Below, piece after piece: positions 1-64,000 of a stretch of 64,000 nt of DNA. Source of the DNA: Neglectibacter timonensis (GTDB taxonomy: Bacteria; Bacillota; Clostridia; Oscillospirales; Acutalibacteraceae); the NCBI RefSeq assembly GCF_900048895.1, contig NZ_LT160640.1:248001-312000 (forward strand), in the 5' to 3' direction. Every line of letters starts with the position of its first letter. Positions within the stretch are counted from its first letter, which is position 1. A program made the translations under genes and the position numbers. The notes under the pieces were generated by a model. The model was not told where the DNA came from and ran no database searches. It saw only the letters and a list, made by a program, of their open reading frames with translations.

Positions 1-431
1 CATTTTTCAGGTAAGGCAAAATGCACACCATTTTTCTTGCTGATAGTCTGCAAGGCTTTTACCGCTTGGTAATTTGGCATGAATTGGTCGGCGAGGTTGC
101 GTAATTCTCCCTCGCTAATATCCTCGCCCCTCACCTGAAGCGCAGTCAGCAAACTAAGCTGTTCACTCGTCGGTGGAGTAGAAAGCATTTTGTCAAGCCC
201 ATTTCGCTTTTCGGTAATCACTGAGGAAACGAGTTCTCTAAGTTCCTCTACGCGGGAAATTACATATTCCCTAAAAGCAGCGTCACGCTCACGTCGCTTT
301 TCGTTGACATAGGATTCAACATAAAGTTCGGACAAACGAGCAATCGTTTTATCGTTTTTCCGCTCCTCGTCAGCCGCCAGAACTTCCTTATAAGCCTTCT
401 GTGCCTCAGCCCTCAGTTCTTCAAATGTCAT
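1..431 (-). CDS. Unknown helical protein, partial (C-terminus beyond window)
   Basis: Reading leftward from an ATG at 431, an open frame of 143 codons runs off the left edge. It begins MTFEELRAEAQKAYKEVL and is rich in Glu, Lys, Arg and Ala with no membrane segment, so it should be a soluble, largely helical protein. Its start overlaps the end of the upstream gene by 11 bases, which indicates translational coupling in the leftward VapE operon. I do not recognise the family. Charged helical proteins at this position in phage-like elements can be scaffold or head-associated proteins, but nothing here proves that. Confidence 0.7.
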   Translation of the reverse strand, partial: MTFEELRAEAQKAYKEVLAADEERKNDKTIARLSELYVESYVNEKRRERDAAFREYVISRVEELRELVSSVITEKRNGLDKMLSTPPTSEQLSLLTALQVRGEDISEGELRNLADQFMPNYQAVKALQTISKKNGVHFALPEK

Positions 432-807
432 TTTCAATACCTGCCTTTCTTAAAACATTCTGTTGTGCTTTGACCTCTTGCGGAGAATCAAGACTTTTTG
501 ATACAAACCACCCGATACCCTCACAACAATCATAAATGCGCGCCTTCGGGTGGAGAAATACTCCTTCGGCAAACTGCGTGTCAATTCCCATATCAGCCAA
601 AGACGCACGCAGTAATGTGTTCATTTCAGCGTTCATCTGTGCTTCATCTGCTGTAATGCGAGCCAGTTCGTCACGGAGTGCCGCAAAGATTGCGGTATCA
701 GTACATTCGCCGCGCTGTGCTACAAGCTGCTCAATTACACGGCTACGTGCTCTATTGAATCCGACCGCCTTTTGATGGCGGAGTCTATATATTTCTCGAA
801 CGGTCAT
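421..807 (-). CDS. Unknown protein of mobile-element operon, 128 aa
   Basis: The frame is open to 852, but I chose the ATG at 807 (MTVREIYRLRHQKAVGFNRA). It sits about 8 bases after an AAGGAG site and overlaps the stop of the upstream regulator as ATGA. The alternative start would give 143 residues. The protein is hydrophilic and predicted helical, with a C-terminal part containing DCCEGIGWFVSKS. No family is recognised. Overlaps on both sides show it is translated as part of the same leftward operon as the VapE-like primase and the XRE regulators. Confidence 0.65.
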   Translation of the reverse strand: MTVREIYRLRHQKAVGFNRARSRVIEQLVAQRGECTDTAIFAALRDELARITADEAQMNAEMNTLLRASLADMGIDTQFAEGVFLHPKARIYDCCEGIGWFVSKSLDSPQEVKAQQNVLRKAGIENDI

Positions 808-1436
808 ATCATCATTCTCCTTCTTTCTGCACGATTTTTCAGCTTTTGGCATACTTCCAGTAAACGCTCAGAATCCACGCACATACCGAATTGCCGCAAT
901 ACCGGCCATGCAATATCAACCTCGCCGGATTCATATTTAGCAATCATGGGAGTGGAGATTCCGCTCATATCAGATAGCTGCTTGCGGGATTTTGATATAA
1001 ACCGGCGTTCACATTGCAGCAGTGCGCCAATATTGCGGTACATAGTCGGTTCAATAAGCTGGCTGTCCTGCCGGTCTATCATGTAGTCGATTGCCTCGTC
1101 TTTGAGGTGGAAGGCATAACGCCGAAAAGCAAACCGCAAAGTATCAAGGGGAATATTATACACATCTGTAATCGCAAGCAGGGTTTCATAAGACGGAGTA
1201 TTTTTGTCTGCTTCAATCGCTTTAACAGTATCACGGCTGATATGGAGAGCTGCCGCAAATGACGTTTGAGATACACCGCGCCGCTGCCGAAATCTTGTCA
1301 TAAACTCCCCAAAGGTTTTGGGTTCCAGTTTTTCAAGGGAATCCTCTAACTTGCCGAGCGCAGTTAGCGTATCGTGTTCATTTCCAACCAAAACATATTG
1401 CTTTAGTGTACTGTCATAGTAGGTTACTCGCTGCAT
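804..1436 (-). CDS. Two-domain XRE-type DNA-binding protein
   Basis: This 210-residue protein starts at the ATG at 1436 (MQRVTYYDS), behind a GGAAGTGAG Shine-Dalgarno site; a longer frame to 1490 lacks one. It appears to hold two helix-turn-helix domains of the XRE/Cro family. The first is near residues 40-100 (RQRRGVSQTSFAAALHISRD) and the second near 145-195 (KQLSDMSGISTPMIAKYESG). A tandem pair in one chain suggests binding to paired half-sites or use as a control protein of the element. It lies 4 bases downstream of the small regulator and overlaps the next gene by 4 bases. The DNA-binding role is inferred from fold recognition by eye; the operator is unknown. Confidence 0.7.
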   Translation of the reverse strand: MQRVTYYDSTLKQYVLVGNEHDTLTALGKLEDSLEKLEPKTFGEFMTRFRQRRGVSQTSFAAALHISRDTVKAIEADKNTPSYETLLAITDVYNIPLDTLRFAFRRYAFHLKDEAIDYMIDRQDSQLIEPTMYRNIGALLQCERRFISKSRKQLSDMSGISTPMIAKYESGEVDIAWPVLRQFGMCVDSERLLEVCQKLKNRAERRRMMI

Positions 1437-1440
1437 TTTC

Positions 1441-1617
1441 TCACTTCCTTTCCAACAGACACTTTTGCTCAAAGTAGGAGCGGGGAACACGACCGGCTAC
1501 CGTGATATAGCCTTTTCGTTTTAACTCGTCATTGAGTGTCTTGATGATTTTATAGGCTTTCCCCATTGAACAGTCGAGGCGGGTCATTACCTCGTCCACA
1601 CGAACAACATCGGACAT
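1441..1617 (-). CDS. Small winged-helix-like DNA-binding protein, 58 aa
   Basis: The protein starts at the ATG at 1617 (MSDVVRVDEVMTRLDCSMGK), directly after a GAGGTGAGGGA ribosome-binding site. The longer frame to 1677 overlaps the preceding gene and is less likely. The pattern of an N-terminal helix, a helix-turn-helix-like segment (MGKAYKIIKTLNDELKRKGY) and a short strand pair (ITVAGRVPRSYF) resembles small regulators or excisionase-like proteins of integrative elements. It sits 4 bases after the 64-residue XRE protein. The exact role, transcriptional control or recombination directionality, cannot be told from sequence alone. Confidence 0.6.
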   Translation of the reverse strand: MSDVVRVDEVMTRLDCSMGKAYKIIKTLNDELKRKGYITVAGRVPRSYFEQKCLLERK

Positions 1618-1621
1618 TCCC

Positions 1622-1816
1622 TCACCTCGATTCAATTTCGCCTGCTGGAACGCCCAAGGCTGCGGCGATTGCCGCACCTGTTTTCGGTGTGCAGGACTTT
1701 CCTGCCTTAACTTGGCAGATTGTGGAGACCGAAAGTCGGCTCAACTCCGCCAAGCGGCCAATCGTCATATCACGCTCGGCCATTAGGACAATCAGTTTAA
1801 TTCTGTCGATTCTCAT
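1622..1816 (-). CDS. Small XRE/Cro-family regulator, 64 aa
   Basis: This compact helix-turn-helix protein contains MTIGRLAELSRLSVSTICQV, with the typical recognition-helix spacing of Cro/CI proteins. At 64 residues it has essentially only the DNA-binding domain, as in other small regulators of integrative and phage-like elements. It starts at an ATG behind GAGAGGTAACACC and lies 4 bases after the stop of the VapE-like gene. It is a candidate to act on the direct repeats in the VapE promoter (4229-4269), which is inference. Confidence 0.75.
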   Translation of the reverse strand: MRIDRIKLIVLMAERDMTIGRLAELSRLSVSTICQVKAGKSCTPKTGAAIAAALGVPAGEIESR

Positions 1817-1820
1817 GGTG

Positions 1821-4202
1821 TTACCTCTCTTTCCTTATAAATCCGCGCTGTCTGCCGTAAAGAGCGCCGCAATTTGTAGCTGTTGTCATACTCCATTCGG
1901 GGAGACTTTTCAGCAGTCCGGTAATCTCTCTTGCGTGCTGTGTGGTGTAGTTTTTCGGGTCGCCTTTGAAAAGCTCCTGCCAGATTTCAAGCGCACATAC
2001 GCGGGTCCGACGCATTGTGCCTTTCTGCTCTGGACCAAATCCGCCGCTCCAGAACATAAGCCGCCTGTCAAGGTCCCAAGTATCCCAACCAGCAGGCAGT
2101 AGCGTTTCAATAAAGTTCTCAATCAGACCAAGTTTGCCGTTTGTCTCCGTATGCTCCGACTGAACCTTTCTGGCGATTTCTTCAACCTCGTTGTCGAGAT
2201 ACCATGTTTCCCCGTTGTCATAATAGGTAACGACCTCAGCCCAGATTTGGTCCACGATTTCGGGTGTCAGCTTGTCCCCATTAACGCAACCCGCTTTCGT
2301 AACGGTTACGGGCCAGAAACGACGGGCGCCTGTGGGGTCTCGTAAGAACTCATCGTCATTTGTTGTACCGAAGAACGCACATTGCCGAGGGTGTGATTGC
2401 GTCCGTCGAGCATAGGCCGCACGGTATGTATCTTCCTGTTTTGAAACGAACTGCTTAATTTGTTCAATTTCAGCTTTGCGGGTTGCCGCCATTTCCGCAA
2501 GCTCTATAATCCAGTTTCCTTGTAACTGCTCGTAAGCGTCCTTGCCGGTCATGGTATAGAGCGAATCAGAAAACCACTGTTTACCGAGTTTTGCCAAAGT
2601 GGTGGATTTACGGCACCCCTGCGGTCCAACAAGAACGAGCATGTGGTCATGCTTGCAGCCGGGGCGGAGGATTCGTGCCACAGCGCCAATAAGGGCCTTC
2701 CGTGTAACGGCGCGGGTATATCTGGAATCCTCTGCACCGAGGTAGTCAATGAACAGCATTTCCGCACGCGGTTGACCGTCCCACTCAAGGGAGCGTAGAT
2801 AATCACGGACAGGGTGAATTTTATTGCTGTCAATGGCAAGGTCTACGGCATCTCGCACCTTCGGGGCGCTGTCGATTTTATAATCGCGTTCCAGTAACCA
2901 TCGCAATCCTGCGTCATCGGTATCAAGCCATGAAGCAGATACCCTATGGGAAGAAGTGTCCCAAGGAAGGGCGCCGCACACAATAGGCCGAGCTCTGAAC
3001 TCGTCATAGTAGTACCGGCCTTTTAAGCGTGGGTCGTGTGTCAGAATTAGGAACACATTATCTACAGTTGCCGCAGGCTTTCCGGTTCTCGGGTTGATTT
3101 CAAGCGCCTGCACCCATTCTGTATTCTCTGCGTCATCAAAAACTGCGACTACTGAGCTTAACTGCTCTGCCTTTAGTTCCTGCTGCACGGCGGGAACAGA
3201 CAGAGCCTTATCGCACATACTTTTATAGGAAGGGAGCTTTGTTGCCGGGGTGTTGGGGGCTGTGTTTTCGTCCTCGTCACCGAATAGGTGAATGCGAACA
3301 AGGTCAAAAGCATTACAGAGCTTGCCGCAAGTCGGGTCTGTGCTGTGGTGGCTGAATGCGAATTTACCGTTATCGTAGACAACCAGACCGCCTGATGTAG
3401 AGCCGCCAAGGTAGGTATAGCGTCCGTCGCTGCATTTGCTGTACTTATCAGGTAAAAATTCGTCAATCGCATCGTCTATCGAAAACACTTTACAAAATGC
3501 TCCGACAATGCCGCCCTTTTCAGTAGGGTCGCTCTGCCTGTCAGCCAGTCGGCGGGGTTCGTTCGCCTTGCGGCTTGACACGGGCCATTGTGTGGGGTCG
3601 TGCCAATCGGCATAGCGAGAAAGCTGTTCGTCCGCGTCAAGCCAAGGAGCGTCCTCAACTTCATAGCGAAACTCCGCATCCGTTGCGGCACTGGCCCAAT
3701 ACATCAATCTGTGCGGCTGATAAGTCGTATCGTCGCACATATCAATCCCGATGTCCTCTGCAATTTTGCGGGCAATTGCCCCATATTCATCAGGCGATAC
3801 AGGTCGAGACAACGGTAGCACAAGGCGCAGTCTAGGACTCCGCGGCGTATGACTGTGTGTGCTGTAAAGAACTGCAGCACAGCCGAGGGCAAGAGTAACA
3901 GTAGGCCAAGGGTCCGTATCTTGCGGAACATTGTCAAGGTCGAGTGTGATTAGTTGCCGCTCACATACGGAATCCGCTTTTCTGCGGTTTGTTCTTAAGC
4001 TACCGCCTACAAAGCCGCCGACATCTTTAATTCGGTCCCGCTCATCTTTCGGCATCCGCTCATACTCTGCTTGCGTTTCCTGTGTCCTCGTGACATTGGA
4101 GAGCTTAGCGGCAAGGTCGGACCACAGTATTCTTTTGTTTTTCCAATTCGTACACCGACGAGAGCTCCCTGTCGCTATCGTCAGTAGTCCGTCATACTGC
4201 AT
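1821..4202 (-). CDS. VapE/VirE-family primase-helicase of mobile element
   Basis: This 793-residue protein has two visible parts. The N-terminal half carries primase-polymerase-like motifs: an acidic LDLDN around residues 84-88 and a downstream YSTHSH / RLRLVLPLSRP block. The C-terminal half is a VirE/VapE-type (PF05272-like) NTPase, with a Walker A region around residue 525 (LVGPQGCRKSTT), a GTTNDDEFLRDPTGARRFWP block and a basic tail. Such proteins prime and unwind DNA for replication of phages, satellites and integrative elements. The usual Gly before the Walker A Lys is Arg here. I chose the ATG at 4202 because it follows a GTGAGG site; a longer frame to 4304 reads through the promoter. 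It heads the leftward operon. Confidence 0.88.
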   Translation of the reverse strand: MQYDGLLTIATGSSRRCTNWKNKRILWSDLAAKLSNVTRTQETQAEYERMPKDERDRIKDVGGFVGGSLRTNRRKADSVCERQLITLDLDNVPQDTDPWPTVTLALGCAAVLYSTHSHTPRSPRLRLVLPLSRPVSPDEYGAIARKIAEDIGIDMCDDTTYQPHRLMYWASAATDAEFRYEVEDAPWLDADEQLSRYADWHDPTQWPVSSRKANEPRRLADRQSDPTEKGGIVGAFCKVFSIDDAIDEFLPDKYSKCSDGRYTYLGGSTSGGLVVYDNGKFAFSHHSTDPTCGKLCNAFDLVRIHLFGDEDENTAPNTPATKLPSYKSMCDKALSVPAVQQELKAEQLSSVVAVFDDAENTEWVQALEINPRTGKPAATVDNVFLILTHDPRLKGRYYYDEFRARPIVCGALPWDTSSHRVSASWLDTDDAGLRWLLERDYKIDSAPKVRDAVDLAIDSNKIHPVRDYLRSLEWDGQPRAEMLFIDYLGAEDSRYTRAVTRKALIGAVARILRPGCKHDHMLVLVGPQGCRKSTTLAKLGKQWFSDSLYTMTGKDAYEQLQGNWIIELAEMAATRKAEIEQIKQFVSKQEDTYRAAYARRTQSHPRQCAFFGTTNDDEFLRDPTGARRFWPVTVTKAGCVNGDKLTPEIVDQIWAEVVTYYDNGETWYLDNEVEEIARKVQSEHTETNGKLGLIENFIETLLPAGWDTWDLDRRLMFWSGGFGPEQKGTMRRTRVCALEIWQELFKGDPKNYTTQHAREITGLLKSLPEWSMTTATNCGALYGRQRGFIRKER

Positions 4203-4248
4203 ATGGTCAACCTCACTTTCAAATACACTATATATTGTGGTTATCTGT

Positions 4249-4277
4249 ATTATATCGCGTATATATTGTACTGTAAA
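4249..4277 (-). promoter_or_regulatory. Promoter of the leftward VapE operon
   Basis: On the minus strand TTTACA (4277-4272) is followed after exactly 17 bases by TATAAT (4254-4249), about 46 bases before the VapE start codon. The 10-base word TATATATTGT occurs at 4229-4238 and again at 4260-4269, starts 31 bases apart (close to three helical turns). One copy lies inside the -35/-10 spacer, so they look like operator half-sites. Confidence 0.75.
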
Positions 4278-4439
4278 TGTGAACTTTAGTGGCTTACAGG
4301 ACATAAAGAAGCGGCGATTGGCAAGGTTTTACTCATAAAAGACAAAAGAGTGTCACCCGGCGGCAAAGATAGGTAGATAATGAGCAAATCTTTGCAAGAA
4401 TTTATCAAAAAATGTATTTTCAAAAACGAACCCCCGCAT

Positions 4440-4700
4440 AAAGCGGAGGCTGGGCGCAGCGGTTTCAGCGGATTTTCACATAGGTTAAACATTTTATAAA
4501 ATAAGGAATATGATACCCAACTGGGGTATTATATTCTTTGATTTCTTGCGATTTATAAAACACTATAAAAAGCGCTGCAACCGCTGCAAATGCGTTGGAA
4601 GGCTTGATAACAAAGGCTTTTTCATGCAGCGGGTTGCAGCAGCAAAATGGGGAGAACCGCTGCTACTGCTGCAATCGCATTTACAAGTTAGCAGCGGTTC
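4440..4700. repeat. Repeated GCAGCGG/CCGCTGC motifs, possible iteron-type origin
   Basis: The stretch from 4305 to 4730 has no gene. It contains many copies, in both orientations, of GCAGCGG or its complement: near 4455, 4575, 4626, 4661 and 4691. Several are joined to GTT/AAC and to nearby GCTGCAA words. The motifs lie between the divergent promoters of the VapE operon and of the 4731 gene. Clustered short repeats next to a replication-primase gene are what an iteron-type origin or a multi-site operator looks like. Function is inference. Confidence 0.4.
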
Positions 4701-4708
4701 GATATAAT
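4680..4708 (+). promoter_or_regulatory. Promoter of the 4731 gene
   Basis: TTTACA (4680-4685), a 17-base spacer and TATAAT (4703-4708) form a near-consensus promoter 23 bases before the GTG start. One GCAGCGGTT motif lies in the spacer, so a protein bound to these repeats would block the promoter. Confidence 0.7.
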
Positions 4709-4730
4709 AATTCCGGTAGGGGGTGAAAAG

Positions 4731-5099
4731 GTGAAAGTAAAATATATCGGTGTCAGCCTTGAAGATTTACCGATGGGGGCAGTTCGGGAAGTCCTTTCAA
4801 TCGAGGGAGACTTTTATCGCATTATGACCGAGCCTGATGAAACCCACCTTTTCCCGCCAGAATTGTTTGATGTCATTGACGAAAGCAGCACCATGGATAT
4901 GGCGAAGTATGTGGGGTTGCTTGATAGGCAGGTAACCGTAATATGTAAAGACGGTATCAAAGTAACCGGCGTATGGATTGACTGGACCAGTGAACAGGAT
5001 AACGAGCCGGACCCGGAATCGATAACCCTAAGTTGCGCCGACAGCAGCTTAATTGAGATTTATGTCTGTGAAATCCGAGAAATCGGCGCAAGCCCATAA
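4731..5099 (+). CDS. Unknown small protein, 122 aa
   Basis: The protein starts with GTG at 4731 behind an AGGGGGTG site. The N-terminal ~50 residues (MKVKYIGVSLEDLPMGAVRE onward, ending LFPPELFDVID) look like a small beta domain also seen in short uncharacterised Clostridia proteins. Residues ~65-120 form a second beta-rich segment that could be an Sm-like barrel, though this is weak. There is no signal peptide or membrane segment. It is transcribed alone, divergently from the VapE operon, and ends before a clear terminator. No function is assigned. Confidence 0.7.
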   Translation: MKVKYIGVSLEDLPMGAVREVLSIEGDFYRIMTEPDETHLFPPELFDVIDESSTMDMAKYVGLLDRQVTVICKDGIKVTGVWIDWTSEQDNEPDPESITLSCADSSLIEIYVCEIREIGASP

Positions 5100-5193
5100 T
5101 TGACCGTATCGGGTTTTATATAGTAGGCCCTTAGGTTTTACCCTCGGAGTTGGTTATTGTGTGATACGGGAGACCGTGGAGTCCCACAGCAAG

Positions 5194-5222
5194 AAAACCG
5201 GCCTGCATAGCAGACCGGTTTT
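5194..5222. terminator. Bidirectional terminator
   Basis: AAAACCGG (5194-5201) pairs with CCGGTTTT (5215-5222). The A and T flanks let it serve both the rightward 4731 gene and the leftward surface-protein gene, which end on either side. Confidence 0.75.
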
Positions 5223-5227
5223 CGCAT

Positions 5228-6805
5228 TTATAGCATTTTTTCAATAATGTTAGCGGCAACCTTTACTGTAATATAGCTGTTTAGGTCAATCTCTGTTCCG
5301 TCAGCAATCCACCCGTTTGAAACGCAGATATTTACATAGTCCCTTGCCCAATGGTGCTCGATATTTTGGAATGAACTTGCCCCGCTTTTCAAATCGGAGA
5401 ATCGGCTGAGTATGGCGCACAGTTCTCCACGTGTCAAGTATGCGTCAGGGCGGTAATGCTCGTCATACCCCAAAACGATTTTTGCCTTTGCTAATGCTGC
5501 AATCGCCGTATCGTCTTTGACATCAATAAATATGTTCTCGTTGCTGGCATAATGTTTCTGACTCTCCGCGCTCATAAGGTTATAGAGAATATGTGCGACC
5601 TGTCGGCGGGTAATATTCTCATTTGGAACGGCGTCGCAATAGCCACTCAAATATAAAGTTTTGGCCTTATCAAGAGTTGGCTTAATCGGCTTATTCACGG
5701 CAGTAGTATGATGACCGCCAGAGGACGAAGGGCGAACGGTCGGGCGCTCCGGTTCAGGTTCGGGCGTAGGAGTTGGCGTTGGGTCAACAGCGGGCGGGTC
5801 TGGTTCCTTGGCGGGCAAGTCCGACTCCATTAGAAACACAAGGCTTCCGACTCCCTCAAAGGAGGTATCAAAGAGTTTTTTACCTTTACGGCTATCGGAG
5901 CTGTCGCTATGCCAACCGCTCGTCGATTCAGGAAACGCATACTCCTCGTTATACGAAACAGTAATCGGATTTGACGCAAAAATATCTGCGGCCGCCTCAA
6001 TAGAGGTGTTTTGATATATAAGGGTGTCGATTGTTCGCATAGTGCCGGTACTATATATTCCACCGCCGATATTTGCAGAATTATTTGTGAAAGTGCACTC
6101 TATAAGTTCGGAACTGCCAACATTATAAAGAGCACCGCCCTGTCCTGAAGTATTATCGGTAAAAGTGCATTTGTAGGCATACATTTGTCCTGCATTATAT
6201 ATGGCACCGCCGCATAGTTCAGAATCAACACTTGTACCGTTTTGGGCAAAGGTGCAGTTCTGTAATTGCAGAGTTTTTGTATTTCTAATGGCACCACCGT
6301 TGTCTTTCGACTGTCCATCAGAGAAACTGCATTTAGTAAAGACTGCTTCTGCGTCATTGGTAATATGAGTACCTGAATTGTCCTCAAAGGAGCAGTTTTC
6401 AAACATTGCCGTTCCGGTTGTTATTACAACGGCGCTATCAGTACAATTTGTGAATGCAGTATTTGAAATAAGGCAACTTCCGCTGATTATGGCTAATGGG
6501 CTTTCGGTATCTATGTCCGCACCACTGACTATTAAGTTCTTGATTTCCCCTTGCTCGATTTGAAGCAAAGCACCGTCCGCAAAGTCCGCTGACCGGGTCA
6601 ATGTGATAGTAACATCATTGTTCCCCAGATTGCCGGTTACACTAATTGTACCCGTAATCTCGACAGTAGTAGCGCCATTTTCCATAGCGGCAACGAGTTC
6701 ATCGAATGTCGCAGCGGTTGGAATGCCTTCCTCAGCGGCGGCAAATGTTGTAAGCCCCATCATTAGGACAAGGGCAAGTAGTATTGCTGTTAAACGCTTT
6801 TTCAT
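5228..6805 (-). CDS. Secreted right-handed beta-helix protein with SLH-like C-terminus
   Basis: This 525-residue protein starts at the ATG at 6805 (MKKRLTAILLALVLMMGLTT), after GAGGTGG; the frame also opens at 6823. A signal peptide with a likely cleavage after AFAAA-type residues (TTFAAAEE) sends it out of the cell. Residues ~100-290 are a polymorphic-type beta-helix made of repeats such as NCTFAQNGTSV and ECTFTNNSANIGGGIYSTG. A Pro-rich linker (PTPTPTPEPEPERP) follows near 345-365. The last ~140 residues resemble S-layer homology modules (ITRRQVAHILYNLM, YLTRGELCAILSRFS), which would tether it to wall polymer. It looks like adhesion cargo of the mobile region. The substrate is unknown. Confidence 0.8.
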   Translation of the reverse strand: MKKRLTAILLALVLMMGLTTFAAAEEGIPTAATFDELVAAMENGATTVEITGTISVTGNLGNNDVTITLTRSADFADGALLQIEQGEIKNLIVSGADIDTESPLAIISGSCLISNTAFTNCTDSAVVITTGTAMFENCSFEDNSGTHITNDAEAVFTKCSFSDGQSKDNGGAIRNTKTLQLQNCTFAQNGTSVDSELCGGAIYNAGQMYAYKCTFTDNTSGQGGALYNVGSSELIECTFTNNSANIGGGIYSTGTMRTIDTLIYQNTSIEAAADIFASNPITVSYNEEYAFPESTSGWHSDSSDSRKGKKLFDTSFEGVGSLVFLMESDLPAKEPDPPAVDPTPTPTPEPEPERPTVRPSSSGGHHTTAVNKPIKPTLDKAKTLYLSGYCDAVPNENITRRQVAHILYNLMSAESQKHYASNENIFIDVKDDTAIAALAKAKIVLGYDEHYRPDAYLTRGELCAILSRFSDLKSGASSFQNIEHHWARDYVNICVSNGWIADGTEIDLNSYITVKVAANIIEKML

Positions 6806-6830
6806 AGGTTCCACCTCTTTCATAGAAATA

Positions 6831-6861
6831 GGAGAGCGCTACCACGACAGCAGCACTCTCC
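6831..6861 (-). terminator. Hairpin at end of XRE gene
   Basis: AGCACTCTCC (6852-6861) and GGAGAGCGCT (6831-6840) form a 10-bp stem on the minus-strand transcript. It overlaps the XRE stop codon and is followed by a short T-rich run. It may terminate or attenuate transcription into the surface-protein gene. Confidence 0.5.
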
Positions 6862-7139
6862 TAAACACTTCTCAGTCGGTCCGCAAGGTCTGTCAGCATT
6901 GCCACATCTTTTGCGGAAAGGTCCGAAACATTGATAGTATGTAGTGATTCGACGCCAAGCAGGAAGTCGGTGGAAACGGAAAATATTTTGGCAAGCTCAA
7001 CCAGAAAGTGCGGGGACGGCATGGACAGTCCCTGCTCCCATGTATTAACGCCATTTCTTGAAATGTTCAGCCTTCTTGCTAATTCCGCCTGTGTCCAACC
7101 TCGTGCTTCACGCAGTTGCTTGATAGTTTCTGCTGTCAT
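6861..7139 (-). CDS. XRE-family transcriptional repressor
   Basis: This 92-residue protein starts at the ATG at 7139, after GGAGGA. Residues ~5-60 are a clear Cro/CI helix-turn-helix (TQAELARRLNISRNGVNTWE), followed by FSVSTDFLLG, the standard end of the domain, and a short C-terminal helix. The inverted repeat overlapping its own start region suggests autoregulation. It lies upstream of and in line with the surface-protein gene, so it may control that gene too. Confidence 0.85.
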   Translation of the reverse strand: MTAETIKQLREARGWTQAELARRLNISRNGVNTWEQGLSMPSPHFLVELAKIFSVSTDFLLGVESLHTINVSDLSAKDVAMLTDLADRLRSV

Positions 7140-7190
7140 GTATGCTTCCTCCAATTAAAATTATAGTACGCATACATGGTATGTCATTAT
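7137..7190. promoter_or_regulatory. Putative operator and promoter of the XRE repressor
   Basis: CATGTATGC (7137-7145) has its complement GCATACATG about 28 bases to the right, and that second copy extends into a palindrome, CATAC-ATG-GTATG. On the minus strand a TATAAT lies between them. The arrangement fits a repressor that binds two sites around its own promoter. Binding is inferred. Confidence 0.5.
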
Positions 7191-7232
7191 CAAGGAAGGC
7201 TGGAAATAGCTTGACACGGGTGGCTCTAATAA

Positions 7233-7261
7233 TTGACACAAATCGCCCTACACGGTATAAT
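7233..7261 (+). promoter_or_regulatory. Consensus sigma-A promoter of the SHOCT gene
   Basis: TTGACA (7233-7238), 17 bases, TATAAT (7256-7261) match the consensus exactly. A second TTGACAC lies 22 bases upstream at 7211. The start codon follows at 7296 with a GAGGTG site. Confidence 0.85.
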
Positions 7262-7295
7262 TACAACATAGAATTTATAGAATCGAGGTGTAACG

Positions 7296-7775
7296 ATGTA
7301 TTACGCAAATCATGCCGCTTTTGATAAAAAGGCTCAAAAGATACTCAAAACTGCTATGCGTTATAAAGTCATCAAGAACGAAGATGAAGTAAATAGTATT
7401 CTCTGTTCTAACCTTTCTGCAGATACAAATAACTGTGCCCTGTGTACCAATGAGGCAGTTATCCTTGGCCGGCGTAAACTTGGTACGCTGTACTTCGCTG
7501 ATGTCTATAACTACTCGTCTATTACGAGCGCTACCTATCTAAAAGGAGAGTTGTCTCTGGTTCTCGGTGGCGGTCAAACAGTTGACCTTAAAATTGCAGC
7601 TGAACCCGATGATTTTAGTGCATTTGTGAATTATATTCTCAGCAAAAACCATTCATCGATTTCAAGTGGCGTATCACCAGCGGATGAAATAAGAAAGTAT
7701 AAAGAGTTGCTGGATATGGGAGCAATCACAGATTCCGAGTTTGATGCAAAAAAGAAAGAACTATTAGGTTTATAA
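7296..7775 (+). CDS. SHOCT-domain protein with PH-like N-terminus
   Basis: This 159-residue protein starts behind GAGGTGTAACG. The last ~32 residues are a SHOCT domain (EIRKYKELLDMGAITDSEF, then DAKKKELLGL), a short C-terminal module found in many unrelated bacterial proteins and thought to mediate oligomerisation. The middle (residues ~40-115) is beta-rich and could be a bacterial PH-like domain. There is no membrane segment. It is followed after 28 bases by the HNH nuclease, so the two are probably co-transcribed from the strong promoter at 7233. The specific role is unknown. Confidence 0.75.
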   Translation: MYYANHAAFDKKAQKILKTAMRYKVIKNEDEVNSILCSNLSADTNNCALCTNEAVILGRRKLGTLYFADVYNYSSITSATYLKGELSLVLGGGQTVDLKIAAEPDDFSAFVNYILSKNHSSISSGVSPADEIRKYKELLDMGAITDSEFDAKKKELLGL

Positions 7776-7803
7776 TGGCATTATAATTCGGAGACTTTGA
7801 ACT

Positions 7804-8547
7804 ATGGGCGAACGTGTAACATGGAGCCGAGAGGACATTATCGTTGCCTATGCGCTATACTGTATAACACCGCTGAACGATATGCGCCCCTCAAATAAGT
7901 TGATACAGCAGGTCGCTGATGGATTTTCCCACTCTGTCAGCTCTCTTGTTATGCGTATGAAAAACTTTGCGGCTATTGACCCTAATTCAAAGGTCAAGGG
8001 CGCAACTCATGCTGCGAAAGCGGACCGATTGATTTTCGACGAATTCAAAAATGATTGGGGCACGCTCAGCGTACAAGCCGAATCTTTAACCGGGCTCGCA
8101 TTATTCGACGCAAACCCAATAAATGGCGCAAAGCCCCTATCCTCGCTAACAGATAAAAACAGAGTGAGCCGAGAGCGTCACTTCTTCCGAGCATCTGTTT
8201 TTGCGTCTTATGAAAACGCCTGCTGTATCTCCGGCATGACCTTGCCGGCCATGCTTGTTGCAAGTCATATCAAACCGTTCCGGAGTTGCCGCACGACCTC
8301 AGAGAGAACCGACCCCACAAATGGACTGCTGCTCAATACCTTTTATGATAAAGCGTTTGACGGTGGGCTAATTACGGTAACGCCAGATTATAAAATCCAT
8401 GTGTCAACGCAGGTGCGAGAGCAGGAGGACAGCTTTACAAAGCGATGGCTCATTGACCTTGAAGGTGAGACAATTATTTTGCCTGAAAGGTTTTATCCCA
8501 ATAAAGAGGCATTGGCATACCATAACGATGTGATATTTAGGGGTTAA
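7804..8547 (+). CDS. HNH-family endonuclease
   Basis: This 247-residue protein has a C-terminal HNH nuclease domain of the type found in restriction-like enzymes: CCISGM, then ASHIKPFR, then DPTNGLLLNTFYDKAFDGG. The N-terminal ~110 residues (WSREDIIVAYALYCITPLND) resemble the helical module often placed before such nucleases, possibly for DNA binding. There is no methyltransferase or other restriction subunit nearby, so it is solitary: possibly a modification-dependent restriction enzyme or a defence gene carried by the element. It probably shares the promoter at 7233. Nuclease class is confident; target is unknown. Confidence 0.82.
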   Translation: MGERVTWSREDIIVAYALYCITPLNDMRPSNKLIQQVADGFSHSVSSLVMRMKNFAAIDPNSKVKGATHAAKADRLIFDEFKNDWGTLSVQAESLTGLALFDANPINGAKPLSSLTDKNRVSRERHFFRASVFASYENACCISGMTLPAMLVASHIKPFRSCRTTSERTDPTNGLLLNTFYDKAFDGGLITVTPDYKIHVSTQVREQEDSFTKRWLIDLEGETIILPERFYPNKEALAYHNDVIFRG

Positions 8548-8678
8548 TCCTTTTTCTCCTGTGTTGCCTTTAGGATTTCATCTTTGTGCTTGTAAAAAGA
8601 CTCTAACAGCCGGTCAATCATTACCTGTTCGCGAGCCTTCGCTGTGGAGTGCAGCATTTCTTCTCTGGATTCTGACAT
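8544..8678 (-). CDS. Small hypothetical protein, 44 aa
   Basis: A leftward ORF starts at the ATG at 8678 (MSESREEMLHSTAKAREQVM) and ends EKKD with TAA at 8544. It overlaps the stop of the HNH gene by 3 bases. A weak AAGGCGG site precedes it. It is highly charged and predicted helical, and its composition looks protein-like rather than random. Its position convergent with the nuclease gene could also mean antisense control of that mRNA. Confidence 0.45.
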   Translation of the reverse strand: MSESREEMLHSTAKAREQVMIDRLLESFYKHKDEILKATQEKKD

Positions 8679-8936
8679 ATTCTTCACCGCCTTTCTTTCG
8701 ATGCGATGCTGAAACGACGCTTATACCACTTTACCACGAAAATAAAGCGTAAAATAGATACAGCATATAGAATAAAAATAATACAAAGCTGCTGAATACA
8801 GTATGGATAAGATTTCAGTAGCGGAGTGGGAATGATGAAGTGGTCTGAACAAACCCTGTAACCATGCGGGATTGAGAGGTTATCGCTCTGCTTGTGGCAA
8901 CGTTTTGGCAACACTAATGTATTATCCATAAATAAA
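8679..8936. other. Gene-free stretch
   Basis: No convincing gene. It contains a closely spaced pair of TGGCAAC words (near 8896 and 8907) in a sequence otherwise lacking features. Such repeats can be recombinase arm sites, but there is no recombinase gene here to support that. Confidence 0.3.
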
Positions 8937-8974
8937 AGAGCTAACTGATTTAAGTGTCAGTTAGCTCTTTTTTG
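8937..8974. terminator. Bidirectional terminator
   Basis: A perfect 12-bp stem, AGAGCTAACTGA (8937-8948) with TCAGTTAGCTCT (8957-8968), is flanked by T-runs on both strands. It ends the leftward 8992 gene and any rightward transcript. Confidence 0.85.
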
Positions 8975-8991
8975 TTTTGTATGGCAGTTAC

Positions 8992-9495
8992 TTATTTCTT
9001 TTTCCACTTGGGATGTTCGTACCAGGCTTCCCCGCTGTATTCGTCCCATTCAACAATAGAATTTGAAAAAGTAAAAGTTAAATAGTAGTTACCTGTTCCA
9101 CCATCTATATTAAAACAAGTACGATATTCCTCGCCATCAACTTTATGTAGCTCTTCCATACCATTAACATAACAATAGCTGCTGGTTGATTCTATTAAAA
9201 TTTCGATATATTCATCTGGCTTGGCTAAGGTGGCTTCAACTGATTCAATTAAATTCTGATTAGAATCGTACACCTTATATGCGCCAAACTGCAATTTCTC
9301 AATGTTTACATTATCAAAAGTCATTATAGCATGTTTAACGCACATATCTTTGGAGTTATTATTCTGAGAATTTGTAGTCATGGCGTTGATGCAAGAAACC
9401 GTCCAAATCATTTTGCCATCTATTAGTTTAATTTCTTTTATTTCAGCATCGTGAAACTGAAAGCAATCCAATTCATTTGTTGCAGTAAATGTCAT
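8992..9495 (-). CDS. Unknown protein, 167 aa (immunity-protein-like context)
   Basis: The protein starts at the ATG at 9495 (MTFTATNELDCFQFHDAEIK), 6 bases after an AAGGAG site; the frame is open to 9567 without a better start. It is soluble, acidic and beta-rich, with a C-terminal WDEYSGEAWYEHPKWKKK. No family is recognised. Small acidic beta proteins of this kind at the edge of accessory DNA are often immunity proteins or their relatives, but no toxin is visible. It is separated by 5 bases from the truncated gene upstream, indicating one transcript. It is notably AT-rich compared with the chromosome to its right. Confidence 0.7.
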   Translation of the reverse strand: MTFTATNELDCFQFHDAEIKEIKLIDGKMIWTVSCINAMTTNSQNNNSKDMCVKHAIMTFDNVNIEKLQFGAYKVYDSNQNLIESVEATLAKPDEYIEILIESTSSYCYVNGMEELHKVDGEEYRTCFNIDGGTGNYYLTFTFSNSIVEWDEYSGEAWYEHPKWKKK

Positions 9496-9500
9496 GCATT

Positions 9501-9700
9501 CTACTCCTTTTCGTTTAGCGTGTCTACAAGGTAGTCGCTCAATTCTTGCGAAGGAACTTTCGCCCACCTTTGAGTTGTATCAAACTCAGGATATTTATAA
9601 CGCCATTTGTCATATTCTTCTTTTGTGATTTCTCCAGCATCAAGTTTCGCAGCCTGTTCCAGCCAAGCGGAAAGCATCTCCAACGTTCCTACATATGTGA
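9501..9700 (-). pseudogene. Probable 5'-truncated small gene at element border
   Basis: The C-terminal 58 residues read like a real protein (WLEQAAKLDAGEITKEEYDK, then WRYKYPEFD). Upstream of about 9700 the frame continues only as unconvincing sequence to a TTG at 9779 with no Shine-Dalgarno site. The base composition also changes here, from AT-rich to GC-rich chromosome. I read this as a gene that lost its 5' end when the accessory region joined the chromosome. An intact 58-residue protein from the ATG at 9677, behind AGGAA, is the alternative. Confidence 0.4.
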
Positions 9701-9812
9701 AAATTACAGCACAGTGGAGGGATTGTGATCCGATGGTTTTTGTCGCAGCTTCCCGTCCAAGAAAGGAGCATATAAGCAAAGGAGCAAAGAAGAAGGCTCC
9801 GGGAACTCAAGC

Positions 9813-9843
9813 GGAGGGGGAGTGGGGAGTGGGGAGTGGGAGG
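9813..9843 (+). repeat. G-rich tract of GTGGGGA repeats
   Basis: Tandem copies of GTGGGGA give a tract of almost pure purine with several runs of four or more G, directly next to the stop codon of the MBOAT gene. It could form a G-quadruplex. It is also a plausible slippage site. Confidence 0.7.
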
Positions 9844-11301
9844 TCAGAACTGGAAATAGACAAAATCCTGAGGGTCGTAGCCGTCGCCGTAAGAGCCGAA
9901 AAGGAGCATGACGGCGATCAGGATGAAATAGACGGCGTAGCGCAGGACGAGGGTGTTGTTCAGTTTCTGAGGGAGTTTCCTGTTGTGGATAAACCAGTCG
10001 GCGGCAAGCAGGGCGAGAACGCATAAGAGCATGAGGACCAGGGTGGGGAAGGAAACGCCGAAAGCGGCCAGGCTGCCGTGAATGCCGGACAGAGGAATAC
10101 GGAAGATGGCGCCGTAGATCTGCATGGCGTCAGACAGGGAATTGGCCCGGAACAATACCCAGGCAAGGCAGGTGAGACAGAAGGTGACAAGGATCCGGAA
10201 CACTTTGTATCCCTTGTTCTCATCGGAAATGTGAAGCAGGGAGAGAAGCTTCTTCCTGGCCGGCTGAAGCAGGTCGGAAAGGACCTGGTAGAGTCCGTTG
10301 AGAAGGCCCCATGCCACAAAGGTGAGGGCGGCGCCGTGCCAAAGGCCGCTGACGGCGAACACAATCATAATATTGAGTCGGTGCCGCCATTTGGAACAGC
10401 GGCTGCCCCCAAGGGGAAAGTAAAGGTAATCCTTAAACCAGCTGGACAGGGAAATGTGCCAGCGCCGCCAGAAGTCCTTGATGGATACGGCAAAGTAGGG
10501 ACAGTTGAAGTTCTGCATCAGGTCAAAGCCCAGCATTTTTGCGGAGCCCCGTGCAATGTCGGAATAGGCGGAGAAGTCACAGTAAATCTGAAAGGCAAAG
10601 GCGGCAGTGGCAACCAGGAACTCCGCCCCAGTGTGCTCTTTGGGCGAGTTGTAAACCTGGTTGACGATGACGGCCAGGTTGTCGGCGACCACGACCTTTT
10701 TGAAAAGCCCCCACAGAGCGGGAAGAATCCCCTCTTTGATGTTGTCGAAACGGAAGGGGTGGTATTCCTTGAGCTGGTGCAGGATATTCCCGGAACGCTC
10801 AATGGGTCCGGCGACAAGCTGGGGGAAAAAGGAGACAAACAGCGCGTAATCAATAAAGCTTTTTTCAGCTTCAATATCTTTCCGGTACACGTCGATGGTA
10901 TAGCCGAGCGCCTGGAAGGTATAGAAGGAGATGCCTACCGGAAGAAGCACATCCAGGAAGGGGATGTCCATCTGGAGTCCGGCGAAGGAAAGGGCCCGGG
11001 TGACCACGTTGGAAGCGAAATTGTAGTATTTAAAGAAAAATAGGATGGCAAGGTTCAGCAGGAGGCTGAGAACCAGCCAGAACCGCCGTTTGCCCCACAC
11101 GGAGCGTTGCACAAACAGGCTGCAAAAATAGGTGACGGCGGTAGAAAACAGCATGAGTAGAGCGTATTTGGGATTCCAGCACATGTAGAAATAATAGCTT
11201 GCTGCAAGCAGCTGGAGATTCCGGAATCTGCCGGGAAGCAAATAATAGACGATAATATTCAGCACCAGGAAGATGAGGTAGGAAAGCGAATTGAAATTCA
11301 A
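9844..11301 (-). CDS. MBOAT-family membrane O-acyltransferase (AlgI/DltB-like)
   Basis: This 485-residue protein has about ten membrane segments. It carries the family signature: an upstream QLVAGPIER motif and DFWRRWHISLSSWFKDYLYF, followed by SGLWHGAALTFVAWG, where the His (about residue 320) is the family's catalytic residue. AlgI/DltB-type MBOAT proteins pass acyl groups across the membrane to extracellular polysaccharide or teichoic acid. It starts with TTG at 11301, after AAAGGGCGG. The SGNH protein lies 37 bases upstream in the same operon, the usual partner that completes the transfer. The acceptor polymer is unknown; no dltA or dltC is nearby, so D-alanylation is less likely. Confidence 0.9.
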   Translation of the reverse strand: MNFNSLSYLIFLVLNIIVYYLLPGRFRNLQLLAASYYFYMCWNPKYALLMLFSTAVTYFCSLFVQRSVWGKRRFWLVLSLLLNLAILFFFKYYNFASNVVTRALSFAGLQMDIPFLDVLLPVGISFYTFQALGYTIDVYRKDIEAEKSFIDYALFVSFFPQLVAGPIERSGNILHQLKEYHPFRFDNIKEGILPALWGLFKKVVVADNLAVIVNQVYNSPKEHTGAEFLVATAAFAFQIYCDFSAYSDIARGSAKMLGFDLMQNFNCPYFAVSIKDFWRRWHISLSSWFKDYLYFPLGGSRCSKWRHRLNIMIVFAVSGLWHGAALTFVAWGLLNGLYQVLSDLLQPARKKLLSLLHISDENKGYKVFRILVTFCLTCLAWVLFRANSLSDAMQIYGAIFRIPLSGIHGSLAAFGVSFPTLVLMLLCVLALLAADWFIHNRKLPQKLNNTLVLRYAVYFILIAVMLLFGSYGDGYDPQDFVYFQF

Positions 11302-11338
11302 ACAAAACCGCCCTTTCGTGTAATCTGCGTGAACCGGC

Positions 11339-12379
11339 TCACGATGGGGTATCCGCCGCGCCGCTGAGCTTGACGGGGCCGCTGTCCGCCTTGTCCTTCA
11401 GGGCGGAAAAATGACGGATGCGCTCCTGCCAGAGCGCCGCGTCAGCGTCTGCAGAAGGAGTGAGGCCGAATTCTTTCAGTTCGGAAGCCAAATATGCGGA
11501 GAACTTGCAGGCTCCTCTGTAATTGAAATGCAAAGTATCAAAAAAATCGGTGGAAAGATCGAGGTTCAGGGAATCGAAAGCATCGTTATAATTCCTAAAC
11601 TCCACACCCAGACCTTCAAAATCAGTTCTGAGCTTCGCGGTGAGTTCGGCGCTTGGCCGGGAAGTGTTGGGAGTCAGATAGAAAATGGGAAGAATGTCCC
11701 GTTCTTTGCAAAAAGCGGCTATTTTTTCAGCGTATTTCAAATTGCGGGAATAGAGATCTTCCTGGAGTTCAAAAGGCCTGTCCTTTATGGTTTCGATGGG
11801 TTTGGCAGCATCCAGAAAGGTATATCCCGCCAAAGGGTCGGGATCGTAGCCCAGGATGCCCCTGGAAAAATCGTCCCAGGTCATTCTGTCCCAGCGGTCG
11901 TGGTAAGCATACAGGGGAAATAACAGGCCGGCCCGTTCGTCTTCACTTGCTTCGGTAAAAGTAGGGGCCAACCGGTTGATGCTCCACGGCATATAGGTGA
12001 GGTTGATTTTGACAGATTTGGAATGGCTGGAAAAGAACATGCCGGTGGCCTCGATAAATACCACTTTTGGAGACTGTGTGGAACAGGCCTGCCGCAAATA
12101 CCAGTAAGTCAGTGGAATGGTCTGTTCCGGGCCGGCCATTACATAGGAGGTGAGCCCGGTATCCTCATAGATTACAGAGGGGATGATATCGCAATAAGCC
12201 AGAGAAGACCCGAAAAACATGAAATCAACCGAATGCTTCTTTTCCTTTTCATACATTCCCCAGGTAGCGCCGTAATCGAGACGTTCGGGGAGCAGCACAG
12301 AAGAAAACCCGGCACAGAAAAGAATCAGTGCCGTCAACAAACACAAAAGTGCAGTGAGTTCTTTTTTGATAGATGAAAT
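11339..12379 (-). CDS. Membrane-anchored SGNH-like acyltransferase partner of MBOAT
   Basis: The protein has one N-terminal hydrophobic anchor and an extracytoplasmic SGNH/DltD-like domain: nucleophile motif FFGSSLAYCD (about residue 58) and the terminal Asp-His pair in DTLHFN (about residue 283). It pairs with the MBOAT gene 37 bases downstream, as AlgX, AlgJ or DltD do with their MBOAT partners. There is no ATG in a good place. A TTG at 12346 would leave the anchor without its positive N-terminus, while an ATT at 12379 lies 6 bases after AGGAAGG and gives MSSIKKELTALLCLL. I prefer the ATT start. Family assignment is good, start is tentative. Confidence 0.8.
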   Translation of the reverse strand: MSSIKKELTALLCLLTALILFCAGFSSVLLPERLDYGATWGMYEKEKKHSVDFMFFGSSLAYCDIIPSVIYEDTGLTSYVMAGPEQTIPLTYWYLRQACSTQSPKVVFIEATGMFFSSHSKSVKINLTYMPWSINRLAPTFTEASEDERAGLLFPLYAYHDRWDRMTWDDFSRGILGYDPDPLAGYTFLDAAKPIETIKDRPFELQEDLYSRNLKYAEKIAAFCKERDILPIFYLTPNTSRPSAELTAKLRTDFEGLGVEFRNYNDAFDSLNLDLSTDFFDTLHFNYRGACKFSAYLASELKEFGLTPSADADAALWQERIRHFSALKDKADSGPVKLSGAADTPS

Positions 12380-12494
12380 GAGAATCCTTCCTTTCCAACC
12401 GTTTGTGCCTGCAAAATTCAGTTCATTCTATCATTATTCCCCTTTGACGTCAATGAAAGAGGCTGGAACACTATGGGTTTAATATCCAGTTAGA

Positions 12495-12541
12495 TCCCTC
12501 TCTTCTTCCCTCTCTCTTCCCTCTCTTCCCTCTCTTCTCCT
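12495..12541 (+). repeat. Pyrimidine tract of CCCTCTCTT repeats
   Basis: Imperfect tandem copies of CCCTCTCTT form a 47-base tract of pure pyrimidine between the MATE terminator and the SGNH gene. Its complement is a purine tract like the one at 9813-9843, so the two-gene acylation cassette is flanked by oppositely oriented purine tracts. Confidence 0.7.
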
Positions 12542-12564
12542 GCGGCTCTTCGAGGGGGATGCCG

Positions 12565-12608
12565 GGAAAAAAGACCGGCCGGCCATCCATGTAAAATGGC
12601 CGGCCGGT
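12565..12608 (-). terminator. Terminator of the MATE gene
   Basis: A perfect 13-bp GC-rich stem (12574-12586 with 12596-12608) is followed on the minus strand by CTTTTTT. It lies just after the MATE stop codon. Confidence 0.9.
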
Positions 12609-12621
12609 CCTATAGCAAAAG

Positions 12622-14010
12622 TTATTTGTTTCCATTCGGCCAGACTGTATCAGCCTTTGGAGGAGGGAGCGTCTTTTTCCAGCGCCCACCGAAAAAATAG
12701 CCCAGGCCCAGGATAGCGGGAAGGATGGGGGAGACGGCTTCCGCCAGACAGATGCCTGGATAGCCCCAGCCCAGTACATTCCCCAGCAAGACGCTGAGCC
12801 CGAGACGCAGGACAACGGATTGGAATAAGGCGTTGAGCATGGCGAATCTGGAATCCCCAGTGCCGGTGGCGAAAGAATCCAGCAGGTACATGACGGTGTA
12901 GGGCAGAAAATTCAGCCCGCAGCAGAGATGAAGATAGTAGGCGCCCTCCCGGATTACGGCAGGGTCAGCATTAAATAATCCGATCAGTTGGGGGGCAAAA
13001 ATCTGAATGATCAGTACCAGCGGAGCCGTGACGGCCACGCTCATCCAAACGCCTGTTTTGGCGGTGGAGGCGGCGCGCCGTATGTTCCCGGCTCCTAGGT
13101 TCTGGCCGGTCATGGTGGTAACCGCCTGCCCCACAGCCCAGCAGGGCATGGCGGCGAAGGTATTGAGGTTCAGCCCCACGCCCGCCGCAGCAGCCACAGC
13201 GACGCCGCAGCCATTGAGCATCCCTGTGACAAGCAGGTAGGAAAGGTTCAGTACGGACATCTGCACAGCGCTGGGCAGCCCGATCCGCAGAAGAGGGATA
13301 GATACCCGCTTCTGCAGACACAGATCTGTCCGTTTCAGTCCCTTCAGCATCCCTCTCTGCCATAAATAAATGACGGCGACAGCACAGGAGGCGGCTTGAG
13401 AGAACACTGTCGCCAGCGCCGCTCCCTGCATGCCGAAGCCGCAGACGCCGGTCAGCAGCAAATCCAACAGGATATTCAGCACAGAGGAAAACGCCACAAA
13501 CTTCAGCGGACCAGAAGAGTCCCCCAAGCCTCTGAGAATGGCGCAGCATGCGTTATAACCAAAGACAAATACAGTGCCGAAACAGAGGATATGCATGTAT
13601 GAGGAGGCTAAAGGCATAATTTCACTGGGGACAGACATAAACTGAAACACAGAAGGATAGACAAGCAGGGTGAAAATGGTAATAGCAAGGGCGGTCAGCA
13701 GGGAGCCTGTGAACAGGTTTCCTGCTGCTGGCCAGATTTGATCCCGTCTTCCGCCGCCTCTGCTGTGAGCAATCAGCACGGTGCCTCCCATGGTCAGGCC
13801 GCTGCCCAGAGATGTGATCAGGAACAGGAGTTTTGATGCGCTGGCAGCCGCGGCTAGACCGCCGCTGCCTACGAAGTTTCCCACAACAGCCATGTCGGCC
13901 ATGCTGTAGCAGGATTGTAGGATATTGGCTAGGAACAGAGGCAGGGCAAAACGAAACAGCCGTTTTGGCACGCTGCCTGAGGTGAGATCGAACATTGTAT
14001 TCTGTTTCAA
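12622..14010 (-). CDS. MATE-family multidrug efflux transporter
   Basis: This 462-residue protein has the twelve hydrophobic segments expected of a MATE exporter and the typical N-terminal half (ALPLFLANILQSCYSMADMA, then VVGNFVGSGGLAAA). Such proteins export cationic drugs or metabolites using a sodium or proton gradient. It starts with TTG at 14010 after AAAGGAAG; an ATG at 13995 is an alternative. A strong promoter, a 28-codon leader ORF and a terminator hairpin lie upstream (14078-14323), pointing to attenuation control, as is common for antibiotic-response genes. The substrate is unknown. Confidence 0.88.
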   Translation of the reverse strand: MKQNTMFDLTSGSVPKRLFRFALPLFLANILQSCYSMADMAVVGNFVGSGGLAAAASASKLLFLITSLGSGLTMGGTVLIAHSRGGGRRDQIWPAAGNLFTGSLLTALAITIFTLLVYPSVFQFMSVPSEIMPLASSYMHILCFGTVFVFGYNACCAILRGLGDSSGPLKFVAFSSVLNILLDLLLTGVCGFGMQGAALATVFSQAASCAVAVIYLWQRGMLKGLKRTDLCLQKRVSIPLLRIGLPSAVQMSVLNLSYLLVTGMLNGCGVAVAAAAGVGLNLNTFAAMPCWAVGQAVTTMTGQNLGAGNIRRAASTAKTGVWMSVAVTAPLVLIIQIFAPQLIGLFNADPAVIREGAYYLHLCCGLNFLPYTVMYLLDSFATGTGDSRFAMLNALFQSVVLRLGLSVLLGNVLGWGYPGICLAEAVSPILPAILGLGYFFGGRWKKTLPPPKADTVWPNGNK

Positions 14011-14077
14011 AAAAATCTTCCTTTCAGAAATGCTGCCGGCTTTTTAAGCGGATCTCTCCGCGCCGGAAAAATGAAAA

Positions 14078-14107
14078 GGGCCGCGGACGAAACATCGTCC
14101 ACGGCCC
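14078..14107 (-). terminator. Attenuator hairpin upstream of the MATE gene
   Basis: On the minus-strand transcript a 13-bp stem (14107-14095 with 14090-14078, one G-U pair) is followed by TTTTCATTTTT, about 65 bases before the MATE start. A second hairpin, AGACAGGC with GCCTGTCT (14168-14141), lies between it and the leader ORF and may take part in an alternative fold. Confidence 0.75.
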
Positions 14108-14178
14108 ACAGCATCCCTGATCCCCAGCGGCAGCACCATAAGACAGGCAGCGTTAAGCATGCCTGTCTTGCGATTCTG

Positions 14179-14265
14179 TTATCCGCCGGTGAAGGATTCC
14201 ATCAGCCCCGTGCAATGTTTCACCGCTGCCAGCCGCACGGAGCAGATTTTGATGCAGAATTTCAT
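14179..14265 (-). CDS. Leader peptide upstream of MATE gene, 28 aa
   Basis: A short ORF starts at the ATG at 14265, about 10 bases after a GGGAG site, and encodes MKFCIKICSVRLAAVKHCTG followed by LMESFTGG. It lies between a near-consensus promoter and a strong terminator that precedes the MATE pump. This is the layout of ribosome-mediated attenuation: a ribosome stalled on the leader by a drug would prevent the terminator from folding. The existence of the ORF and hairpins is seen; the regulatory role is inferred. Confidence 0.6.
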   Translation of the reverse strand: MKFCIKICSVRLAAVKHCTGLMESFTGG

Positions 14266-14294
14266 AGTAAAAAAACTCCCTTCAGAGTGGGTTC

Positions 14295-14323
14295 ATCATA
14301 TCATGGGCTTTCCTGCTTGTCAA
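14295..14323 (-). promoter_or_regulatory. Promoter of the leader-MATE transcript
   Basis: TTGACA (14323-14318), 17 bases, TATGAT (14300-14295) on the minus strand, about 30 bases before the leader ORF. Confidence 0.8.
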
Positions 14324-14495
14324 AGGGAAAAAAGTAATATCCGGGAAATTTGACAGAATTCCCATGGAGTATGTGTTAGGGTGTTCTGGTACAGCAAAAG
14401 TGGCGTTACACAGAAAAACACATAGATATTTGTAAGATTATAACAAATATTCAAAAATTTATTCCGCAAGTTTAAATTAAATCACTAAAAACCAC

Positions 14496-14523
14496 TTGAA
14501 ATTTTTCCCGTATATGGTATGAT
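14496..14523 (+). promoter_or_regulatory. Promoter of the glycogen operon
   Basis: TTGAAA (14496-14501), 16 bases, TATGAT (14518-14523), about 48 bases before glgB. The upstream DNA is AT-rich, which can act as an UP element. Confidence 0.65.
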
Positions 14524-14570
14524 AACAGCAAAGACAAGCGGAATATCCGGGAAAAGGAGAGTTTCGACTT

Positions 14571-16589
14571 ATGGAAAATAAAAAGGACGTGGGGAAAGAG
14601 CTGCCTGAAGCCAAGCAGGAAAACCTCCCCCTTTACCTGTTCCGCGGCGGCAAGAGCAGGAGGGCCTATGAATATTTGGGCCTTCACAAAACCAGCCGAA
14701 ACGGCAGGGAGTGCATGGTGGCAAGGGTTTGGGCCCCAAAAGCGAAAGAGGTTTCGCTGGTGGGCAATTTCTGCAACTGGGATAAGGCCAAGTATCCTTT
14801 GAAAAAGATAGACGATGAGGTTTGGGAGGGATTTACGGATTTTGTATTTCAACCCTTCGAACTGTATAAATTTTATGTGAAGACAGCTCAAGGCGAGGAC
14901 ACCTATAAAGCGGATCCCTATGCTTTGCACACGGAGACCAGACCCGGAACAGCCTCCCGCTATTACGACCTGGAAGGGTACCACTGGCAGGATGCAGAAT
15001 GGCGGAACCAGAAGAAAAAGAACCCCCATTATTCCCAGCCGGTGAACATCTATGAGATGCATGCGGGCTCCTGGCGGAAATATGCGGACGGAAGCGTTTT
15101 TTCCTATGAAAAGCTGGGGGACGAGTTGATTCCCTATGTGAAGGATATGGGATTTACCCATATTGAATTTATGCCCCTGACGGAATATCCCTTTGACGGG
15201 TCCTGGGGGTACCAGGTTATGGGATATTTTGCCCCCACCTCCCGGTATGGACAGCCCAAGGATTTTATGCGTTTTGTAGACCGCTGCCATCAGGCGGGTA
15301 TCGGGGTGATTATGGACTGGGTTCCCGCCCATTTTCCCAAGGATGCAGCGGGTCTTGCAAGGTTTGACGGCACGCCCTGCTATGAATATGCAGACCCCCG
15401 CAAGGGCGAACACAAGGATTGGGGTACGCTGGTGTTCGACTATGCGCGCAACGAGGTGGTAAGCTTTTTGGTTTCCAGCGCTGTGTTCTGGCTCCGGGAA
15501 TACCATATCGACGGGCTGAGGGTGGATGCGGTGGCTTCCATGCTGTATTTGGATTACAGCCGCAACGACGGCGAATGGGTGCCCAATAAGGACGGAGGAA
15601 AGGAAAACCTGGAGGCCGTAGAATTCCTGAAAACCCTCAACGAGGCGGCCTTCGCGGAGGAGCCTGAGGTGATGATGATCGCGGAAGAATCCACCTCCTG
15701 GCCCATGGTGACAAAGCCAACCTATATGGGGGGGCTTGGGTTCAACTACAAATGGAATATGGGCTGGATGAACGACATGCTGCGTTATATGTCGCTGGAT
15801 CCGCTGTTTCGAAGCGGCAATCACAGTTCCCTTACCTTTTCCTTTTTCTACGCGTTCTCCGAGAATTATATCCTTCCCATCTCTCATGACGAGGTGGTGT
15901 ACGGAAAGGGATCTCTTGTCAATAAAATGCCGGGAGATGAAGCGCAAAAGCAGGCTGGCATGCGCTGTTTTGTCACGTATATGATGGCCCATCCCGGCAA
16001 GAAGCTGCAGTTTATGGGCACGGAATTTGCTCAGAAAAACGAGTGGAATTTTGAAAAAGAGCTGGAATGGGGCCTGCTTCAACACCAGGAACACCGGGAC
16101 GCCCAGAACTTTTTCCGGGCGGTGAACAGGTTTTATCTCAGCCGGCCGGAGCTCTGGGAGCAGGATTTCGACTGGTCTGGGTTCGAATGGATCAGCAATG
16201 ATGACTACAAACAGAGCGTCATTGCCTTCCGGCGGAAATCGAAGGATGGAAGAGAACTTGTTGCCGTGTGCAATTTTGTACCGGTGGAGCGCCATAACTA
16301 CCGTATCGGCCTGCCGGTGCGCGGTACTTGGGCAGAGGTGTTTTCTTCTGATGACAAGGCTTTCGGAGGCGGAGGCGTAACCAACGGCAGCTCTGTGAAA
16401 ACAGAAGATATCCCCATGCACGGCTGCGAGCAGAGCGCGGCTCTGACGTTGCCGGCCAACACCGTTTTCTTCTTGGAATGCATGCGCAGAAATCCGAAGC
16501 GGGCAGTGAAGCCGCCGCAGAGTAAGCTGAGCGGCGCAAAAGAAAAGCTTAGCGTACAGAGACGTTCGGTCAAGGCAAAAAAAGCGTGA
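14571..16589 (+). CDS. glgB: 1,4-alpha-glucan branching enzyme
   Basis: GlgB cuts alpha-1,4-glucan chains and re-joins them as alpha-1,6 branches during glycogen synthesis in the cytoplasm. The 672 residues comprise an N-terminal CBM48-like domain (around 40-130), a GH13 barrel and a C-terminal beta domain. Visible catalytic motifs are DGLRVDAVASM (nucleophile Asp, near 320), MMIAEESTSWP (acid/base Glu, near 371) and ISHDEVVYGKGSL. The start ATG follows GAAAAGGAGAG. It is the first gene of glgB-glgC-glgD-glgA. The last ~30 residues are a basic extension (KLSVQRRSVKAKKA) not needed for activity. Confidence 0.96.
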   Translation: MENKKDVGKELPEAKQENLPLYLFRGGKSRRAYEYLGLHKTSRNGRECMVARVWAPKAKEVSLVGNFCNWDKAKYPLKKIDDEVWEGFTDFVFQPFELYKFYVKTAQGEDTYKADPYALHTETRPGTASRYYDLEGYHWQDAEWRNQKKKNPHYSQPVNIYEMHAGSWRKYADGSVFSYEKLGDELIPYVKDMGFTHIEFMPLTEYPFDGSWGYQVMGYFAPTSRYGQPKDFMRFVDRCHQAGIGVIMDWVPAHFPKDAAGLARFDGTPCYEYADPRKGEHKDWGTLVFDYARNEVVSFLVSSAVFWLREYHIDGLRVDAVASMLYLDYSRNDGEWVPNKDGGKENLEAVEFLKTLNEAAFAEEPEVMMIAEESTSWPMVTKPTYMGGLGFNYKWNMGWMNDMLRYMSLDPLFRSGNHSSLTFSFFYAFSENYILPISHDEVVYGKGSLVNKMPGDEAQKQAGMRCFVTYMMAHPGKKLQFMGTEFAQKNEWNFEKELEWGLLQHQEHRDAQNFFRAVNRFYLSRPELWEQDFDWSGFEWISNDDYKQSVIAFRRKSKDGRELVAVCNFVPVERHNYRIGLPVRGTWAEVFSSDDKAFGGGGVTNGSSVKTEDIPMHGCEQSAALTLPANTVFFLECMRRNPKRAVKPPQSKLSGAKEKLSVQRRSVKAKKA

Positions 16590-16762
16590 GCCGGCTTTTT
16601 CTCCGGGGAAGCCCGGAGGGTCCGGAAACCGCCATTGGGTGGCAATGGTTTCTGTGGGTCGGAGAAGGGGACAGGCGTTTCATTCTGTATAACAGGTTGA
16701 AGCGTGCAGGGAGCTTTCGCTTTTGCAATATTTGAAATTTTTAGAAATAGGAGGACGCTAAA

Positions 16763-17971
16763 ATGTTACCCAAACAAGAGGTTGTAGCCATGCTGCTTGC
16801 GGGTGGACAGGGCAGCCGGCTGGGCGTATTGACAAGAAATCTTGCCAAGCCTGCGGTACCGTTCGGCGGCAAGTACAGGATCATCGATTTTCCACTTTCC
16901 AACTGCGTAAACTCCGGCATTGAAACTGTGGGTGTGCTGACCCAGTATCAGCCGTTGGAACTCAACGAGTATATAGGAAACGGCCAGCCGTGGGACTTGG
17001 ACAGCACCAATGCCGGCGTACATGTGTTGCCGCCCTACCAGAAAAACAAAAAATCAGACTGGTATAAGGGGACGGCCAACGCTATCTTCCAGAATATTCC
17101 GTTTATTGAACGGTATGACCCGGAATACGTAGTGGTACTTTCCGGAGACCATATCTACAAGATGGATTACTCGAAGATGATCAATTACCACAAGGAGAAG
17201 GACGCCGCCTGCACCATTGCCGTGTATGAGGTGCCGTTGGAAGAGGCCTCCCGCTTTGGCATTCTGAATACCAATGCAGACGGCTCCATCTATGAGTTTG
17301 ATGAGAAGCCGAAGGTGCCTAAGAGCAATCAGGCGTCTATGGGTATCTACGTGTTCAGCTGGAGCAAATTGAAGAAATACCTGGAGGAAGACGACGAGAA
17401 TCCCAAATCTCAGAACGATTTTGGCAAAAACGTGCTGCCGGCCATGCTGAACGCAGGGGAACGGATGTTCGCCTACCGGTTTGAAGGCTATTGGAAGGAC
17501 GTGGGTACCATTGAGAGTCTTTGGGAATCCAACATGGATCTGCTGAATCCCAATATCTCTCTGGACCTGAGCGACGACGAGTGGAAGATTTATTCCCGTA
17601 ACCCGGTGATGCCGCCACACTATGTGGCCAAGGGCGCCCATGTGCAGAACTCCCTGGTAGCGGAAGGCTGCAATGTTTACGGAGAAATTGATTTTGCCGT
17701 GCTGTTTGCCGGTGTTTATGTGGCGCCGGGCGCGGTGGTAAAGGATTCCATCGTCATGCCGGGAGCCCGTATAGAAGAGGGCGCACGGGTACAGTATGCG
17801 ATCGTATCGGAAAATTCCGTGATCGGCGCCAACGCGGTGGTTGGCGAGCGGCCTGAGGAAATGGAGAACAAGGACGATTGGGGCGTGGCTGTGATCGGAC
17901 CCGGCTGTACGATTCCGCCGGGCACTGTGGTTGAGCCGAAAGCCATGATCGATGCTGAGGAGGTGAAATGA
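16763..17971 (+). CDS. glgC: Glucose-1-phosphate adenylyltransferase, catalytic subunit
   Basis: GlgC makes ADP-glucose from ATP and glucose-1-phosphate, the committed step of glycogen synthesis. The 402-residue protein has the nucleotide-binding start [15 protein letters not shown], the sugar-phosphate region and a C-terminal left-handed beta-helix. It has an AGGAGG site and overlaps glgD by 4 bases (ATGA), which fits the GlgC-GlgD hetero-oligomer of Firmicutes. A 173-base gap containing a GAAACC/GGTTTC hairpin separates it from glgB. Confidence 0.96.
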
Positions 17972-19089
17972 TGATGATGCGCGGCAACAATGTTATGGGA
18001 ATTCTTTTTGCCTATGTGCATGAGGAACGGGTGAGAGAACTCACTCAAAACAGGGTGATGGCTTCGGTGCCTTTTGGCGGCCGGTATCGTCTGGTGGATT
18101 TTCCGCTTTCCAATATGGTAAACTCGGGAATCAACAAGGTGGGCGTCATCACCGAACAGAATTACCAGTCGCTGATGGATCACCTGGGTTCCGGCAAGGC
18201 TTGGGACCTTTCGAGAAAACGAGAGGGCCTCTATCTGCTGCCCCCCTTTGGAGCCGAGACCATCCGTACGGACGGAAAGATTGAGACGCTTGCCTCTGTT
18301 ATGCGGTTTCTGAAAAATTCTCACGAGGAATACGTACTGCTTTCCGACTGTGATACCGTAGCCAACATAGATTATCGTGACGTGTTTAAGTTCCACAGTG
18401 AGAAGGAGGCGGATATCACTGTAGTGTACCGCCATGGAATGTCGCCGGATTCCGATAAGAACTGCCTGTATACGGTGGACCCGGAAGGTGTGATCCGGGA
18501 CATGCTGGTCAAACGCGGCAGCGATGCCGACTGCAATTACGGCATTGGTATGTCGATCATCGGCAGGGAAAAGCTGATGGAACTGGTGGAAGACTGCATG
18601 GCCAGAAACCTTTATGATTTTGACCGCGATCTCCTGCAGCGTTGTCTGCCGGATATGCGGGTGTGCGGCTATGAGTTCACCGGCGCCGCTTACCAGGTGA
18701 CCTCTTTCGGCAGCTATTTCAACGCCAATATGGCTTTGATGGATCCGAAGGTGCGCACACAGCTGTTCCAGCCCTCCAGGCCGATTTATACCAAAGTGCG
18801 CGACGATATGCCGGCCAAATATGGGCTGGGTTCTCAAATATCCAACTCTATTGTGGCGGACGGCTGCATCATCGACGGCGAGGTGGAGAACTGTGTGCTG
18901 TTCCGCGGCGTCAAAGTGAAAAAGGGCGCGAAGCTGAAAAACTGTGTGATTATGCAGGACACCGTAGTGGGGGAGAATACCCGCCTCGACTATGTGGTGG
19001 CGGATAAGAATGTGGTGTTTGAAAATGACCGGACACTGATGGGCTATCAGACCTATCCCGTGTACGTATCCAAGGGAAGCAAGGTCTGA
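17968..19089 (+). CDS. glgD: Glycogen biosynthesis protein GlgD (non-catalytic subunit)
   Basis: GlgD is a paralogue of GlgC. It retains the sugar-phosphate fold ([20 protein letters not shown]) but lacks the GlgC GGQGSRL nucleotide loop: the N-terminus here is [20 protein letters not shown]. In Bacillus and Clostridia it joins GlgC to increase activity. The 373-residue protein starts within an ATG run overlapping the glgC stop. C-terminal hexapeptide-type repeats form a beta-helix. Role assigned by family knowledge and operon position. Confidence 0.94.
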
Positions 19090-19171
19090 GAGCTGCGGGA
19101 TAGGGGAGAAGCGGCGGATCCCTCCGCCGCAGGCTCCCTGAGTTTCATCCAGGAAAGGATAAGGTAACACG

Positions 19172-20599
19172 ATGAAAGTTTTATTCTGTGCAAGCGAAGC
19201 GCTGCCCTTTTCCGCCACCGGAGGACTGGCGGACGTCGCCGGTTCCCTGCCCCAGGCACTGCGAACCCGGTTGATCGGCTGCCGTGTGGTATTGCCCCTG
19301 TATGACGGCGTTCCCCAGGAGCTGCGGGATCAGATGCGTTTTGTCACCAGCATCAGCGTACCCGTGGCCTGGCGCAGGCAGTATTGCGGCATTTTTGAAG
19401 CTAAGATCAACAATGTAATCTATTACCTGATCGACAATCAGTATTATTTCAAAAGAAACGGGCTTTACGGACATTTTGACGATGCGGAGCGCTTTGCCTT
19501 TTTTTCCCGCGCTATTCTGGAAATGCTGCCCTATATTGATTTCAAGCCAGACATCATCCATACCAACGACTGGCAGACCGCCCTGGTGCCGGTCTATTAC
19601 CGGCTCTTCTATGCCAATAATGAGTGGTATGCCGGTATTAAGACGTTGTTTACCATCCATAACATCCAGTATCAAGGCCAGTATGGCAAGGAAATTCTGG
19701 AGGATGTGTTCGGCATCCCCAATTATGAAAGCCAGCTGCTGGAATATGACAAGTGTGTGAATCTGATGAAGGGAGCCATAGAGTGTGCCAACTGGGTTTC
19801 TACAGTGAGTCCGACCTATGCCCAGGAAATCCTGGATCCCTGGTATGCGCATAAGCTGGACCCCATTCTGAGGGAGCGTTCCTGGAAGCTTTCTGGTATT
19901 CTCAACGGCATCGACGTGGTAAATTACGACCCGGAACACGACCCGAATCTCTACGCCAATTATACCTGCGAGGATCGTGCAGGCAAGGCTGTAAACAAGG
20001 CAAAGCTGCAGGAGCGGGTCTGCGTTGAGGTGAACCCGGATCTGCCGCTGATCGGAATGGTGACACGGCTTGTCTCCCACAAGGGCCTGGATCTGGTGAA
20101 GGAAGCTGTGGACAATGTGATGCAGTATTCCAACGCCCAATTTGTGATTTTGGGCAGCGGGGATTTGGAGTATGAAAATTATTTCAAGTGGATGCAGGAG
20201 AAATATCCCGGCCGGTTTGTGCTCTGCCTGGGATTTGTTCCGGAACTCTCCAGGAAAATCTACGCTGGTTCTGATATCTTCCTGATGCCCAGCAAGAGCG
20301 AACCCTGCGGCCTTTCCCAAATGATCGCCTTACGGTACGGCTCCATTCCTGTAGTGCGGGAGACGGGCGGCCTGAAGGATTCCATCACCGACAGCGGGGA
20401 TGGTCAAGGCAACGGCTTTACGTTCCAGAGCTACAACACCGGGGATATGCTGCACTCGCTCCATCGTGCTATTTATGCCTACAATTCCGACCAGGAAGGC
20501 TGGGGCATTCTTGTGGACCGTGCAATGAGATGTGACAACAGCTGGGGAAAATCGGCTAACGATTATATCAAGCTCTACAAACAGCTTTTAAAAGACTGA
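19172..20599 (+). CDS. glgA: Glycogen synthase
   Basis: GlgA transfers glucose from ADP-glucose to the growing alpha-1,4 chain. The 475-residue GT5 enzyme begins MKVLFCASEALPFSATGGLA, containing the ADP-glucose-binding TGGLADV motif. The C-terminal domain carries the GT-B signature (MPSKSEPCGLSQMIALRYGS) with the catalytic Glu. It is the last gene of the operon, with a GGAAAGGATAAGG site upstream and a terminator downstream at 20661. Confidence 0.96.
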   Translation: MKVLFCASEALPFSATGGLADVAGSLPQALRTRLIGCRVVLPLYDGVPQELRDQMRFVTSISVPVAWRRQYCGIFEAKINNVIYYLIDNQYYFKRNGLYGHFDDAERFAFFSRAILEMLPYIDFKPDIIHTNDWQTALVPVYYRLFYANNEWYAGIKTLFTIHNIQYQGQYGKEILEDVFGIPNYESQLLEYDKCVNLMKGAIECANWVSTVSPTYAQEILDPWYAHKLDPILRERSWKLSGILNGIDVVNYDPEHDPNLYANYTCEDRAGKAVNKAKLQERVCVEVNPDLPLIGMVTRLVSHKGLDLVKEAVDNVMQYSNAQFVILGSGDLEYENYFKWMQEKYPGRFVLCLGFVPELSRKIYAGSDIFLMPSKSEPCGLSQMIALRYGSIPVVRETGGLKDSITDSGDGQGNGFTFQSYNTGDMLHSLHRAIYAYNSDQEGWGILVDRAMRCDNSWGKSANDYIKLYKQLLKD

Positions 20600-20660
20600 A
20601 GAGCGGTTTGAACAAGGAGGGCCGGTCTCCAATAGCCCTAAAAAACAAAAAAACAGAAAG

Positions 20661-20703
20661 CGCGGAGCAGGGAAACACAGCTTTCCTTGCCCCGCGTTCT
20701 CTT
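20661..20703 (+). terminator. Terminator of the glycogen operon
   Basis: A 15-base stem (20661-20675 with 20682-20696) with one mismatch and one wobble is followed by TTCTCTT. The rest of the gap from 20600 to 20940 shows no convincing gene. Confidence 0.65.
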
Positions 20704-20941
20704 ATCACCGGGAATGATCTGAAAAGTCTCTCAAACAGTGGTTCCCATTCCGGAAGGCATGAGCCCAGGACAGATAAATCAGACAGCTTGTTTCAGGCGG
20801 GCGGGGCTGAACCATCTGCAGCTGTCGTACGGATGCAGGATGCGGAGGTCAAAAACAGCCGGCCGGTTTTTGGCGAACTTTCAGGAGCGGCGGGAATTTC
20901 TTTCTGAATTCTGAAACCGGAGGCTGTTCGGGCTGATTCAC

Positions 20942-20970
20942 TTGTATGGGGCGGAGGTTTGTGGTATAGT
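20942..20970 (+). promoter_or_regulatory. Promoter of the ligase-like gene pair
   Basis: TTGTAT (20942-20947), 17 bases, TATAGT (20965-20970), 57 bases before the chosen start at 21027. Confidence 0.55.
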
Positions 20971-21026
20971 TAACAGGTCATACGGCAGCCTTGCCGAATT
21001 TTGAAGAGCAGATAAGGAATTGCTTT

Positions 21027-22535
21027 ATGAAAGATACAACGTTCAAGGGCAGGATGATTTCCCATACGGGGGAATTTATGGCGGCGCTGCTTCTGCTGCA
21101 GCCGATGCTGGACGTGCTTTCCTATTTCATGCAGAATGTAGGAGGGACCGTTTTCACCACGGCTCTGCGAATGGCCCTTCTCATAACAGTAAGCCTGTAC
21201 GGTTTTGTCATTTCGGACAGAAAAAGGGTTTATGGCGTCTTTTACGGTTTGATAGCAGGCTTTTGGCTGCTGCACATGCTCAACTGCCTGCGTACCGGCT
21301 ATATGGATCCGGTGGGGGATGCGGCAGAATACCTTAAGTTGGTGCAGTTCCCTTTATGGACGCTCTCGTTTGTCACATTTTTCCGCCGGCGCGATTCCTT
21401 GGATTATTCGGTAGTCGGGATTTTGGCGGCGAATTTTGGCATCATACTTCTTGTAGTGCTGCTTTCCTTTTTGACAGGCCATCCTGTCTATACCTACGAT
21501 TATCCGGAAAGGGGCATGCAGATTGGAATATTGGGCTGGTTCGGCGTTCCCAATGCTCAAAGCGCAGTGCTGGCCATGTTGGTTCCTCCGCTTCTGCTGT
21601 GGGCGCTTCGCAAGGAAAAATTCTGGCTCCTCTGCGTGACGGCTTTTCTGGGATTCGGGCTGCTTTATGCCACCGGTACCAGGTTGACTTATTTTTCAGC
21701 CGTGTTAACAGCGGCAGGAATACTGGTGCTGCTGCTGTGGAACAGGAAACCGCTCAGGTTCTGTCTTCCTCTGCTGCTGGCACTGGTGCTGCTGCTGGGC
21801 CTGAAGGGCTTCTCGCCGATGGAACAGCGTCAAATGCGTTCGTTGGATTCCAATGAGCTTTACCGGGAAAAGACAGAGGCTGTGATGGGCAGCGATATGG
21901 GATACGCCTACCGGAAAGGGGAAGAAATTCCCGCCGAAGTGAAAGAAAAGCTGGAACGGCTCTATACAGAGGTTTACGGTGTGCCCGGTCCCTATAAGCT
22001 GCCCTTGCTGGGGGATATGATTGAGAAGTTTGGGCTGGAAGCCGTGATGGAGGCTTACGGTTATACCGATGCGCCGGAACAGCTTTATAACGCCCGGCTG
22101 AAAAAGCTGAAATGTTTGGAACTCAACTGGCAGCAGAAGGATTTTCTCACAAAGATGCTGGGCTTTGAGTATGCAGAGGCTACTGTCAACGGGAATATTT
22201 ATGACCCGGAAAATGATTTTCCCGCTTTGCTCTATTACTATGGTTATCTGGGGGCGGGGCTTTATCTGCTGTTTGCCGCCTATTTTGTCTTTTCCGCATT
22301 GCGGGCTCTGTTCCGGCGGGGCCCCGGATTTGTGACGTTGGAATTGGGCGCTGCGGCGCTGATGTTCTGCTATGCCTTGGGGGCGGCCCAGTTTTCCGGA
22401 CAGACGCTCAGAAAGCCTAATGTGTGCGTGTATTTTTCTTTGGCCGCGGCGATGCTCTGGCAGCAGTCCCATCCAGTGGTCCGGAACAGACCTCAGGTTG
22501 ACAGAAAATCGGTTGTGTTTCTCAAGAAAATATGA
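21027..22535 (+). CDS. O-antigen-ligase-like polytopic membrane protein (copy 1)
   Basis: This 502-residue protein starts at the ATG at 21027, after AAGGAA; the frame is open from a TTG at 20991. It has roughly ten membrane segments and one large extracytoplasmic loop (around residues 275-385) before the last segments. This is the layout of the O-antigen ligase / Wzy polymerase superfamily, which joins or polymerises lipid-linked glycans outside the membrane. It is about the same length as the next gene and shares motifs with it (QPMLDVLSYF; LLYATGTRLTYFS; NDFPALLYYYGYLG), so they are tandem paralogues. No glycosyltransferases are nearby, so the substrate is unknown. Confidence 0.75.
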   Translation: MKDTTFKGRMISHTGEFMAALLLLQPMLDVLSYFMQNVGGTVFTTALRMALLITVSLYGFVISDRKRVYGVFYGLIAGFWLLHMLNCLRTGYMDPVGDAAEYLKLVQFPLWTLSFVTFFRRRDSLDYSVVGILAANFGIILLVVLLSFLTGHPVYTYDYPERGMQIGILGWFGVPNAQSAVLAMLVPPLLLWALRKEKFWLLCVTAFLGFGLLYATGTRLTYFSAVLTAAGILVLLLWNRKPLRFCLPLLLALVLLLGLKGFSPMEQRQMRSLDSNELYREKTEAVMGSDMGYAYRKGEEIPAEVKEKLERLYTEVYGVPGPYKLPLLGDMIEKFGLEAVMEAYGYTDAPEQLYNARLKKLKCLELNWQQKDFLTKMLGFEYAEATVNGNIYDPENDFPALLYYYGYLGAGLYLLFAAYFVFSALRALFRRGPGFVTLELGAAALMFCYALGAAQFSGQTLRKPNVCVYFSLAAAMLWQQSHPVVRNRPQVDRKSVVFLKKI

Positions 22536-22598
22536 TAAGATAACCGCAGCCGCCAATTTCTGGGCGAAATCAAACTGTGAAAATAACGGAGTTGTTCC

Positions 22599-24209
22599 AT
22601 GAAGATACAGGAATTTCGATCCAAATTAGAAGAAAAACTCTCTGTTCTGGTACTCGTTTTACTGGTGATTCAGCCGGTGCTGGACGTGTTTTCTTATTTT
22701 CTGGGCCAGACTGGCAGCAATGCTCTTTCTACCTTGGCACGGTTTGCCATGCTGGCGTTTGTGGCCTTGCTGGGATTTTTTATCAGCAGGAAGAAAAAAA
22801 TATATTTTTTCTTTTATGGTGCGATAGGCCTGTTTTGGATCGCCCATATGGTCAATTGCTTCCGGGTGGGCTATCAATCCCCTGTGGCGGATACCACCAA
22901 TTTTCTGCGTATCATGAATTTCCCTATATTTACCCTATCCTTCCTCACTTTTTACGAGCAGGGGAAGGACGTGCGCAAAAGCATTTACTGGGGCTTCGGT
23001 ATCAATTTTATGGAGGTTGTGCTGTTTACTCTGCTTCCCTGGGCGCTGGGGCATCCGGTCTACACTTATGAAACCTTAGGCGTGGGAGTTTTGGGATGGT
23101 TTGCCGTTCCCAGTGCGCAGAGCGCGGTAATTGTGCTGCTGGCTCCTCTTGCTGTCCTTTGGGCTTACAAGACGGGAAAATATCCGATATATCTGCTGAT
23201 GTCAGCGGCCTGTATCGGGCTGATGTATGCCACCGGGACAAAGCTTACCTTCTATTCTATCTTCATATTGGCGGGAGCCTATCTGTTCCTGTTTGCGTTG
23301 AATTTGAAAAAGAAATGCTGGCTCTACGTGCTGCCGCTTGTGGTACTTGCGGGGCTTGCTTTCGGGTTTCGGGCACAGTCTCCCATGCAGGACCGGGAGA
23401 ACCAGTCAAACTATGCCTTGGGCATCTACAACAAGCTGGTAAATGAGAGCATGGAGAACAGCGGCGCGGATGCGGAAACTATTCAGGATATTAAAAATGG
23501 ATTTGATTCTGAGCAAAGTTCTGAGGACAAGCTGGAAAAGGTGCGCCGCAGCCTAATCGGCGTGTACACTGACAAAGAGGTGTACGGTCCCTTTCTGAAA
23601 AATCTGCATGACCGATTTGGCGTTTACAATGTAATGGAGGCCTATAATTATACCACGGAGCCCACAATCCTATCCGACTCGCGGGTGCGGAAAAAAGTTT
23701 TTGCAAAGTTGGTGTGGCAGGAAAAGGATTTTGCTACCAAGATGCTGGGATTTGAATACAGCGATATGCTCACCCCCAATGCCATTTATGATTTGGAAAA
23801 TGATTTTCCTGCGGTTTTCTATTTCTGCGGCTATTTTGGCTTTGCCCTGTATCTGCTGTTCTTTGCCTATTTTATCTGGATAATCCTCCGCGGTTTTGCC
23901 CTGGAGGTGCGCCGGACAAGCGTGGAAGAACGCAGAAAGAATCAAGAAGGACGTTCCAGCGAAAAATCAGTTAAGAGATATCTCGGCAGTCTGCTTGCAG
24001 GTATTAAGGCGTTGGGAAGAGGGGTACAGAGCTTTTTGACGGTGGAGATGGGGGCTGTGGGTATGGCATTCCTGCTGGCCTTGATTGCTGCCCAGATTTC
24101 CGGTAATGTGCTTCGAAGGCCCAATGTGACAGTTTATTTTGCCGTAACGGCCGCCACGCTCGTCCATCTGACCAGGCGGCGAAGAGCGGAGAAAGAGTCT
24201 GAAGACTAA
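22599..24209 (+). CDS. O-antigen-ligase-like polytopic membrane protein (copy 2)
   Basis: This is a 536-residue paralogue of the preceding gene, 63 bases downstream. Shared positions include QPVLDVFSYFL, GWFAVPSAQSAV, LMYATGTKLTFYS and ENDFPAVFYFCGYFG, in the same order and spacing. It carries an extra charged cytoplasmic stretch near residues 435-475 (VRRTSVEERRKNQEGRSSEK) before the last hydrophobic segments. The function is probably transfer or polymerisation of an extracellular glycan. Why two copies are kept side by side is unclear; they may form a heteromer or act on different acceptors. Confidence 0.75.
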   Translation: MKIQEFRSKLEEKLSVLVLVLLVIQPVLDVFSYFLGQTGSNALSTLARFAMLAFVALLGFFISRKKKIYFFFYGAIGLFWIAHMVNCFRVGYQSPVADTTNFLRIMNFPIFTLSFLTFYEQGKDVRKSIYWGFGINFMEVVLFTLLPWALGHPVYTYETLGVGVLGWFAVPSAQSAVIVLLAPLAVLWAYKTGKYPIYLLMSAACIGLMYATGTKLTFYSIFILAGAYLFLFALNLKKKCWLYVLPLVVLAGLAFGFRAQSPMQDRENQSNYALGIYNKLVNESMENSGADAETIQDIKNGFDSEQSSEDKLEKVRRSLIGVYTDKEVYGPFLKNLHDRFGVYNVMEAYNYTTEPTILSDSRVRKKVFAKLVWQEKDFATKMLGFEYSDMLTPNAIYDLENDFPAVFYFCGYFGFALYLLFFAYFIWIILRGFALEVRRTSVEERRKNQEGRSSEKSVKRYLGSLLAGIKALGRGVQSFLTVEMGAVGMAFLLALIAAQISGNVLRRPNVTVYFAVTAATLVHLTRRRRAEKESED

Positions 24210-24255
24210 GATACCCGTTTCCGGTGATTCCGGAGCGGAAGGACGGATATAGAAA

Positions 24256-24282
24256 GCCCCTGGAAGGACTCCTTCCGGGGGC
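24256..24282. terminator. Hairpin between convergent genes
   Basis: GCCCC-GGAAGG pairs with CCTTCC-GGGGC around a 3-base loop (24256-24282). It lies between the rightward ligase-like gene and the leftward LacI gene. The T-run is weak. Confidence 0.55.
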
Positions 24283-24352
24283 TTCGATTTGCTGGGATAC
24301 TGTGGAGATTGCGGCTGTTGTTCCAAAGCGCTGCCCTGCAGTACAGAACAGA

Positions 24353-25408
24353 TTAAGTGGTTTTGGTCAGATCCCGAACGCTGTCTCTTTCAATAAGTTG
24401 TGTGGAAATCTGATAATTCAGACAGGCGTCATAGATTCCGAGCCTGCGCAGACGGCACAGGTTTTGCAGCAGAGAGATGCATTCCCTGCCCATCAGACGG
24501 CGGGAATTTTTCATACTGGTCAGGCGCGGAGTAATCATGGTACAGAGAGAACGGTTGTCAAACCCGATGACGGAAACGTCCTCAGGCACCCGGAGTCCGG
24601 CCTGTTCCAATGCTTTGATTGCTTGCCAGGCCAGATGGTCATTCTCCGCCAGCAGTGCAGTGGGAAACGGTTTTACCTTTTGAAAACGGAGGCTTAACTC
24701 GTCTGCGCTGCTGCCAAAATGCAGGTCTGCGCAGGAAAAATAAAATTCCTTCCGGTCTTCCAGACCGTATTCCCACAGAGCTTGGTGAAAACAGCGGCGG
24801 CGATCCACTTGGCTGTCGTTTTCCTGACCGCTGTACACATATCCCAAGTCTCGGTGGCCCTTTTCCTTCAGATATCTAACCGCAGTGAATACCCCCTGTT
24901 CGTTGTTGACGCAAACGCTGTTTATCTGCCGGTTGGGCAGGTATGCGTCCACGAATACGGCAGGAAGCCTTAGGCTGCGGACGTCTTCCAGGATACCGGC
25001 GCTGATATGGCCTGCCTGAATGATGACGCCGGCCGTGTCTCCCACATCTTCCAGCAGGCTTTGGAGCTGTGGATTACCCTGCCGGCTCAAGTGCATCACC
25101 ACCAGATGAAAGCCGTTTTCTCTGGCTTCCATTTCGGCGCCCTCCAGTACGGCAGGGTAAAAGGCAAACCGATCGTCCGTTTCATCACAGCTGGTGTAAA
25201 TGAGATAGGCAATGACAGGGTGTGGCCTTTGAGAAGCATAATTTCCAGAATCCTGGGCGGCGCCTATCATGTCCCCACAGCCCAGCTCCCGTATTTTTTT
25301 CAAAAGAGAACGGCGCAGCGAATCGCTGATACCGGGTTTATTGTTCAGCACCAGGGAGATGGTCGCAGGGGAAACTCCGAGCTGTCTGGCCAGATCCTTC
25401 GCTTTCAT
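24353..25408 (-). CDS. LacI-family transcriptional regulator
   Basis: This 351-residue protein has an N-terminal LacI helix-turn-helix (MKAKDLARQLGVSPATISLV, then LNNKPGISDSLR) and a periplasmic-binding-protein-like sensor domain with the C-terminal PEDVSVIGFDNRSLCTMITP motif typical of the family. Such proteins bind a sugar or nucleoside effector and control catabolic genes. No sugar transport or catabolic gene is adjacent, so the target is unknown. The start codon has only a poor ribosome-binding site, and an AT-rich promoter region lies upstream. Confidence 0.9.
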   Translation of the reverse strand: MKAKDLARQLGVSPATISLVLNNKPGISDSLRRSLLKKIRELGCGDMIGAAQDSGNYASQRPHPVIAYLIYTSCDETDDRFAFYPAVLEGAEMEARENGFHLVVMHLSRQGNPQLQSLLEDVGDTAGVIIQAGHISAGILEDVRSLRLPAVFVDAYLPNRQINSVCVNNEQGVFTAVRYLKEKGHRDLGYVYSGQENDSQVDRRRCFHQALWEYGLEDRKEFYFSCADLHFGSSADELSLRFQKVKPFPTALLAENDHLAWQAIKALEQAGLRVPEDVSVIGFDNRSLCTMITPRLTSMKNSRRLMGRECISLLQNLCRLRRLGIYDACLNYQISTQLIERDSVRDLTKTT

Positions 25409-25565
25409 ACCAATAGATACCCCATTTGCATTTCTTTAAATAAACTTGAATTTATAAATTTATAAATAATTATAAAGGTTATGCAAAAGAAAAGCAAGTG
25501 GTCGATCGTATAATTTGTAAAAAAACAATTCAGATAAGGGAGAAATTTTAAGGATAATTTTTTAT

Positions 25566-25594
25566 TTGACAAATGACGGTCCAGAGGCTAAAAT
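25566..25594 (+). promoter_or_regulatory. Promoter of the thiT transcript
   Basis: TTGACA (25566-25571), 17 bases, TAAAAT (25589-25594), just upstream of the TPP riboswitch. Confidence 0.8.
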
Positions 25595-25604
25595 AAAAGA
25601 CGAA

Positions 25605-25721
25605 AAATGAAAGAAGGGGAGCTTGCTGAAAGGCGGCTGAGAGGAGCTTCGAGCTTAAACCCTTTGCCCGTAAAGGGCAGGAACCTGATGCGGATAATAC
25701 CGACGTAGGAAACATTTCATT
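25605..25721 (+). promoter_or_regulatory. TPP (THI-box) riboswitch
   Basis: The conserved elements appear in order: GGGGAGC, then GGCTGAGAGG, then ACCC, then GAACCTGATGCGGATAATAC and CGACGTAGGAAA. AATGAAA and TTTCATT close the outer stem. It senses thiamine pyrophosphate. A terminator at 25823 shows that control is at the level of transcription, so thiT should be off when TPP is plentiful. Confidence 0.95.
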
Positions 25722-25822
25722 ATAGCAGGCAGGCGCATTTGTCGGAATCGGCAAATGAGTGTTGGCTTTGTGCCGTCTTCGAAGCTGCGGGATATGGACG
25801 GTATCGAAATGTGTTTCTGTGT

Positions 25823-25856
25823 CATTTGGAATTTTATCCAAATGGCATTTTTCATT
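25823..25856 (+). terminator. Riboswitch expression-platform terminator
   Basis: CATTTGGA (25823-25830) pairs with TCCAAATG (25837-25844), followed by GCATTTTTCATTTTTC, about 30 bases before thiT. Confidence 0.85.
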
Positions 25857-25885
25857 TTTCAAAAGAATATTTGGAAGAAGGAAGA

Positions 25886-26497
25886 ATGAAAATGAACACA
25901 AGACTTTCCAAACGTACGATGAATTTAGTTCTGGCGGGCGTGATGATTGCCCTCGGTACAGTTCTGAATTTCATCAAATTTCTGGACATGCCTTACGGCG
26001 GCTCCATCACACTGTGCTCTATGCTTCCGATCATGATCTATGCCTATAAATGCGGCACTAAGTGGGGCCTGGGTGCGGGACTCACTTTCAGCGTACTGCA
26101 GCTGCTCTTTGGGCTAGATGCGCTCAAAGGGATATCCGGCGGGGTGGTCGTGGGTTCTATTCTGCTGGATTACATTTTGGCTTTTACGGTTCTGGGCCTG
26201 GCCGGTATCTTTCGTGGGAGGATCCAAAACGACACGGCTGCTTTTGCGCTGGGCGCTTTTGTTTCCGGGATGCTCCGCTATTTGTGCTCCTTCCTCTCCG
26301 GCTGGATTCTGTGGGGGGAATATGCGGATGTGGCAAAATTTCCGATGCTTGCGGGAATGACGGGAAATGAACTTGCCTGCCTGTATTCTCTGCTCTATAA
26401 TGGCAGCTACATGATTCCCGAGGTTTTGCTTACCTGCGTTGTGGGGGCTGTAATCATGCGCCTGACTGGCAAGCGCATTCTGGGACAGCAGGCCTGA
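25886..26497 (+). CDS. thiT: Thiamine ECF transporter S component
   Basis: This 203-residue, six-segment membrane protein of the ThiT family binds thiamine and works with a shared EcfA/EcfA'/EcfT energising module, not present in this window. Recognisable parts are ALGTVLNFIKFLDMPYGGSI and the C-terminal YNGSYMIPEVLLTCVVGA. The TPP riboswitch directly upstream supports the substrate. ATG at 25886 and ATG at 25892 are both possible starts; the GGAAG/AAGGA run precedes both. Confidence 0.93.
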   Translation: MKMNTRLSKRTMNLVLAGVMIALGTVLNFIKFLDMPYGGSITLCSMLPIMIYAYKCGTKWGLGAGLTFSVLQLLFGLDALKGISGGVVVGSILLDYILAFTVLGLAGIFRGRIQNDTAAFALGAFVSGMLRYLCSFLSGWILWGEYADVAKFPMLAGMTGNELACLYSLLYNGSYMIPEVLLTCVVGAVIMRLTGKRILGQQA

Positions 26498-26599
26498 CGC
26501 CGAAGCGGCGGAGAACGAAAAAGCGGCAATTTTAAATATCAGAAAAAAATGACAGAGGCGCCGCTGGAATAAAAACAGCAGAGGCAGCAAAGAATAAAT

Positions 26600-26639
26600 C
26601 TCGTAAAACGGAGTTTTACAAATTTATGTTTACGAGGTG
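26600..26639 (+). promoter_or_regulatory. Possible bistable hairpin masking the DUF1540 gene's RBS
   Basis: Two exclusive hairpins share the same bases. One pairs GTAAAAC (26603-26609) with GTTTTAC (26613-26619). The other pairs CTCGTAAA (26600-26607) with TTTACGAG (26629-26636), which buries the start of the GAGGTG ribosome-binding site. A thermosensor or ligand switch is possible; the pairing is seen, the function inferred. Confidence 0.45.
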
Positions 26640-26643
26640 CCTT

Positions 26644-26973
26644 ATGAACAGACTTGAATGTCAGGTGACGTCCTGTCAGCATTACTGCAACAATCAGTGC
26701 TGTCTTCCGGGTATCAAGGTCGACGGACCTTCGGCCTGCGAGAGCAGTCAGACTTGCTGTTCCTCCTTTGAAGAGAGGCACAGAAGCATGGGTGAGAACG
26801 TTTCGGCCTGTGGACGGACTCCCTCTGTGGAGACCTCTATCGACTGTAAAGCCGAAAAGTGCGCGTACAATGAAAATTGCAAGTGCACGGCCGAGTGTGT
26901 TTGCGTGGGCTGCTGCTGCGGTGATGTGACCACGAAGAGCGGCACCGAGTGCTGCACTTTCCGCAACAACTGA
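26644..26973 (+). CDS. Cysteine-rich protein with two DUF1540-like modules
   Basis: This 109-residue protein starts at the ATG at 26644 (MNRLECQVTSCQHYCNNQCC); the in-frame ATG at 26626 has no ribosome-binding site. It contains 22 or so Cys arranged in two DUF1540-type units, the second beginning IDCKAEKCAYNENCKCTAEC and ending CCTF. DUF1540 proteins are small Cys-rich, probably metal-binding proteins common in Clostridia. The metal and role are unknown. It forms a single-gene transcript closed by a strong terminator. Confidence 0.85.
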   Translation: MNRLECQVTSCQHYCNNQCCLPGIKVDGPSACESSQTCCSSFEERHRSMGENVSACGRTPSVETSIDCKAEKCAYNENCKCTAECVCVGCCCGDVTTKSGTECCTFRNN

Positions 26974-26985
26974 GTTTCACATGCG

Positions 26986-27027
26986 AAAAAACAGCTCCTT
27001 GCCTCAAACGCAAGGAGCTGTTTTTTT
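26986..27027. terminator. Bidirectional terminator
   Basis: A perfect 12-bp stem ACAGCTCCTTGC / GCAAGGAGCTGT (26991-27021) is flanked by A and T runs. It lies between the DUF1540 gene and the leftward ECF gene. Confidence 0.9.
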
Positions 27028-27033
27028 AAATAC

Positions 27034-27639
27034 TCACACACGGATAGAATTCAGTTTTATTACGGCCTTCGAGACTGCAGTGCCGGCGATACCACACACA
27101 AGCAGCTCTATCGGCGCGTTGATGCCGGTAGCCAGAAGGATCACTGTCTGCAGGGCGGAATCTACGCCGCCCAAAGCCTGAGCCTGTTCAGGATTGAAGC
27201 TGAAATTCCAAAAGAGAAGTGCCAGGAGGCCCAGGAACAGGGCAGTATTGAGCAAGGAGCCCAGCAGATTGGAAACCAATAGGGGAACCGTGCCGCTTTT
27301 TTTTCGGAACAGTCTGTAAACCACGCCGCAGAGCAGTCCGGCAAGCGTGCGGGACACAACACAGACCACAAAAGTAAAAAAGATGTTTTTCGCCGCCAAA
27401 ATGCTTCCCAGGACATCGCCCATAAAACACTGGGCGAAGCTTGTAAGTCCAAACAGGCAGCCAAGGCCAGCACCGGCCAGCGGGCCCATCACGACAGCGC
27501 CTACAGAGACGGGAATCATCAGTAATGTCAGGGATAAAGCGCCGATTCTTAAATAACCGATAGGGGTAAAGGCCATAATGAGAATTAAGGCGGCCAGTAT
27601 GGCAATTTCGGCCATGAAAACGGTCTTCTTTTGTTTCAC
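27034..27639 (-). CDS. ECF transporter S component (substrate unassigned)
   Basis: This 201-residue membrane protein has about six hydrophobic segments and the S-component pattern RIGALSLTLLMIPVSVGAVV followed by MGPLAGAGLGCLFGLTSFAQ. It would bind a vitamin or precursor and associate with a shared ECF energising module. Pantothenate-type S components look similar, but the substrate cannot be fixed. I chose the GTG at 27639, 8 bases after GGAGG, over the ATG at 27654, which overlaps that site. No riboswitch is evident upstream. Confidence 0.82.
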   Translation of the reverse strand: MKQKKTVFMAEIAILAALILIMAFTPIGYLRIGALSLTLLMIPVSVGAVVMGPLAGAGLGCLFGLTSFAQCFMGDVLGSILAAKNIFFTFVVCVVSRTLAGLLCGVVYRLFRKKSGTVPLLVSNLLGSLLNTALFLGLLALLFWNFSFNPEQAQALGGVDSALQTVILLATGINAPIELLVCGIAGTAVSKAVIKLNSIRV

Positions 27640-27730
27640 GAAATCTTCCTCCATTCTTGTTTGAGATTGCAGAGGATTTGCTGTGCGTTTATTTTAGCAT
27701 GATTTCTTTGGTACTGCAATGAAAAACGTA

Positions 27731-27758
27731 TTGTGGAGACAGAGTTTTATGATAGAAT
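27731..27758 (+). promoter_or_regulatory. Possible promoter of the HAD phosphatase gene
   Basis: TTGTGG (27731-27736), 16 bases, TAGAAT (27753-27758). The leader of about 90 bases to the start codon has no recognised riboswitch. Confidence 0.4.
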
Positions 27759-27856
27759 AGATAGGACTGTTACGGGAAGAAATCCAGTGGGCAAAGCTGA
27801 GAGACACGAATGCAATTCGCGATAGAAACCACACGAAATAGATGGAGGAATGGAAC

Positions 27857-28687
27857 ATGAAGCTTTTAGCTTTTGATTTGGACGGTACTACGCTGACAGG
27901 GCATCAGCATCTTTCCACCCGAAATCGAAAAGCGTTGGAAAGAGCGGGGCAGATGGGGATACTGCTGGTTCCGGCCAGCGGAAGAATGAGGACATTTCTG
28001 CCGGAAGAGATTACCAGCCTGCCCGGCGTGCGCTGGGCTATCACCTCCAACGGCGCAGGCGTTTATGACCTGAAATCAGGGGAATGCATTTGGGACTGCC
28101 TGATTCCCAATGCTAAGGCGCTGGAGGTGCAGCAGCTGTTAAAAAGTTATGATGTCTATGTGGAATATTATCGAGAAGGAAGAGCGATTACGCTGCAGGG
28201 AGCGCCTGAAAAAGCAAAAACCTATTTTGGCTTTCCAAAGACAAAATGGCATTTCCTGACGAAAGATTTTGTTTATACGGAAGATTTTGAAGTTTTGCTG
28301 CGGGAAACGGGGCTTTGCCCGGAAAAAATCAATCTGCCTTATTTGCCAACGCCGGAGCTTCGCGAAGAGCTTTGGAATAAGCTGTTGGCTTTAGGCGGGC
28401 TGCGCCTCACTTCATCGATTCCAGACAATCTGGAAATCAATGCTTCCGGAGCGCACAAAGGGGCGGGGCTGAAAGCGCTGTGCAGGCATCTGAAGATTTC
28501 CACCAGCCAGGTAATGGCTATTGGGGATAATGGAAACGATGTGACCATGCTGCAATGCGCAGGGGTTTCTGTAGCAGTAGCGGATGCCTTGCCGGAAGCT
28601 CTGGCAGCCGCAAAGTACAGAACGTCTGCACATGATGAGGATGGACTGGCGGAAGCAGTGGAACGATTTCTCATCCAGCAGGAGTGA
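27857..28687 (+). CDS. Cof-type HAD-family phosphatase
   Basis: This 276-residue protein starts at the ATG at 27857 behind GGAGG (MKLLAFDLDGTTLTGHQHLS). It carries the HAD motifs DLDGT (nucleophile Asp), the SNGAG motif II, a Lys near AHKGAGLKALC and the metal-binding GDNGNDVTML. The large cap between motifs II and III marks the Cof/YbjI subgroup, which dephosphorylates sugar phosphates, flavin or pyridoxal phosphates. The specific substrate is unknown. It is a single gene closed by a terminator. Confidence 0.9.
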   Translation: MKLLAFDLDGTTLTGHQHLSTRNRKALERAGQMGILLVPASGRMRTFLPEEITSLPGVRWAITSNGAGVYDLKSGECIWDCLIPNAKALEVQQLLKSYDVYVEYYREGRAITLQGAPEKAKTYFGFPKTKWHFLTKDFVYTEDFEVLLRETGLCPEKINLPYLPTPELREELWNKLLALGGLRLTSSIPDNLEINASGAHKGAGLKALCRHLKISTSQVMAIGDNGNDVTMLQCAGVSVAVADALPEALAAAKYRTSAHDEDGLAEAVERFLIQQE

Positions 28688-28714
28688 AGAATGCGTTTGA
28701 TTGTTTATCCATAC

Positions 28715-28761
28715 AAAAATCACGCAAACCACAGCTTCATTCTGCGGTTTGCGTGATTTTT
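28715..28761. terminator. Terminator between HAD gene and nfnB
   Basis: A 16-bp stem, AAAAATCACGCAAACC with GGTTTGCGTGATTTTT (28715-28761), lies between the convergent genes and works in both directions. Confidence 0.9.
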
Positions 28762-28782
28762 AATTGCTCTTGCTCAACGGGT

Positions 28783-30177
28783 TTATTTTTCTTTTTTCTG
28801 CAGGTACTCATGAATGGCGGAAGCGGCAGTCTTGCCTGCGCCCATAGCGAGGATGACAGTAGCGGCGCCGGTGACGGCGTCGCCGCCCGCATAGACGGCG
28901 GGCCGGGAGGTGAGGCCGGTCTCTTCTTCTACAATAATGCCGCCCCATTTCTGGGTTTCCAGTCCCTCAGTGGTGGTTTTAATCAGCGGGTTGGGGGACG
29001 TCCCTATGGCCATGATCACACAGTCCGCTTCCAGAATGGATTCGGAGCCTGCTTTTTCTACCGGACGCCGCCGCCCGGAGGCATCCGGTTCGCCCAACTC
29101 CATCTCCACGCACTCCATGCCGGAAACAAAGCCTTCCTCGTTGCCCAGAATTTTAGTGGGGTTGTGCAGAAGCCGGAAGACGATGCCCTCCTCCTTCGCA
29201 TGCTCCACCTCCTCTGCACGGGCGGGCAGTTCTTTCTCTGAACGCCGGTACACGATGGAAACTTCCTCCGCGCCCAGCCTTTTGGCGCAGCGGGCCGCGT
29301 CCATGGCCACGTTGCCGCCTCCCACCACCGCAACCTTTTTTGCATGCTGGATGGGTGTGTCGCTGTTGTCCCGATAGGATTTCATCAGGTTGACGCGGGT
29401 GAGGAATTCATTGGCGGAATACACGCCCTTCAGGTTTTCCCCAGGTATGTTCATGAAGCGGGGAAGGCCTGCGCCGGAGCCGATAAATACGGCTTCGAAC
29501 CCGTCCTCCAGCAGTTCGTCCACAGAGAGCACTCTGCCGATGACCATATTGGTTTCCACCTTGACGCCCAGCTCCTTGAGCGTATCGATCTCCTTCTGAA
29601 CAATGGCCTTGGGCAGCCGGAATTCCGGAATACCGTACACCAGCACTCCGCCGGCAGTGTGCAGCGCTTCAAACACGGTGACGTCGTAGCCCAGCTTGGC
29701 CAAATCTCCTGCACAGGTCAGCCCGGAGGGGCCGGATCCCACTATAGCCACCCTGCGGCCAAGGGGAGCAGGCCGTTTGGGGGCTTCCTTGCTGTGATCG
29801 TTGTGCCAGTCGGCCACAAAGCGCTCCAGCCGGCCGATTGCCACAGGCTCTCCCTTAATGCCCCGTACGCATTTTGCCTCGCACTGGGATTCCTGAGGGC
29901 AGACGCGGCCGCAGACGGCGGGCAAGGAACTGGATTTGGCAATGATCTGGTAGGCCTCCTCGAAATTTCCCTTCTGCACTTCCTGAATGAAGTCGGGAAT
30001 GGCAATATTTACAGGGCAGCCGCCCACACATGGTCTGTTTTTGCAATTGAGGCAGCGGTTCGCCTCGTCGACGGCCTGCTCCGCCGTATAGCCCAGGGCC
30101 ACCTCGCTGAAGTTTTTGTTGCGGACATTGGGTTCCTGAGAGGGCATTTCGTTTTTCTTCAAAGACATGTTGGGCAT
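28783..30177 (-). CDS. nfnB: NfnB-like subunit (GltA-type flavoprotein reductase)
   Basis: This 464-residue protein starts at the ATG at 30177, after AAGGAGG; the longer frame overlaps nfnA. It has an N-terminal Fe-S region with Cys motifs (ANRCLNCKNRPCVGGCPVNI; CGRVCPQESQCEAKC), an FAD-binding GSGPSGLTCAGDLAKLGYDV and an NADPH-binding VVGGGNVAMDAARCAKRLGA. Alone it could be the small subunit of glutamate synthase, but the upstream ferredoxin-NADP-reductase-like gene makes it NfnB of the NADH-dependent ferredoxin:NADP oxidoreductase. That cytoplasmic complex couples NADPH, NAD and ferredoxin pools by flavin-based bifurcation in anaerobes. Confidence 0.9.
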   Translation of the reverse strand: MPNMSLKKNEMPSQEPNVRNKNFSEVALGYTAEQAVDEANRCLNCKNRPCVGGCPVNIAIPDFIQEVQKGNFEEAYQIIAKSSSLPAVCGRVCPQESQCEAKCVRGIKGEPVAIGRLERFVADWHNDHSKEAPKRPAPLGRRVAIVGSGPSGLTCAGDLAKLGYDVTVFEALHTAGGVLVYGIPEFRLPKAIVQKEIDTLKELGVKVETNMVIGRVLSVDELLEDGFEAVFIGSGAGLPRFMNIPGENLKGVYSANEFLTRVNLMKSYRDNSDTPIQHAKKVAVVGGGNVAMDAARCAKRLGAEEVSIVYRRSEKELPARAEEVEHAKEEGIVFRLLHNPTKILGNEEGFVSGMECVEMELGEPDASGRRRPVEKAGSESILEADCVIMAIGTSPNPLIKTTTEGLETQKWGGIIVEEETGLTSRPAVYAGGDAVTGAATVILAMGAGKTAASAIHEYLQKKEK

Positions 30178-30178
30178 C

Positions 30179-31021
30179 TCAGCGGACCTCCTTTTCAAAC
30201 AGATGACAGGCTTCTTCGTAGGCATGGCGCTCAAAAGGTTTGTATATGCTGGAGCGGGCCATGGCCTCGTCAAAGTCCACCTCGAAGCCGTCGAAATCGG
30301 GACCGTCCACACAGGCGAATTTGGTCTTGCCGCCCACGGTCAGACGGCAGCCGCCGCACATACCTGTGCCGTCGATCATGATGGGGTTCATGCTGACCAC
30401 GGTTTTGATGTTGTATTGTTTTGTGAGCCGCACAACGAATTTCATCATGATCAGCGGCCCGATGGCGATAACTTCGTCATACTGCTCCCCAGCATCGATA
30501 AGCTTCTGCAGGGCATTTGTGACCAGGCCTTTTTCTCCACAGCTTCCGTCGTCGGTCATGAGGACAAACCTGTCGCTGACTTCCCTGAACTGTTCTTCCA
30601 GGATGACCAGCTCTTCATTGCGGAAGCCTACGATCGAGTGAACCTCCGCCCCAAGCTGATGGAGTTTCTTGGCGATAGGGTAGGCGATGGCGCAGCCCAC
30701 ACCGCCGCCAACCACGGCCACCTTGCGAAGCCCCTCCACGTGTGAAGGAGTTCCTAACGGTCCCACAAAGTCCTGAAGGCAGTCTCCCTCCTCCAGGTGA
30801 TTCAGCTTCTCGGTGGTGGCGCCCACAATCTGGAAGATGATGGTCACGGTTCCGCGCTCCCTGTCAAAGTCCGCAACGGTCAGGGGAATCCGTTCTCCTT
30901 CTTCGTTCACCCGCAGGATAATAAACTGCCCCGGTTCCGCTTTCTTTGCGATCAGCGGCGCTTCTATTTCCATCAACGTTACGGTAGCATTTAATTTTTG
31001 TTTTTTTGCAATGCGGTACAT
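30179..31021 (-). CDS. nfnA: NfnA-like subunit (ferredoxin-NADP reductase-type)
   Basis: This 280-residue protein has an N-terminal FAD domain, an NAD-binding VAVVGGGVGCAIAYPIAKKL and a C-terminal Fe-S segment GTGMCGGCRLTVGGKTKFAC. I chose the ATG at 31021 (MYRIAKKQKLNATV), after GGAAGTGA; the frame opens further upstream, across the promoter. Its stop is one base from the nfnB start, so the two are translated together. This gene order is that of nfnAB in clostridia. A hydrogenase-linked or sulfide dehydrogenase pair is the alternative reading. Confidence 0.9.
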   Translation of the reverse strand: MYRIAKKQKLNATVTLMEIEAPLIAKKAEPGQFIILRVNEEGERIPLTVADFDRERGTVTIIFQIVGATTEKLNHLEEGDCLQDFVGPLGTPSHVEGLRKVAVVGGGVGCAIAYPIAKKLHQLGAEVHSIVGFRNEELVILEEQFREVSDRFVLMTDDGSCGEKGLVTNALQKLIDAGEQYDEVIAIGPLIMMKFVVRLTKQYNIKTVVSMNPIMIDGTGMCGGCRLTVGGKTKFACVDGPDFDGFEVDFDEAMARSSIYKPFERHAYEEACHLFEKEVR

Positions 31022-31058
31022 AATTTCATTCACTTCCATCTCTCTGTTTATCTCTGCT

Positions 31059-31087
31059 ATTATAGCAATCAGGGAGACAGAAAGCAA
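31059..31087 (-). promoter_or_regulatory. Promoter of nfnAB
   Basis: TTGCTT, 17 bases, TATAAT on the minus strand, 38 bases before the nfnA start. Confidence 0.6.
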
Positions 31088-31168
31088 TGAAAAATCTTTG
31101 GAAAAGCATGATTGCCGGAGGTATCTCTGCATTTTTTGCTGAACGCAGCAATGCAGCGGCGCTGCCGG

Positions 31169-32344
31169 TCAGAATTCCACTGGTTCCCCTGAATAAATAC
31201 AGTCAAAAAGTTTCATCATGGCGGTCGTGTCGATCTCTCTGGGATTCGAAAGCGTGCAGGCATCCGCTACGGCGTTTTCAGCGATCAGAGGCAGCTTTTC
31301 GCGGAATTCTTCCTCCGGGACACCTGCTTCCTGCAGACTGCACGGGATTCCGAACTGGCGGTTCAGGCTTGTCAGCTTTTGGCAGAGCTTGTCCGTCAGC
31401 TCCATTTCGTTCTCTCCGGTGAGGCCGCAAGCGTAGGCCACGTCCGCGTAGCGGCCTGCACAAACTTTGGCGTTGTAGCGCACCACATACGGAAGATACA
31501 GAGCGTTCAGGCAGCCGTGGGGGATGTGACCACCGGCGAAGGCAGCGCCGGTCTTGTGGGCCATGGAGTGTACGATACCCAGCAGGGCGTTGGAGAAAGC
31601 CATACCGGCCAGACACTGGGCATAGTGCATTTGCTCCCTGGCGTACTTGTCGCCGCCGTAGGATCTTGGCAGGTGTTCCACCACCATGGAGACAGCCTTC
31701 AAGGCCAGCGGATCGGTAAAGGGAGAATGAAGCGTAGAAACGTAGGCCTCAACTGCGTGAGTAAGGGCATCCATGCCCGTGTTAGCTGTAAGAGCCTGCG
31801 GCATCGTCTGGGCCAGATCGGGATCCAGAATGGCGATATCCGGAGTGATGTTGAAATCCGCCAGCGGATACTTGATCCCCTTAGCGTAATCCGTCACAAC
31901 GGAAAAGGCTGTGACTTCAGTGGCGGTGCCGGAGGTGGAGGGAATTGCGACAAACCTTGCCTTGGTGCGAAGCTCCGGGAAGGAAAAGGGCGTAATCAGG
32001 GATTCAAAGGTGGTTTGCGGATGCTCATAGAAAACCCACATGGCTTTGGCTGCGTCAATGGGTGAGCCGCCGCCCATGGAGAGGATCAAATCCGGGCAGA
32101 GCTCCCTCATGCGCTGTGCGCCCCGGAGCACTGTCTCCACGGAGGGATCCTGCTCCACCCCTTCAATCAGGGTTGTGTCGATGCCTGCCTCTTTCAGATA
32201 GGAGAGGGCGCGGTCCACAAAGCCATAGCGTTTCATCGAGCCGCCGCCCAATACCAGAACGGCTTTGCTGCCGTGGAGTTCCCGCAATTGGGAGAGAGAG
32301 CCGGGACCATAATAGAGGTCTCTGGGAAGTGTAAATCTTGCCAT
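31169..32344 (-). CDS. Iron-containing alcohol dehydrogenase
   Basis: This 391-residue protein of the group III (Fe-type) alcohol dehydrogenase family has the NAD(P)-binding GGGSPIDAAKAMWVFYE and metal-ligand motifs with the expected Asp and His residues (GMDALTHAVEAYVS; GIVHSMAHKTGAAF; GGHIPHGCLNA). Such enzymes interconvert aldehydes and alcohols, for example in ethanol or butanol formation, and re-oxidise NAD(P)H. It starts at an ATG behind AAAGGAAC. It lies next to nfnAB in the same direction, consistent with fermentative redox balance. The substrate is not determined. Confidence 0.92.
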   Translation of the reverse strand: MARFTLPRDLYYGPGSLSQLRELHGSKAVLVLGGGSMKRYGFVDRALSYLKEAGIDTTLIEGVEQDPSVETVLRGAQRMRELCPDLILSMGGGSPIDAAKAMWVFYEHPQTTFESLITPFSFPELRTKARFVAIPSTSGTATEVTAFSVVTDYAKGIKYPLADFNITPDIAILDPDLAQTMPQALTANTGMDALTHAVEAYVSTLHSPFTDPLALKAVSMVVEHLPRSYGGDKYAREQMHYAQCLAGMAFSNALLGIVHSMAHKTGAAFAGGHIPHGCLNALYLPYVVRYNAKVCAGRYADVAYACGLTGENEMELTDKLCQKLTSLNRQFGIPCSLQEAGVPEEEFREKLPLIAENAVADACTLSNPREIDTTAMMKLFDCIYSGEPVEF

Positions 32345-32458
32345 AGTTATTTTTGTTCCTTTCTGTCGCTGTTCTTTTCCATCCTATTCTTCCCAGATAG
32401 GAACGGCAATATCCTTTTTACCGTTATGCCGGAAATGTGGCTTGAGAGATATAAAGAA

Positions 32459-32492
32459 AGCCAGAGCGTACCGGAAACGGTGCGCTCTGGCT
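32459..32492 (-). terminator. Terminator of the cotJ operon
   Basis: A 14-base stem AGCCAGAGCGTACC / GGTGCGCTCTGGCT (one G-U pair) lies just after the cotJC stop codon on the minus strand. The following T-run is short. Confidence 0.65.
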
Positions 32493-32511
32493 GTTTCTGT
32501 TATCTAAACGG

Positions 32512-33111
32512 TTACGGTTTATCGAAGGACGGGTTAAAGGCGTAGAAGTTTTTAGAATCCAGTTTGTCGGTCAGGATGCGCAGACCCTCGCCAAAACGCT
32601 GGAAATGGACGATTTCCCTCTCGCGCAGGAATTTGATGGGATCCCGCACGTCGGGGTCGTCGGCAAAACGGAGAATATTGTCGTAGGTCAATCTGGCTTT
32701 TTGCTCGGCGCTCAAATCTTCATTCAGGTCGGCAATGGTATCTCCGGTTACGGCGAACATGTCGGCATTGAAAGGAGCGCCTGAGGCTGCTACGGGATAA
32801 GCTCCGGTCGTATGATCCACAAAGTACGTGTCAAAGCCCGCTTCTTTAATCTGCTGAGGAGTCAGGTTCCTTGTCAGCTGATAGACAATAGTACCTACCA
32901 TTTCCAGATGGCTGAGCTCTTCGGTACCGATATCGGTCAAAATTGCTTTCAGTTCGGGGTAGGGCATAGAGTAGCGCTGGCTCAAATAGCGCAGCGATGC
33001 GCCCAGCTCTCCGTGGGGGCCGCCGTACTGGCTGATGATGATCTTTGCCAGCGCAGGGTTGGAATTCTGAATCTTAATCGGATACTGGAGTCTTTTTTCA
33101 TACACAAACAT
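32512..33111 (-). CDS. cotJC: Spore-coat protein CotJC, manganese-catalase family
   Basis: This 199-residue ferritin-like protein has the di-manganese ligand pattern: GELGASLRYLSQRYSMP in helix 1, TDIGTEELSHLEMVGTIVYQ in helix 2, and later EREIVHFQRFGEG. CotJC is a spore-coat manganese catalase that protects spores from peroxide. It is the third gene of cotJABC, 3 bases after cotJB. Its presence is good evidence that the host forms endospores. Confidence 0.94.
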   Translation of the reverse strand: MFVYEKRLQYPIKIQNSNPALAKIIISQYGGPHGELGASLRYLSQRYSMPYPELKAILTDIGTEELSHLEMVGTIVYQLTRNLTPQQIKEAGFDTYFVDHTTGAYPVAASGAPFNADMFAVTGDTIADLNEDLSAEQKARLTYDNILRFADDPDVRDPIKFLREREIVHFQRFGEGLRILTDKLDSKNFYAFNPSFDKP

Positions 33112-33114
33112 GAG

Positions 33115-33366
33115 TTAATTTCCCTCCTTTTCCCAGGGCCAGGGGTCGCTGATCCAAGCCCAGCGGCTGGTATTCTGAGGAGTCTCGTTGATAGGGCCAA
33201 ATTTCTCTTCAAATTCTTTAACAAGTTTCTCTGTCCTCATCTTGTAATCGTCCAGCTTTTTTGCCGCGTCACAATTATTGGGATGCGTGTCCAGAAACAG
33301 GTGCAGCTCCCACATGGCAAACTGCATGGCTGCTATCCTTCTGCGCATGGCCTGCTCTTCACTCAT
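33115..33366 (-). CDS. cotJB: Spore-coat protein CotJB
   Basis: This 83-residue protein of the CotJB family (AAMQFAMWELHLFLDTHPNN; SRWAWISDPWPWEKE) is a small Trp-rich inner spore-coat component. It overlaps cotJA by 4 bases (ATGA) and is followed by cotJC after 3 bases, so the three genes form a tightly coupled operon, expected to be sporulation-controlled in the mother cell. Confidence 0.93.
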   Translation of the reverse strand: MSEEQAMRRRIAAMQFAMWELHLFLDTHPNNCDAAKKLDDYKMRTEKLVKEFEEKFGPINETPQNTSRWAWISDPWPWEKEGN

Positions 33367-33566
33367 CTGGGTTCACCTCTTCTGCCGTAAAACGGCTTAT
33401 CCAATACGGGAAACAGAGTTCCCGCGTCCAACGCCCTCTCCGCGCTGTGGAGGGAACTGCTCCACTGCTGGTAGGGGACATACGCCATTGCGGGCACAGG
33501 GTCCTTGGGCAGAGCTGTGGGATCGTCATAAAGACCACAGGCTTGGCCGTTGATTTCTTCTGCCAA
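33363..33566 (-). CDS. cotJA: Spore-coat associated protein CotJA
   Basis: This 67-residue protein contains MAYVPYQQWSSSLHSAERAL and GTLFPVLDKPFYG, the conserved core of CotJA. It starts with TTG at 33566, about 7 bases after AAAGGGG. It is the first gene of cotJABC; CotJA is needed for assembly of CotJC in the coat of Bacillus. A CATATTCT upstream resembles a sigma-E -10 element, but I cannot place a matching -35. Confidence 0.88.
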   Translation of the reverse strand: MAEEINGQACGLYDDPTALPKDPVPAMAYVPYQQWSSSLHSAERALDAGTLFPVLDKPFYGRRGEPR

Positions 33567-33788
33567 AATTGTTACCCCTTTCTGTATAGGATCAACCGGA
33601 TTGCTCCGGCGTTTTTTCGGGAGGGTCCGGGGCGTCCCCGGGCCTTGTCCCTCTGTACAGAATATGTCAGGAAAACAAATCTGTGCGGCTGGACGACAAT
33701 TATTTTTAACGGGCCAGCAGGAATTGCTTTATACCTGATAAAATAAAGGCGTAAAAAGAAAGCGGTAGCAACGGCACAGATTTAATCG

Positions 33789-33817
33789 TTGTACTTTTTT
33801 AGGTACCGTGATATACT
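33789..33817 (+). promoter_or_regulatory. Promoter of the type IV pilus operon
   Basis: TTGTAC (33789-33794), 17 bases, TATACT (33812-33817), 72 bases before the giant pilin-like gene. The gap 33567-33889 holds no other gene. It is AT-rich near this promoter and has a GGTCCGGGG/CCCCGGGCC palindrome near 33627. Confidence 0.6.
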
Positions 33818-33889
33818 TGTATTACTTATAATAGTACTAAGATATGATTGCAATATTATGTAAACCTTGCAGCTGAGGGATTTATAATT

Positions 33890-36800
33890 ATGACAAGCAA
33901 AAAGCTTTACAACAAAAAAGGTTTCACCATGGTGGAACTCTTAGTTACCCTGGCGATCATGGTTGTGCTCGCCGGGGTAGCGTCTATGAGTTTGCTTGCC
34001 TATAACGATTACGCCACCTTCAAACGACAGAACGAATATGCCCAGTCCCTGTTTGTAGCGGCTCAGAACGCCCTGACCCGCTACAGCGAAAACGGAGAGC
34101 TGGAGGGAATAGAGCGGCAGATAGAAAAATACGGTTTGCCGTTGGAAAAGGAAATGCTGCGGGACGGCGCCGCCGGTCAATTCAACTATGAGGACCGGCT
34201 TTATACCATCGTCCTCAATAAGGACGGCACTGCCCTGAACAGCAACGGTTCTGAGGAGCCGAATCCAATCCTGCAAAGCATTTTTGAGCAGATTTTCGGG
34301 CCCTATGTCTATGATAAGTCCATCCTGAGCGACGCATCCGTCGCCATCGAATTCGATCCCCGCAGCGGCGTGGTTTATTCGGTGCTGTACAGCGACGTGA
34401 AGCAAGGCTTCGTCTATGGGGAGGACGAGGGCAGAGACGATGGGCATGTTTCCATCAGCTACCGGGAGGAGGAAGCCCGGCGTGGCAGAAAAGTGGGCTA
34501 TTACGGCATTGTGGAGCTTTCAGACGAGACCAGCCGCACCAAGGAAAAACCGGTGATTGACTGGGTGCGCCTGGTAAATGGGGATTCTCTGTCTCTGGAG
34601 TTCAGGCTCACAGACAAATATGCAGAAAAAGCCACAGGAGCCCTGGATTACGAACTGACGGTCTATCACAGCGAAACGCAGAAGCCCATGCTTTCCTTGA
34701 CGATCCGGCGGATTCCCTCTGTAACGGGAGAAGCCGGGGTACTGCTGGACTATGACAGCCTGAAGCTGAAAGCCGAGGTCACGGCCTACGACATGGCAGG
34801 AGAAAAAGCAGGCGATCCTGTGGAATACCAGTTTGCAGCCTATGTGGATGAGAATAAGGTAATCCATCTGCTGCTGGACAGCGTGGACCTTTCAGCCGAG
34901 ACAGGGAAAACGCCTGCCGCGCTGAAGGATACTTATTCCTTCCGCAGGTTTGGTCTTGAGAAGAACTGGGATGACAATATTACCAGGGATATCTTTGTAA
35001 AGGTGCGTGCCAAAGGCAGCAAGTATAAAACCTCGGCCTGGAAAAGCAGCAATACGGAAAATGCCTATTTTGCTTCGGAAAAGCATGGAACGGCTAATGA
35101 CACTGTTCTGTCGGCAGAGTACGGTGTCGCCAACGCCAGGCATCTGTACAACATCCGGTTTGAGGAAGAACGGAATATAACTGGAAAGCAATACGGCTTT
35201 ACATATAATCTGACGGATTCCTTCGCCTGGAGCGGTGAGGGCGGTATCTTTCGGGGACTGTTGGGTTCGGAAATATTTCGCAGCGGTGCGGTGGTTCCCG
35301 AGAGCGCCGGCGAAGGAGAGAATCTGGTTTATACCGCGTTCCCCTCTATTGAGAAGCTGAAACTGGGCCATAGCTTTACATCTCCCTCACAAACCAAGAC
35401 GATTTCAGGGCTTGTTCTGCAGGGCGGAACAGGCCTGGGCCTGTTTGGAACCAACGAGGGCTCAATTACAAAGGTTACGCTGGAAAACGCGCAGGTTTCC
35501 GGCAAGAATTCTGTGGGCTCTTTCTGCGGCGTCAACAAGGGCAAGGTGGAAGAGCTGACCACCATAGGGGGCAGCGTTTCCGGAAACCAGGACGTGGGCG
35601 GTATTGTGGGCAAGGATGAAACCACGGCGCAGAAGGATAACGAGGAAATTCCGCAGCGGATCTATCAGAACCTGCATAACGGCAGCGACGTTTCCGGCCA
35701 CCGGTATGTGGGCGGCATCGTGGGCAGGCTGGCTGCGCCGGACGAAGGTAGAGCCTCCCTTCTGGACTGTACCAACACCGGGCTGATTTTGGCGAAAATC
35801 GGCGCGGACACGGATTTGACGCAGGCGATTAATGATCGAATTACTGATGCCGTGCAAGAAGCTGTTGATGCGGGCAAGAAGATTTCGATAACAAGTTATG
35901 ATGTGAATACAAATGAATACAATATGTATTCTATGTTTCAAACTGTTAATAGGGATTTTACGGACCTCAGTCCAGATGGATATCCTCTTTTTAATTCATA
36001 TGATGAAGCGGTCTTGACGCAATTACTTGCTGACACAGGTCTCTCAATTAATGGTTATTCTAGTGTGGAAGAATATTGTACGGCACACAAATGGGTACCG
36101 TGTGCTGTTAAGGATCCAAATGGAATTTTTATAAGTAATGATGCGGCAGGAAATGTGCATAACTATTCAGTTATATTGGTTTCTAGAAAAATAAGCAGTA
36201 GTGCCACAAGTGCTCAGCGAAGTGAATTTGCTTATTACAATGGAAAGTATTATTATCATACGAACACTCGAAATACTGGCGTAAAAATTGAAGAGGATTC
36301 ACTTACAAACCGGGAAACCTCAATTGATTGGTATACTGATCCCACAAAAAATTGGTTTGAATATACCCCCGAAATCAGCACAGGGCAATTAAACCCTGTG
36401 GAGGGTACCACAACCTTTAAAAATGAGCCCTCCTATCTGGGCGGTATTGTGGGCTTTGCGGACGGGAAAGGGGTTTCCGGTACTGGGAAGGGCTTTACCA
36501 TTGAGAATTGTGTCTCCACACCCAGTGCGGACGCGGAACAAATTCGGACATTGCTGGAGGAAGACGCGGCCTATGAGCAGGAAACGGAGCACGCAGGGGA
36601 TCACCTACCTCTGCTGGGCGTATATGCGGGCGGCATCGCCGGTTATGCGGATAAAGCGGTAATCACCGGCTGTTCCACAGAGGGCGGTTATGTGGTAGGC
36701 TCCCACTATGTAGGCGGCATCCTGGGCTTTGGAGAAGAAACAGAGCTCAAGGGCGGCAGCTCAAACGCGGCCAATGCGGTGGGACGGTATTTTGTGGGCG

Positions 36801-39800
36801 GCGTAGTGGGCGCGAACTGCCTGCCGCAGCGGGATACAACTAAAAATGTTCTGGATGCAAACGGATTTGTGCGTGTGAGCACAAACGCCTCTACGGATAC
36901 AGTGTTGGACAACTGGACCAACCGGGGCGTGGTGGTGGCCACCAAGACCTACGGCGGCGGCTTGACCGGTTACAACGCCGGCGTTGTTAAGGACTGCGGC
37001 AGCGATGTGGAGCCTTCGGGCTTTATGCAGGAGGTCTCTCAAACCTACGGCGGCAGCCAGCTGGGCGGCCTTGTGGGCTATAACTGCGGCAGCCTGACCT
37101 CGGAAAGTCTTTCCGGAATCACCGCCTATGTGGCGGGCAAGGATTATATCGGCGGCCTGATCGGCTATAACGATGCTTTGGAAAACACAGCTTTTTACGG
37201 CTATTCCTTTGCGGGCGGCTCAGTGATCGGCAGGGATTTCGTAGGCGGTATTGCGGGAGTGAACCTGAGCCCCAATCTGTACCGGCACGAGGAAGCTGCT
37301 GGTGAGAAGCCGGGTTGGGAAATGCATACGCTTTATTCGAATCCCAATCTGGTGCAGGGCCGGTATTGCGTGGGCGGTGCTGTGGGCGGAAACCTGCTGT
37401 ATCAGGCGGTAGCCAACGCGAACGACCCTGTTGACGCCAGCTTCGACGCGGACAATTTCCTGGGAAAAGTGGAGGCGGACGCGTTTGCAGGCGGTTTTAT
37501 CGGCCTGAATATGATGGTGAAGGCTCCAGATGACGCCAGATCGGTGACGAAGCTGATAACCGATTGCAGCTCCGCCGCTGCGGACGCTTCTGCGGAAGAA
37601 AGGCAGAAGGCGCTGGAAGAAGCTGTCGGAGAGCTGGCCTCTGTCGGTTCGAAGGAGGCGGGGAGCAGTGGAATAGAATCCTCCGGCACAGTGATGAAGA
37701 TTACCGGCCAGAAGGATGGAAACAGAAGCCATCTGGGGGGAATCACCGCAAAGGTATATGTGGGCGGCATCCTGGGCTACAACGTGCAGGACACCTCTCT
37801 GGAAATTTCTTCCCTGATTAACGGGACCCCGGTCACCGCCACAGGATTTCTCATTGCGGAGGAACTTACCGGAACGGACAATCTGGATCTCTATGCGGAC
37901 AATGCAAAGAAGACCTACTCCTATGCGGGCGGCATTGTGGGCAAATGCTCGGAGAGCATGAAGATAACAAACTGCTCGGCAGACGATACGGGCCGGGTCA
38001 TCAGTTCAGGCACCTACACCGGGGGACTGGTGGAGGTCAACGAAGGAAGCATCAATTTGTGCAAGGCGGCGAACCTGGGCCAGCAGACGCAGAATTATGT
38101 AGGCGGCATCGTGGGCCTGAATAAGCCCCAAGGCAGCATTGTAAAGCCGGAACTGAACGGAAAGACCGTTACCGGGAAAAACATGGTTGGGGGCATTGCG
38201 GCCGACAACTATGGCACTGTAACAGGCGTTTCTGAGGATTCTGAGGGGAAAATCGAACTTCGGGGCACGGTTTACGGTTACGGAGAGAATGTGGGCGGTA
38301 TTGCAGGGTATTCTCACAATCCCACCCCGGATGAGGGCACTGAGCTGAAACCGGAAGACAAAAAAGCATCGGTATCGGAGTTCGTGCTGGCGGTAAACCT
38401 TTACGGCACCGGAGTAAACGCAGGCGGCGGTATTGGCAACAATGAAGGCGAGATGAGCGATATCTCTTATGTGGAGAGCGCCGGCAACTCCTACCAAATT
38501 CAGGGCGATACCAATGTGGGCGGCATCGTGGGCCGTTACAGCTACACCATTTCCTCCGGCGGCACAGGCGAGCAGGAAGCGAAGCTCACCGGGCTGTACA
38601 ATATCGCCAGGGTTACCGCCAATTACGGCTATGCCGGAGGGATTGCCGGAGTGATCGAGGGGAAAGCCCGAGTGGAAAATTGCAGCAGTACGGGTACTGT
38701 CAGCGTGCTGGGTAAAAAGAGTGCGCATATCACCGCGGCGGGCGGCATTACCGGGCATCTGCGGGAAGGCAGCATTTCCCATTGTACAGATACCGGCAGC
38801 GTGGAAGCGCTGAAGGGCGCGGCAGGCGGCATTGTTGGAATCAACAATGGAACGGTTGCGGACTGTACTGTGAAGGATTCCGGAACTCCAGGCAGCCTGA
38901 ACGCGGTAACGCTGACTGTAAACGGAGGTACCCACGCAGGCGGCATTGCCGGCCAAAATACCGGCAAGATTAACGGCTGCAAAGTCGACGGCCTGAAGCT
39001 CACCACTCCCGGGGACAGAAACGGGGGATATCTGGGCGGCATTGCAGGAGAAAACGCGAAGGCGGCGCCGGATAAGGGAGCCGCAGAGTCAGAGGCGGAG
39101 GCTCCGGAAATTACCAGATTCTCCGTGCGCCTGCTCAAGGTGACTACCGGCTCTTCCAGCGTGGCCGCAGGCGGCGTGGCGGGCCTGAACGGGGAAGGGG
39201 CGAAGGTTACCGGAGCGGCGGGAACAGTCAATGTGGATACCGTGGAGCTGGGCTTCACTGCACAGGACCTGAACCATTTCGGGTACCTGGGCGGAGCTGT
39301 GGGCAAAAACCTGGGCGAGGCTGTAAATTGCAGCCTGAAGACCGTCACGGTTTTGGGTACGGCCAACGACCCTGCAAACCCGCCGAAATTCAGCCTGAGC
39401 TATGACTATGAGACTGAGGGGGCCGAAATTTACGGCTATGGCGGTCTTGTGGGCGTGAATGGAACCGCAGACAGCAGGAACCCGGTGGGCGCGGTGGTTT
39501 CGAATTGCGTGCTCAATGGGGTGAAAGTATCCGTCATCGGCGCTTCCGGCAACATTGCCTGCGCGGGCGGCGCGGCGGGCGTCAACGGCAAGACGGCGAA
39601 AATAAAGAATGTTACCCTGGCGGACGCGAGCACAGATAAAAACGCGGCGTGCTCTGTCACCGCTTCAGATATCGCCCATACCGGCGGTATGGTGGGGTAC
39701 AATTACGGCCTCCTGGAGCGTATCGGAAAATCGCGGGAAGCCAAGTTCGGCGATGGCTCCACGACAGAGAGCGAGGCAGCCCGCCGGGCTTCCGGCGACG

Positions 39801-41152
39801 ATGCGACCGTAATGACAGTAGAAACTAGCAAGGGGCATACCGGCGGGATTGTGGGCTACAACAAGTCCACGGGCCAGCTGATTGACTGTGCCACGGGGAA
39901 GAAGTGGAGCGTGAAGGCCAATAATCACAGCCAGGACAGCGGCGCGGGCGGCATCATCGGCTACAACTCCTCCTCTGCTGAAATTCTGCGTTGTGATAAT
40001 TGGGCTGCTGTGACAAAAAATGTTATCGGTGACAGCGCAGCCGGTATCGCGGGCAGGAACGAGGTCGCAAACGGAAATTGGTACATGGAGGACTGCAACA
40101 ACTTTGGCGCCATAGACGGAAGGAGAACCGGCGGTATCATCGGCTGTCTGAAATACAACGGCGGAACACTGTACAACTGCTCCAATTACGGTGCGGTGAA
40201 GGGCTCCTCTGACCCGAGCGGCGGTATTCTCGGTATGGTGTACAGCAATACAGCAAACGAGGTGCTGACAATTACCTCCTGCAAAAATTACGGCAGCCTG
40301 GCGGACGGCAGCAGCAGCCATGTCGGAGGCATTGTAGGACTAATCCACAGCAGATGCGTAAATTTCACGGCGGAAATTTCAGACTGTGTGAACACAGGTG
40401 TAGTGAAGGTGGGCGGAACTGCTTCTGCCGGTATTGTTGCGGGCGGAGAAAGTAAAACGCCGGCAAAGGGGTACGAAAAGACCCTGGTTATCAAAAATTG
40501 CAAAAATTATGGAATTCCTACAGGACATTCGATGACTGATCAATTCAGCGGAATTCTTTACGAAGCCGATAAAGTTAGTACCAACAATGTTCTGCTTGTG
40601 GATTGCTTCGGCGCAGCAGGTTTGACGTATCGAAACGGGGAACTGAACAGCTTGATTCAATATCCCATAGCCCCTGACGGTCTGATAGAAAAAGACACAA
40701 CAAATGAATGGAACAATTATTGGTTTACCAATGCGGAACGCACGAAAAGCAGCATTCCTGGAATTACAGTTGAAAGTGGTATCTATAATAAACAAGATCT
40801 TATAAATATAGTGGATGGGGATAAGAATTCCTCCTGCGTATTCCAGGCGTCTAGCGGATCAGGCAATGAAGTGAAGATCACTCTGAACTTTGAGAAACCG
40901 ATTACATTCAGCACAGCCGAGTTCTATTTAACAGGTGATCTGAGTACAAGCGAAAAAAATACACTGTTCTATGTGGTAAATCCCGGAGATACGCCTGTGG
41001 AATTTGGTGAATTTGTTGAAATTGAAGGGTCAGACGGGGAGTTTTATCGGGCAAAAGGTGCAGAAGTAACCGCATCGCAGGTGATTTTTTCCATAAAAGC
41101 GAAAAATCCTAATATGCCTTTGACCTTGTTCGAATTGGGCTTTGATGGATAG
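33890..41152 (+). CDS. Giant prepilin-like surface protein with GLUG repeats
   Basis: This 2,420-residue protein starts at the ATG at 33890, after GAGGG; a GTG/ATG at 33848 has no ribosome-binding site. The N-terminus KKGFTMVELLVTLAIMVVLA is a type IV prepilin signal: cleavage after Gly11, Phe at +1, Glu at +5. Residues ~500 to ~2,200 hold dozens of GLUG-type repeats (GGIVGRLAAPDEG, GGILGFGEETELKGG, GGIAGYSHNP), a beta-rich adhesin repeat. The last ~110 residues (SSGSGNEVKITLNFEKPITF) look like a discoidin-type beta-sandwich. Two segments (35815-36400 and from ~40480) are much more AT-rich. The TAG at 41150 is in frame with 1,119 further sense codons. It is probably a pilus-exported adhesin or a giant minor pilin. 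Confidence 0.88.
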   Translation: MTSKKLYNKKGFTMVELLVTLAIMVVLAGVASMSLLAYNDYATFKRQNEYAQSLFVAAQNALTRYSENGELEGIERQIEKYGLPLEKEMLRDGAAGQFNYEDRLYTIVLNKDGTALNSNGSEEPNPILQSIFEQIFGPYVYDKSILSDASVAIEFDPRSGVVYSVLYSDVKQGFVYGEDEGRDDGHVSISYREEEARRGRKVGYYGIVELSDETSRTKEKPVIDWVRLVNGDSLSLEFRLTDKYAEKATGALDYELTVYHSETQKPMLSLTIRRIPSVTGEAGVLLDYDSLKLKAEVTAYDMAGEKAGDPVEYQFAAYVDENKVIHLLLDSVDLSAETGKTPAALKDTYSFRRFGLEKNWDDNITRDIFVKVRAKGSKYKTSAWKSSNTENAYFASEKHGTANDTVLSAEYGVANARHLYNIRFEEERNITGKQYGFTYNLTDSFAWSGEGGIFRGLLGSEIFRSGAVVPESAGEGENLVYTAFPSIEKLKLGHSFTSPSQTKTISGLVLQGGTGLGLFGTNEGSITKVTLENAQVSGKNSVGSFCGVNKGKVEELTTIGGSVSGNQDVGGIVGKDETTAQKDNEEIPQRIYQNLHNGSDVSGHRYVGGIVGRLAAPDEGRASLLDCTNTGLILAKIGADTDLTQAINDRITDAVQEAVDAGKKISITSYDVNTNEYNMYSMFQTVNRDFTDLSPDGYPLFNSYDEAVLTQLLADTGLSINGYSSVEEYCTAHKWVPCAVKDPNGIFISNDAAGNVHNYSVILVSRKISSSATSAQRSEFAYYNGKYYYHTNTRNTGVKIEEDSLTNRETSIDWYTDPTKNWFEYTPEISTGQLNPVEGTTTFKNEPSYLGGIVGFADGKGVSGTGKGFTIENCVSTPSADAEQIRTLLEEDAAYEQETEHAGDHLPLLGVYAGGIAGYADKAVITGCSTEGGYVVGSHYVGGILGFGEETELKGGSSNAANAVGRYFVGGVVGANCLPQRDTTKNVLDANGFVRVSTNASTDTVLDNWTNRGVVVATKTYGGGLTGYNAGVVKDCGSDVEPSGFMQEVSQTYGGSQLGGLVGYNCGSLTSESLSGITAYVAGKDYIGGLIGYNDALENTAFYGYSFAGGSVIGRDFVGGIAGVNLSPNLYRHEEAAGEKPGWEMHTLYSNPNLVQGRYCVGGAVGGNLLYQAVANANDPVDASFDADNFLGKVEADAFAGGFIGLNMMVKAPDDARSVTKLITDCSSAAADASAEERQKALEEAVGELASVGSKEAGSSGIESSGTVMKITGQKDGNRSHLGGITAKVYVGGILGYNVQDTSLEISSLINGTPVTATGFLIAEELTGTDNLDLYADNAKKTYSYAGGIVGKCSESMKITNCSADDTGRVISSGTYTGGLVEVNEGSINLCKAANLGQQTQNYVGGIVGLNKPQGSIVKPELNGKTVTGKNMVGGIAADNYGTVTGVSEDSEGKIELRGTVYGYGENVGGIAGYSHNPTPDEGTELKPEDKKASVSEFVLAVNLYGTGVNAGGGIGNNEGEMSDISYVESAGNSYQIQGDTNVGGIVGRYSYTISSGGTGEQEAKLTGLYNIARVTANYGYAGGIAGVIEGKARVENCSSTGTVSVLGKKSAHITAAGGITGHLREGSISHCTDTGSVEALKGAAGGIVGINNGTVADCTVKDSGTPGSLNAVTLTVNGGTHAGGIAGQNTGKINGCKVDGLKLTTPGDRNGGYLGGIAGENAKAAPDKGAAESEAEAPEITRFSVRLLKVTTGSSSVAAGGVAGLNGEGAKVTGAAGTVNVDTVELGFTAQDLNHFGYLGGAVGKNLGEAVNCSLKTVTVLGTANDPANPPKFSLSYDYETEGAEIYGYGGLVGVNGTADSRNPVGAVVSNCVLNGVKVSVIGASGNIACAGGAAGVNGKTAKIKNVTLADASTDKNAACSVTASDIAHTGGMVGYNYGLLERIGKSREAKFGDGSTTESEAARRASGDDATVMTVETSKGHTGGIVGYNKSTGQLIDCATGKKWSVKANNHSQDSGAGGIIGYNSSSAEILRCDNWAAVTKNVIGDSAAGIAGRNEVANGNWYMEDCNNFGAIDGRRTGGIIGCLKYNGGTLYNCSNYGAVKGSSDPSGGILGMVYSNTANEVLTITSCKNYGSLADGSSSHVGGIVGLIHSRCVNFTAEISDCVNTGVVKVGGTASAGIVAGGESKTPAKGYEKTLVIKNCKNYGIPTGHSMTDQFSGILYEADKVSTNNVLLVDCFGAAGLTYRNGELNSLIQYPIAPDGLIEKDTTNEWNNYWFTNAERTKSSIPGITVESGIYNKQDLINIVDGDKNSSCVFQASSGSGNEVKITLNFEKPITFSTAEFYLTGDLSTSEKNTLFYVVNPGDTPVEFGEFVEIEGSDGEFYRAKGAEVTASQVIFSIKAKNPNMPLTLFELGFDG

Positions 41153-41215
41153 GTAGGGGAGAATGCCTTTATCAGCGGAGTTTCCGGTGACGAGGATATA
41201 TCGTTCCGATACGGG

Positions 41216-44200
41216 GTGGGAGAAGCGCTCTATTTGGAGGAGTCCGGCAGCGGAAACACATATGATGCTTTTCGTTTCAATGGCGCAGACCCGGTGATTC
41301 AGGACCTGACCTTTGGCGGACAGGATTTTTACGGCTTTACCCATAAAGACTATGGCTTAACTTTGATTCATGACCTGTATGTGCTGGGGAAAGACAGCAA
41401 CAATCCCAGGCAGAAAACTTACCTCGAAATCGACGGAAAGCTGTATGTGGGCGAAGACGATGTTCCTCAGACCCCTGAAAAACTTGCGTTATCAGATTTG
41501 GGCGGAAAGTTAGAGCTTACTTGGGACTGTGACAATCCTGCCGGTTATAAATATGAGATAGTTGTTACAAAATCTGATGAAGATGGAAAACGGCTTGACG
41601 CTGAGGCGAGAAGTTATTTTGTGTTCGATAAGCGGTTCCAGTATTCCACAGTTGGATTGGAAGGCAGGACGCTCTGGTTTAAGGTAAAGGCATATTCCCG
41701 TTCCGGAAAGCCCAGTGCCCCGGAGTTTTCAGAGGAGTTAAAGTATGAGGTTCCAGCTCAGACGCTTCCGGTGCCAGAGGTTCATTTCCTTCTGACCGGG
41801 CTTGGAGACAAGGATCAATACCGGATGGAAGTAGTGAACGCCGCTGCTTACCAGTACTGCGGAAAGGTGACAATTACTGCAAGCATCAGGCCGACGGATG
41901 GCGGCGGTACCAAAACGTATGAATTAAAGCTGGAAGACGGAAAGATGTTAGATCCGACATATGTGGCCTGTGGTTCCGGCAAAGACAATTACATGATAAC
42001 CGTCCAGGCCGTTCAGGACCCGATACCGGAGGACCCCGAAAAGCAATACGGGAATTCTCCCAATTCCACAAGAGAAAGCATGATGCCCAAGATTGAAAAT
42101 TACGTCAATAGCGCAAAGAATGCCTATATGGCGGCAATCAGAAACACCAATTTGGCCGGGGGGGAAGAAACGCTTGGTTTTCGGGGCGCTTCCCCGGAGG
42201 AATTGGCCTATCGTCTGGAAATGGTACAAAGTGGTAAGTATGCCACCTACTATCGCTCGGAATTTTTGGCTACAGATAACAGTTCAGATGGATTGGGCGT
42301 ACCGGTAGCGTATGCTTTCAGCGACTTATCGGTTCCGGGTACAGTCGACACTTATGCCCCGGCTGTTTTGAACAACCTGCCTGCGGATCTCATGACGCAG
42401 CTGGAGAACGGCGAACAGAAGTATCAGAACGCCATGGTACGAAGCTACCCCATCTCCATGGCCAACCAGATCGTCTATACCGGCTTTGACCTAGGGAAAG
42501 AGTTTACAGTGGAAAATCTGAAGGCTCTGAAGGTCAGCAACGATGGAAAAATCGATGAAAACGGCTCCCCTCTCATTTCGGTGGCGGAGGACGGTACAAA
42601 GACCCTTGCTCCCGGCTATATCATCTTCAAGACCGGAGAGGACAGCTACACCTTGAGTTTCAACGTGTTAGTGAAGGATGCGGGAACCCAAGAGAAGAAC
42701 CAGGTCCGTATTTTCCAGGAAGACCTGTCTCAGAAAAAAGCATATGCCCCGCCGGATATCACAGAACTGACATACGATCCGCAGACTGAGACCCTTTCCG
42801 CCTCCTGGACCTCCAAGCTGCAGGGAACGCAGACCACTCTGGAGACGGGCACGGCGTCCTACCGGTATACCCTGACAGGGGAGACGAAGGACGGCGCGCT
42901 GGTGGAGATCGAGTCTGGCACGCTTACAGCTCCCATTCTCTCGAATGGCGGCGCACCCTGTTCGAAGACCTGGAACAGCACAGAGACCGCCAGCTGGAAC
43001 TATACCCATGTCACCCTGCGGGTGGACCGCCTGGGAACAGTAAACGGCAGCGGCGTCACACAGACCTTCGGCAGCACGGCGTCGAAGACAACCGAAACCC
43101 GTCTGCGGCTTTCCACCATCACGGCGCCTTCCGCCCAGCTGTTGGATAAGGACGGCATTCAGTATCGGGTCAGCTGGAACGGCCTGAATGATGCGGAAGA
43201 GCTGGAAGCCCTTTCCCACTATGAGCTGACGGTGAAGGCCACGATAGAAGCGGAAGACGGCACGGAGCATGCGGTGACGGCTCTTTATCGGACGAATGTA
43301 GCAGACGGCCTCAACGAGGCCGGGCCGAAAGAGCCGGTACGGGTGATCGATTTGAACAGCATTACCGGGACGGACAGCGGCGGCAGCGCTTATACCGGCT
43401 CTGTCGTGCCTCTGAGTACGGTGACCCTTTCCGTGCGGGCTATCGCCCTTGATGATGAGGATCACAAGACCTACGGCAGCGGCCTGCCGGGCGTGGAATA
43501 CAGTTTTGTCCTGCCCCAGCGGCTGACTGTGCCGAATCTGAGCAAGCTCACCCTGACGCCGGACGGCTCGGAGATACTCTCTGTGTTCGACTTTGACACT
43601 GTGGGCTTCACCTTTAATTTTGATGGTACGGAGAGCCCGGATAAGGATGCCTACGGCAAATACCAAATGGCTGTTACAGCGGTTACCCATGATAATGTGG
43701 AGACGGTTCTCTTTACAACGGATTCTCCGCTGGTGATGAAGGGCAGCTATCTCAACTCCGCCAGCTGTACTCTTTCCAAATCTCAGGATCTGACGGCACA
43801 GTTTGCCGGCGGCTCTCTGAAGGTAAAGCTCCGCGCTGTGTCTGACCGGAACGTCAGCTCCCTGTGGTCGGAGGAAAAAGAGTTTAAGCTGCCTCAGGTA
43901 CAGGTGGACGCTGTGGATATGGCGGCGGCTATCGGCACGAAAGAAACTGACGTTACTGCCTTTGAAGATAAGGAAGAATCCACCGTGAAAGTCAAGGTGA
44001 AGCGGGATGTCTTCACTTGGGAACAAGCGGAGTACACCGGCGGCTACAGCTTCGAACTGAACCGGATTACCGGAGACGAAGCAGCAAAAACGGATAAGGC
44101 TGAATTGACCTTAGATGAAAACAATGTGCCCTCCTTGACCTTTACCGACGCGGACGGGGTGCTTCAGCCGGACGGCAGCACCAAAGCGGAACCGAAGGAG

Positions 44201-44509
44201 ATTATCCCAATCAAAGCGATTTCGGGGAATACGGACACCTATACCTTTACCATGAACACCAGACGGGCGGGCCTGCTGGACAGCAGCAGCCATTCGACAC
44301 GCTTTGCACTGAAGCTGGATGAGATGCTGGACGTGACGGCCGACAGCTACGACTATGCTTCCGAACAGGCTATGAACCGGCTGGTCACCCTGCTGGAACC
44401 CTGTATGCTGATTCTTATGGGTTTTATGGTGGGCTTTATCATGCTGGCAATTCTGCTGCCCATCTTCGGCTCCTACAATGCCATCGAGCAGTCCGCAACC
44501 TATTATTGA
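41216..44509 (+). CDS. C-terminal part of giant adhesin, fused to PilC C-terminus
   Basis: The frame is the same as that of the giant pilin-like gene and is open from directly after its TAG (41153). The first possible start is a GTG at 41216 with no ribosome-binding site, so this is best read as the detached second half of one 3,539-residue protein, caused by a nonsense change, read-through or a sequencing error. Residues show fibronectin-III-like repeats (PEKLALSDLGGKLELTWD; LWFKVKAYSRSGKPSAPEF). The last ~66 residues (KLDEMLDVTADSYDYASEQA, then LEPCMLILMGFMVGFIMLAI) match the C-terminal end of PilC/GspF, including its final membrane segment. The rest of pilC is missing. Confidence 0.7.
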   Translation: MGEALYLEESGSGNTYDAFRFNGADPVIQDLTFGGQDFYGFTHKDYGLTLIHDLYVLGKDSNNPRQKTYLEIDGKLYVGEDDVPQTPEKLALSDLGGKLELTWDCDNPAGYKYEIVVTKSDEDGKRLDAEARSYFVFDKRFQYSTVGLEGRTLWFKVKAYSRSGKPSAPEFSEELKYEVPAQTLPVPEVHFLLTGLGDKDQYRMEVVNAAAYQYCGKVTITASIRPTDGGGTKTYELKLEDGKMLDPTYVACGSGKDNYMITVQAVQDPIPEDPEKQYGNSPNSTRESMMPKIENYVNSAKNAYMAAIRNTNLAGGEETLGFRGASPEELAYRLEMVQSGKYATYYRSEFLATDNSSDGLGVPVAYAFSDLSVPGTVDTYAPAVLNNLPADLMTQLENGEQKYQNAMVRSYPISMANQIVYTGFDLGKEFTVENLKALKVSNDGKIDENGSPLISVAEDGTKTLAPGYIIFKTGEDSYTLSFNVLVKDAGTQEKNQVRIFQEDLSQKKAYAPPDITELTYDPQTETLSASWTSKLQGTQTTLETGTASYRYTLTGETKDGALVEIESGTLTAPILSNGGAPCSKTWNSTETASWNYTHVTLRVDRLGTVNGSGVTQTFGSTASKTTETRLRLSTITAPSAQLLDKDGIQYRVSWNGLNDAEELEALSHYELTVKATIEAEDGTEHAVTALYRTNVADGLNEAGPKEPVRVIDLNSITGTDSGGSAYTGSVVPLSTVTLSVRAIALDDEDHKTYGSGLPGVEYSFVLPQRLTVPNLSKLTLTPDGSEILSVFDFDTVGFTFNFDGTESPDKDAYGKYQMAVTAVTHDNVETVLFTTDSPLVMKGSYLNSASCTLSKSQDLTAQFAGGSLKVKLRAVSDRNVSSLWSEEKEFKLPQVQVDAVDMAAAIGTKETDVTAFEDKEESTVKVKVKRDVFTWEQAEYTGGYSFELNRITGDEAAKTDKAELTLDENNVPSLTFTDADGVLQPDGSTKAEPKEIIPIKAISGNTDTYTFTMNTRRAGLLDSSSHSTRFALKLDEMLDVTADSYDYASEQAMNRLVTLLEPCMLILMGFMVGFIMLAILLPIFGSYNAIEQSATYY

Positions 44510-44606
44510 GTAAAAGGTTTCCCGCCCTTTACCGGCGGCGGAATTTCTTTGCAGCCAAGGCGCAAAACACTGTGCCGGCATAGAAAGGAAAGTGAGCGTA
44601 AGTTCT

Positions 44607-46109
44607 ATGAAAACAGTGGTGGCCTTTACGGGCAATAAGGTCAGCGTCCTGTGCGGCGACGCACGGGGCGGAAAAATCCGGGTGGAGAAGCTGATCCGGG
44701 TTTCCTTTCCCATCGGCTGCGTGATGAACGGAGTCGTCACCGATACCGAGGCCTTCTGCGAGGGCATCCGGGCGGCGTGGAAGGAAAACAGGCTGCCGAA
44801 GTCGGGGGTAATCCTCTCGGTTGACGGCAACCATGTAACGGTAAAAAAGACCCAGCTTCCCCGAGCGAACCGGAAGAGGACCGGGGAGATGCTGGCCTAT
44901 GATTTTCAGGATACCAACGCAGGCGGCCCCGATTGGGTGTACGGCAGCATGGATCTGGGCCCTGCCGCCCCACAGGGAACGGCTCTCCCTTCGGCGGCGG
45001 GGGAAAAGGATAAGGCTCCGGGGGAAGAGAGGGAGCTTCTGGCTGCCACAGCGGAAAAAGCTTATGTGACGGAGCTTGCCGAGGCTTTTGCCCAGGCGGG
45101 GGTGAAGCTGGGCTCTGTGGTGGCTTCCCGGTTTTCCATGATTCGTCTGCTGCCCTATCTGGAGGAAATCAAGAGCGGAAGCTGTATTTTGGAATCCCTG
45201 GACGGGGAGGTGCTCTCCACAGTGTTGGTGGAGAACGGAAAGTATCTGAATTTCACCTCTTCCCGGGTATTCAGCGACCACGGCACACCCTCTTTCGGCG
45301 GCGAAGTGGCCCGCACGGTCAGCCAGCTGCTCCAGTTCCAGAGCATGCTCAAAAGCGAAAACCGGGCGACTGACGTGTACTGCCTTGGGTTTTCCAAGGA
45401 GGATTTCGACGTTTCCGCCGAACAGATCGGCCTGTTGGGCCTCAACACTTCCGTGCTGGGCGAAAGCCCCTCTGTGGTCATTCACGGCGGCAGTATACGG
45501 GAATGCTTTGACCATGTAGGCGCTCTGGCCCTTGGGAAGGATGAGGGCAACCTGTACCGGGAGATTGCCTCCAGTGATGAGCGCAATAAAAAGCGGGATG
45601 CCTTTCTGCTGAAGCTGCTGCCCCTGCTGTTGTTGGTTGCGGTATTTACGGTGATCAGCAGCTCGATGATCGCCGGAAACACCGCCAAGGAACGGAAGGT
45701 GGAGGAGCTGAACGCCTATCTCACCAACGCAGACAACGTGGCGAAGGAGCAGGCCTATAATGATTATCTGGCGGGTTCGGCCAAGTTCAACGCCATGCTG
45801 GCCGCCGCCACTCAGATGAAGGAGGCCATAGATTCCTATCCCCGGGCAGTCAGCGCGTTGGACAGCATCATCATCAACGCGGGCGTGGGGATTGTGGACG
45901 TATCGATCCAAAGCTTTGACGCCGCCTCGGGACAGCTCAGCTTTACTGCCACCGGCCAGGGGGCCGAGCGGCTCAACGAATTTGTGGAAGCCTTGCAGAA
46001 CACCGGCATTTTCCTCAATGTGACCTATTCCGGGTACAACCTGATAGAGAGTACAGGTATCTATAATGTAAATGTGTCCTGCGTGCTGAGCGCCGCAGCA
46101 GGCCGTTAA
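44607..46109 (+). CDS. Fused PilM/PilN-like type IV pilus assembly protein
   Basis: This 500-residue protein starts at the ATG at 44607, about 10 bases after GGAAAGTGAG; a GTG at 44592 is possible. The first ~330 residues resemble PilM, the cytoplasmic actin-fold component (MKTVVAFTGNKVSVLCGDAR; SVDGNHVTVKKTQL). A membrane segment follows near 340-360 (LLKLLPLLLLVAVFTVISSS), then a PilN-like coiled and ferredoxin-fold part. PilM and PilN are usually separate partners of the inner-membrane alignment complex, so here they are one chain. It is followed by pilO after 16 bases. Confidence 0.78.
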   Translation: MKTVVAFTGNKVSVLCGDARGGKIRVEKLIRVSFPIGCVMNGVVTDTEAFCEGIRAAWKENRLPKSGVILSVDGNHVTVKKTQLPRANRKRTGEMLAYDFQDTNAGGPDWVYGSMDLGPAAPQGTALPSAAGEKDKAPGEERELLAATAEKAYVTELAEAFAQAGVKLGSVVASRFSMIRLLPYLEEIKSGSCILESLDGEVLSTVLVENGKYLNFTSSRVFSDHGTPSFGGEVARTVSQLLQFQSMLKSENRATDVYCLGFSKEDFDVSAEQIGLLGLNTSVLGESPSVVIHGGSIRECFDHVGALALGKDEGNLYREIASSDERNKKRDAFLLKLLPLLLLVAVFTVISSSMIAGNTAKERKVEELNAYLTNADNVAKEQAYNDYLAGSAKFNAMLAAATQMKEAIDSYPRAVSALDSIIINAGVGIVDVSIQSFDAASGQLSFTATGQGAERLNEFVEALQNTGIFLNVTYSGYNLIESTGIYNVNVSCVLSAAAGR

Positions 46110-46125
46110 AGGAGGGAGCAGAAGT

Positions 46126-46752
46126 ATGTCGGTTAAGCTGACGAAGAGAGATAAAATACTGCTCTATATCATGGCCTTCGTGCTGGTGATTTTTGGTTTC
46201 CTTTGGCTGGCGGTTTTTCCTCAGATGAATAAAAGCGCGGAACTGGACGCCAGCATCAGCGATTTGGAAACCCAGAAAGCTCCCATGGAAGCTGCAATTC
46301 TGGGATTGAACGGTATGCAAGCCGCCTATGAGGAGGCAGGGCGCCAATACTGGAATTCGGTTTCTTCTTTTCATGCCTATACGGAAAATTATGAGATCGA
46401 CAGGATGTTCACCAACCTGATCGTCGGCCAATATGGCCTGCGGGTGGTAAGCCTCACCATGGGAACGCCCGCTGGAGTGGCGGTGGAGCCTTATTGGAAT
46501 GGGACGGACGAAAAAGAGGAAAGCACTGCAATCGACCCGGAGAATATCTCCGTGCTGACGGTGCGGGTGTCCGTTACCGCCACAGGCAGCCGGGATTTGT
46601 GCCAGCAGCTGATTGACGATCTGTACCTCAACTACCCCTCCCTGCGCATTACGGGGTATTCCTTTGTGGGGGAAGGGGAAGATAACACCATGAATCTGAA
46701 TTTGGATTATTACATGAAGGCTGTGGGGGATTTCCCACAGGCGGGAGAGTGA
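46126..46752 (+). CDS. PilO-like type IV pilus alignment protein
   Basis: This 208-residue protein has a short cytoplasmic N-terminus, one membrane segment (ILLYIMAFVLVIFGFLWLAV), a coiled coil (SAELDASISDLETQKAPMEA) and a C-terminal beta/alpha domain (LRITGYSFVGEGEDNTMNLN). This is the PilO topology; PilO dimerises with PilN to link PilM and the PilC-PilB platform. The sequence itself is divergent, and assignment rests on topology and position between pilMN and pilB. A GGAGG site precedes the ATG. Confidence 0.75.
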   Translation: MSVKLTKRDKILLYIMAFVLVIFGFLWLAVFPQMNKSAELDASISDLETQKAPMEAAILGLNGMQAAYEEAGRQYWNSVSSFHAYTENYEIDRMFTNLIVGQYGLRVVSLTMGTPAGVAVEPYWNGTDEKEESTAIDPENISVLTVRVSVTATGSRDLCQQLIDDLYLNYPSLRITGYSFVGEGEDNTMNLNLDYYMKAVGDFPQAGE

Positions 46753-46756
46753 TCAC

Positions 46757-48433
46757 ATGAAAAACGTCCCCATTGGGCAGGGGCTGAAGGAATACGGCTA
46801 CATCACTGACGCCCAGATTCAGCAGGCCCTGGCCTACCAGCGAGAAAACCGCGACAAGCGCCTGCGCATGGGTGAAATCTTCATCGAGCTGGGGTTCATC
46901 ACCGAGCGGCAGATGCTGGAGGCTCTGGGCCAGCGGCTGTCCCTGCCGCTGGTCGACGTTGGCACCTGCAATTTCGACATTGCCGCCGTGGAGAGGATTC
47001 CAAGGCAAATGGCTGTAAACAATTCGATTACCGCCTTTGCCGTCACGGACAACAGCCTGAAGGTCATCACCAGCGACCCTATGAACCTGTACGGCATCGA
47101 AGAGGTGCGGCAGGTGGTGGGCATGAGTCTGGACATCTGTCTGGCGGAAAAGGCGCCTCTGCTGGGGGCTATCAATTACTACTATTCCGAAGTCAGCGCC
47201 AGGATGGCTGCCAGGACAGCCAACAGCACAGCAGAGGAGCAGGTTATTGAGGAGCTGAATGTGGAGGAGGGAGACGGCGACGCTCCGGTGATCAAGCTGG
47301 TGCAGAGCCTGATCATCCGTGGCTACAACACCGGCGCCAGCGATATCCACATTGAACCCTTTGAGGATAAGACGGTGGTTCGCATGCGTGTGGACGGCGC
47401 TATCGTGGACTATGTGACGCTGCAGTCCTCCATCCATCAGTCGGTGATCGCCCGTATCAAGATTATGTCCAATTTGGATATCGCGGAGAAGCGCGTCCCG
47501 CAGGACGGCCATTTCCGCACGAAAATCGATGGGGAAAATGTGAACGTCCGTGTATCGGTGATCCCCACCGTGTTCGGGGAAAAGGCGGTTATGCGTCTGC
47601 TGGCGGTGAAAAGCGTTATAGACCATCCGGATCATTTTGGCATGGACGACGACGCCTACCGGCGCTTTATGCCCATGCTGGATTCTCCCAACGGCATCAT
47701 CTACATCACGGGTCCCACGGGCAGCGGCAAATCCACCACCCTGTATCTGGTGCTGGAGGCCCTGTCGGGCAGAAGTGTAAATATTTCCACCATCGAGGAT
47801 CCTGTGGAAAAAAATGTGGCGAGGGTCAACCAGATGCAGGTGAACAATCAGGCGGGGGTTACCTTTGACGTGGGGCTGCGCGCCCTGCTGCGGCAGGATC
47901 CGGATATCATCATGGTGGGCGAGACCCGGGATTCGGAGACGGCGTCTATTTCGGTGCGCGCCGCCATCACAGGACACCTGGTGCTCTCCACTCTGCATAC
48001 CAACGACGCGGTTTCAGCGGTGATCCGCCTGCGGGATATGGGAGTGGAACCCTATCTGCTGGCGAGTTCCCTGGTGGGGCTTGTGGCCCAGCGGCTGATG
48101 CGCAAGGTCTGTCCCCATTGCGGGCAGGCAGTAGAGCCCTCTGCGGAGGAACGGCGGTTTCTTGGGGGCGAGGTAGGGCAGATCATGGTACCCCGCGGCT
48201 GTCCGGCCTGCAACAACACGGGCTATTCGGGCCGGATTGCCATTCATGAGATTGCAGTGGTGGACCGCGGCATGCGTGACTTGATCTCCCGCGGCGCCTC
48301 TCTCAGTGAACTGACCGAATACGTGGTGCAGGGCCAGCACATGAAAACCCTGAAGGAAAGCGGCGCCGAGCTGGTGCGCGCTGGATTGACCACCATGGAG
48401 GAACTGGTGAAGGTGGCATACCACACGATATAA
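46757..48433 (+). CDS. pilB: Type IV pilus assembly ATPase PilB
   Basis: This 558-residue GspE/PilB-type extension ATPase has an N-terminal MshEN-like domain (residues ~1-150). The ATPase core has Walker A GPTGSGKSTTLYLVL, an Asp box and Walker B in DPDIIMVGETRDSET, and a His box (HLVLSTLHTNDAVSAV). A zinc-binding tetracysteine follows (CPHCG and CPACNNTGYSGR). It powers pilus extension at the cytoplasmic face of PilC. It starts 4 bases after pilO, in the same operon. The 116-bp repeats begin directly after its stop. Confidence 0.95.
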   Translation: MKNVPIGQGLKEYGYITDAQIQQALAYQRENRDKRLRMGEIFIELGFITERQMLEALGQRLSLPLVDVGTCNFDIAAVERIPRQMAVNNSITAFAVTDNSLKVITSDPMNLYGIEEVRQVVGMSLDICLAEKAPLLGAINYYYSEVSARMAARTANSTAEEQVIEELNVEEGDGDAPVIKLVQSLIIRGYNTGASDIHIEPFEDKTVVRMRVDGAIVDYVTLQSSIHQSVIARIKIMSNLDIAEKRVPQDGHFRTKIDGENVNVRVSVIPTVFGEKAVMRLLAVKSVIDHPDHFGMDDDAYRRFMPMLDSPNGIIYITGPTGSGKSTTLYLVLEALSGRSVNISTIEDPVEKNVARVNQMQVNNQAGVTFDVGLRALLRQDPDIIMVGETRDSETASISVRAAITGHLVLSTLHTNDAVSAVIRLRDMGVEPYLLASSLVGLVAQRLMRKVCPHCGQAVEPSAEERRFLGGEVGQIMVPRGCPACNNTGYSGRIAIHEIAVVDRGMRDLISRGASLSELTEYVVQGQHMKTLKESGAELVRAGLTTMEELVKVAYHTI

Positions 48434-48850
48434 GGAATCAAAAGAAGCCCTGCGCCGCGAAGTGGCGCTCTTTTCCTACGGAAAAGCACCGGGCTTCTTT
48501 CGGTCTCAATGAAATTTTGCATTTTGAAACGAGTTGGCGCGCCGGTTCAGGAATCAAAAGAAGCCCTGCGCCGCGAAGTGGCGCTCTTTTCCTACGGAAA
48601 AGCACCGGGCTTCTTTCGGTCTCAATGAAATTTTGCATTTTGAAACGAGTTGGCGCGCCGGTTTAGGAATCAAAAGAAGCCCTGCGCCGCGAGGCGTCGC
48701 TCTTTTCCTGTGGAAAAGCACCGGGCTTCTTTCGGTCTCAATGAAATTTTGCATTTTGAAACGAGTTGGCGCGCCGGTTCAGGAATCAAAAGAAGCCCTG
48801 CGCCGCGAAGCGTCGCTCTTTTCCTGCGGAAAAGCACCGGGCTTCTTTTG
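48434..48850 (+). repeat. Four tandem 116-bp structured repeats between pilB and pilT
   Basis: Copies start at 48434, 48550, 48666 and 48782. Copies 1 and 2 differ at one base of 116; copy 4 diverges after about 68 bases. Each copy can fold with AAAAGAAGCCC pairing GGGCTTCTTT as the outer stem, enclosing two hairpins: GCGCCGC-GAA-GTGGCGC and TTTTCC-TAC-GGAAAA. Differences in the second hairpin fall only in its three-base loop (TAC, TGT, TGC). A 48-base tail with the palindrome GGCGCGCC completes the unit. Protein reading is excluded because 116 is not a multiple of three. Confidence 0.9.
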
Positions 48851-48920
48851 CTCTGAGTGAAAGTTTACGGGAAGCTTCCATGGGATGGGCTGGAAGCTGC
48901 TGATACAGGGGGAAAGCTTT

Positions 48921-49973
48921 ATGGCTGAAATGGAAAAATTGATCTTTACTGCACGGGCGATGGGTGCTTCTGATATCCATATTTCCCAGGGGCTGCCGCT
49001 GATTATGCGGGTGAACGGCATCTTGACGAAGCCGCCGATGCAATTCTCCGAAGCGGAGACTGAGCAGCTGATTCTCAGCTGTGTGCCTGCTCAGCAGCGG
49101 GAGCGGCTCTCTCAGGGTCTGGATGCGGATTTTGCCATTCAGACCAGCGACGGCAACCGGCAGAGGGTGAACGTTTTTTCCCAGCAGGGGAAACTGGCCG
49201 CCACGATCCGGCTGCTGAACAATACGATTCCCTCTCTGGAGGAACTGAAGCTTCCCGCGGTGCTTCGGAGCCTGGCCATGGAACCCCGGGGACTGATCCT
49301 AGTCACCGGCCCCACAGGCAGCGGCAAGTCCACCACCCTGGCGGCAGTGATCGATTTCATCAATTCCAACCGGGCGGAACATATCATTACGGTGGAGGAT
49401 CCCATTGAATATGTGTACGAGAGGAAGCTTTCCCTGATCCACCAGCGGGAGGTGGGGGTAGACGTGGTTTCTTTTGCCTCTGCACTGCGTTCCGCCCTCC
49501 GTGAGGATCCGGATGTGATTCTGGTGGGCGAGATGCGGGATTACGACACGATCTCCGCAGCGGTGACGGCTGCTGAAACCGGCCATCTGGTGCTTTCCAC
49601 CTTGCACACCACCGGCGCTGCCCAGACCATCGACCGAATTATCGACGTTTGCCCTCCGGAGAGCCAGGGGCAGATTCGCACCCAATTGGCGGGCATGCTG
49701 CGGGGCGTCATCACCCAGTGTCTGATTCCCACGTTGGATGGCATGGGCCGCGTAGCGGCCACCGAAGTGCTGATCGGTTCCGACGCGGCGCTGAACCTGA
49801 TTCGGGAGAATAAGTGCTACCAGATGAATACGGTAATGCAGTCCGGCGCGGCTCTGGGAATGCACACCCTAAACGCGGATTTGACCCGTCTGGTGAACCA
49901 GAGAGTGATTTCCCGGGAAAATGCAGTCAAGTATTCCAATGATAAGCGGGAGCTGCAAAACTTCTTTATGTGA
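48921..49973 (+). CDS. pilT: Type IV pilus retraction ATPase PilT
   Basis: This 350-residue protein starts at the ATG at 48921 behind AGGGGGAAA; the frame opens at 48885 without a site. It has a PAS-like N-terminal domain, then Walker A GPTGSGKSTTLAAVIDF, DPDVILVGEMRDYDT, and the His box LSTLHTTGAAQTIDRIIDV, as in PilT. It drives pilus retraction and so twitching movement or surface pulling. It lies downstream of the 116-bp repeats and has its own ribosome-binding site. It is followed by a strong terminator. Confidence 0.94.
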   Translation: MAEMEKLIFTARAMGASDIHISQGLPLIMRVNGILTKPPMQFSEAETEQLILSCVPAQQRERLSQGLDADFAIQTSDGNRQRVNVFSQQGKLAATIRLLNNTIPSLEELKLPAVLRSLAMEPRGLILVTGPTGSGKSTTLAAVIDFINSNRAEHIITVEDPIEYVYERKLSLIHQREVGVDVVSFASALRSALREDPDVILVGEMRDYDTISAAVTAAETGHLVLSTLHTTGAAQTIDRIIDVCPPESQGQIRTQLAGMLRGVITQCLIPTLDGMGRVAATEVLIGSDAALNLIRENKCYQMNTVMQSGAALGMHTLNADLTRLVNQRVISRENAVKYSNDKRELQNFFM

Positions 49974-49992
49974 GACGATCGGAAATACGAGG

Positions 49993-50040
49993 AATCCTGC
50001 CGAAGGGCCTGCTGAAGGCCATCGGCAGGGTTCTTTTTTT
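49993..50040 (+). terminator. Terminator of the pilus operon
   Basis: AATCCTGCCGA (49993-50003) pairs with TCGGCAGGGTT (50022-50032), with an inner GGCC hairpin, followed by CTTTTTTT. Confidence 0.9.
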
Positions 50041-50138
50041 GTGACGCTTAAGGAATGATAAACAAAGCCCAGCGCTTACTTGACTGGATAGACGGACACA
50101 GGACGCGGGAATTAAAAAAAATAATTGCCGGAAGATAC

Positions 50139-50191
50139 TTGACAAAAGAGAAAAGAATGCCTATTATATAAATGAACAAATGCTCATATGA
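50139..50191 (+). promoter_or_regulatory. Promoter and ArsR/SmtB-type operator
   Basis: TTGACA (50139-50144), 17 bases, TATTAT (50162-50167). The sequence from about 50168 (ATAAATGAACAAATGCTCAT, then ATGA) is an imperfect inverted repeat of the kind bound by ArsR/SmtB metal sensors (ATGAACA...GCTCAT). It overlaps the transcription start, so the ArsR protein downstream probably represses here until metal binds. Confidence 0.8.
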
Positions 50192-50205
50192 AAGGATGTT
50201 TGAAA

Positions 50206-50568
50206 ATGCCGGAGCCAAAGAATGCGCCTGAATGTGAGTTTCTGTATGTCCATGAGGAAATCGTGCAGCAGGTCAATCAGGTGATGCCTCAGGAAGAAAC
50301 GCTGTTCGACCTGGCGGAACTCTTCAAGGTGTTTGGGGATTCTACACGCATCAAAATTCTTTACGTGCTTTTTGAAGCGGAAATGTGTGTGTGCGATATC
50401 GCTCAGCTGTTGGGAATGACCCAGTCGGCCATTTCTCACCAATTGCAGGTGCTCAAAAAGAGTAAGCTGGTGAAATACCGCAGGGACGGCAAGACCGTAT
50501 TTTATTCTCTGGCCGACGACCATGTCAGATCCATTCTTGACCAGGGGATGGAGCATGTTGCGGAATAA
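50206..50568 (+). CDS. ArsR/SmtB-family metal-sensing repressor
   Basis: This 120-residue winged-helix protein starts at the ATG at 50206 after AAAGGATG; the ATG at 50188 lies in the operator. Family features are LAELFKVFGDSTRIKILYVL, the recognition helix MTQSAISHQLQVLKKSKLVK and the wing YRRDGKTVFYSL. The helix-3 Cys pair in EMCVCDIAQ and an N-terminal Cys (PECEF) form the thiol metal site of CadC-like sensors. The C-terminal DDHVRSILDQGMEH resembles the second, zinc-type site. It probably senses Cd, Pb or Zn and represses this operon. Confidence 0.92.
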   Translation: MPEPKNAPECEFLYVHEEIVQQVNQVMPQEETLFDLAELFKVFGDSTRIKILYVLFEAEMCVCDIAQLLGMTQSAISHQLQVLKKSKLVKYRRDGKTVFYSLADDHVRSILDQGMEHVAE

Positions 50569-50616
50569 GAGGTTTCTATCCGCTGTCCGTGCAATATATA
50601 TTAAGGAGGATTTACA

Positions 50617-50838
50617 ATGAAGAAGAGTTACAAATTAATTGATCTGGACTGTGCCAACTGTGCCGCCAAAATGGAGAATGCCATCAAGAAGATTGATGGC
50701 GTCAACGACGCTTCGGTAAGCTTTATGAGCCAGCGTCTCACTGTGGATGCGGACGACGGCCGCTTTGAAGAGATCATGAAGCAGGTCGTAAAGACCTGTA
50801 AGAAGGTGGAGCCGGACTGTACCGTCCAGCTTTCATAA
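50617..50838 (+). CDS. Free-standing heavy-metal-associated (HMA) domain protein
   Basis: This 73-residue protein is a single HMA domain with the metal-binding motif LDCANCAAKMENAI. It starts at an ATG behind AAGGAGG. The P-type ATPase 82 bases downstream has no HMA domain of its own, so this protein probably acts as its detachable metal donor or chaperone. Confidence 0.9.
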   Translation: MKKSYKLIDLDCANCAAKMENAIKKIDGVNDASVSFMSQRLTVDADDGRFEEIMKQVVKTCKKVEPDCTVQLS

Positions 50839-50920
50839 ACAGAGTTTTGTGATGGATGCTGCTGAGGCTGATTTCGTTTTTAGAGAATAAAATCTTTGCA
50901 CAGAAAAGGATTGAGAACTC

Positions 50921-52783
50921 ATGACCAGAAAACAAAAGAAAATGCTCGTCCGGATTTTTGCCAGCGCTGTTCTGCTGATTGCGGCAGTGCTGATCCCTTA
51001 TGAAGGGGCTCTGCGGTTTCTTCTGTTTTTGCCCGCCTATTTCGTCATCGGCTGGGATGTGCTGTGGCGTGCGGCGAAAAATATCATTCACGGCCAAGTG
51101 TTCGACGAAAATTTTCTGATGGCGCTGGCTACGGTAGGAGCCTTCTGTACCGGCTTTTTCGGCAAGGGGGAATATCCCGAAGCCGTATTCGTCATGCTGT
51201 TCTACCAGGTGGGAGAGCTGTTTCAGAGCTATGCGGTGGGAAAATCCCGGAAATCCATCTCTGCTTTGATGGATATCCGTCCGGATTATGCCAATGTGGA
51301 AAGGGACGGCAGCCTTTGCCGGGTAGACCCGGAAGAGGTGCAGGTGGGCGATGTTATTGTGATCAAGCCCGGGGAAAAGGCACCGCTGGACGGCGTGGTG
51401 CTGGAGGGCAGATCCTCGCTCAATACCTCGGCGCTTACCGGCGAATCTCTGCCGCGTGAGGTGGAACCCGGCGACGATGTGATCAGCGGTTGTATCAATC
51501 TGAATGGTTTGATCCGGGTACAGGTGACAAAGGTCTTCGGAGAATCCACGGTGGCGAAAATTTTGGACCTGGTGGAAAATTCCAGCAGCAAAAAAGCAAA
51601 AGCGGAGAATTTTATCACCAAATTTGCGCGGTATTATACGCCCATCGTGGTGGTCAGCGCGGTACTGCTGGCTGTGGCGCCTCCGCTGTTCACTGGCGGA
51701 AATTGGGCTGAATGGATCGAACGTGCGTTGATTTTTCTGGTGGTATCCTGCCCATGCGCATTGGTTATCTCCGTGCCGCTCAGCTTCTTTGGAGGCATCG
51801 GTGGGGCCTCCCGGGACGGAATTCTGGTTAAGGGCGGAAATTTCCTGGAAATCCTTTCCGATACGGAAATTGTGGTGTTCGATAAAACCGGCACTCTCAC
51901 CAAGGGCGTATTCAATGTGACTGCCATCCATCCAGACCGATATTCCGAGGGGGAATTGCTGGAACTGGCGGCGCTGGCGGAAAGCTATTCCGACCATCCC
52001 ATCTCCCGTTCTCTGAAGGACGCCTACGGCATGGAGATCGACGCAGCCCGGGTATCCGATGTGGAGGAACTCTCCGGAAGGGGTGTCAAAGCGCAGGTAG
52101 ACGGCAGGCTGGTGTGTGCCGGTAATGATAAGCTGATGGAGGAAATCGGCGTGATCTGGCACCCCTGCCACAGGGTGGGCACAACGGTGCATGTGGCTGT
52201 AAACGGCGAGTACGCCGGACATATCGTCATCTCCGACGAGCTGAAGCCGGATGCGGCGGAAGCTGTTGCCTCCCTGAAGCGGGCAGGCGTGCGGAAAACC
52301 GTGATGCTGACAGGCGACGCCAAAGCCGTGGGAGAGAGCGTGGCAAAGGAGCTGGGCATTGACGAGGTACATGCGGGACTATTGCCTGGGGATAAGGTGG
52401 ACCGGGTCGAAGCGCTGCTCCGGGAGAAATCCGAGAGAGGCAAGCTGGCCTTTGTGGGCGACGGCATCAACGACGCCCCAGTGCTCTCCCGGGCGGATAT
52501 CGGCATCGCCATGGGCGCGCTGGGCTCCGACGCGGCTATAGAGGCGGCGGATATCGTGCTGATGGACGACAAACCCTCTAAATTGGCCGAGGCTATGAAG
52601 ATTTCCAAGCGAACCCTGCGCATTGTGCGGCAGAATATTGTGTTCGCTTTGGCGGTTAAGGCGGCAGTTCTGGTTTTGAGTGCTTTCGGTTTGTCCAACA
52701 TGTGGGAGGCGGTGTTTGCCGACGTGGGCGTTTCCGTGCTCGCCATTCTAAATGCTTCCAGGGCACTGAAAAAGGGAAAGTGA
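50921..52783 (+). CDS. Heavy-metal P1B-type ATPase (Cd/Zn/Pb exporter type)
   Basis: This 620-residue ATPase pumps metal ions out across the membrane. It has the ion motif SCPCALVISVPLSFFGGIGG, the TGES phosphatase loop (ALTGESLPREVEPGD), the phosphorylated Asp in VFDKTGTLTKG, and the hinge GDGINDAPVLSRADIGIAMG. The CPC motif followed by these residues and the CadC-like regulator suggest the Zn/Cd/Pb group rather than copper. There is no N-terminal HMA domain, and it is shorter than CadA for that reason. It starts at an ATG behind AAAGGATTGAG. It is followed by sufC with only 19 bases between. Confidence 0.92.
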   Translation: MTRKQKKMLVRIFASAVLLIAAVLIPYEGALRFLLFLPAYFVIGWDVLWRAAKNIIHGQVFDENFLMALATVGAFCTGFFGKGEYPEAVFVMLFYQVGELFQSYAVGKSRKSISALMDIRPDYANVERDGSLCRVDPEEVQVGDVIVIKPGEKAPLDGVVLEGRSSLNTSALTGESLPREVEPGDDVISGCINLNGLIRVQVTKVFGESTVAKILDLVENSSSKKAKAENFITKFARYYTPIVVVSAVLLAVAPPLFTGGNWAEWIERALIFLVVSCPCALVISVPLSFFGGIGGASRDGILVKGGNFLEILSDTEIVVFDKTGTLTKGVFNVTAIHPDRYSEGELLELAALAESYSDHPISRSLKDAYGMEIDAARVSDVEELSGRGVKAQVDGRLVCAGNDKLMEEIGVIWHPCHRVGTTVHVAVNGEYAGHIVISDELKPDAAEAVASLKRAGVRKTVMLTGDAKAVGESVAKELGIDEVHAGLLPGDKVDRVEALLREKSERGKLAFVGDGINDAPVLSRADIGIAMGALGSDAAIEAADIVLMDDKPSKLAEAMKISKRTLRIVRQNIVFALAVKAAVLVLSAFGLSNMWEAVFADVGVSVLAILNASRALKKGK

Positions 52784-52802
52784 GAAAGAGAGGGGAATGG
52801 GT

Positions 52803-53531
52803 ATGCTTTGCTTAGAGCATATCAGTTGGAATACGCCGGAGGGGACTCCGGTACTGCGGGATGTTTCATTGGAAATTCCTGACGGAAAGCTGGTGGTTAT
52901 TACCGGCCCCAATGGGGGCGGTAAGACCACCCTTGCCAAGATCGTGGCGGGGATCGAGACGCCCCTTACAGGAAGAATTCTATTGGACGGAGAAGAGATC
53001 ACGGCGCTGGATGTGACACAGCGGGCCAGAAAAGGCCTGAGCTTTGCCTTTCAGCAGCCGGTGCGGTTTAAGGGAATGACGGTGCGCCAGCTGGTAGAAC
53101 TGGCCGCAGGGGAACGAGGGCTTACAGAAGCAAAGCTCTGTGATATTCTCAGCCGCGTTGGATTATGCGCCAGGGAATACGTGGACCGTGAGGTCAACTC
53201 CACGCTTTCCGGCGGGGAGATCAAGCGCATAGAAATCGCCACAGTGCTTGCCCGGCATACGCGGCTTTCTGTTTTTGACGAGCCGGAGGCGGGCATTGAC
53301 CTGTGGAGCTTTGCCAGTCTCATCGATGTTTTTCAGAAGTTGCGGGGGACGCTGAGCGGTTCTCTGGTGATCATCTCCCATCAGGAACGCATCCTGCAGA
53401 TTGCTGATGAGATAGTGTTGGTGTCTAACGGAGGGGTGACGGAAAAGGGACCTGCGCCGGAGCTGCTGCCGAGACTTTTGCAAAATCAGGTCCTATGCGA
53501 AGCCTGTCCGAATCAGAAGGAGGCGGATTGA
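52803..53531 (+). CDS. sufC: SufC-like ABC ATPase of a minimal Fe-S assembly system
   Basis: This 242-residue ATPase has Walker A GPNGGGKTTLAKIVA, signature STLSGGEIKRIEIATVLA and Walker B LSVFDEPEAGIDLWS. The REIKR-like form of the signature and the lack of a permease partner are typical of SufC. I chose the ATG at 52803, 8 bases after AGAGGGGA, over the ATG at 52797. It is followed by a SufB-type protein with one base between. A two-gene SufC-SufB arrangement is known as the minimal (SMS) form of the Suf system in anaerobes. Confidence 0.88.
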   Translation: MLCLEHISWNTPEGTPVLRDVSLEIPDGKLVVITGPNGGGKTTLAKIVAGIETPLTGRILLDGEEITALDVTQRARKGLSFAFQQPVRFKGMTVRQLVELAAGERGLTEAKLCDILSRVGLCAREYVDREVNSTLSGGEIKRIEIATVLARHTRLSVFDEPEAGIDLWSFASLIDVFQKLRGTLSGSLVIISHQERILQIADEIVLVSNGGVTEKGPAPELLPRLLQNQVLCEACPNQKEAD

Positions 53532-53532
53532 G

Positions 53533-54453
53533 ATGAAAAGCGTGACAGAGCAGCTTTTGAAACTGATGTCAAACTGGATGGGTTCTTTTTCCGGTGCTTA
53601 TAATGTCCGGGAGGACGGTGCGTGCGTTGGGCGGCAGTCTACCGACAATATCAAAATCGAGTCAAAGCTGGACGGGAAGCCCGGCCTTGATATTCATATT
53701 CTGTCCGGCGCTAAAGGAGAGACGGTTTCCATCCCCGCCTGCGTCACCCATGGGGATGTAGATGATCTGGTATACAATGATTTTTATGTGGGAGAAGGAG
53801 CGGAAGTCACTATTGTGGCCGGATGCGGCGTACACACAGAGAATGGCGAGCCTGCCCGGCACAACGGAATCCACCGGTTTTTCCTTTCCAAAAACGCCAA
53901 GGTAAAATATGTGGAGAAGCACGTGGGGACCGGCAGCGGCCAGGGGATCCGCTCCATCGATCCGGTCACTGAGGCCGTCCTGGACGAGGGGGCTGTACTG
54001 GAAATGGATACCTCCCAGATCGGCGGGGTGGACCGCACTGACAGACGTACCAGGGCAAAACTTGCCGCAGGGGCCAAGCTGCTGATCCGGGAGCGTCTGC
54101 TCACGGAAAAGGAGCAACAGGCAAAAACTGAGTTTGAAGTGGAGATGAATGGGGAGGGGGCGGCCACAGACCTGGTCTCGCGTTCCGTTGCGAGGGGAAA
54201 CTCCCATCAGGCCTACCGTTCCCGGATCGTCGGAAACGCACCCTGTTCCGGCCATTCAGAATGTGACGCGCTGATCGCCGACCATGGCGCTGTGGACGCG
54301 GCTCCCGAGCTTACAGCCAACCACGGGGATGCCGCGCTGATTCACGAAGCTGCTATCGGTAAAATCGCCGGGGAGCAGATCCTGAAGCTGCGGACGCTGG
54401 GGCTCACCGAGGAAGAAGCGGAAGCGAAGATCGTGGAAGGGTTTTTGAGCTGA
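53533..54453 (+). CDS. sufB: SufB/SufD-family Fe-S assembly scaffold
   Basis: This 306-residue protein is shorter than SufB of E. coli (about 495) but has the SufB/D beta-helix core and C-terminal motifs: GNAPCSGHSECDALIADHG, then ANHGDAALIHEAAIGKIAGE. With the adjacent SufC it would form the SufBC complex that builds iron-sulfur clusters, which nfnAB and other enzymes here need. No sufS, sufU or sufD is present in this cluster. Its position directly after the metal-export operon suggests shared transcription. Confidence 0.85.
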   Translation: MKSVTEQLLKLMSNWMGSFSGAYNVREDGACVGRQSTDNIKIESKLDGKPGLDIHILSGAKGETVSIPACVTHGDVDDLVYNDFYVGEGAEVTIVAGCGVHTENGEPARHNGIHRFFLSKNAKVKYVEKHVGTGSGQGIRSIDPVTEAVLDEGAVLEMDTSQIGGVDRTDRRTRAKLAAGAKLLIRERLLTEKEQQAKTEFEVEMNGEGAATDLVSRSVARGNSHQAYRSRIVGNAPCSGHSECDALIADHGAVDAAPELTANHGDAALIHEAAIGKIAGEQILKLRTLGLTEEEAEAKIVEGFLS

Positions 54454-54731
54454 TGGAATTTATGCGCTTTGTGGGCATGCAGTTTGCAAGGCCCTCTGGG
54501 GCGGCCGGGGAGCCGGCCGCTTTTCTGATGTCTGTGAGGAACCGCAGGCAGTACAGTAGTGTGGAGCGGGCATTTTCAGGAAATTGTAGTGGAAACCTGG
54601 TCAGGCCCGGTTCCCGCCCCTGCGACTGTGAGTTCTCGCTGCGGGAGACTTTTCAGCGGAAAACCGGCAGTTCCGGCTTCATCAGCCGGGATTGCCGGTT
54701 TTCCATTCACAAACAATTTACAAATATATCA

Positions 54732-54798
54732 TTGACTTTTGCTGACCAAGGTGATAAATTAATAACATGATTTAGCACTCTAAGCCACAGAGTGCTAA
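54732..54798 (+). promoter_or_regulatory. Heat-shock promoter with CIRCE element
   Basis: TTGACT (54732-54737), 17 bases, TAAATT (54755-54760), then a perfect CIRCE inverted repeat: TTAGCACTC (54772-54780), 9 bases, GAGTGCTAA (54790-54798). HrcA, encoded next, binds CIRCE and represses the operon. The gap 54454-54731 shows no gene. Confidence 0.97.
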
Positions 54799-54819
54799 AG
54801 AGTAAAAGAGGTGAAAGGG

Positions 54820-55845
54820 ATGGAGATGACGCCGCGTAAAGAAAAGATCTTATCCTCTGTGGTTACAGGATATGTGAAGAGCGGGGAGCCCGTAGGCTCT
54901 AAGGCAATTGCAGACGAAATCGGCGTCTCTTCCGCGACGGTGCGCAATGAAATGGCGGATCTGATCGAACTGGGTCTTTTGGAACAGCCCCACACCTCAG
55001 CAGGCAGAATTCCCTCCCGGAAGGGATACCGGGAATACGTGGATCATTTGATGAAGGTACCCCAGCTGCGGGAAGAAGAAAAACGGTATCTCGATTCCTT
55101 GCTTCTGGGCAGCGCATACGATCCGGAACGGCTTTTGGCCTGTGTCTCTCAAGTGCTAGCCTCGGTGACAAAGTTCGCGGCGGCCGCTACTTCGCCCAGC
55201 GGGCGTACGGCCCAGGTAAAGGCGGTGCAGTTTGTGCAGACCAGCAGACGCACGGCTATGCTTATCCTGATGAGCTCTGCGGGTACCATGAAGAATCGGG
55301 TGTTTCACTGTGACTTTGATTTGACCAGCGAAATTCTCCGGGTGTTCTTCCGGGTGTTCAACGAAAAGGTGACGGGGAGAGATGTGGCGGATATTACTCC
55401 CGCATTCCTGCAGTCCATGGGCGCCTCCCTGGGAGAGCTCTCCATATTGGTGGGATCGCCTTTGATGGCGCTGCTGGAGGTTGCCCGGGATACCATGCAG
55501 ACCGAGGTGTACCAGAGCGGCCAGATGAATCTGTTGTTCTATCCGGAGCTGGAACAGGGCGGAGTTCGCAGAATCATGAATTTTTTGGAGCAGAAAAGGG
55601 ATTTGGTGGAGCTGTTGACCCAAAGGCCGGGCCGGGTGACGGTGCTCATCGGTGAAGAGAGCGGACAGCCGGAACTGCGCAGTTCCTCGGTGGTGGTTTC
55701 CCGCTACGGTATTGGAACGCAGGATGCCGGCGCTTTGGCCGTACTGGGGCCCATCCGGATGGATTACGGGAAAATAGTGGCGGTGCTCCGATATCTGACC
55801 CAGCAGGTGGAACAGATGCTCACTGTGCTGATGCGGGAGGAATAA
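54820..55845 (+). CDS. hrcA: Heat-inducible transcription repressor HrcA
   Basis: This 341-residue protein has an N-terminal winged helix (SKAIADEIGVSSATVRNEMA, then DLIELGLLEQPHTSAGRIPS) and a GAF-like regulatory domain. It represses the heat-shock operon through the CIRCE site just upstream, in response to GroEL availability. I chose the ATG at 54820, after AGAGGTG; the GTG at 54811 overlaps that site. It is first in hrcA-grpE-dnaK-dnaJ. Confidence 0.95.
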   Translation: MEMTPRKEKILSSVVTGYVKSGEPVGSKAIADEIGVSSATVRNEMADLIELGLLEQPHTSAGRIPSRKGYREYVDHLMKVPQLREEEKRYLDSLLLGSAYDPERLLACVSQVLASVTKFAAAATSPSGRTAQVKAVQFVQTSRRTAMLILMSSAGTMKNRVFHCDFDLTSEILRVFFRVFNEKVTGRDVADITPAFLQSMGASLGELSILVGSPLMALLEVARDTMQTEVYQSGQMNLLFYPELEQGGVRRIMNFLEQKRDLVELLTQRPGRVTVLIGEESGQPELRSSSVVVSRYGIGTQDAGALAVLGPIRMDYGKIVAVLRYLTQQVEQMLTVLMREE

Positions 55846-55969
55846 AACGCCGTCTGCTGAAAGAAACTGGGAACTAAAGAGCCGGGCGTTAAAAGCCCGG
55901 ATTGCTTTCCGAACAGGATAAAAATCCAAAATTTCGCGAGATCGCGGGAGAAAGGAATGACCAGGGAAC

Positions 55970-56548
55970 ATGGAGAACGAACAGGAAAAGAAGCAGCCGG
56001 AAACGCAGGCTTCTGAGATGGAGGCTGGGGAGCAGGAAACTGTGCAGCCCCAGGAAAACACAGGGAAAGAAAAGAAGAAAAAGAAGGAAAAAGCCTCTGA
56101 AGAAAAGGAGGCGCTCAGCCGGCTCCAGTTGGAGTTCGAAGAGCACAAGCAGCAGCATCTGCGGGTACTCGCTGAGTATGATAATTTCCGTAAACGGACC
56201 CAGAATGAAAAAAGCGCTATCTACCACAATGCTGTGTCCGATACGGTGCAGGCGCTCCTTCCAATTGCAGATAATATCGAACGGGCTTTGGAGCAGGAAA
56301 ATGCTTCGGCGGAGGATATGCGCAAGGGCGTGGAGATGATTGAAAACCAGATTCAAGCTGCTTTTGAAAAACTGGGCATCCGGTCGATCGGCGCCATAGG
56401 CGATCCCTTTGATCCGGAGGTGCACAATGCAGTGGCCCACGTTGAGGATGAAAGTCTGGGGGAAAATGTTATTTCCGCCGTTTACCAGAAAGGGTATCTG
56501 CTGGGGGACCGGGTGGTCCGCCACGCTATGGTTCAGGTAGCCAACTGA
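55970..56548 (+). CDS. grpE: Nucleotide exchange factor GrpE
   Basis: This 192-residue protein has a low-complexity charged N-terminus (KKKKKEKASEEKEALSRLQL), a long coiled coil (EYDNFRKRTQNEKSAIYHNA) and the C-terminal beta domain (FDPEVHNAVAHVEDES; GDRVVRHAMVQVAN). GrpE releases ADP from DnaK. It lies between hrcA and dnaK, with about 90 bases to dnaK. Confidence 0.95.
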   Translation: MENEQEKKQPETQASEMEAGEQETVQPQENTGKEKKKKKEKASEEKEALSRLQLEFEEHKQQHLRVLAEYDNFRKRTQNEKSAIYHNAVSDTVQALLPIADNIERALEQENASAEDMRKGVEMIENQIQAAFEKLGIRSIGAIGDPFDPEVHNAVAHVEDESLGENVISAVYQKGYLLGDRVVRHAMVQVAN

Positions 56549-56638
56549 CCGGCCGGCTGATTGCCGGAGGCAGGTTTTCTATAGATAGAGCAAGTTTTAA
56601 AAAATTCCAAACACTCAGATAAAGGAAGGTAGTTTATC

Positions 56639-58495
56639 ATGTCAAAGACTATTGGTATCGATTTGGGCACAACCAATTCCTGTGTTGCAGTCATTGAGGG
56701 CGGTGAACCCGTCGTCATCGCCAATGCCGAGGGCGCCCGCACCACGCCTTCTGTGGTGGCTTTTTCCAAAACCGGCGAACGCATGGTGGGGCAAGTGGCA
56801 AAGCGTCAGGCCATCACCAACCCCGACCGTACGGTTGCTTCTATTAAGAGAGAAATGGGCTCCAATTACAAGGTGACCATTGACGATAAAAGTTATACTC
56901 CTCAGGAGATTTCCGCGATGATACTGCAGAAGCTGAAGGCGGACGCGGAAGCATATCTGGGCGAGACTGTTACCAGCGCGGTGATCACCGTACCTGCTTA
57001 CTTTACGGATGCACAGCGTCAGGCAACCAAGGATGCCGGTAAAATTGCCGGTCTGGATGTGAAGCGTATCATCAACGAGCCTACCGCTGCGGCCCTTTCC
57101 TATGGTGTAGATAAGGACAACGATCAGAAGGTCATGGTGTATGACCTGGGCGGCGGTACTTTTGACGTGTCCATCATTGAGATGGGTGACGGCGTACAGG
57201 AAGTTCTGGCTACGGCGGGCAACAACCGTCTGGGTGGCGATGATTTTGACCAGCGCGTCATCGATTGGATCGTACAGAGCTTCAGGGTGGAGAGCGGTAT
57301 TGACCTTTCCGGCGACAAGATGGCGATGCAGCGTATCAAGGAAGCTGCGGAGAAAGCAAAAATCGAGCTTTCCGGCATGACCAGCGCGGCCATTAATCTT
57401 CCGTTTATCACGGCGGATGCCACCGGTCCGAAGCATTTGGACATGACGCTCAGCCGCGCCAAATTCAATGAACTGACCGCGGACCTGGTGGAAAAGACGA
57501 TGGGCCCTGTGCGTCAGGCGCTGCAGGACTCCGGCCTGTCTATCAATGAAATCAGCAAGGTTCTGCTGGTGGGCGGCTCTTCCAGGATTCCCGCTGTTCA
57601 GGATGCTGTCAAGAACTTCATCGGTAAGGATCCCTTCAAGGGCATCAACCCTGACGAATGCGTGGCCATCGGCGCAGCCATTCAGGCCGGCGTTCTGGGC
57701 GGCGAAGTACAGGGCCTGCTGTTGCTGGATGTCACGCCCCTTTCCCTGGGTGTGGAAACTATGGGCGGTGTTATGACCAAGATCATCGAACGCAACACCA
57801 CTATTCCTACCAAGAAGAGCCAGGTTTTCTCAACTGCAGCCGACGGACAGACGCAGGTTGAGGTCAACGTCCTGCAGGGTGAACGTGAATTTGCCCGGGA
57901 CAACAAGCAGCTTGGCCTCTTTAAGCTGGATGGAATCGCTCCCGCTCCCCGCGGTATCCCTCAGATTGAGGTGACCTTTGATATCGATGCCAATGGTATT
58001 GTAAATGTATCCGCCAAGGATCTGGGCACCGGCAGAGAGCAGCATATCACCATCTCTTCCAGCTCCAATATGAGCAAAGAAGATATTGATCAGGCTGTGA
58101 AAGCGGCTGAGCAGTATGCCGAAGAGGATAAAAAGCGCCGCGAGGAAGTGGACACCAAGAATAATGCTGAAAATCTCTGCTATACCGCAGAGAAACTCAT
58201 CAAAGACAGCGGCGATAAGCTGCAGGAGGCCGACAAGAACGAGATCAACACCAAGGTGGCCGCTTTGAGGGAGACCATGCAAAACGGCTCTGTGGAGGCT
58301 ATTAAGACAGGGACAGAAGAGCTGCAGAAGGCGGTGTACGCTGTCAGCGAGAAGCTTTATCAGGCCGCCAATCCCAACGACGGCAATCCCGGCGGTCCTC
58401 AGCCTCCCTATGACGGCGGCGCGAACCCGGGCAATCCCGGTGCTCCTGGCACCGATGGGAATGTCTATGATGCCGACTACAAGGACGTGGAGTAA
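56639..58495 (+). CDS. dnaK: Molecular chaperone DnaK (Hsp70)
   Basis: This 618-residue Hsp70 has an ATPase domain starting [20 protein letters not shown], the phosphate loops [12 protein letters not shown] and [16 protein letters not shown], a substrate-binding domain ([20 protein letters not shown]) and a Gly/Pro/Asn-rich tail. It works with DnaJ and GrpE in the same operon. It has an AAGGAAGG site. Confidence 0.98.
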
Positions 58496-58528
58496 GCCTA
58501 AAACCTGAAATTTAGAATAAGGTTAGAT

Positions 58529-58556
58529 GCAGGGGCACATTGCTGCCCCTGCGTTT
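58529..58556 (+). terminator. Hairpin between dnaK and dnaJ
   Basis: GCAGGGGCA (58529-58537) pairs with TGCCCCTGC (58544-58552), followed by GTTTTGGG. It probably reduces dnaJ transcription relative to dnaK. Confidence 0.7.
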
Positions 58557-58654
58557 TGGGTAAAAAGAAAGAACCTGCGCAGTCCGGCGAATAGGAGTCT
58601 GGCCTGCCGGTTTGACATTGGATACAGCGTCTCGCTGTTTGGGAGTGATTGAGT

Positions 58655-59800
58655 TTGGCGGATAAAAGGGATTATTATGAGGTGTTGGGGGTTTCGAAAG
58701 GGGCGTCCGACGATGAAATCAAAAAGGCCTACAGGAAGCTGGCAAAGCAGTACCACCCGGACTTGAACCCTGGAAACCAGGAAGCGGAGGCCAAGTTTAA
58801 AGAGGTTAACGAGGCCTACGAGGTGCTTTCCGACAGCGATAAGCGGGCTCGTTACGACCAGTTTGGTCATGCGGGTGTGGACCCGAACTTTGGCGGCGGC
58901 GCCGGAGGAGGGAATCCGTTCCAGGGTGCGGGTTTTGACTTTACAGATATTTTCGACAGCTTTTTCGGGGGATTTGGAGGCGGTTCACGCCGGGCGAATC
59001 CCAATGCGCCCCGCAGGGGCAGCGACACTCAGGCAAATCTGGTAATCTCTTTTGAAGAGGCTGCCAAGGGCTGCCAAAAGAGCGTTACCTATCACCAGAT
59101 TGAAACTTGCGCGGATTGTCACGGAACCGGAGCGGCGGCGGGTACTTCTCCGAAAAGCTGCCCCAATTGCGGCGGCACGGGCCAGGTGCGCATCAGCCAG
59201 CGCACCCCCTTTGGCGTGGTGCAGTCCACCCAGACCTGCGACCGGTGCAACGGCTCCGGCAAGCTCATTGAGACGCCCTGCAAGACCTGTGACGGCAAGG
59301 GCAGGGTACGCCGTCAGAAGACCGTGGAGGTGACGGTGCCTGCAGGTATCGATGACGAGCAGATTCTCAATGTAGGCGGTAAGGGCAACGCCGGTGCGAA
59401 CGGCGGGCCTAACGGCGATCTTCACATCTATGTTTCGGTAAGGCCCCATCCCATATTTGAGCGCAGGGGCAACGACGTCTGGTGCGAGATGCCCATCACC
59501 TTTACACAGGCCGCCTTGGGCGCAGATGTGGTGGTTCCCACGTTGGACGGCAAGGTGAGCTATCATGTGCACGAAGGGACCCAACCCGGCGATGTCTTCA
59601 AACTCAAGGGCAAGGGCATTCAGAGCCTGCACGGCAGAAGCAGGGGAGACCAGTTTGTCCAGGTGACGGTTGAGGTTCCCAAAAACCTGAATAAGCGGCA
59701 AAAAGAGCTGCTTTCCGAATTGGATTCCGCCAGTGATGACAAAAACTATCAAAAGCGCAAAAGCTTCTTTTCCAAATTGAAGGATTTGTTTGAAGACTGA
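58655..59800 (+). CDS. dnaJ: Chaperone DnaJ (Hsp40)
   Basis: This 381-residue type I DnaJ has a J domain with HPD ([20 protein letters not shown]), a Gly/Phe-rich linker, four CxxCxGxG zinc repeats ([32 protein letters not shown]) and C-terminal substrate-binding domains. I chose the TTG at 58655, 9 bases after GGGAG. It stimulates DnaK ATPase. It is the last gene of the operon, closed by a strong terminator. Confidence 0.97.
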
Positions 59801-59814
59801 TCGGCAGAATGTAC

Positions 59815-59858
59815 AGAGCGGCTGCCGGGAGAATGACCTCCCGACAGCCGCTCTGTTT
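59815..59858 (+). terminator. Terminator of the dnaK operon
   Basis: AGAGCGGCTG (59815-59824) pairs with CAGCCGCTCT (59845-59854), extended by CGGGAG/CTCCCG, then GTTTTG. Confidence 0.85.
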
Positions 59859-60031
59859 TGATACAGGGATGTCTGCCTGGGGGACAGAACCAGGGCTGAA
59901 AATGATAATGGACAGGATACGGGAGTTATGGCGTCAAAAGACGCAGTTGCCGGAATGATGAGACTGCGCTATAATAGCTGACAGAAGAGAAAAGTTTTCG
60001 CATACTAGGCTGGCGGAAGGAGGAGAGGAAT

Positions 60032-61150
60032 GTGAAACGAAAATGGGCGGTGCTGGCATTGCTGTATCTGATTCTGCTTCTCTGTTCCGGCTGCGGCATT
60101 GTCTATCAGGAACCCGAAGAAAGCTCCTCTGCACCGGCGCCGGCTGTCACGCCCAGACCGGTTTTGCCGATAAAGCCAAGGCCGGCTTATACGCCGCGCC
60201 CCACCCCTACTGCAAAGCCGAAAAACCTCAACCTGCTGACAGGAGAGCCCACACTGCGCCAGGAAGCGATTGGCATGCGGCCTGTGGCAGTTGTGGTGGG
60301 CAACAGCCAGGCCTCCCTTCCCCAGTATGGCATCAGCGAGGCCGACCTGGTATTTGAGCTGCCGGTGGAAGGCGGCGTAACCAGATTCCTGACGTTATAT
60401 GGAGATTACACCGCCGTTCCGGAAATATGTTCTATACGAAGCTGCCGGTATTATTTCCCTGTTTTGGCCGCAGGCTTTGACGCCTATTTTGTCCATTGGG
60501 GCCAGGATGAAACTCTTACGGCTGATGTGCTGTCTTATCTGGAACTCGACCGGCTGGACGGTGCTTCAGACCGAAGCGGTCTTTTCTCCCGGGATAAAAC
60601 CCGCCTGAATCAGGGGTATTCTTGGGAACATACAGGTGTGTTTAATGGGGTGAAGCTGCCGGAAGTATTGCAGCAAAGCGGCTTTCGACTGGAACTGCAG
60701 GTGCACAAATCAGACCCGATTTTCGATTTTAATCCGGTTACGAAGCTGCCCGAAGGTCAAGCCTGTACTGGACTTACGCTATCCCTCGGCTCGGAAGCTG
60801 TCAGCACCTTTCAATATAATGAGGGTTCTCAGCTTTACTACAAAACCTTTGGCAGTCAAGATCAGCGGGATGGCAGAACGGGAAAAGCACTGGCCTTTAC
60901 CAATGTGTTTCTTCTGGAGACGGAGTTCTCCGTGCGGGACCGTGAGGGCCGTTTGGACCTGAATTGGCAGGGCGGAGAGGGATACCGTGGTTATTACATT
61001 TCGGCGGGGGCGGCACAGCGGATTTGCTGGGAAAAGGAGGATGAATATTCCAGCCTGCGTTTTACTTCCGAGGACGGTATGCCCCTGCATGTCAATACGG
61101 GAAAAAGTTACATTGCTTTCGCTGCACCGGGGGCCGCTGTCCTGGAATGA
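60032..61150 (+). CDS. DUF3048 (YerB-like) lipoprotein
   Basis: This 372-residue protein starts with GTG at 60032, after AGGAGG. The lipobox LLLLCSGCG makes it a secreted lipoprotein. A Pro-rich linker (TPRPVLPIKPRPAYTPRP) leads to two DUF3048 domains, with motifs GMRPVAVVVGNSQASLPQYG, ICSIRSCRYYF and VHWGQDE. YerB-type proteins are widespread in sporulating Firmicutes; their function is not established. Confidence 0.9.
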   Translation: MKRKWAVLALLYLILLLCSGCGIVYQEPEESSSAPAPAVTPRPVLPIKPRPAYTPRPTPTAKPKNLNLLTGEPTLRQEAIGMRPVAVVVGNSQASLPQYGISEADLVFELPVEGGVTRFLTLYGDYTAVPEICSIRSCRYYFPVLAAGFDAYFVHWGQDETLTADVLSYLELDRLDGASDRSGLFSRDKTRLNQGYSWEHTGVFNGVKLPEVLQQSGFRLELQVHKSDPIFDFNPVTKLPEGQACTGLTLSLGSEAVSTFQYNEGSQLYYKTFGSQDQRDGRTGKALAFTNVFLLETEFSVRDREGRLDLNWQGGEGYRGYYISAGAAQRICWEKEDEYSSLRFTSEDGMPLHVNTGKSYIAFAAPGAAVLE

Positions 61151-61236
61151 AGAAAGGACTGCTGCCGGTTGCAAAGAGGCGGCAGCAGTGATATAATGGT
61201 TGCATTGTCAACTATTGAGGAATTGGGTGAGGAAAG

Positions 61237-62625
61237 TTGCATTTTGTAAATCCTGAAAAGATTTGCCGGGGCATGGAACTGGGGGAGGTACCGCCGGAAC
61301 GGCAGATCGTCAAGGATGCCCTGAGCGTGGCCTGGCCGTCTGTGCTGGAGTCATTTTTTGTAAACCTAGCCGGGGTGGTGGATACCATCATGGTGGGATC
61401 GCTGGGCTCCTACGCCATTGCGGCGGTGGGCTTGACCACACAGCCAAAGTTTTTGGGCCTGGCTGTGTTTATATCACTGAATGTGGCTGTTTCTGCTATT
61501 GTGGCCCGCAGAAAAGGGGCGGGGGATCGGGAGAGCGCTAACCGGGTCGTGCGTATGCTGCTGCTGTTCACCCTGATTCTCACTGCATTGATCAGCGTTG
61601 TTTTTGTCATCTTTGCAGGACCCATTGTGTCACTGGTGGGGTCTCAGCCCGATACCCATGAGTATGCGGTGGAATACCTGCGCATCATTATGGGCGGCTC
61701 CGTTTTTTCTACGGTTTCCCTGGTACTGAACGCGGCACAGCGGGGAGCGGGCAACACCCGTATCGCCATGGTTACGAATGTGATCTCCAATCTGGTAAAT
61801 GTGATTTTTAACTATCTGCTGATAGGCGGAAATTTCGGATTTCCGGCCCTTGGAGTACGGGGGGCGGCTATTGCCACCGTCATCGGTACCGTTTGCGCCT
61901 GCACGCTGAGCATTGTTTCTGTTCTTCATAAGGACGGTTTTATTTATCTCAGGGCGGTAAAAGGATGGATTGCGGACAAGCTCAGCATAAAATCCATTTT
62001 GAATGTGGGTTCCAGCGCGTTCGTGGAACAAATTTGCCTGCGCATCGGTTTTCTGTTATTTTCCATGACGGTGGCTCGCCTTGGTACCACCCAACTGGCA
62101 GCACATCAGATCGGCATGAACATGATGAGCATGTCTTTCTCCTTTGGCGATGGCTTCTCCGTGGCGGCCGTCACGCTGATCGGACAGAGTCTGGGCAGAA
62201 AAAGGCCGGACATGGCGAAAATATATGGCAATGTCTGTCAAAAGACGGGACTGATCTGTGCGTTTGTCATATCCTCATTCTATTTCTTGTTTGGAAAGGA
62301 TATTTTTGCCCTGTTTTCACAGGAGCAGATCATCTTGGATTACGGAGAGATGATCATGCGGATACTGAGTGTGATCCTCTTTGTGCAGATCGAGCAAGTG
62401 GTGCTCTTTGGTTGTCTGCGCGGCGCCGGGGATACTAAATTTACCGCTTTTGTCTCCTTGATCAGCGTTACCTGTATTCGTCCCGGTATGAGCTGGCTGT
62501 TGTGTTATCCAGTAGGCCTGGGCCTTATGGGCGCTTGGCTGGGTACGGCCTGCGATCAGGTTGTGCGGTTTGTTATGACTTTCGTCCGTTTCCGCAAAGG
62601 TAATTGGACCAAACTGAAGCTGTAA
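61237..62625 (+). CDS. MATE-family efflux transporter
   Basis: This 462-residue, twelve-segment exporter of the MATE family (VVDTIMVGSLGSYAIAAVGL; LVLNAAQRGAGNTRIAMVTN; CLRGAGDTKFTAFVSL) starts with TTG at 61237, behind GAGGAAAG. It is only distantly similar to the other MATE protein in this window at 12622 and, unlike that one, has no attenuator upstream. The exported substrate is unknown. The methyltransferase gene follows after 32 bases. Confidence 0.88.
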   Translation: MHFVNPEKICRGMELGEVPPERQIVKDALSVAWPSVLESFFVNLAGVVDTIMVGSLGSYAIAAVGLTTQPKFLGLAVFISLNVAVSAIVARRKGAGDRESANRVVRMLLLFTLILTALISVVFVIFAGPIVSLVGSQPDTHEYAVEYLRIIMGGSVFSTVSLVLNAAQRGAGNTRIAMVTNVISNLVNVIFNYLLIGGNFGFPALGVRGAAIATVIGTVCACTLSIVSVLHKDGFIYLRAVKGWIADKLSIKSILNVGSSAFVEQICLRIGFLLFSMTVARLGTTQLAAHQIGMNMMSMSFSFGDGFSVAAVTLIGQSLGRKRPDMAKIYGNVCQKTGLICAFVISSFYFLFGKDIFALFSQEQIILDYGEMIMRILSVILFVQIEQVVLFGCLRGAGDTKFTAFVSLISVTCIRPGMSWLLCYPVGLGLMGAWLGTACDQVVRFVMTFVRFRKGNWTKLKL

Positions 62626-62657
62626 GATTTTGTAATCTTGAGAAAGGTATGGTGCAA

Positions 62658-63431
62658 ATGGGCAGTTGGAATGCCGGGGATTATTTGAAGTTCGGAACCG
62701 AACGCACACAGCCCGCGGTGGATTTGGCTGGCCGGATCGGACTTTTAAGTCCGGCCTCGGTTTTGGATGTGGGCTGCGGCCCGGGCAACAGCACTCAGGT
62801 GCTGCAGGCCCGGTTTCCTGAAGCTGAAATTATAGGGATTGATTCTTCGGAAGAGATGCTTCAGGCTGCCCGGGAAAACCTTCCCGGCTTGGAATTCCTG
62901 CGCTGCGATGTGAGCTGCGAGCTTTCTGCGCTGAACCGCCGCTTTGACGTGGTGTTCTCCAATGCCTGTATTCAATGGGTTCCGGACCATCCTGCTCTGC
63001 TTAAGAATTTGATGGGGCTTCTGAATCCCGGAGGTGTGCTGGCAGTGCAAACCCCTATGAATTACGAGGAACCTATCCATCAGATCATCGGACGGACGGC
63101 GCAAAGCGAACGGTGGAGAGAAAAAATTAAGGAGCCCAGGATCTTTTACAACCTGCGTCAGGAAGAATATTTTGATCTGCTGTCTGAGCTTTCTTCCCGG
63201 TTCGATCTGTGGCAGACTACCTATTTTCATCGTATGCAGTCTCACGAGGCGATTTTGGATTGGTACCGGTCCACTGGCCTGCGGCCCTATTTGGAGGCGT
63301 TGCAGGGGGAGGACAGAACCGAGTTTGAAAAGGAAATCTTTCAACAGGTGAAGGCGGCCTATCCCATTCAAAAAAATGGGGAAATTATTTTCCGGTTTCC
63401 CAGATTTTTCTTTATGGCTTTTAAGGAATAG
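62658..63431 (+). CDS. SAM-dependent methyltransferase (Tam-like)
   Basis: This 257-residue class I methyltransferase has the SAM-binding motif SVLDVGCGPGNSTQVLQARF, the acidic loop IIGIDSSEEMLQAAR, and FSNACIQWVPDHPALLKNL, which resembles trans-aconitate 2-methyltransferase. I chose the ATG at 62658, 10 bases after AAAGG; ATG at 62649 is an alternative. It is likely co-transcribed with the MATE gene. The substrate is a guess from family likeness. Confidence 0.85.
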   Translation: MGSWNAGDYLKFGTERTQPAVDLAGRIGLLSPASVLDVGCGPGNSTQVLQARFPEAEIIGIDSSEEMLQAARENLPGLEFLRCDVSCELSALNRRFDVVFSNACIQWVPDHPALLKNLMGLLNPGGVLAVQTPMNYEEPIHQIIGRTAQSERWREKIKEPRIFYNLRQEEYFDLLSELSSRFDLWQTTYFHRMQSHEAILDWYRSTGLRPYLEALQGEDRTEFEKEIFQQVKAAYPIQKNGEIIFRFPRFFFMAFKE

Positions 63432-63603
63432 GAAGGTCTTGATACGGTCTGGGAGCCGAAGGAAGCAGAAGATTTGGAAAGACTCGGAAGCTTCCGGAAT
63501 GGAAGCAAGGGCTTTATTACACCGTTTCCCAGCGGTAACAAGGAAAAGAGTCGAAGAACACTCTGTTGTAAGAGTTGTTTCAAAAAGAAAGAAGGTTAAA
63601 CAA

Positions 63604-64000
63604 GTGAGGGAAACATGGAAGCTGGTCAGTTATAATCTGCGCTGCACCTGGGATAACGACGGGATCAACTCCTTTGTACACAGGGCCGGCCAGCTGCTGG
63701 ATAAGCTGGATGCGGAGCAGCCAGAGGTGGTATGCTTTCAGGAGGCGACGGAGCGGATTGTTCCGTTTTTAAAGAGGCATCTTCCGGATTATGAACTGCA
63801 TTTCCGCGGCCGTAACCGGGAGTTGGACGGAGAGGGACTGTGTACGGCTCTGAGGAAAGACTTCACAGAGCTGCTGGACACGGAGACCTTCTGGCTGTCT
63901 CCTACGCCGTATTTGCCGGGATCCCGTTTTGAACAGCAAAGCGAATTTCCGAGAGTCTGTCAAAGCCTGACGCTCCGCCTGCAAAATGGAAAACCCTTCC
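63604..64000 (+). CDS. Endonuclease/exonuclease/phosphatase-family protein, partial
   Basis: An open frame starts with GTG at 63604 (VRETWKLVSYNLRCTWDNDG), after AGAAGG, and is cut by the right edge after 132 codons. The N-terminal NLR strand and EVVCFQEATERIVPFLKRHL, containing the metal-binding Glu, are the first two motifs of the EEP fold, shared by exonuclease III, DNase I and lipid phosphatases. The catalytic His and the C-terminus are outside the window, so the subfamily cannot be set. The gap 63432-63603 shows no gene. Confidence 0.8.
   Translation, partial: MRETWKLVSYNLRCTWDNDGINSFVHRAGQLLDKLDAEQPEVVCFQEATERIVPFLKRHLPDYELHFRGRNRELDGEGLCTALRKDFTELLDTETFWLSPTPYLPGSRFEQQSEFPRVCQSLTLRLQNGKPF

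Follow-up and report, generated by a model that had tools for sequence, protein, structure and literature searches.

A giant prepilin-like adhesin gene split by an in-frame TAG in a probably disabled type IV pilus locus of Neglectibacter timonensis

Within the 64,000-nucleotide stretch of Neglectibacter timonensis DNA analysed here, hereafter the window, a giant open reading frame (ORF) with a prepilin-like start ends at a TAG, and the same frame is open again from the next codon. This raises the question of whether the TAG is a nonsense mutation, a site of phase-variable or programmed read-through, a base-calling error or the natural end of a gene. The adhesin frame comprises the following features:

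33890..41149, + strand: 5′ part of the giant prepilin-like adhesin gene (2,420 codons; N_methyl, Glug, homology to other giants)
33911..33982, + strand: class III (prepilin) signal (N_methyl match, G000:C14:281911-281982, E cut-off of 1)
41150..41152, + strand: in-frame TAG, a probable nonsense codon (in six relatives single ORFs span both parts with no stop between)
41153..44311, + strand: 3′ part of the giant adhesin gene, severed by the TAG (1,053 codons, same frame; homologous to the C-terminal parts of six giants)
44312..44509, + strand: pilC remnant, the last 65 codons of the platform protein and its stop, fused in frame to the adhesin (Pfam, NCBIfam, BLAST to family PilCs)

The upstream ORF opened with an ATG at 33890 and ran for 2,420 sense codons up to the TAG (41150–41152). 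Its prepilin motif was recognised by Pfam N_methyl (E 1.7e-6) and by NCBIfam TIGR02532 (E 6e-6), and the hallmarks of a class III signal, namely a G at −1, a hydrophobic helix and an E at +5, were all found, in agreement with an alignment of five giants. A Pfam Glug match (E 3e-4) was also obtained, and the upstream part contained 32 GGhxG/GLUG-like motifs, which started at residues 570–2146 and stopped well ahead of the TAG; the downstream part contained none. On the giants in general, Pfam named little apart from N_methyl and Glug. The predicted structure of residues 1–515 (mean pLDDT 60.9) showed a helix at residues 14–67 followed by mixed strands and helices, and a Foldseek search with this N-terminal model yielded nothing within an E cut-off of 0.001 and listed no pilin in its best 50 rows. 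The giant gene had a GC content of 0.53, with dips to 0.36 at 35990–36289 and to 0.40–0.42 at 40490–41089; the second dip finished just 5′ of the TAG.

Following the TAG, the frame remained open for 1,118 sense codons and ended at a TGA (44507–44509). The sequence-only reading had located the TAG and the reopening of the frame correctly and had given 1,119 sense codons. Among 2,000 first-order Markov sequences simulated at the same length, the longest open run in the three frames was 259 codons, and the probability of 1,118 open codons was 5e-15 as calculated from codon-position composition. As had been claimed, the downstream part had no convincing start: the first ATG, GTG or TTG 3′ of the TAG was the GTG at 41216, with a GAGGA approximately 19 nucleotides 5′ of it, which is too distant for a usual ribosome-binding site. 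The TAG was the sole stop in 3,473 adhesin codons and was not within a homopolymer run; no tandem repeat was found at it. The GC3 values of the two parts were alike (0.600 and 0.625). The predicted model of residues 1–1053 of the downstream part was dominated by strands and, at a mean pLDDT of 44.9, was not usable.

The end of this frame proved to be of a different kind. Residues 1054–1118 of the downstream part corresponded to the C-terminus of PilC/GspF (Pfam T2SSF, E 2.5e-7, model positions 73–125; NCBIfam GspF, E 8.8e-11), and five NCBIfam PilC/GspF models matched the downstream part at residues 1054–1111 only, with approximately their last 50–60 positions. Against six PilCs of the family, the match began at residue 1054–1055, which places the switch in the identity of the frame at about 44312, and stopped 0–5 residues short of the PilC C-termini; identities were 43–69%, the best being that to G254 (69%). 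A GEE[S/T]G stretch found just ahead of the matching tail in four PilCs was absent from the window. Because residues 1054–1118 are PilC tail, the adhesin sequence amounts to 2,420 + 1,053 codons, and the original description of a 3,539-codon adhesin was overstated, as it had included the last 65 codons. For annotation this is a pitfall: with 1,053 of 1,118 codons belonging to the adhesin, the downstream piece would still receive the name of a PilC-domain protein. A functional adhesin–PilC fusion was rejected, as PilC was a gene of its own across the six family PilCs and the six loci compared. Given the topology of PilC, a tail fused to the adhesin would moreover have the wrong orientation.

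Long matches extending past the prepilin signal occurred at five of the 19 loci recovered from named genomes: those of Faecalicatena faecalis, Gemmiger formicilis, Coprococcus comes, MAG SUG1362 and a goat Eubacterium MAG. The single-ORF giants at these loci were:

Coprococcus comes MSK.16.63 (L058): 3,270 codons, N_methyl by Pfam, full pilC nearby
Faecalicatena faecalis AGMB00832 (L056): 4,186 codons, full pilC nearby
Gemmiger formicilis DFI.6.10 (L057): 3,598 codons, N_methyl by Pfam
MAG SUG1362 (L059): 3,561 codons, full pilC nearby; its contig is the carrier of the G354 giant

No Pfam N_methyl match was obtained for L056 and L059 at E 0.01, yet the alignment displayed the prepilin motif in both. 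The goat Eubacterium MAG (L061) had tandem prepilin genes of 2,093 and 2,302 codons at 9848–23075. An order-wide search with an N-terminal profile gave matches at E 1e-8 in 74 of 394 genomes, the window's own included, many of which rest on little beyond the prepilin signal. In 15 genomes besides the window's own, the N-terminal match lay inside an open frame of 2,000 codons or more; several frames in this search were approximately 2,150–2,450 codons long and the longest reached 5,261. The latter, a prepilin-type frame starting at 4498 on G562:C14 (L148), exceeds the stretch examined. The sequence-only reading had found a prepilin signal on a protein of this size remarkable; this was borne out and holds more widely, as giant prepilins were also present in the genomes of relatives.

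All 11 giants compared matched the upstream part. In six of them (G354, F. faecalis, C. comes, G514, G592 and G659) the same frame ran on uninterrupted into a match to the downstream part, and the other five (L057, L061a, L061b, G562 and G578) had no match to it. The seven full giant ORFs, namely these six with homology to both parts plus that of G. formicilis, spanned 3,118–4,186 codons. The comparison of relatives across the TAG, which had been proposed as a check, thus revealed six without a stop between the two parts; the exact residue homologous to the TAG is uncertain because the alignment of the giants was poor just 5′ of it. The claim that one domain type continues across the TAG failed for the GGhxG repeats, which are upstream only, and held in that homology to the intact relatives runs through both parts. 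Used as a query against the genus genomes, the downstream part recovered itself and otherwise just weak matches or matches to PilC tails, and in the genome contig collection it found no relative; it was present in 2 of 398 sampled family genomes, its own included. The DNA between 40500 and 44600 had no match among plasmids.

In C. comes, G592 and G659 the genes were ordered giant, pilins, pilD, pilC and pilM, and the stop of the giant was separated from the PilC-tail point by 4.9 kb, 5.5 kb and 4.6 kb respectively. In the window, the adhesin and the pilC tail were directly joined and the intervening sequence of approximately 4.6–5.5 kb was absent. Matches to the downstream part stopped at its residues 984 (C. 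comes), 1009 (G592) and 1061 (G659), the last extending 8 residues into the PilC tail, and 176, 98 and 55 C-terminal residues of the respective giants were unmatched. Judged by these alignments, the window giant is nearly full length relative to all three. The G354 giant extended 356 residues beyond its match end. This gene order is not universal, because the G354 and F. faecalis giants sit downstream of pilT, and for that reason the ancestral order of the window was reconstructed from C. comes, G592 and G659. As the nearest intact giant had only about 30% identity to the window copy, the ancestral locus was reconstructed through synteny with other genera. The N-terminal giant query in the pilus-locus comparison consisted of 428 residues. 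ORF lists for the loci were made by a greedy non-overlapping choice that retained some spurious ORFs; the pilC genes of G592 and G659, masked in the list by opposite-strand ORFs, were recovered with tblastn.

Downstream of the pilC remnant, the window encoded the remaining pilus genes:

44592..46109, + strand: pilM-like gene (PilM/PilN-type), open (weak PilM and PilN matches below curated cut-offs; 41% to G254)
46126..46752, + strand: pilO/gspM-like gene, open (weak GspM matches below cut-offs; 41% to G254)
46757..48433, + strand: pilB-type extension ATPase gene, open (T2SSE, 411 bits; 70% to G254)
48433..48866, + strand: 116-bp tandem array of 3.7 copies between pilB and pilT, with terminator-like hairpins
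48885..49973, + strand: pilT-type retraction ATPase gene, open (TIGR01420, 432 bits against a cut-off of 319)

The pilM-, pilO-, pilB- and pilT-like genes were about equal in length to those of relatives. An extension ATPase and a PilM/N/O complex were both represented, with the PilM, PilN and PilO/GspM matches below curated cut-offs. Several units of the 116-bp array had a G+C-rich hairpin and a T run, and no additional copy was present within the window. Compared with clostridial type IVa loci (pilD-pilC-pilM-pilO-pilB-pilT), the window shares the pilM-, pilO-, pilB- and pilT-like genes in the usual order; in contrast, pilD, the other pilins and all of pilC but its tail were not found.

These parts were not found elsewhere in the genome either (3.67 Mb on 14 contigs, rated 100% complete and 1.77% contaminated). 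Besides the tail, the whole genome gave no T2SSF (PilC-type) match at E 0.001 or better. The Peptidase_A24 (prepilin peptidase) profile had no match, and the N_methyl profile matched only the giant itself at E 1 or better, so that no other prepilin or major pilin was found, the absence of pilD and of pilins referring to one profile each. Searches of the N. timonensis genome therefore did not find the parts that would process and assemble a giant prepilin, namely a prepilin peptidase, a full PilC and a major pilin. Peptidase_A24 was present in 12 of 14 control genomes and in six of eight other genomes with the window's pilM type, being absent from G274 and from G354, whose pilD is cut by a contig end. 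According to the excerpt of PMC6916266, assembly of the pilus of the monoderm Streptococcus sanguinis requires a prepilin peptidase, the platform protein and pilins; since a peptidase, a full PilC and further pilins were not found here, the genome should not make this pilus.

The observations are best explained by recent inactivation of a type IV pilus locus through two lesions, a nonsense codon and a deletion that left the adhesin and pilC joined in one frame, a reading to which we give a probability of roughly 80%. The intact ancestor would have been a giant modular prepilin, in which a pilin-type N-terminal helix bore a long repeat-rich, beta-rich arm; in intact relatives this arm is probably displayed on, or at the tip of, a type IV pilus. 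The nonsense codon (TAG, 41150–41152) would have cut the giant after residue 2,420, and a deletion of approximately 4.6–5.5 kb would have taken the end of the giant, the pilin genes (minor and major), pilD and some 340 codons from the start of pilC, thereby placing the 65 remaining pilC codons in frame with the adhesin. From these alignments and searches we infer each of three things: that the join is a true deletion, which genes were deleted and that a pilus is absent. The loss would be recent, as suggested by the lack of any other stop in the adhesin, the open pilM, pilO, pilB and pilT genes and the like composition of both parts. Among the options that the sequence-only reading had listed for the TAG, a nonsense mutation is the best supported, with six of 11 giants open across both parts and the locus disabled anyway. 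Intact copies in relatives and disabling lesions here, the latter known from one assembly, mark the window copy as a pseudogene. Against this reading stand the variable position of the giant among relatives, the identity of only about 30% to the nearest intact giant, the five of 11 giants that have no downstream match, the existence of shorter prepilins and the absence of A24 from G354 and G274 as well.

The deletion would be illusory if the pilins, pilD and a full pilC were truly present and the contig had been misjoined across about 5 kb. The adhesin–pilC fusion is known from one assembly only, of 14 contigs; such a fault is nevertheless improbable, as the missing genes were on none of the 14 contigs by T2SSF, A24 and N_methyl, the assembly is rated 100% complete, and no repeat of at least 14 nt overlapped the junction within 43800–49000, the nearest short pairs starting at 44000 and 44088. 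Retention of the truncated 2,420-residue product as a putative membrane-anchored surface protein is likewise unlikely, although the 2,420 codons ahead of the TAG are stop-free; with no prepilin peptidase, such a protein would stay uncut and be held by its N-terminal helix.

A sequencing error would require a change in only a single codon of an otherwise stop-free adhesin frame. This is decidedly improbable, as the TAG is outside a homopolymer run and the missing pilus genes would stay unexplained; a real nonsense codon, in turn, would be tolerated because the deletion already disables the locus. There is also a small chance that the gene of this lineage once ended at the TAG, since five giants have no downstream match and shorter prepilin frames are known (L061; frames of ~2,150–2,450 codons); the early finish of the repeats also fits a shorter prepilin, and the downstream part would then be either a separate piece or a remnant, deprived of its start. 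This old natural end is very unlikely, because that part has neither a usable start nor another stop in 1,118 codons, and six giants continue through it in the same ORF and the same order. On the same grounds, no usable start and one ORF with the upstream part in six giants, a separate downstream gene was rejected as the main reading.

Programmed or suppressor-driven read-through, yielding a regulated long form, would make use of the 1,118 open codons and their homology to relatives, but it is scarcely credible. The search for suppressor tRNA genes that had been proposed found 52 tRNA places, of which 51 were typed and none had the anticodon CTA; the 52nd was degenerate, with a loop other than CTA, and a pyrrolysine-type tRNA could have escaped both tRNA programs. 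TAG was an ordinary stop that ended 8 of 75 ORFs of at least 150 codons in 104 kb (this TAG included), the RNA around it folded no better than shuffles (z 0.38), six relatives had no stop there, and the long form would finish in a PilC piece. The phase-variable or programmed read-through that had been suggested thus finds no support in the tRNAs, the use of TAG, the fold or the surroundings of the TAG, which lack a tandem repeat. A suppressor tRNA and stop-codon reassignment were rejected together with read-through on the tRNAs, the use of TAG, the fold and the relatives, and a repeat-driven switch on the lack of a tandem repeat at the TAG. The degenerate tRNA-like sequence, at G000:C13:48792-48868 (L126), scored just above the Rfam tRNA threshold and was not called by ARAGORN.

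With a recently disabled locus as the preferred reading, the TAG split itself is ordinary gene decay, and the interest sits in the intact prepilin family. The usual subunits of a pilus machine are 100–200 residues long. In modular type IV pilins, a functional module is carried on a pilin moiety, as described in the excerpt of PMC8179133; PilB and PilC of S. sanguinis have a class III signal, as the giant does, and a pilin moiety with an extra module, an arrangement that the giant probably shares, and PilB functions in adhesion (same excerpt). By analogy, the intact giant may also have been adhesive. The most extreme case of added domains within that excerpt (PMC8179133) is of 860 residues with 12 domain copies, compared with 3,118–4,186 codons in the giants, and the window copy differs from the S. 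sanguinis modular pilins in being broken. The giants of C. comes, F. faecalis, G. formicilis and SUG1362 share the prepilin N-terminus, the GGhxG repeats and a pilus locus with the window; they are single open ORFs, whereas the window copy is split by the TAG.

Giants of this class measure about 3,100–4,200 residues, with one open frame of 5,261 codons, and include those of gut species. In the open-licence literature, none of the titles and abstract starts among the matches listed described giant prepilins of gut Clostridia. We see about even odds that the intact relatives represent a scarcely noticed class of giant prepilins, extracted by type IV pili of Clostridia and presented as very long adhesive fibres, and that a deletion of pilD, pilins and pilC switches the system off in one step. 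The intact family raises two questions: whether a pilus machine can insert and display a protein of >3,000 residues, and whether Coprococcus comes and other gut bacteria use the giant as an adhesin.

The pilus locus was patchy in its distribution. The window's pilB type was found in one of 29 genus genomes (its own, at E 1e-60), and its pilM type in nine of 398 family genomes, its own included; either horizontal spread or repeated loss may account for this pattern.
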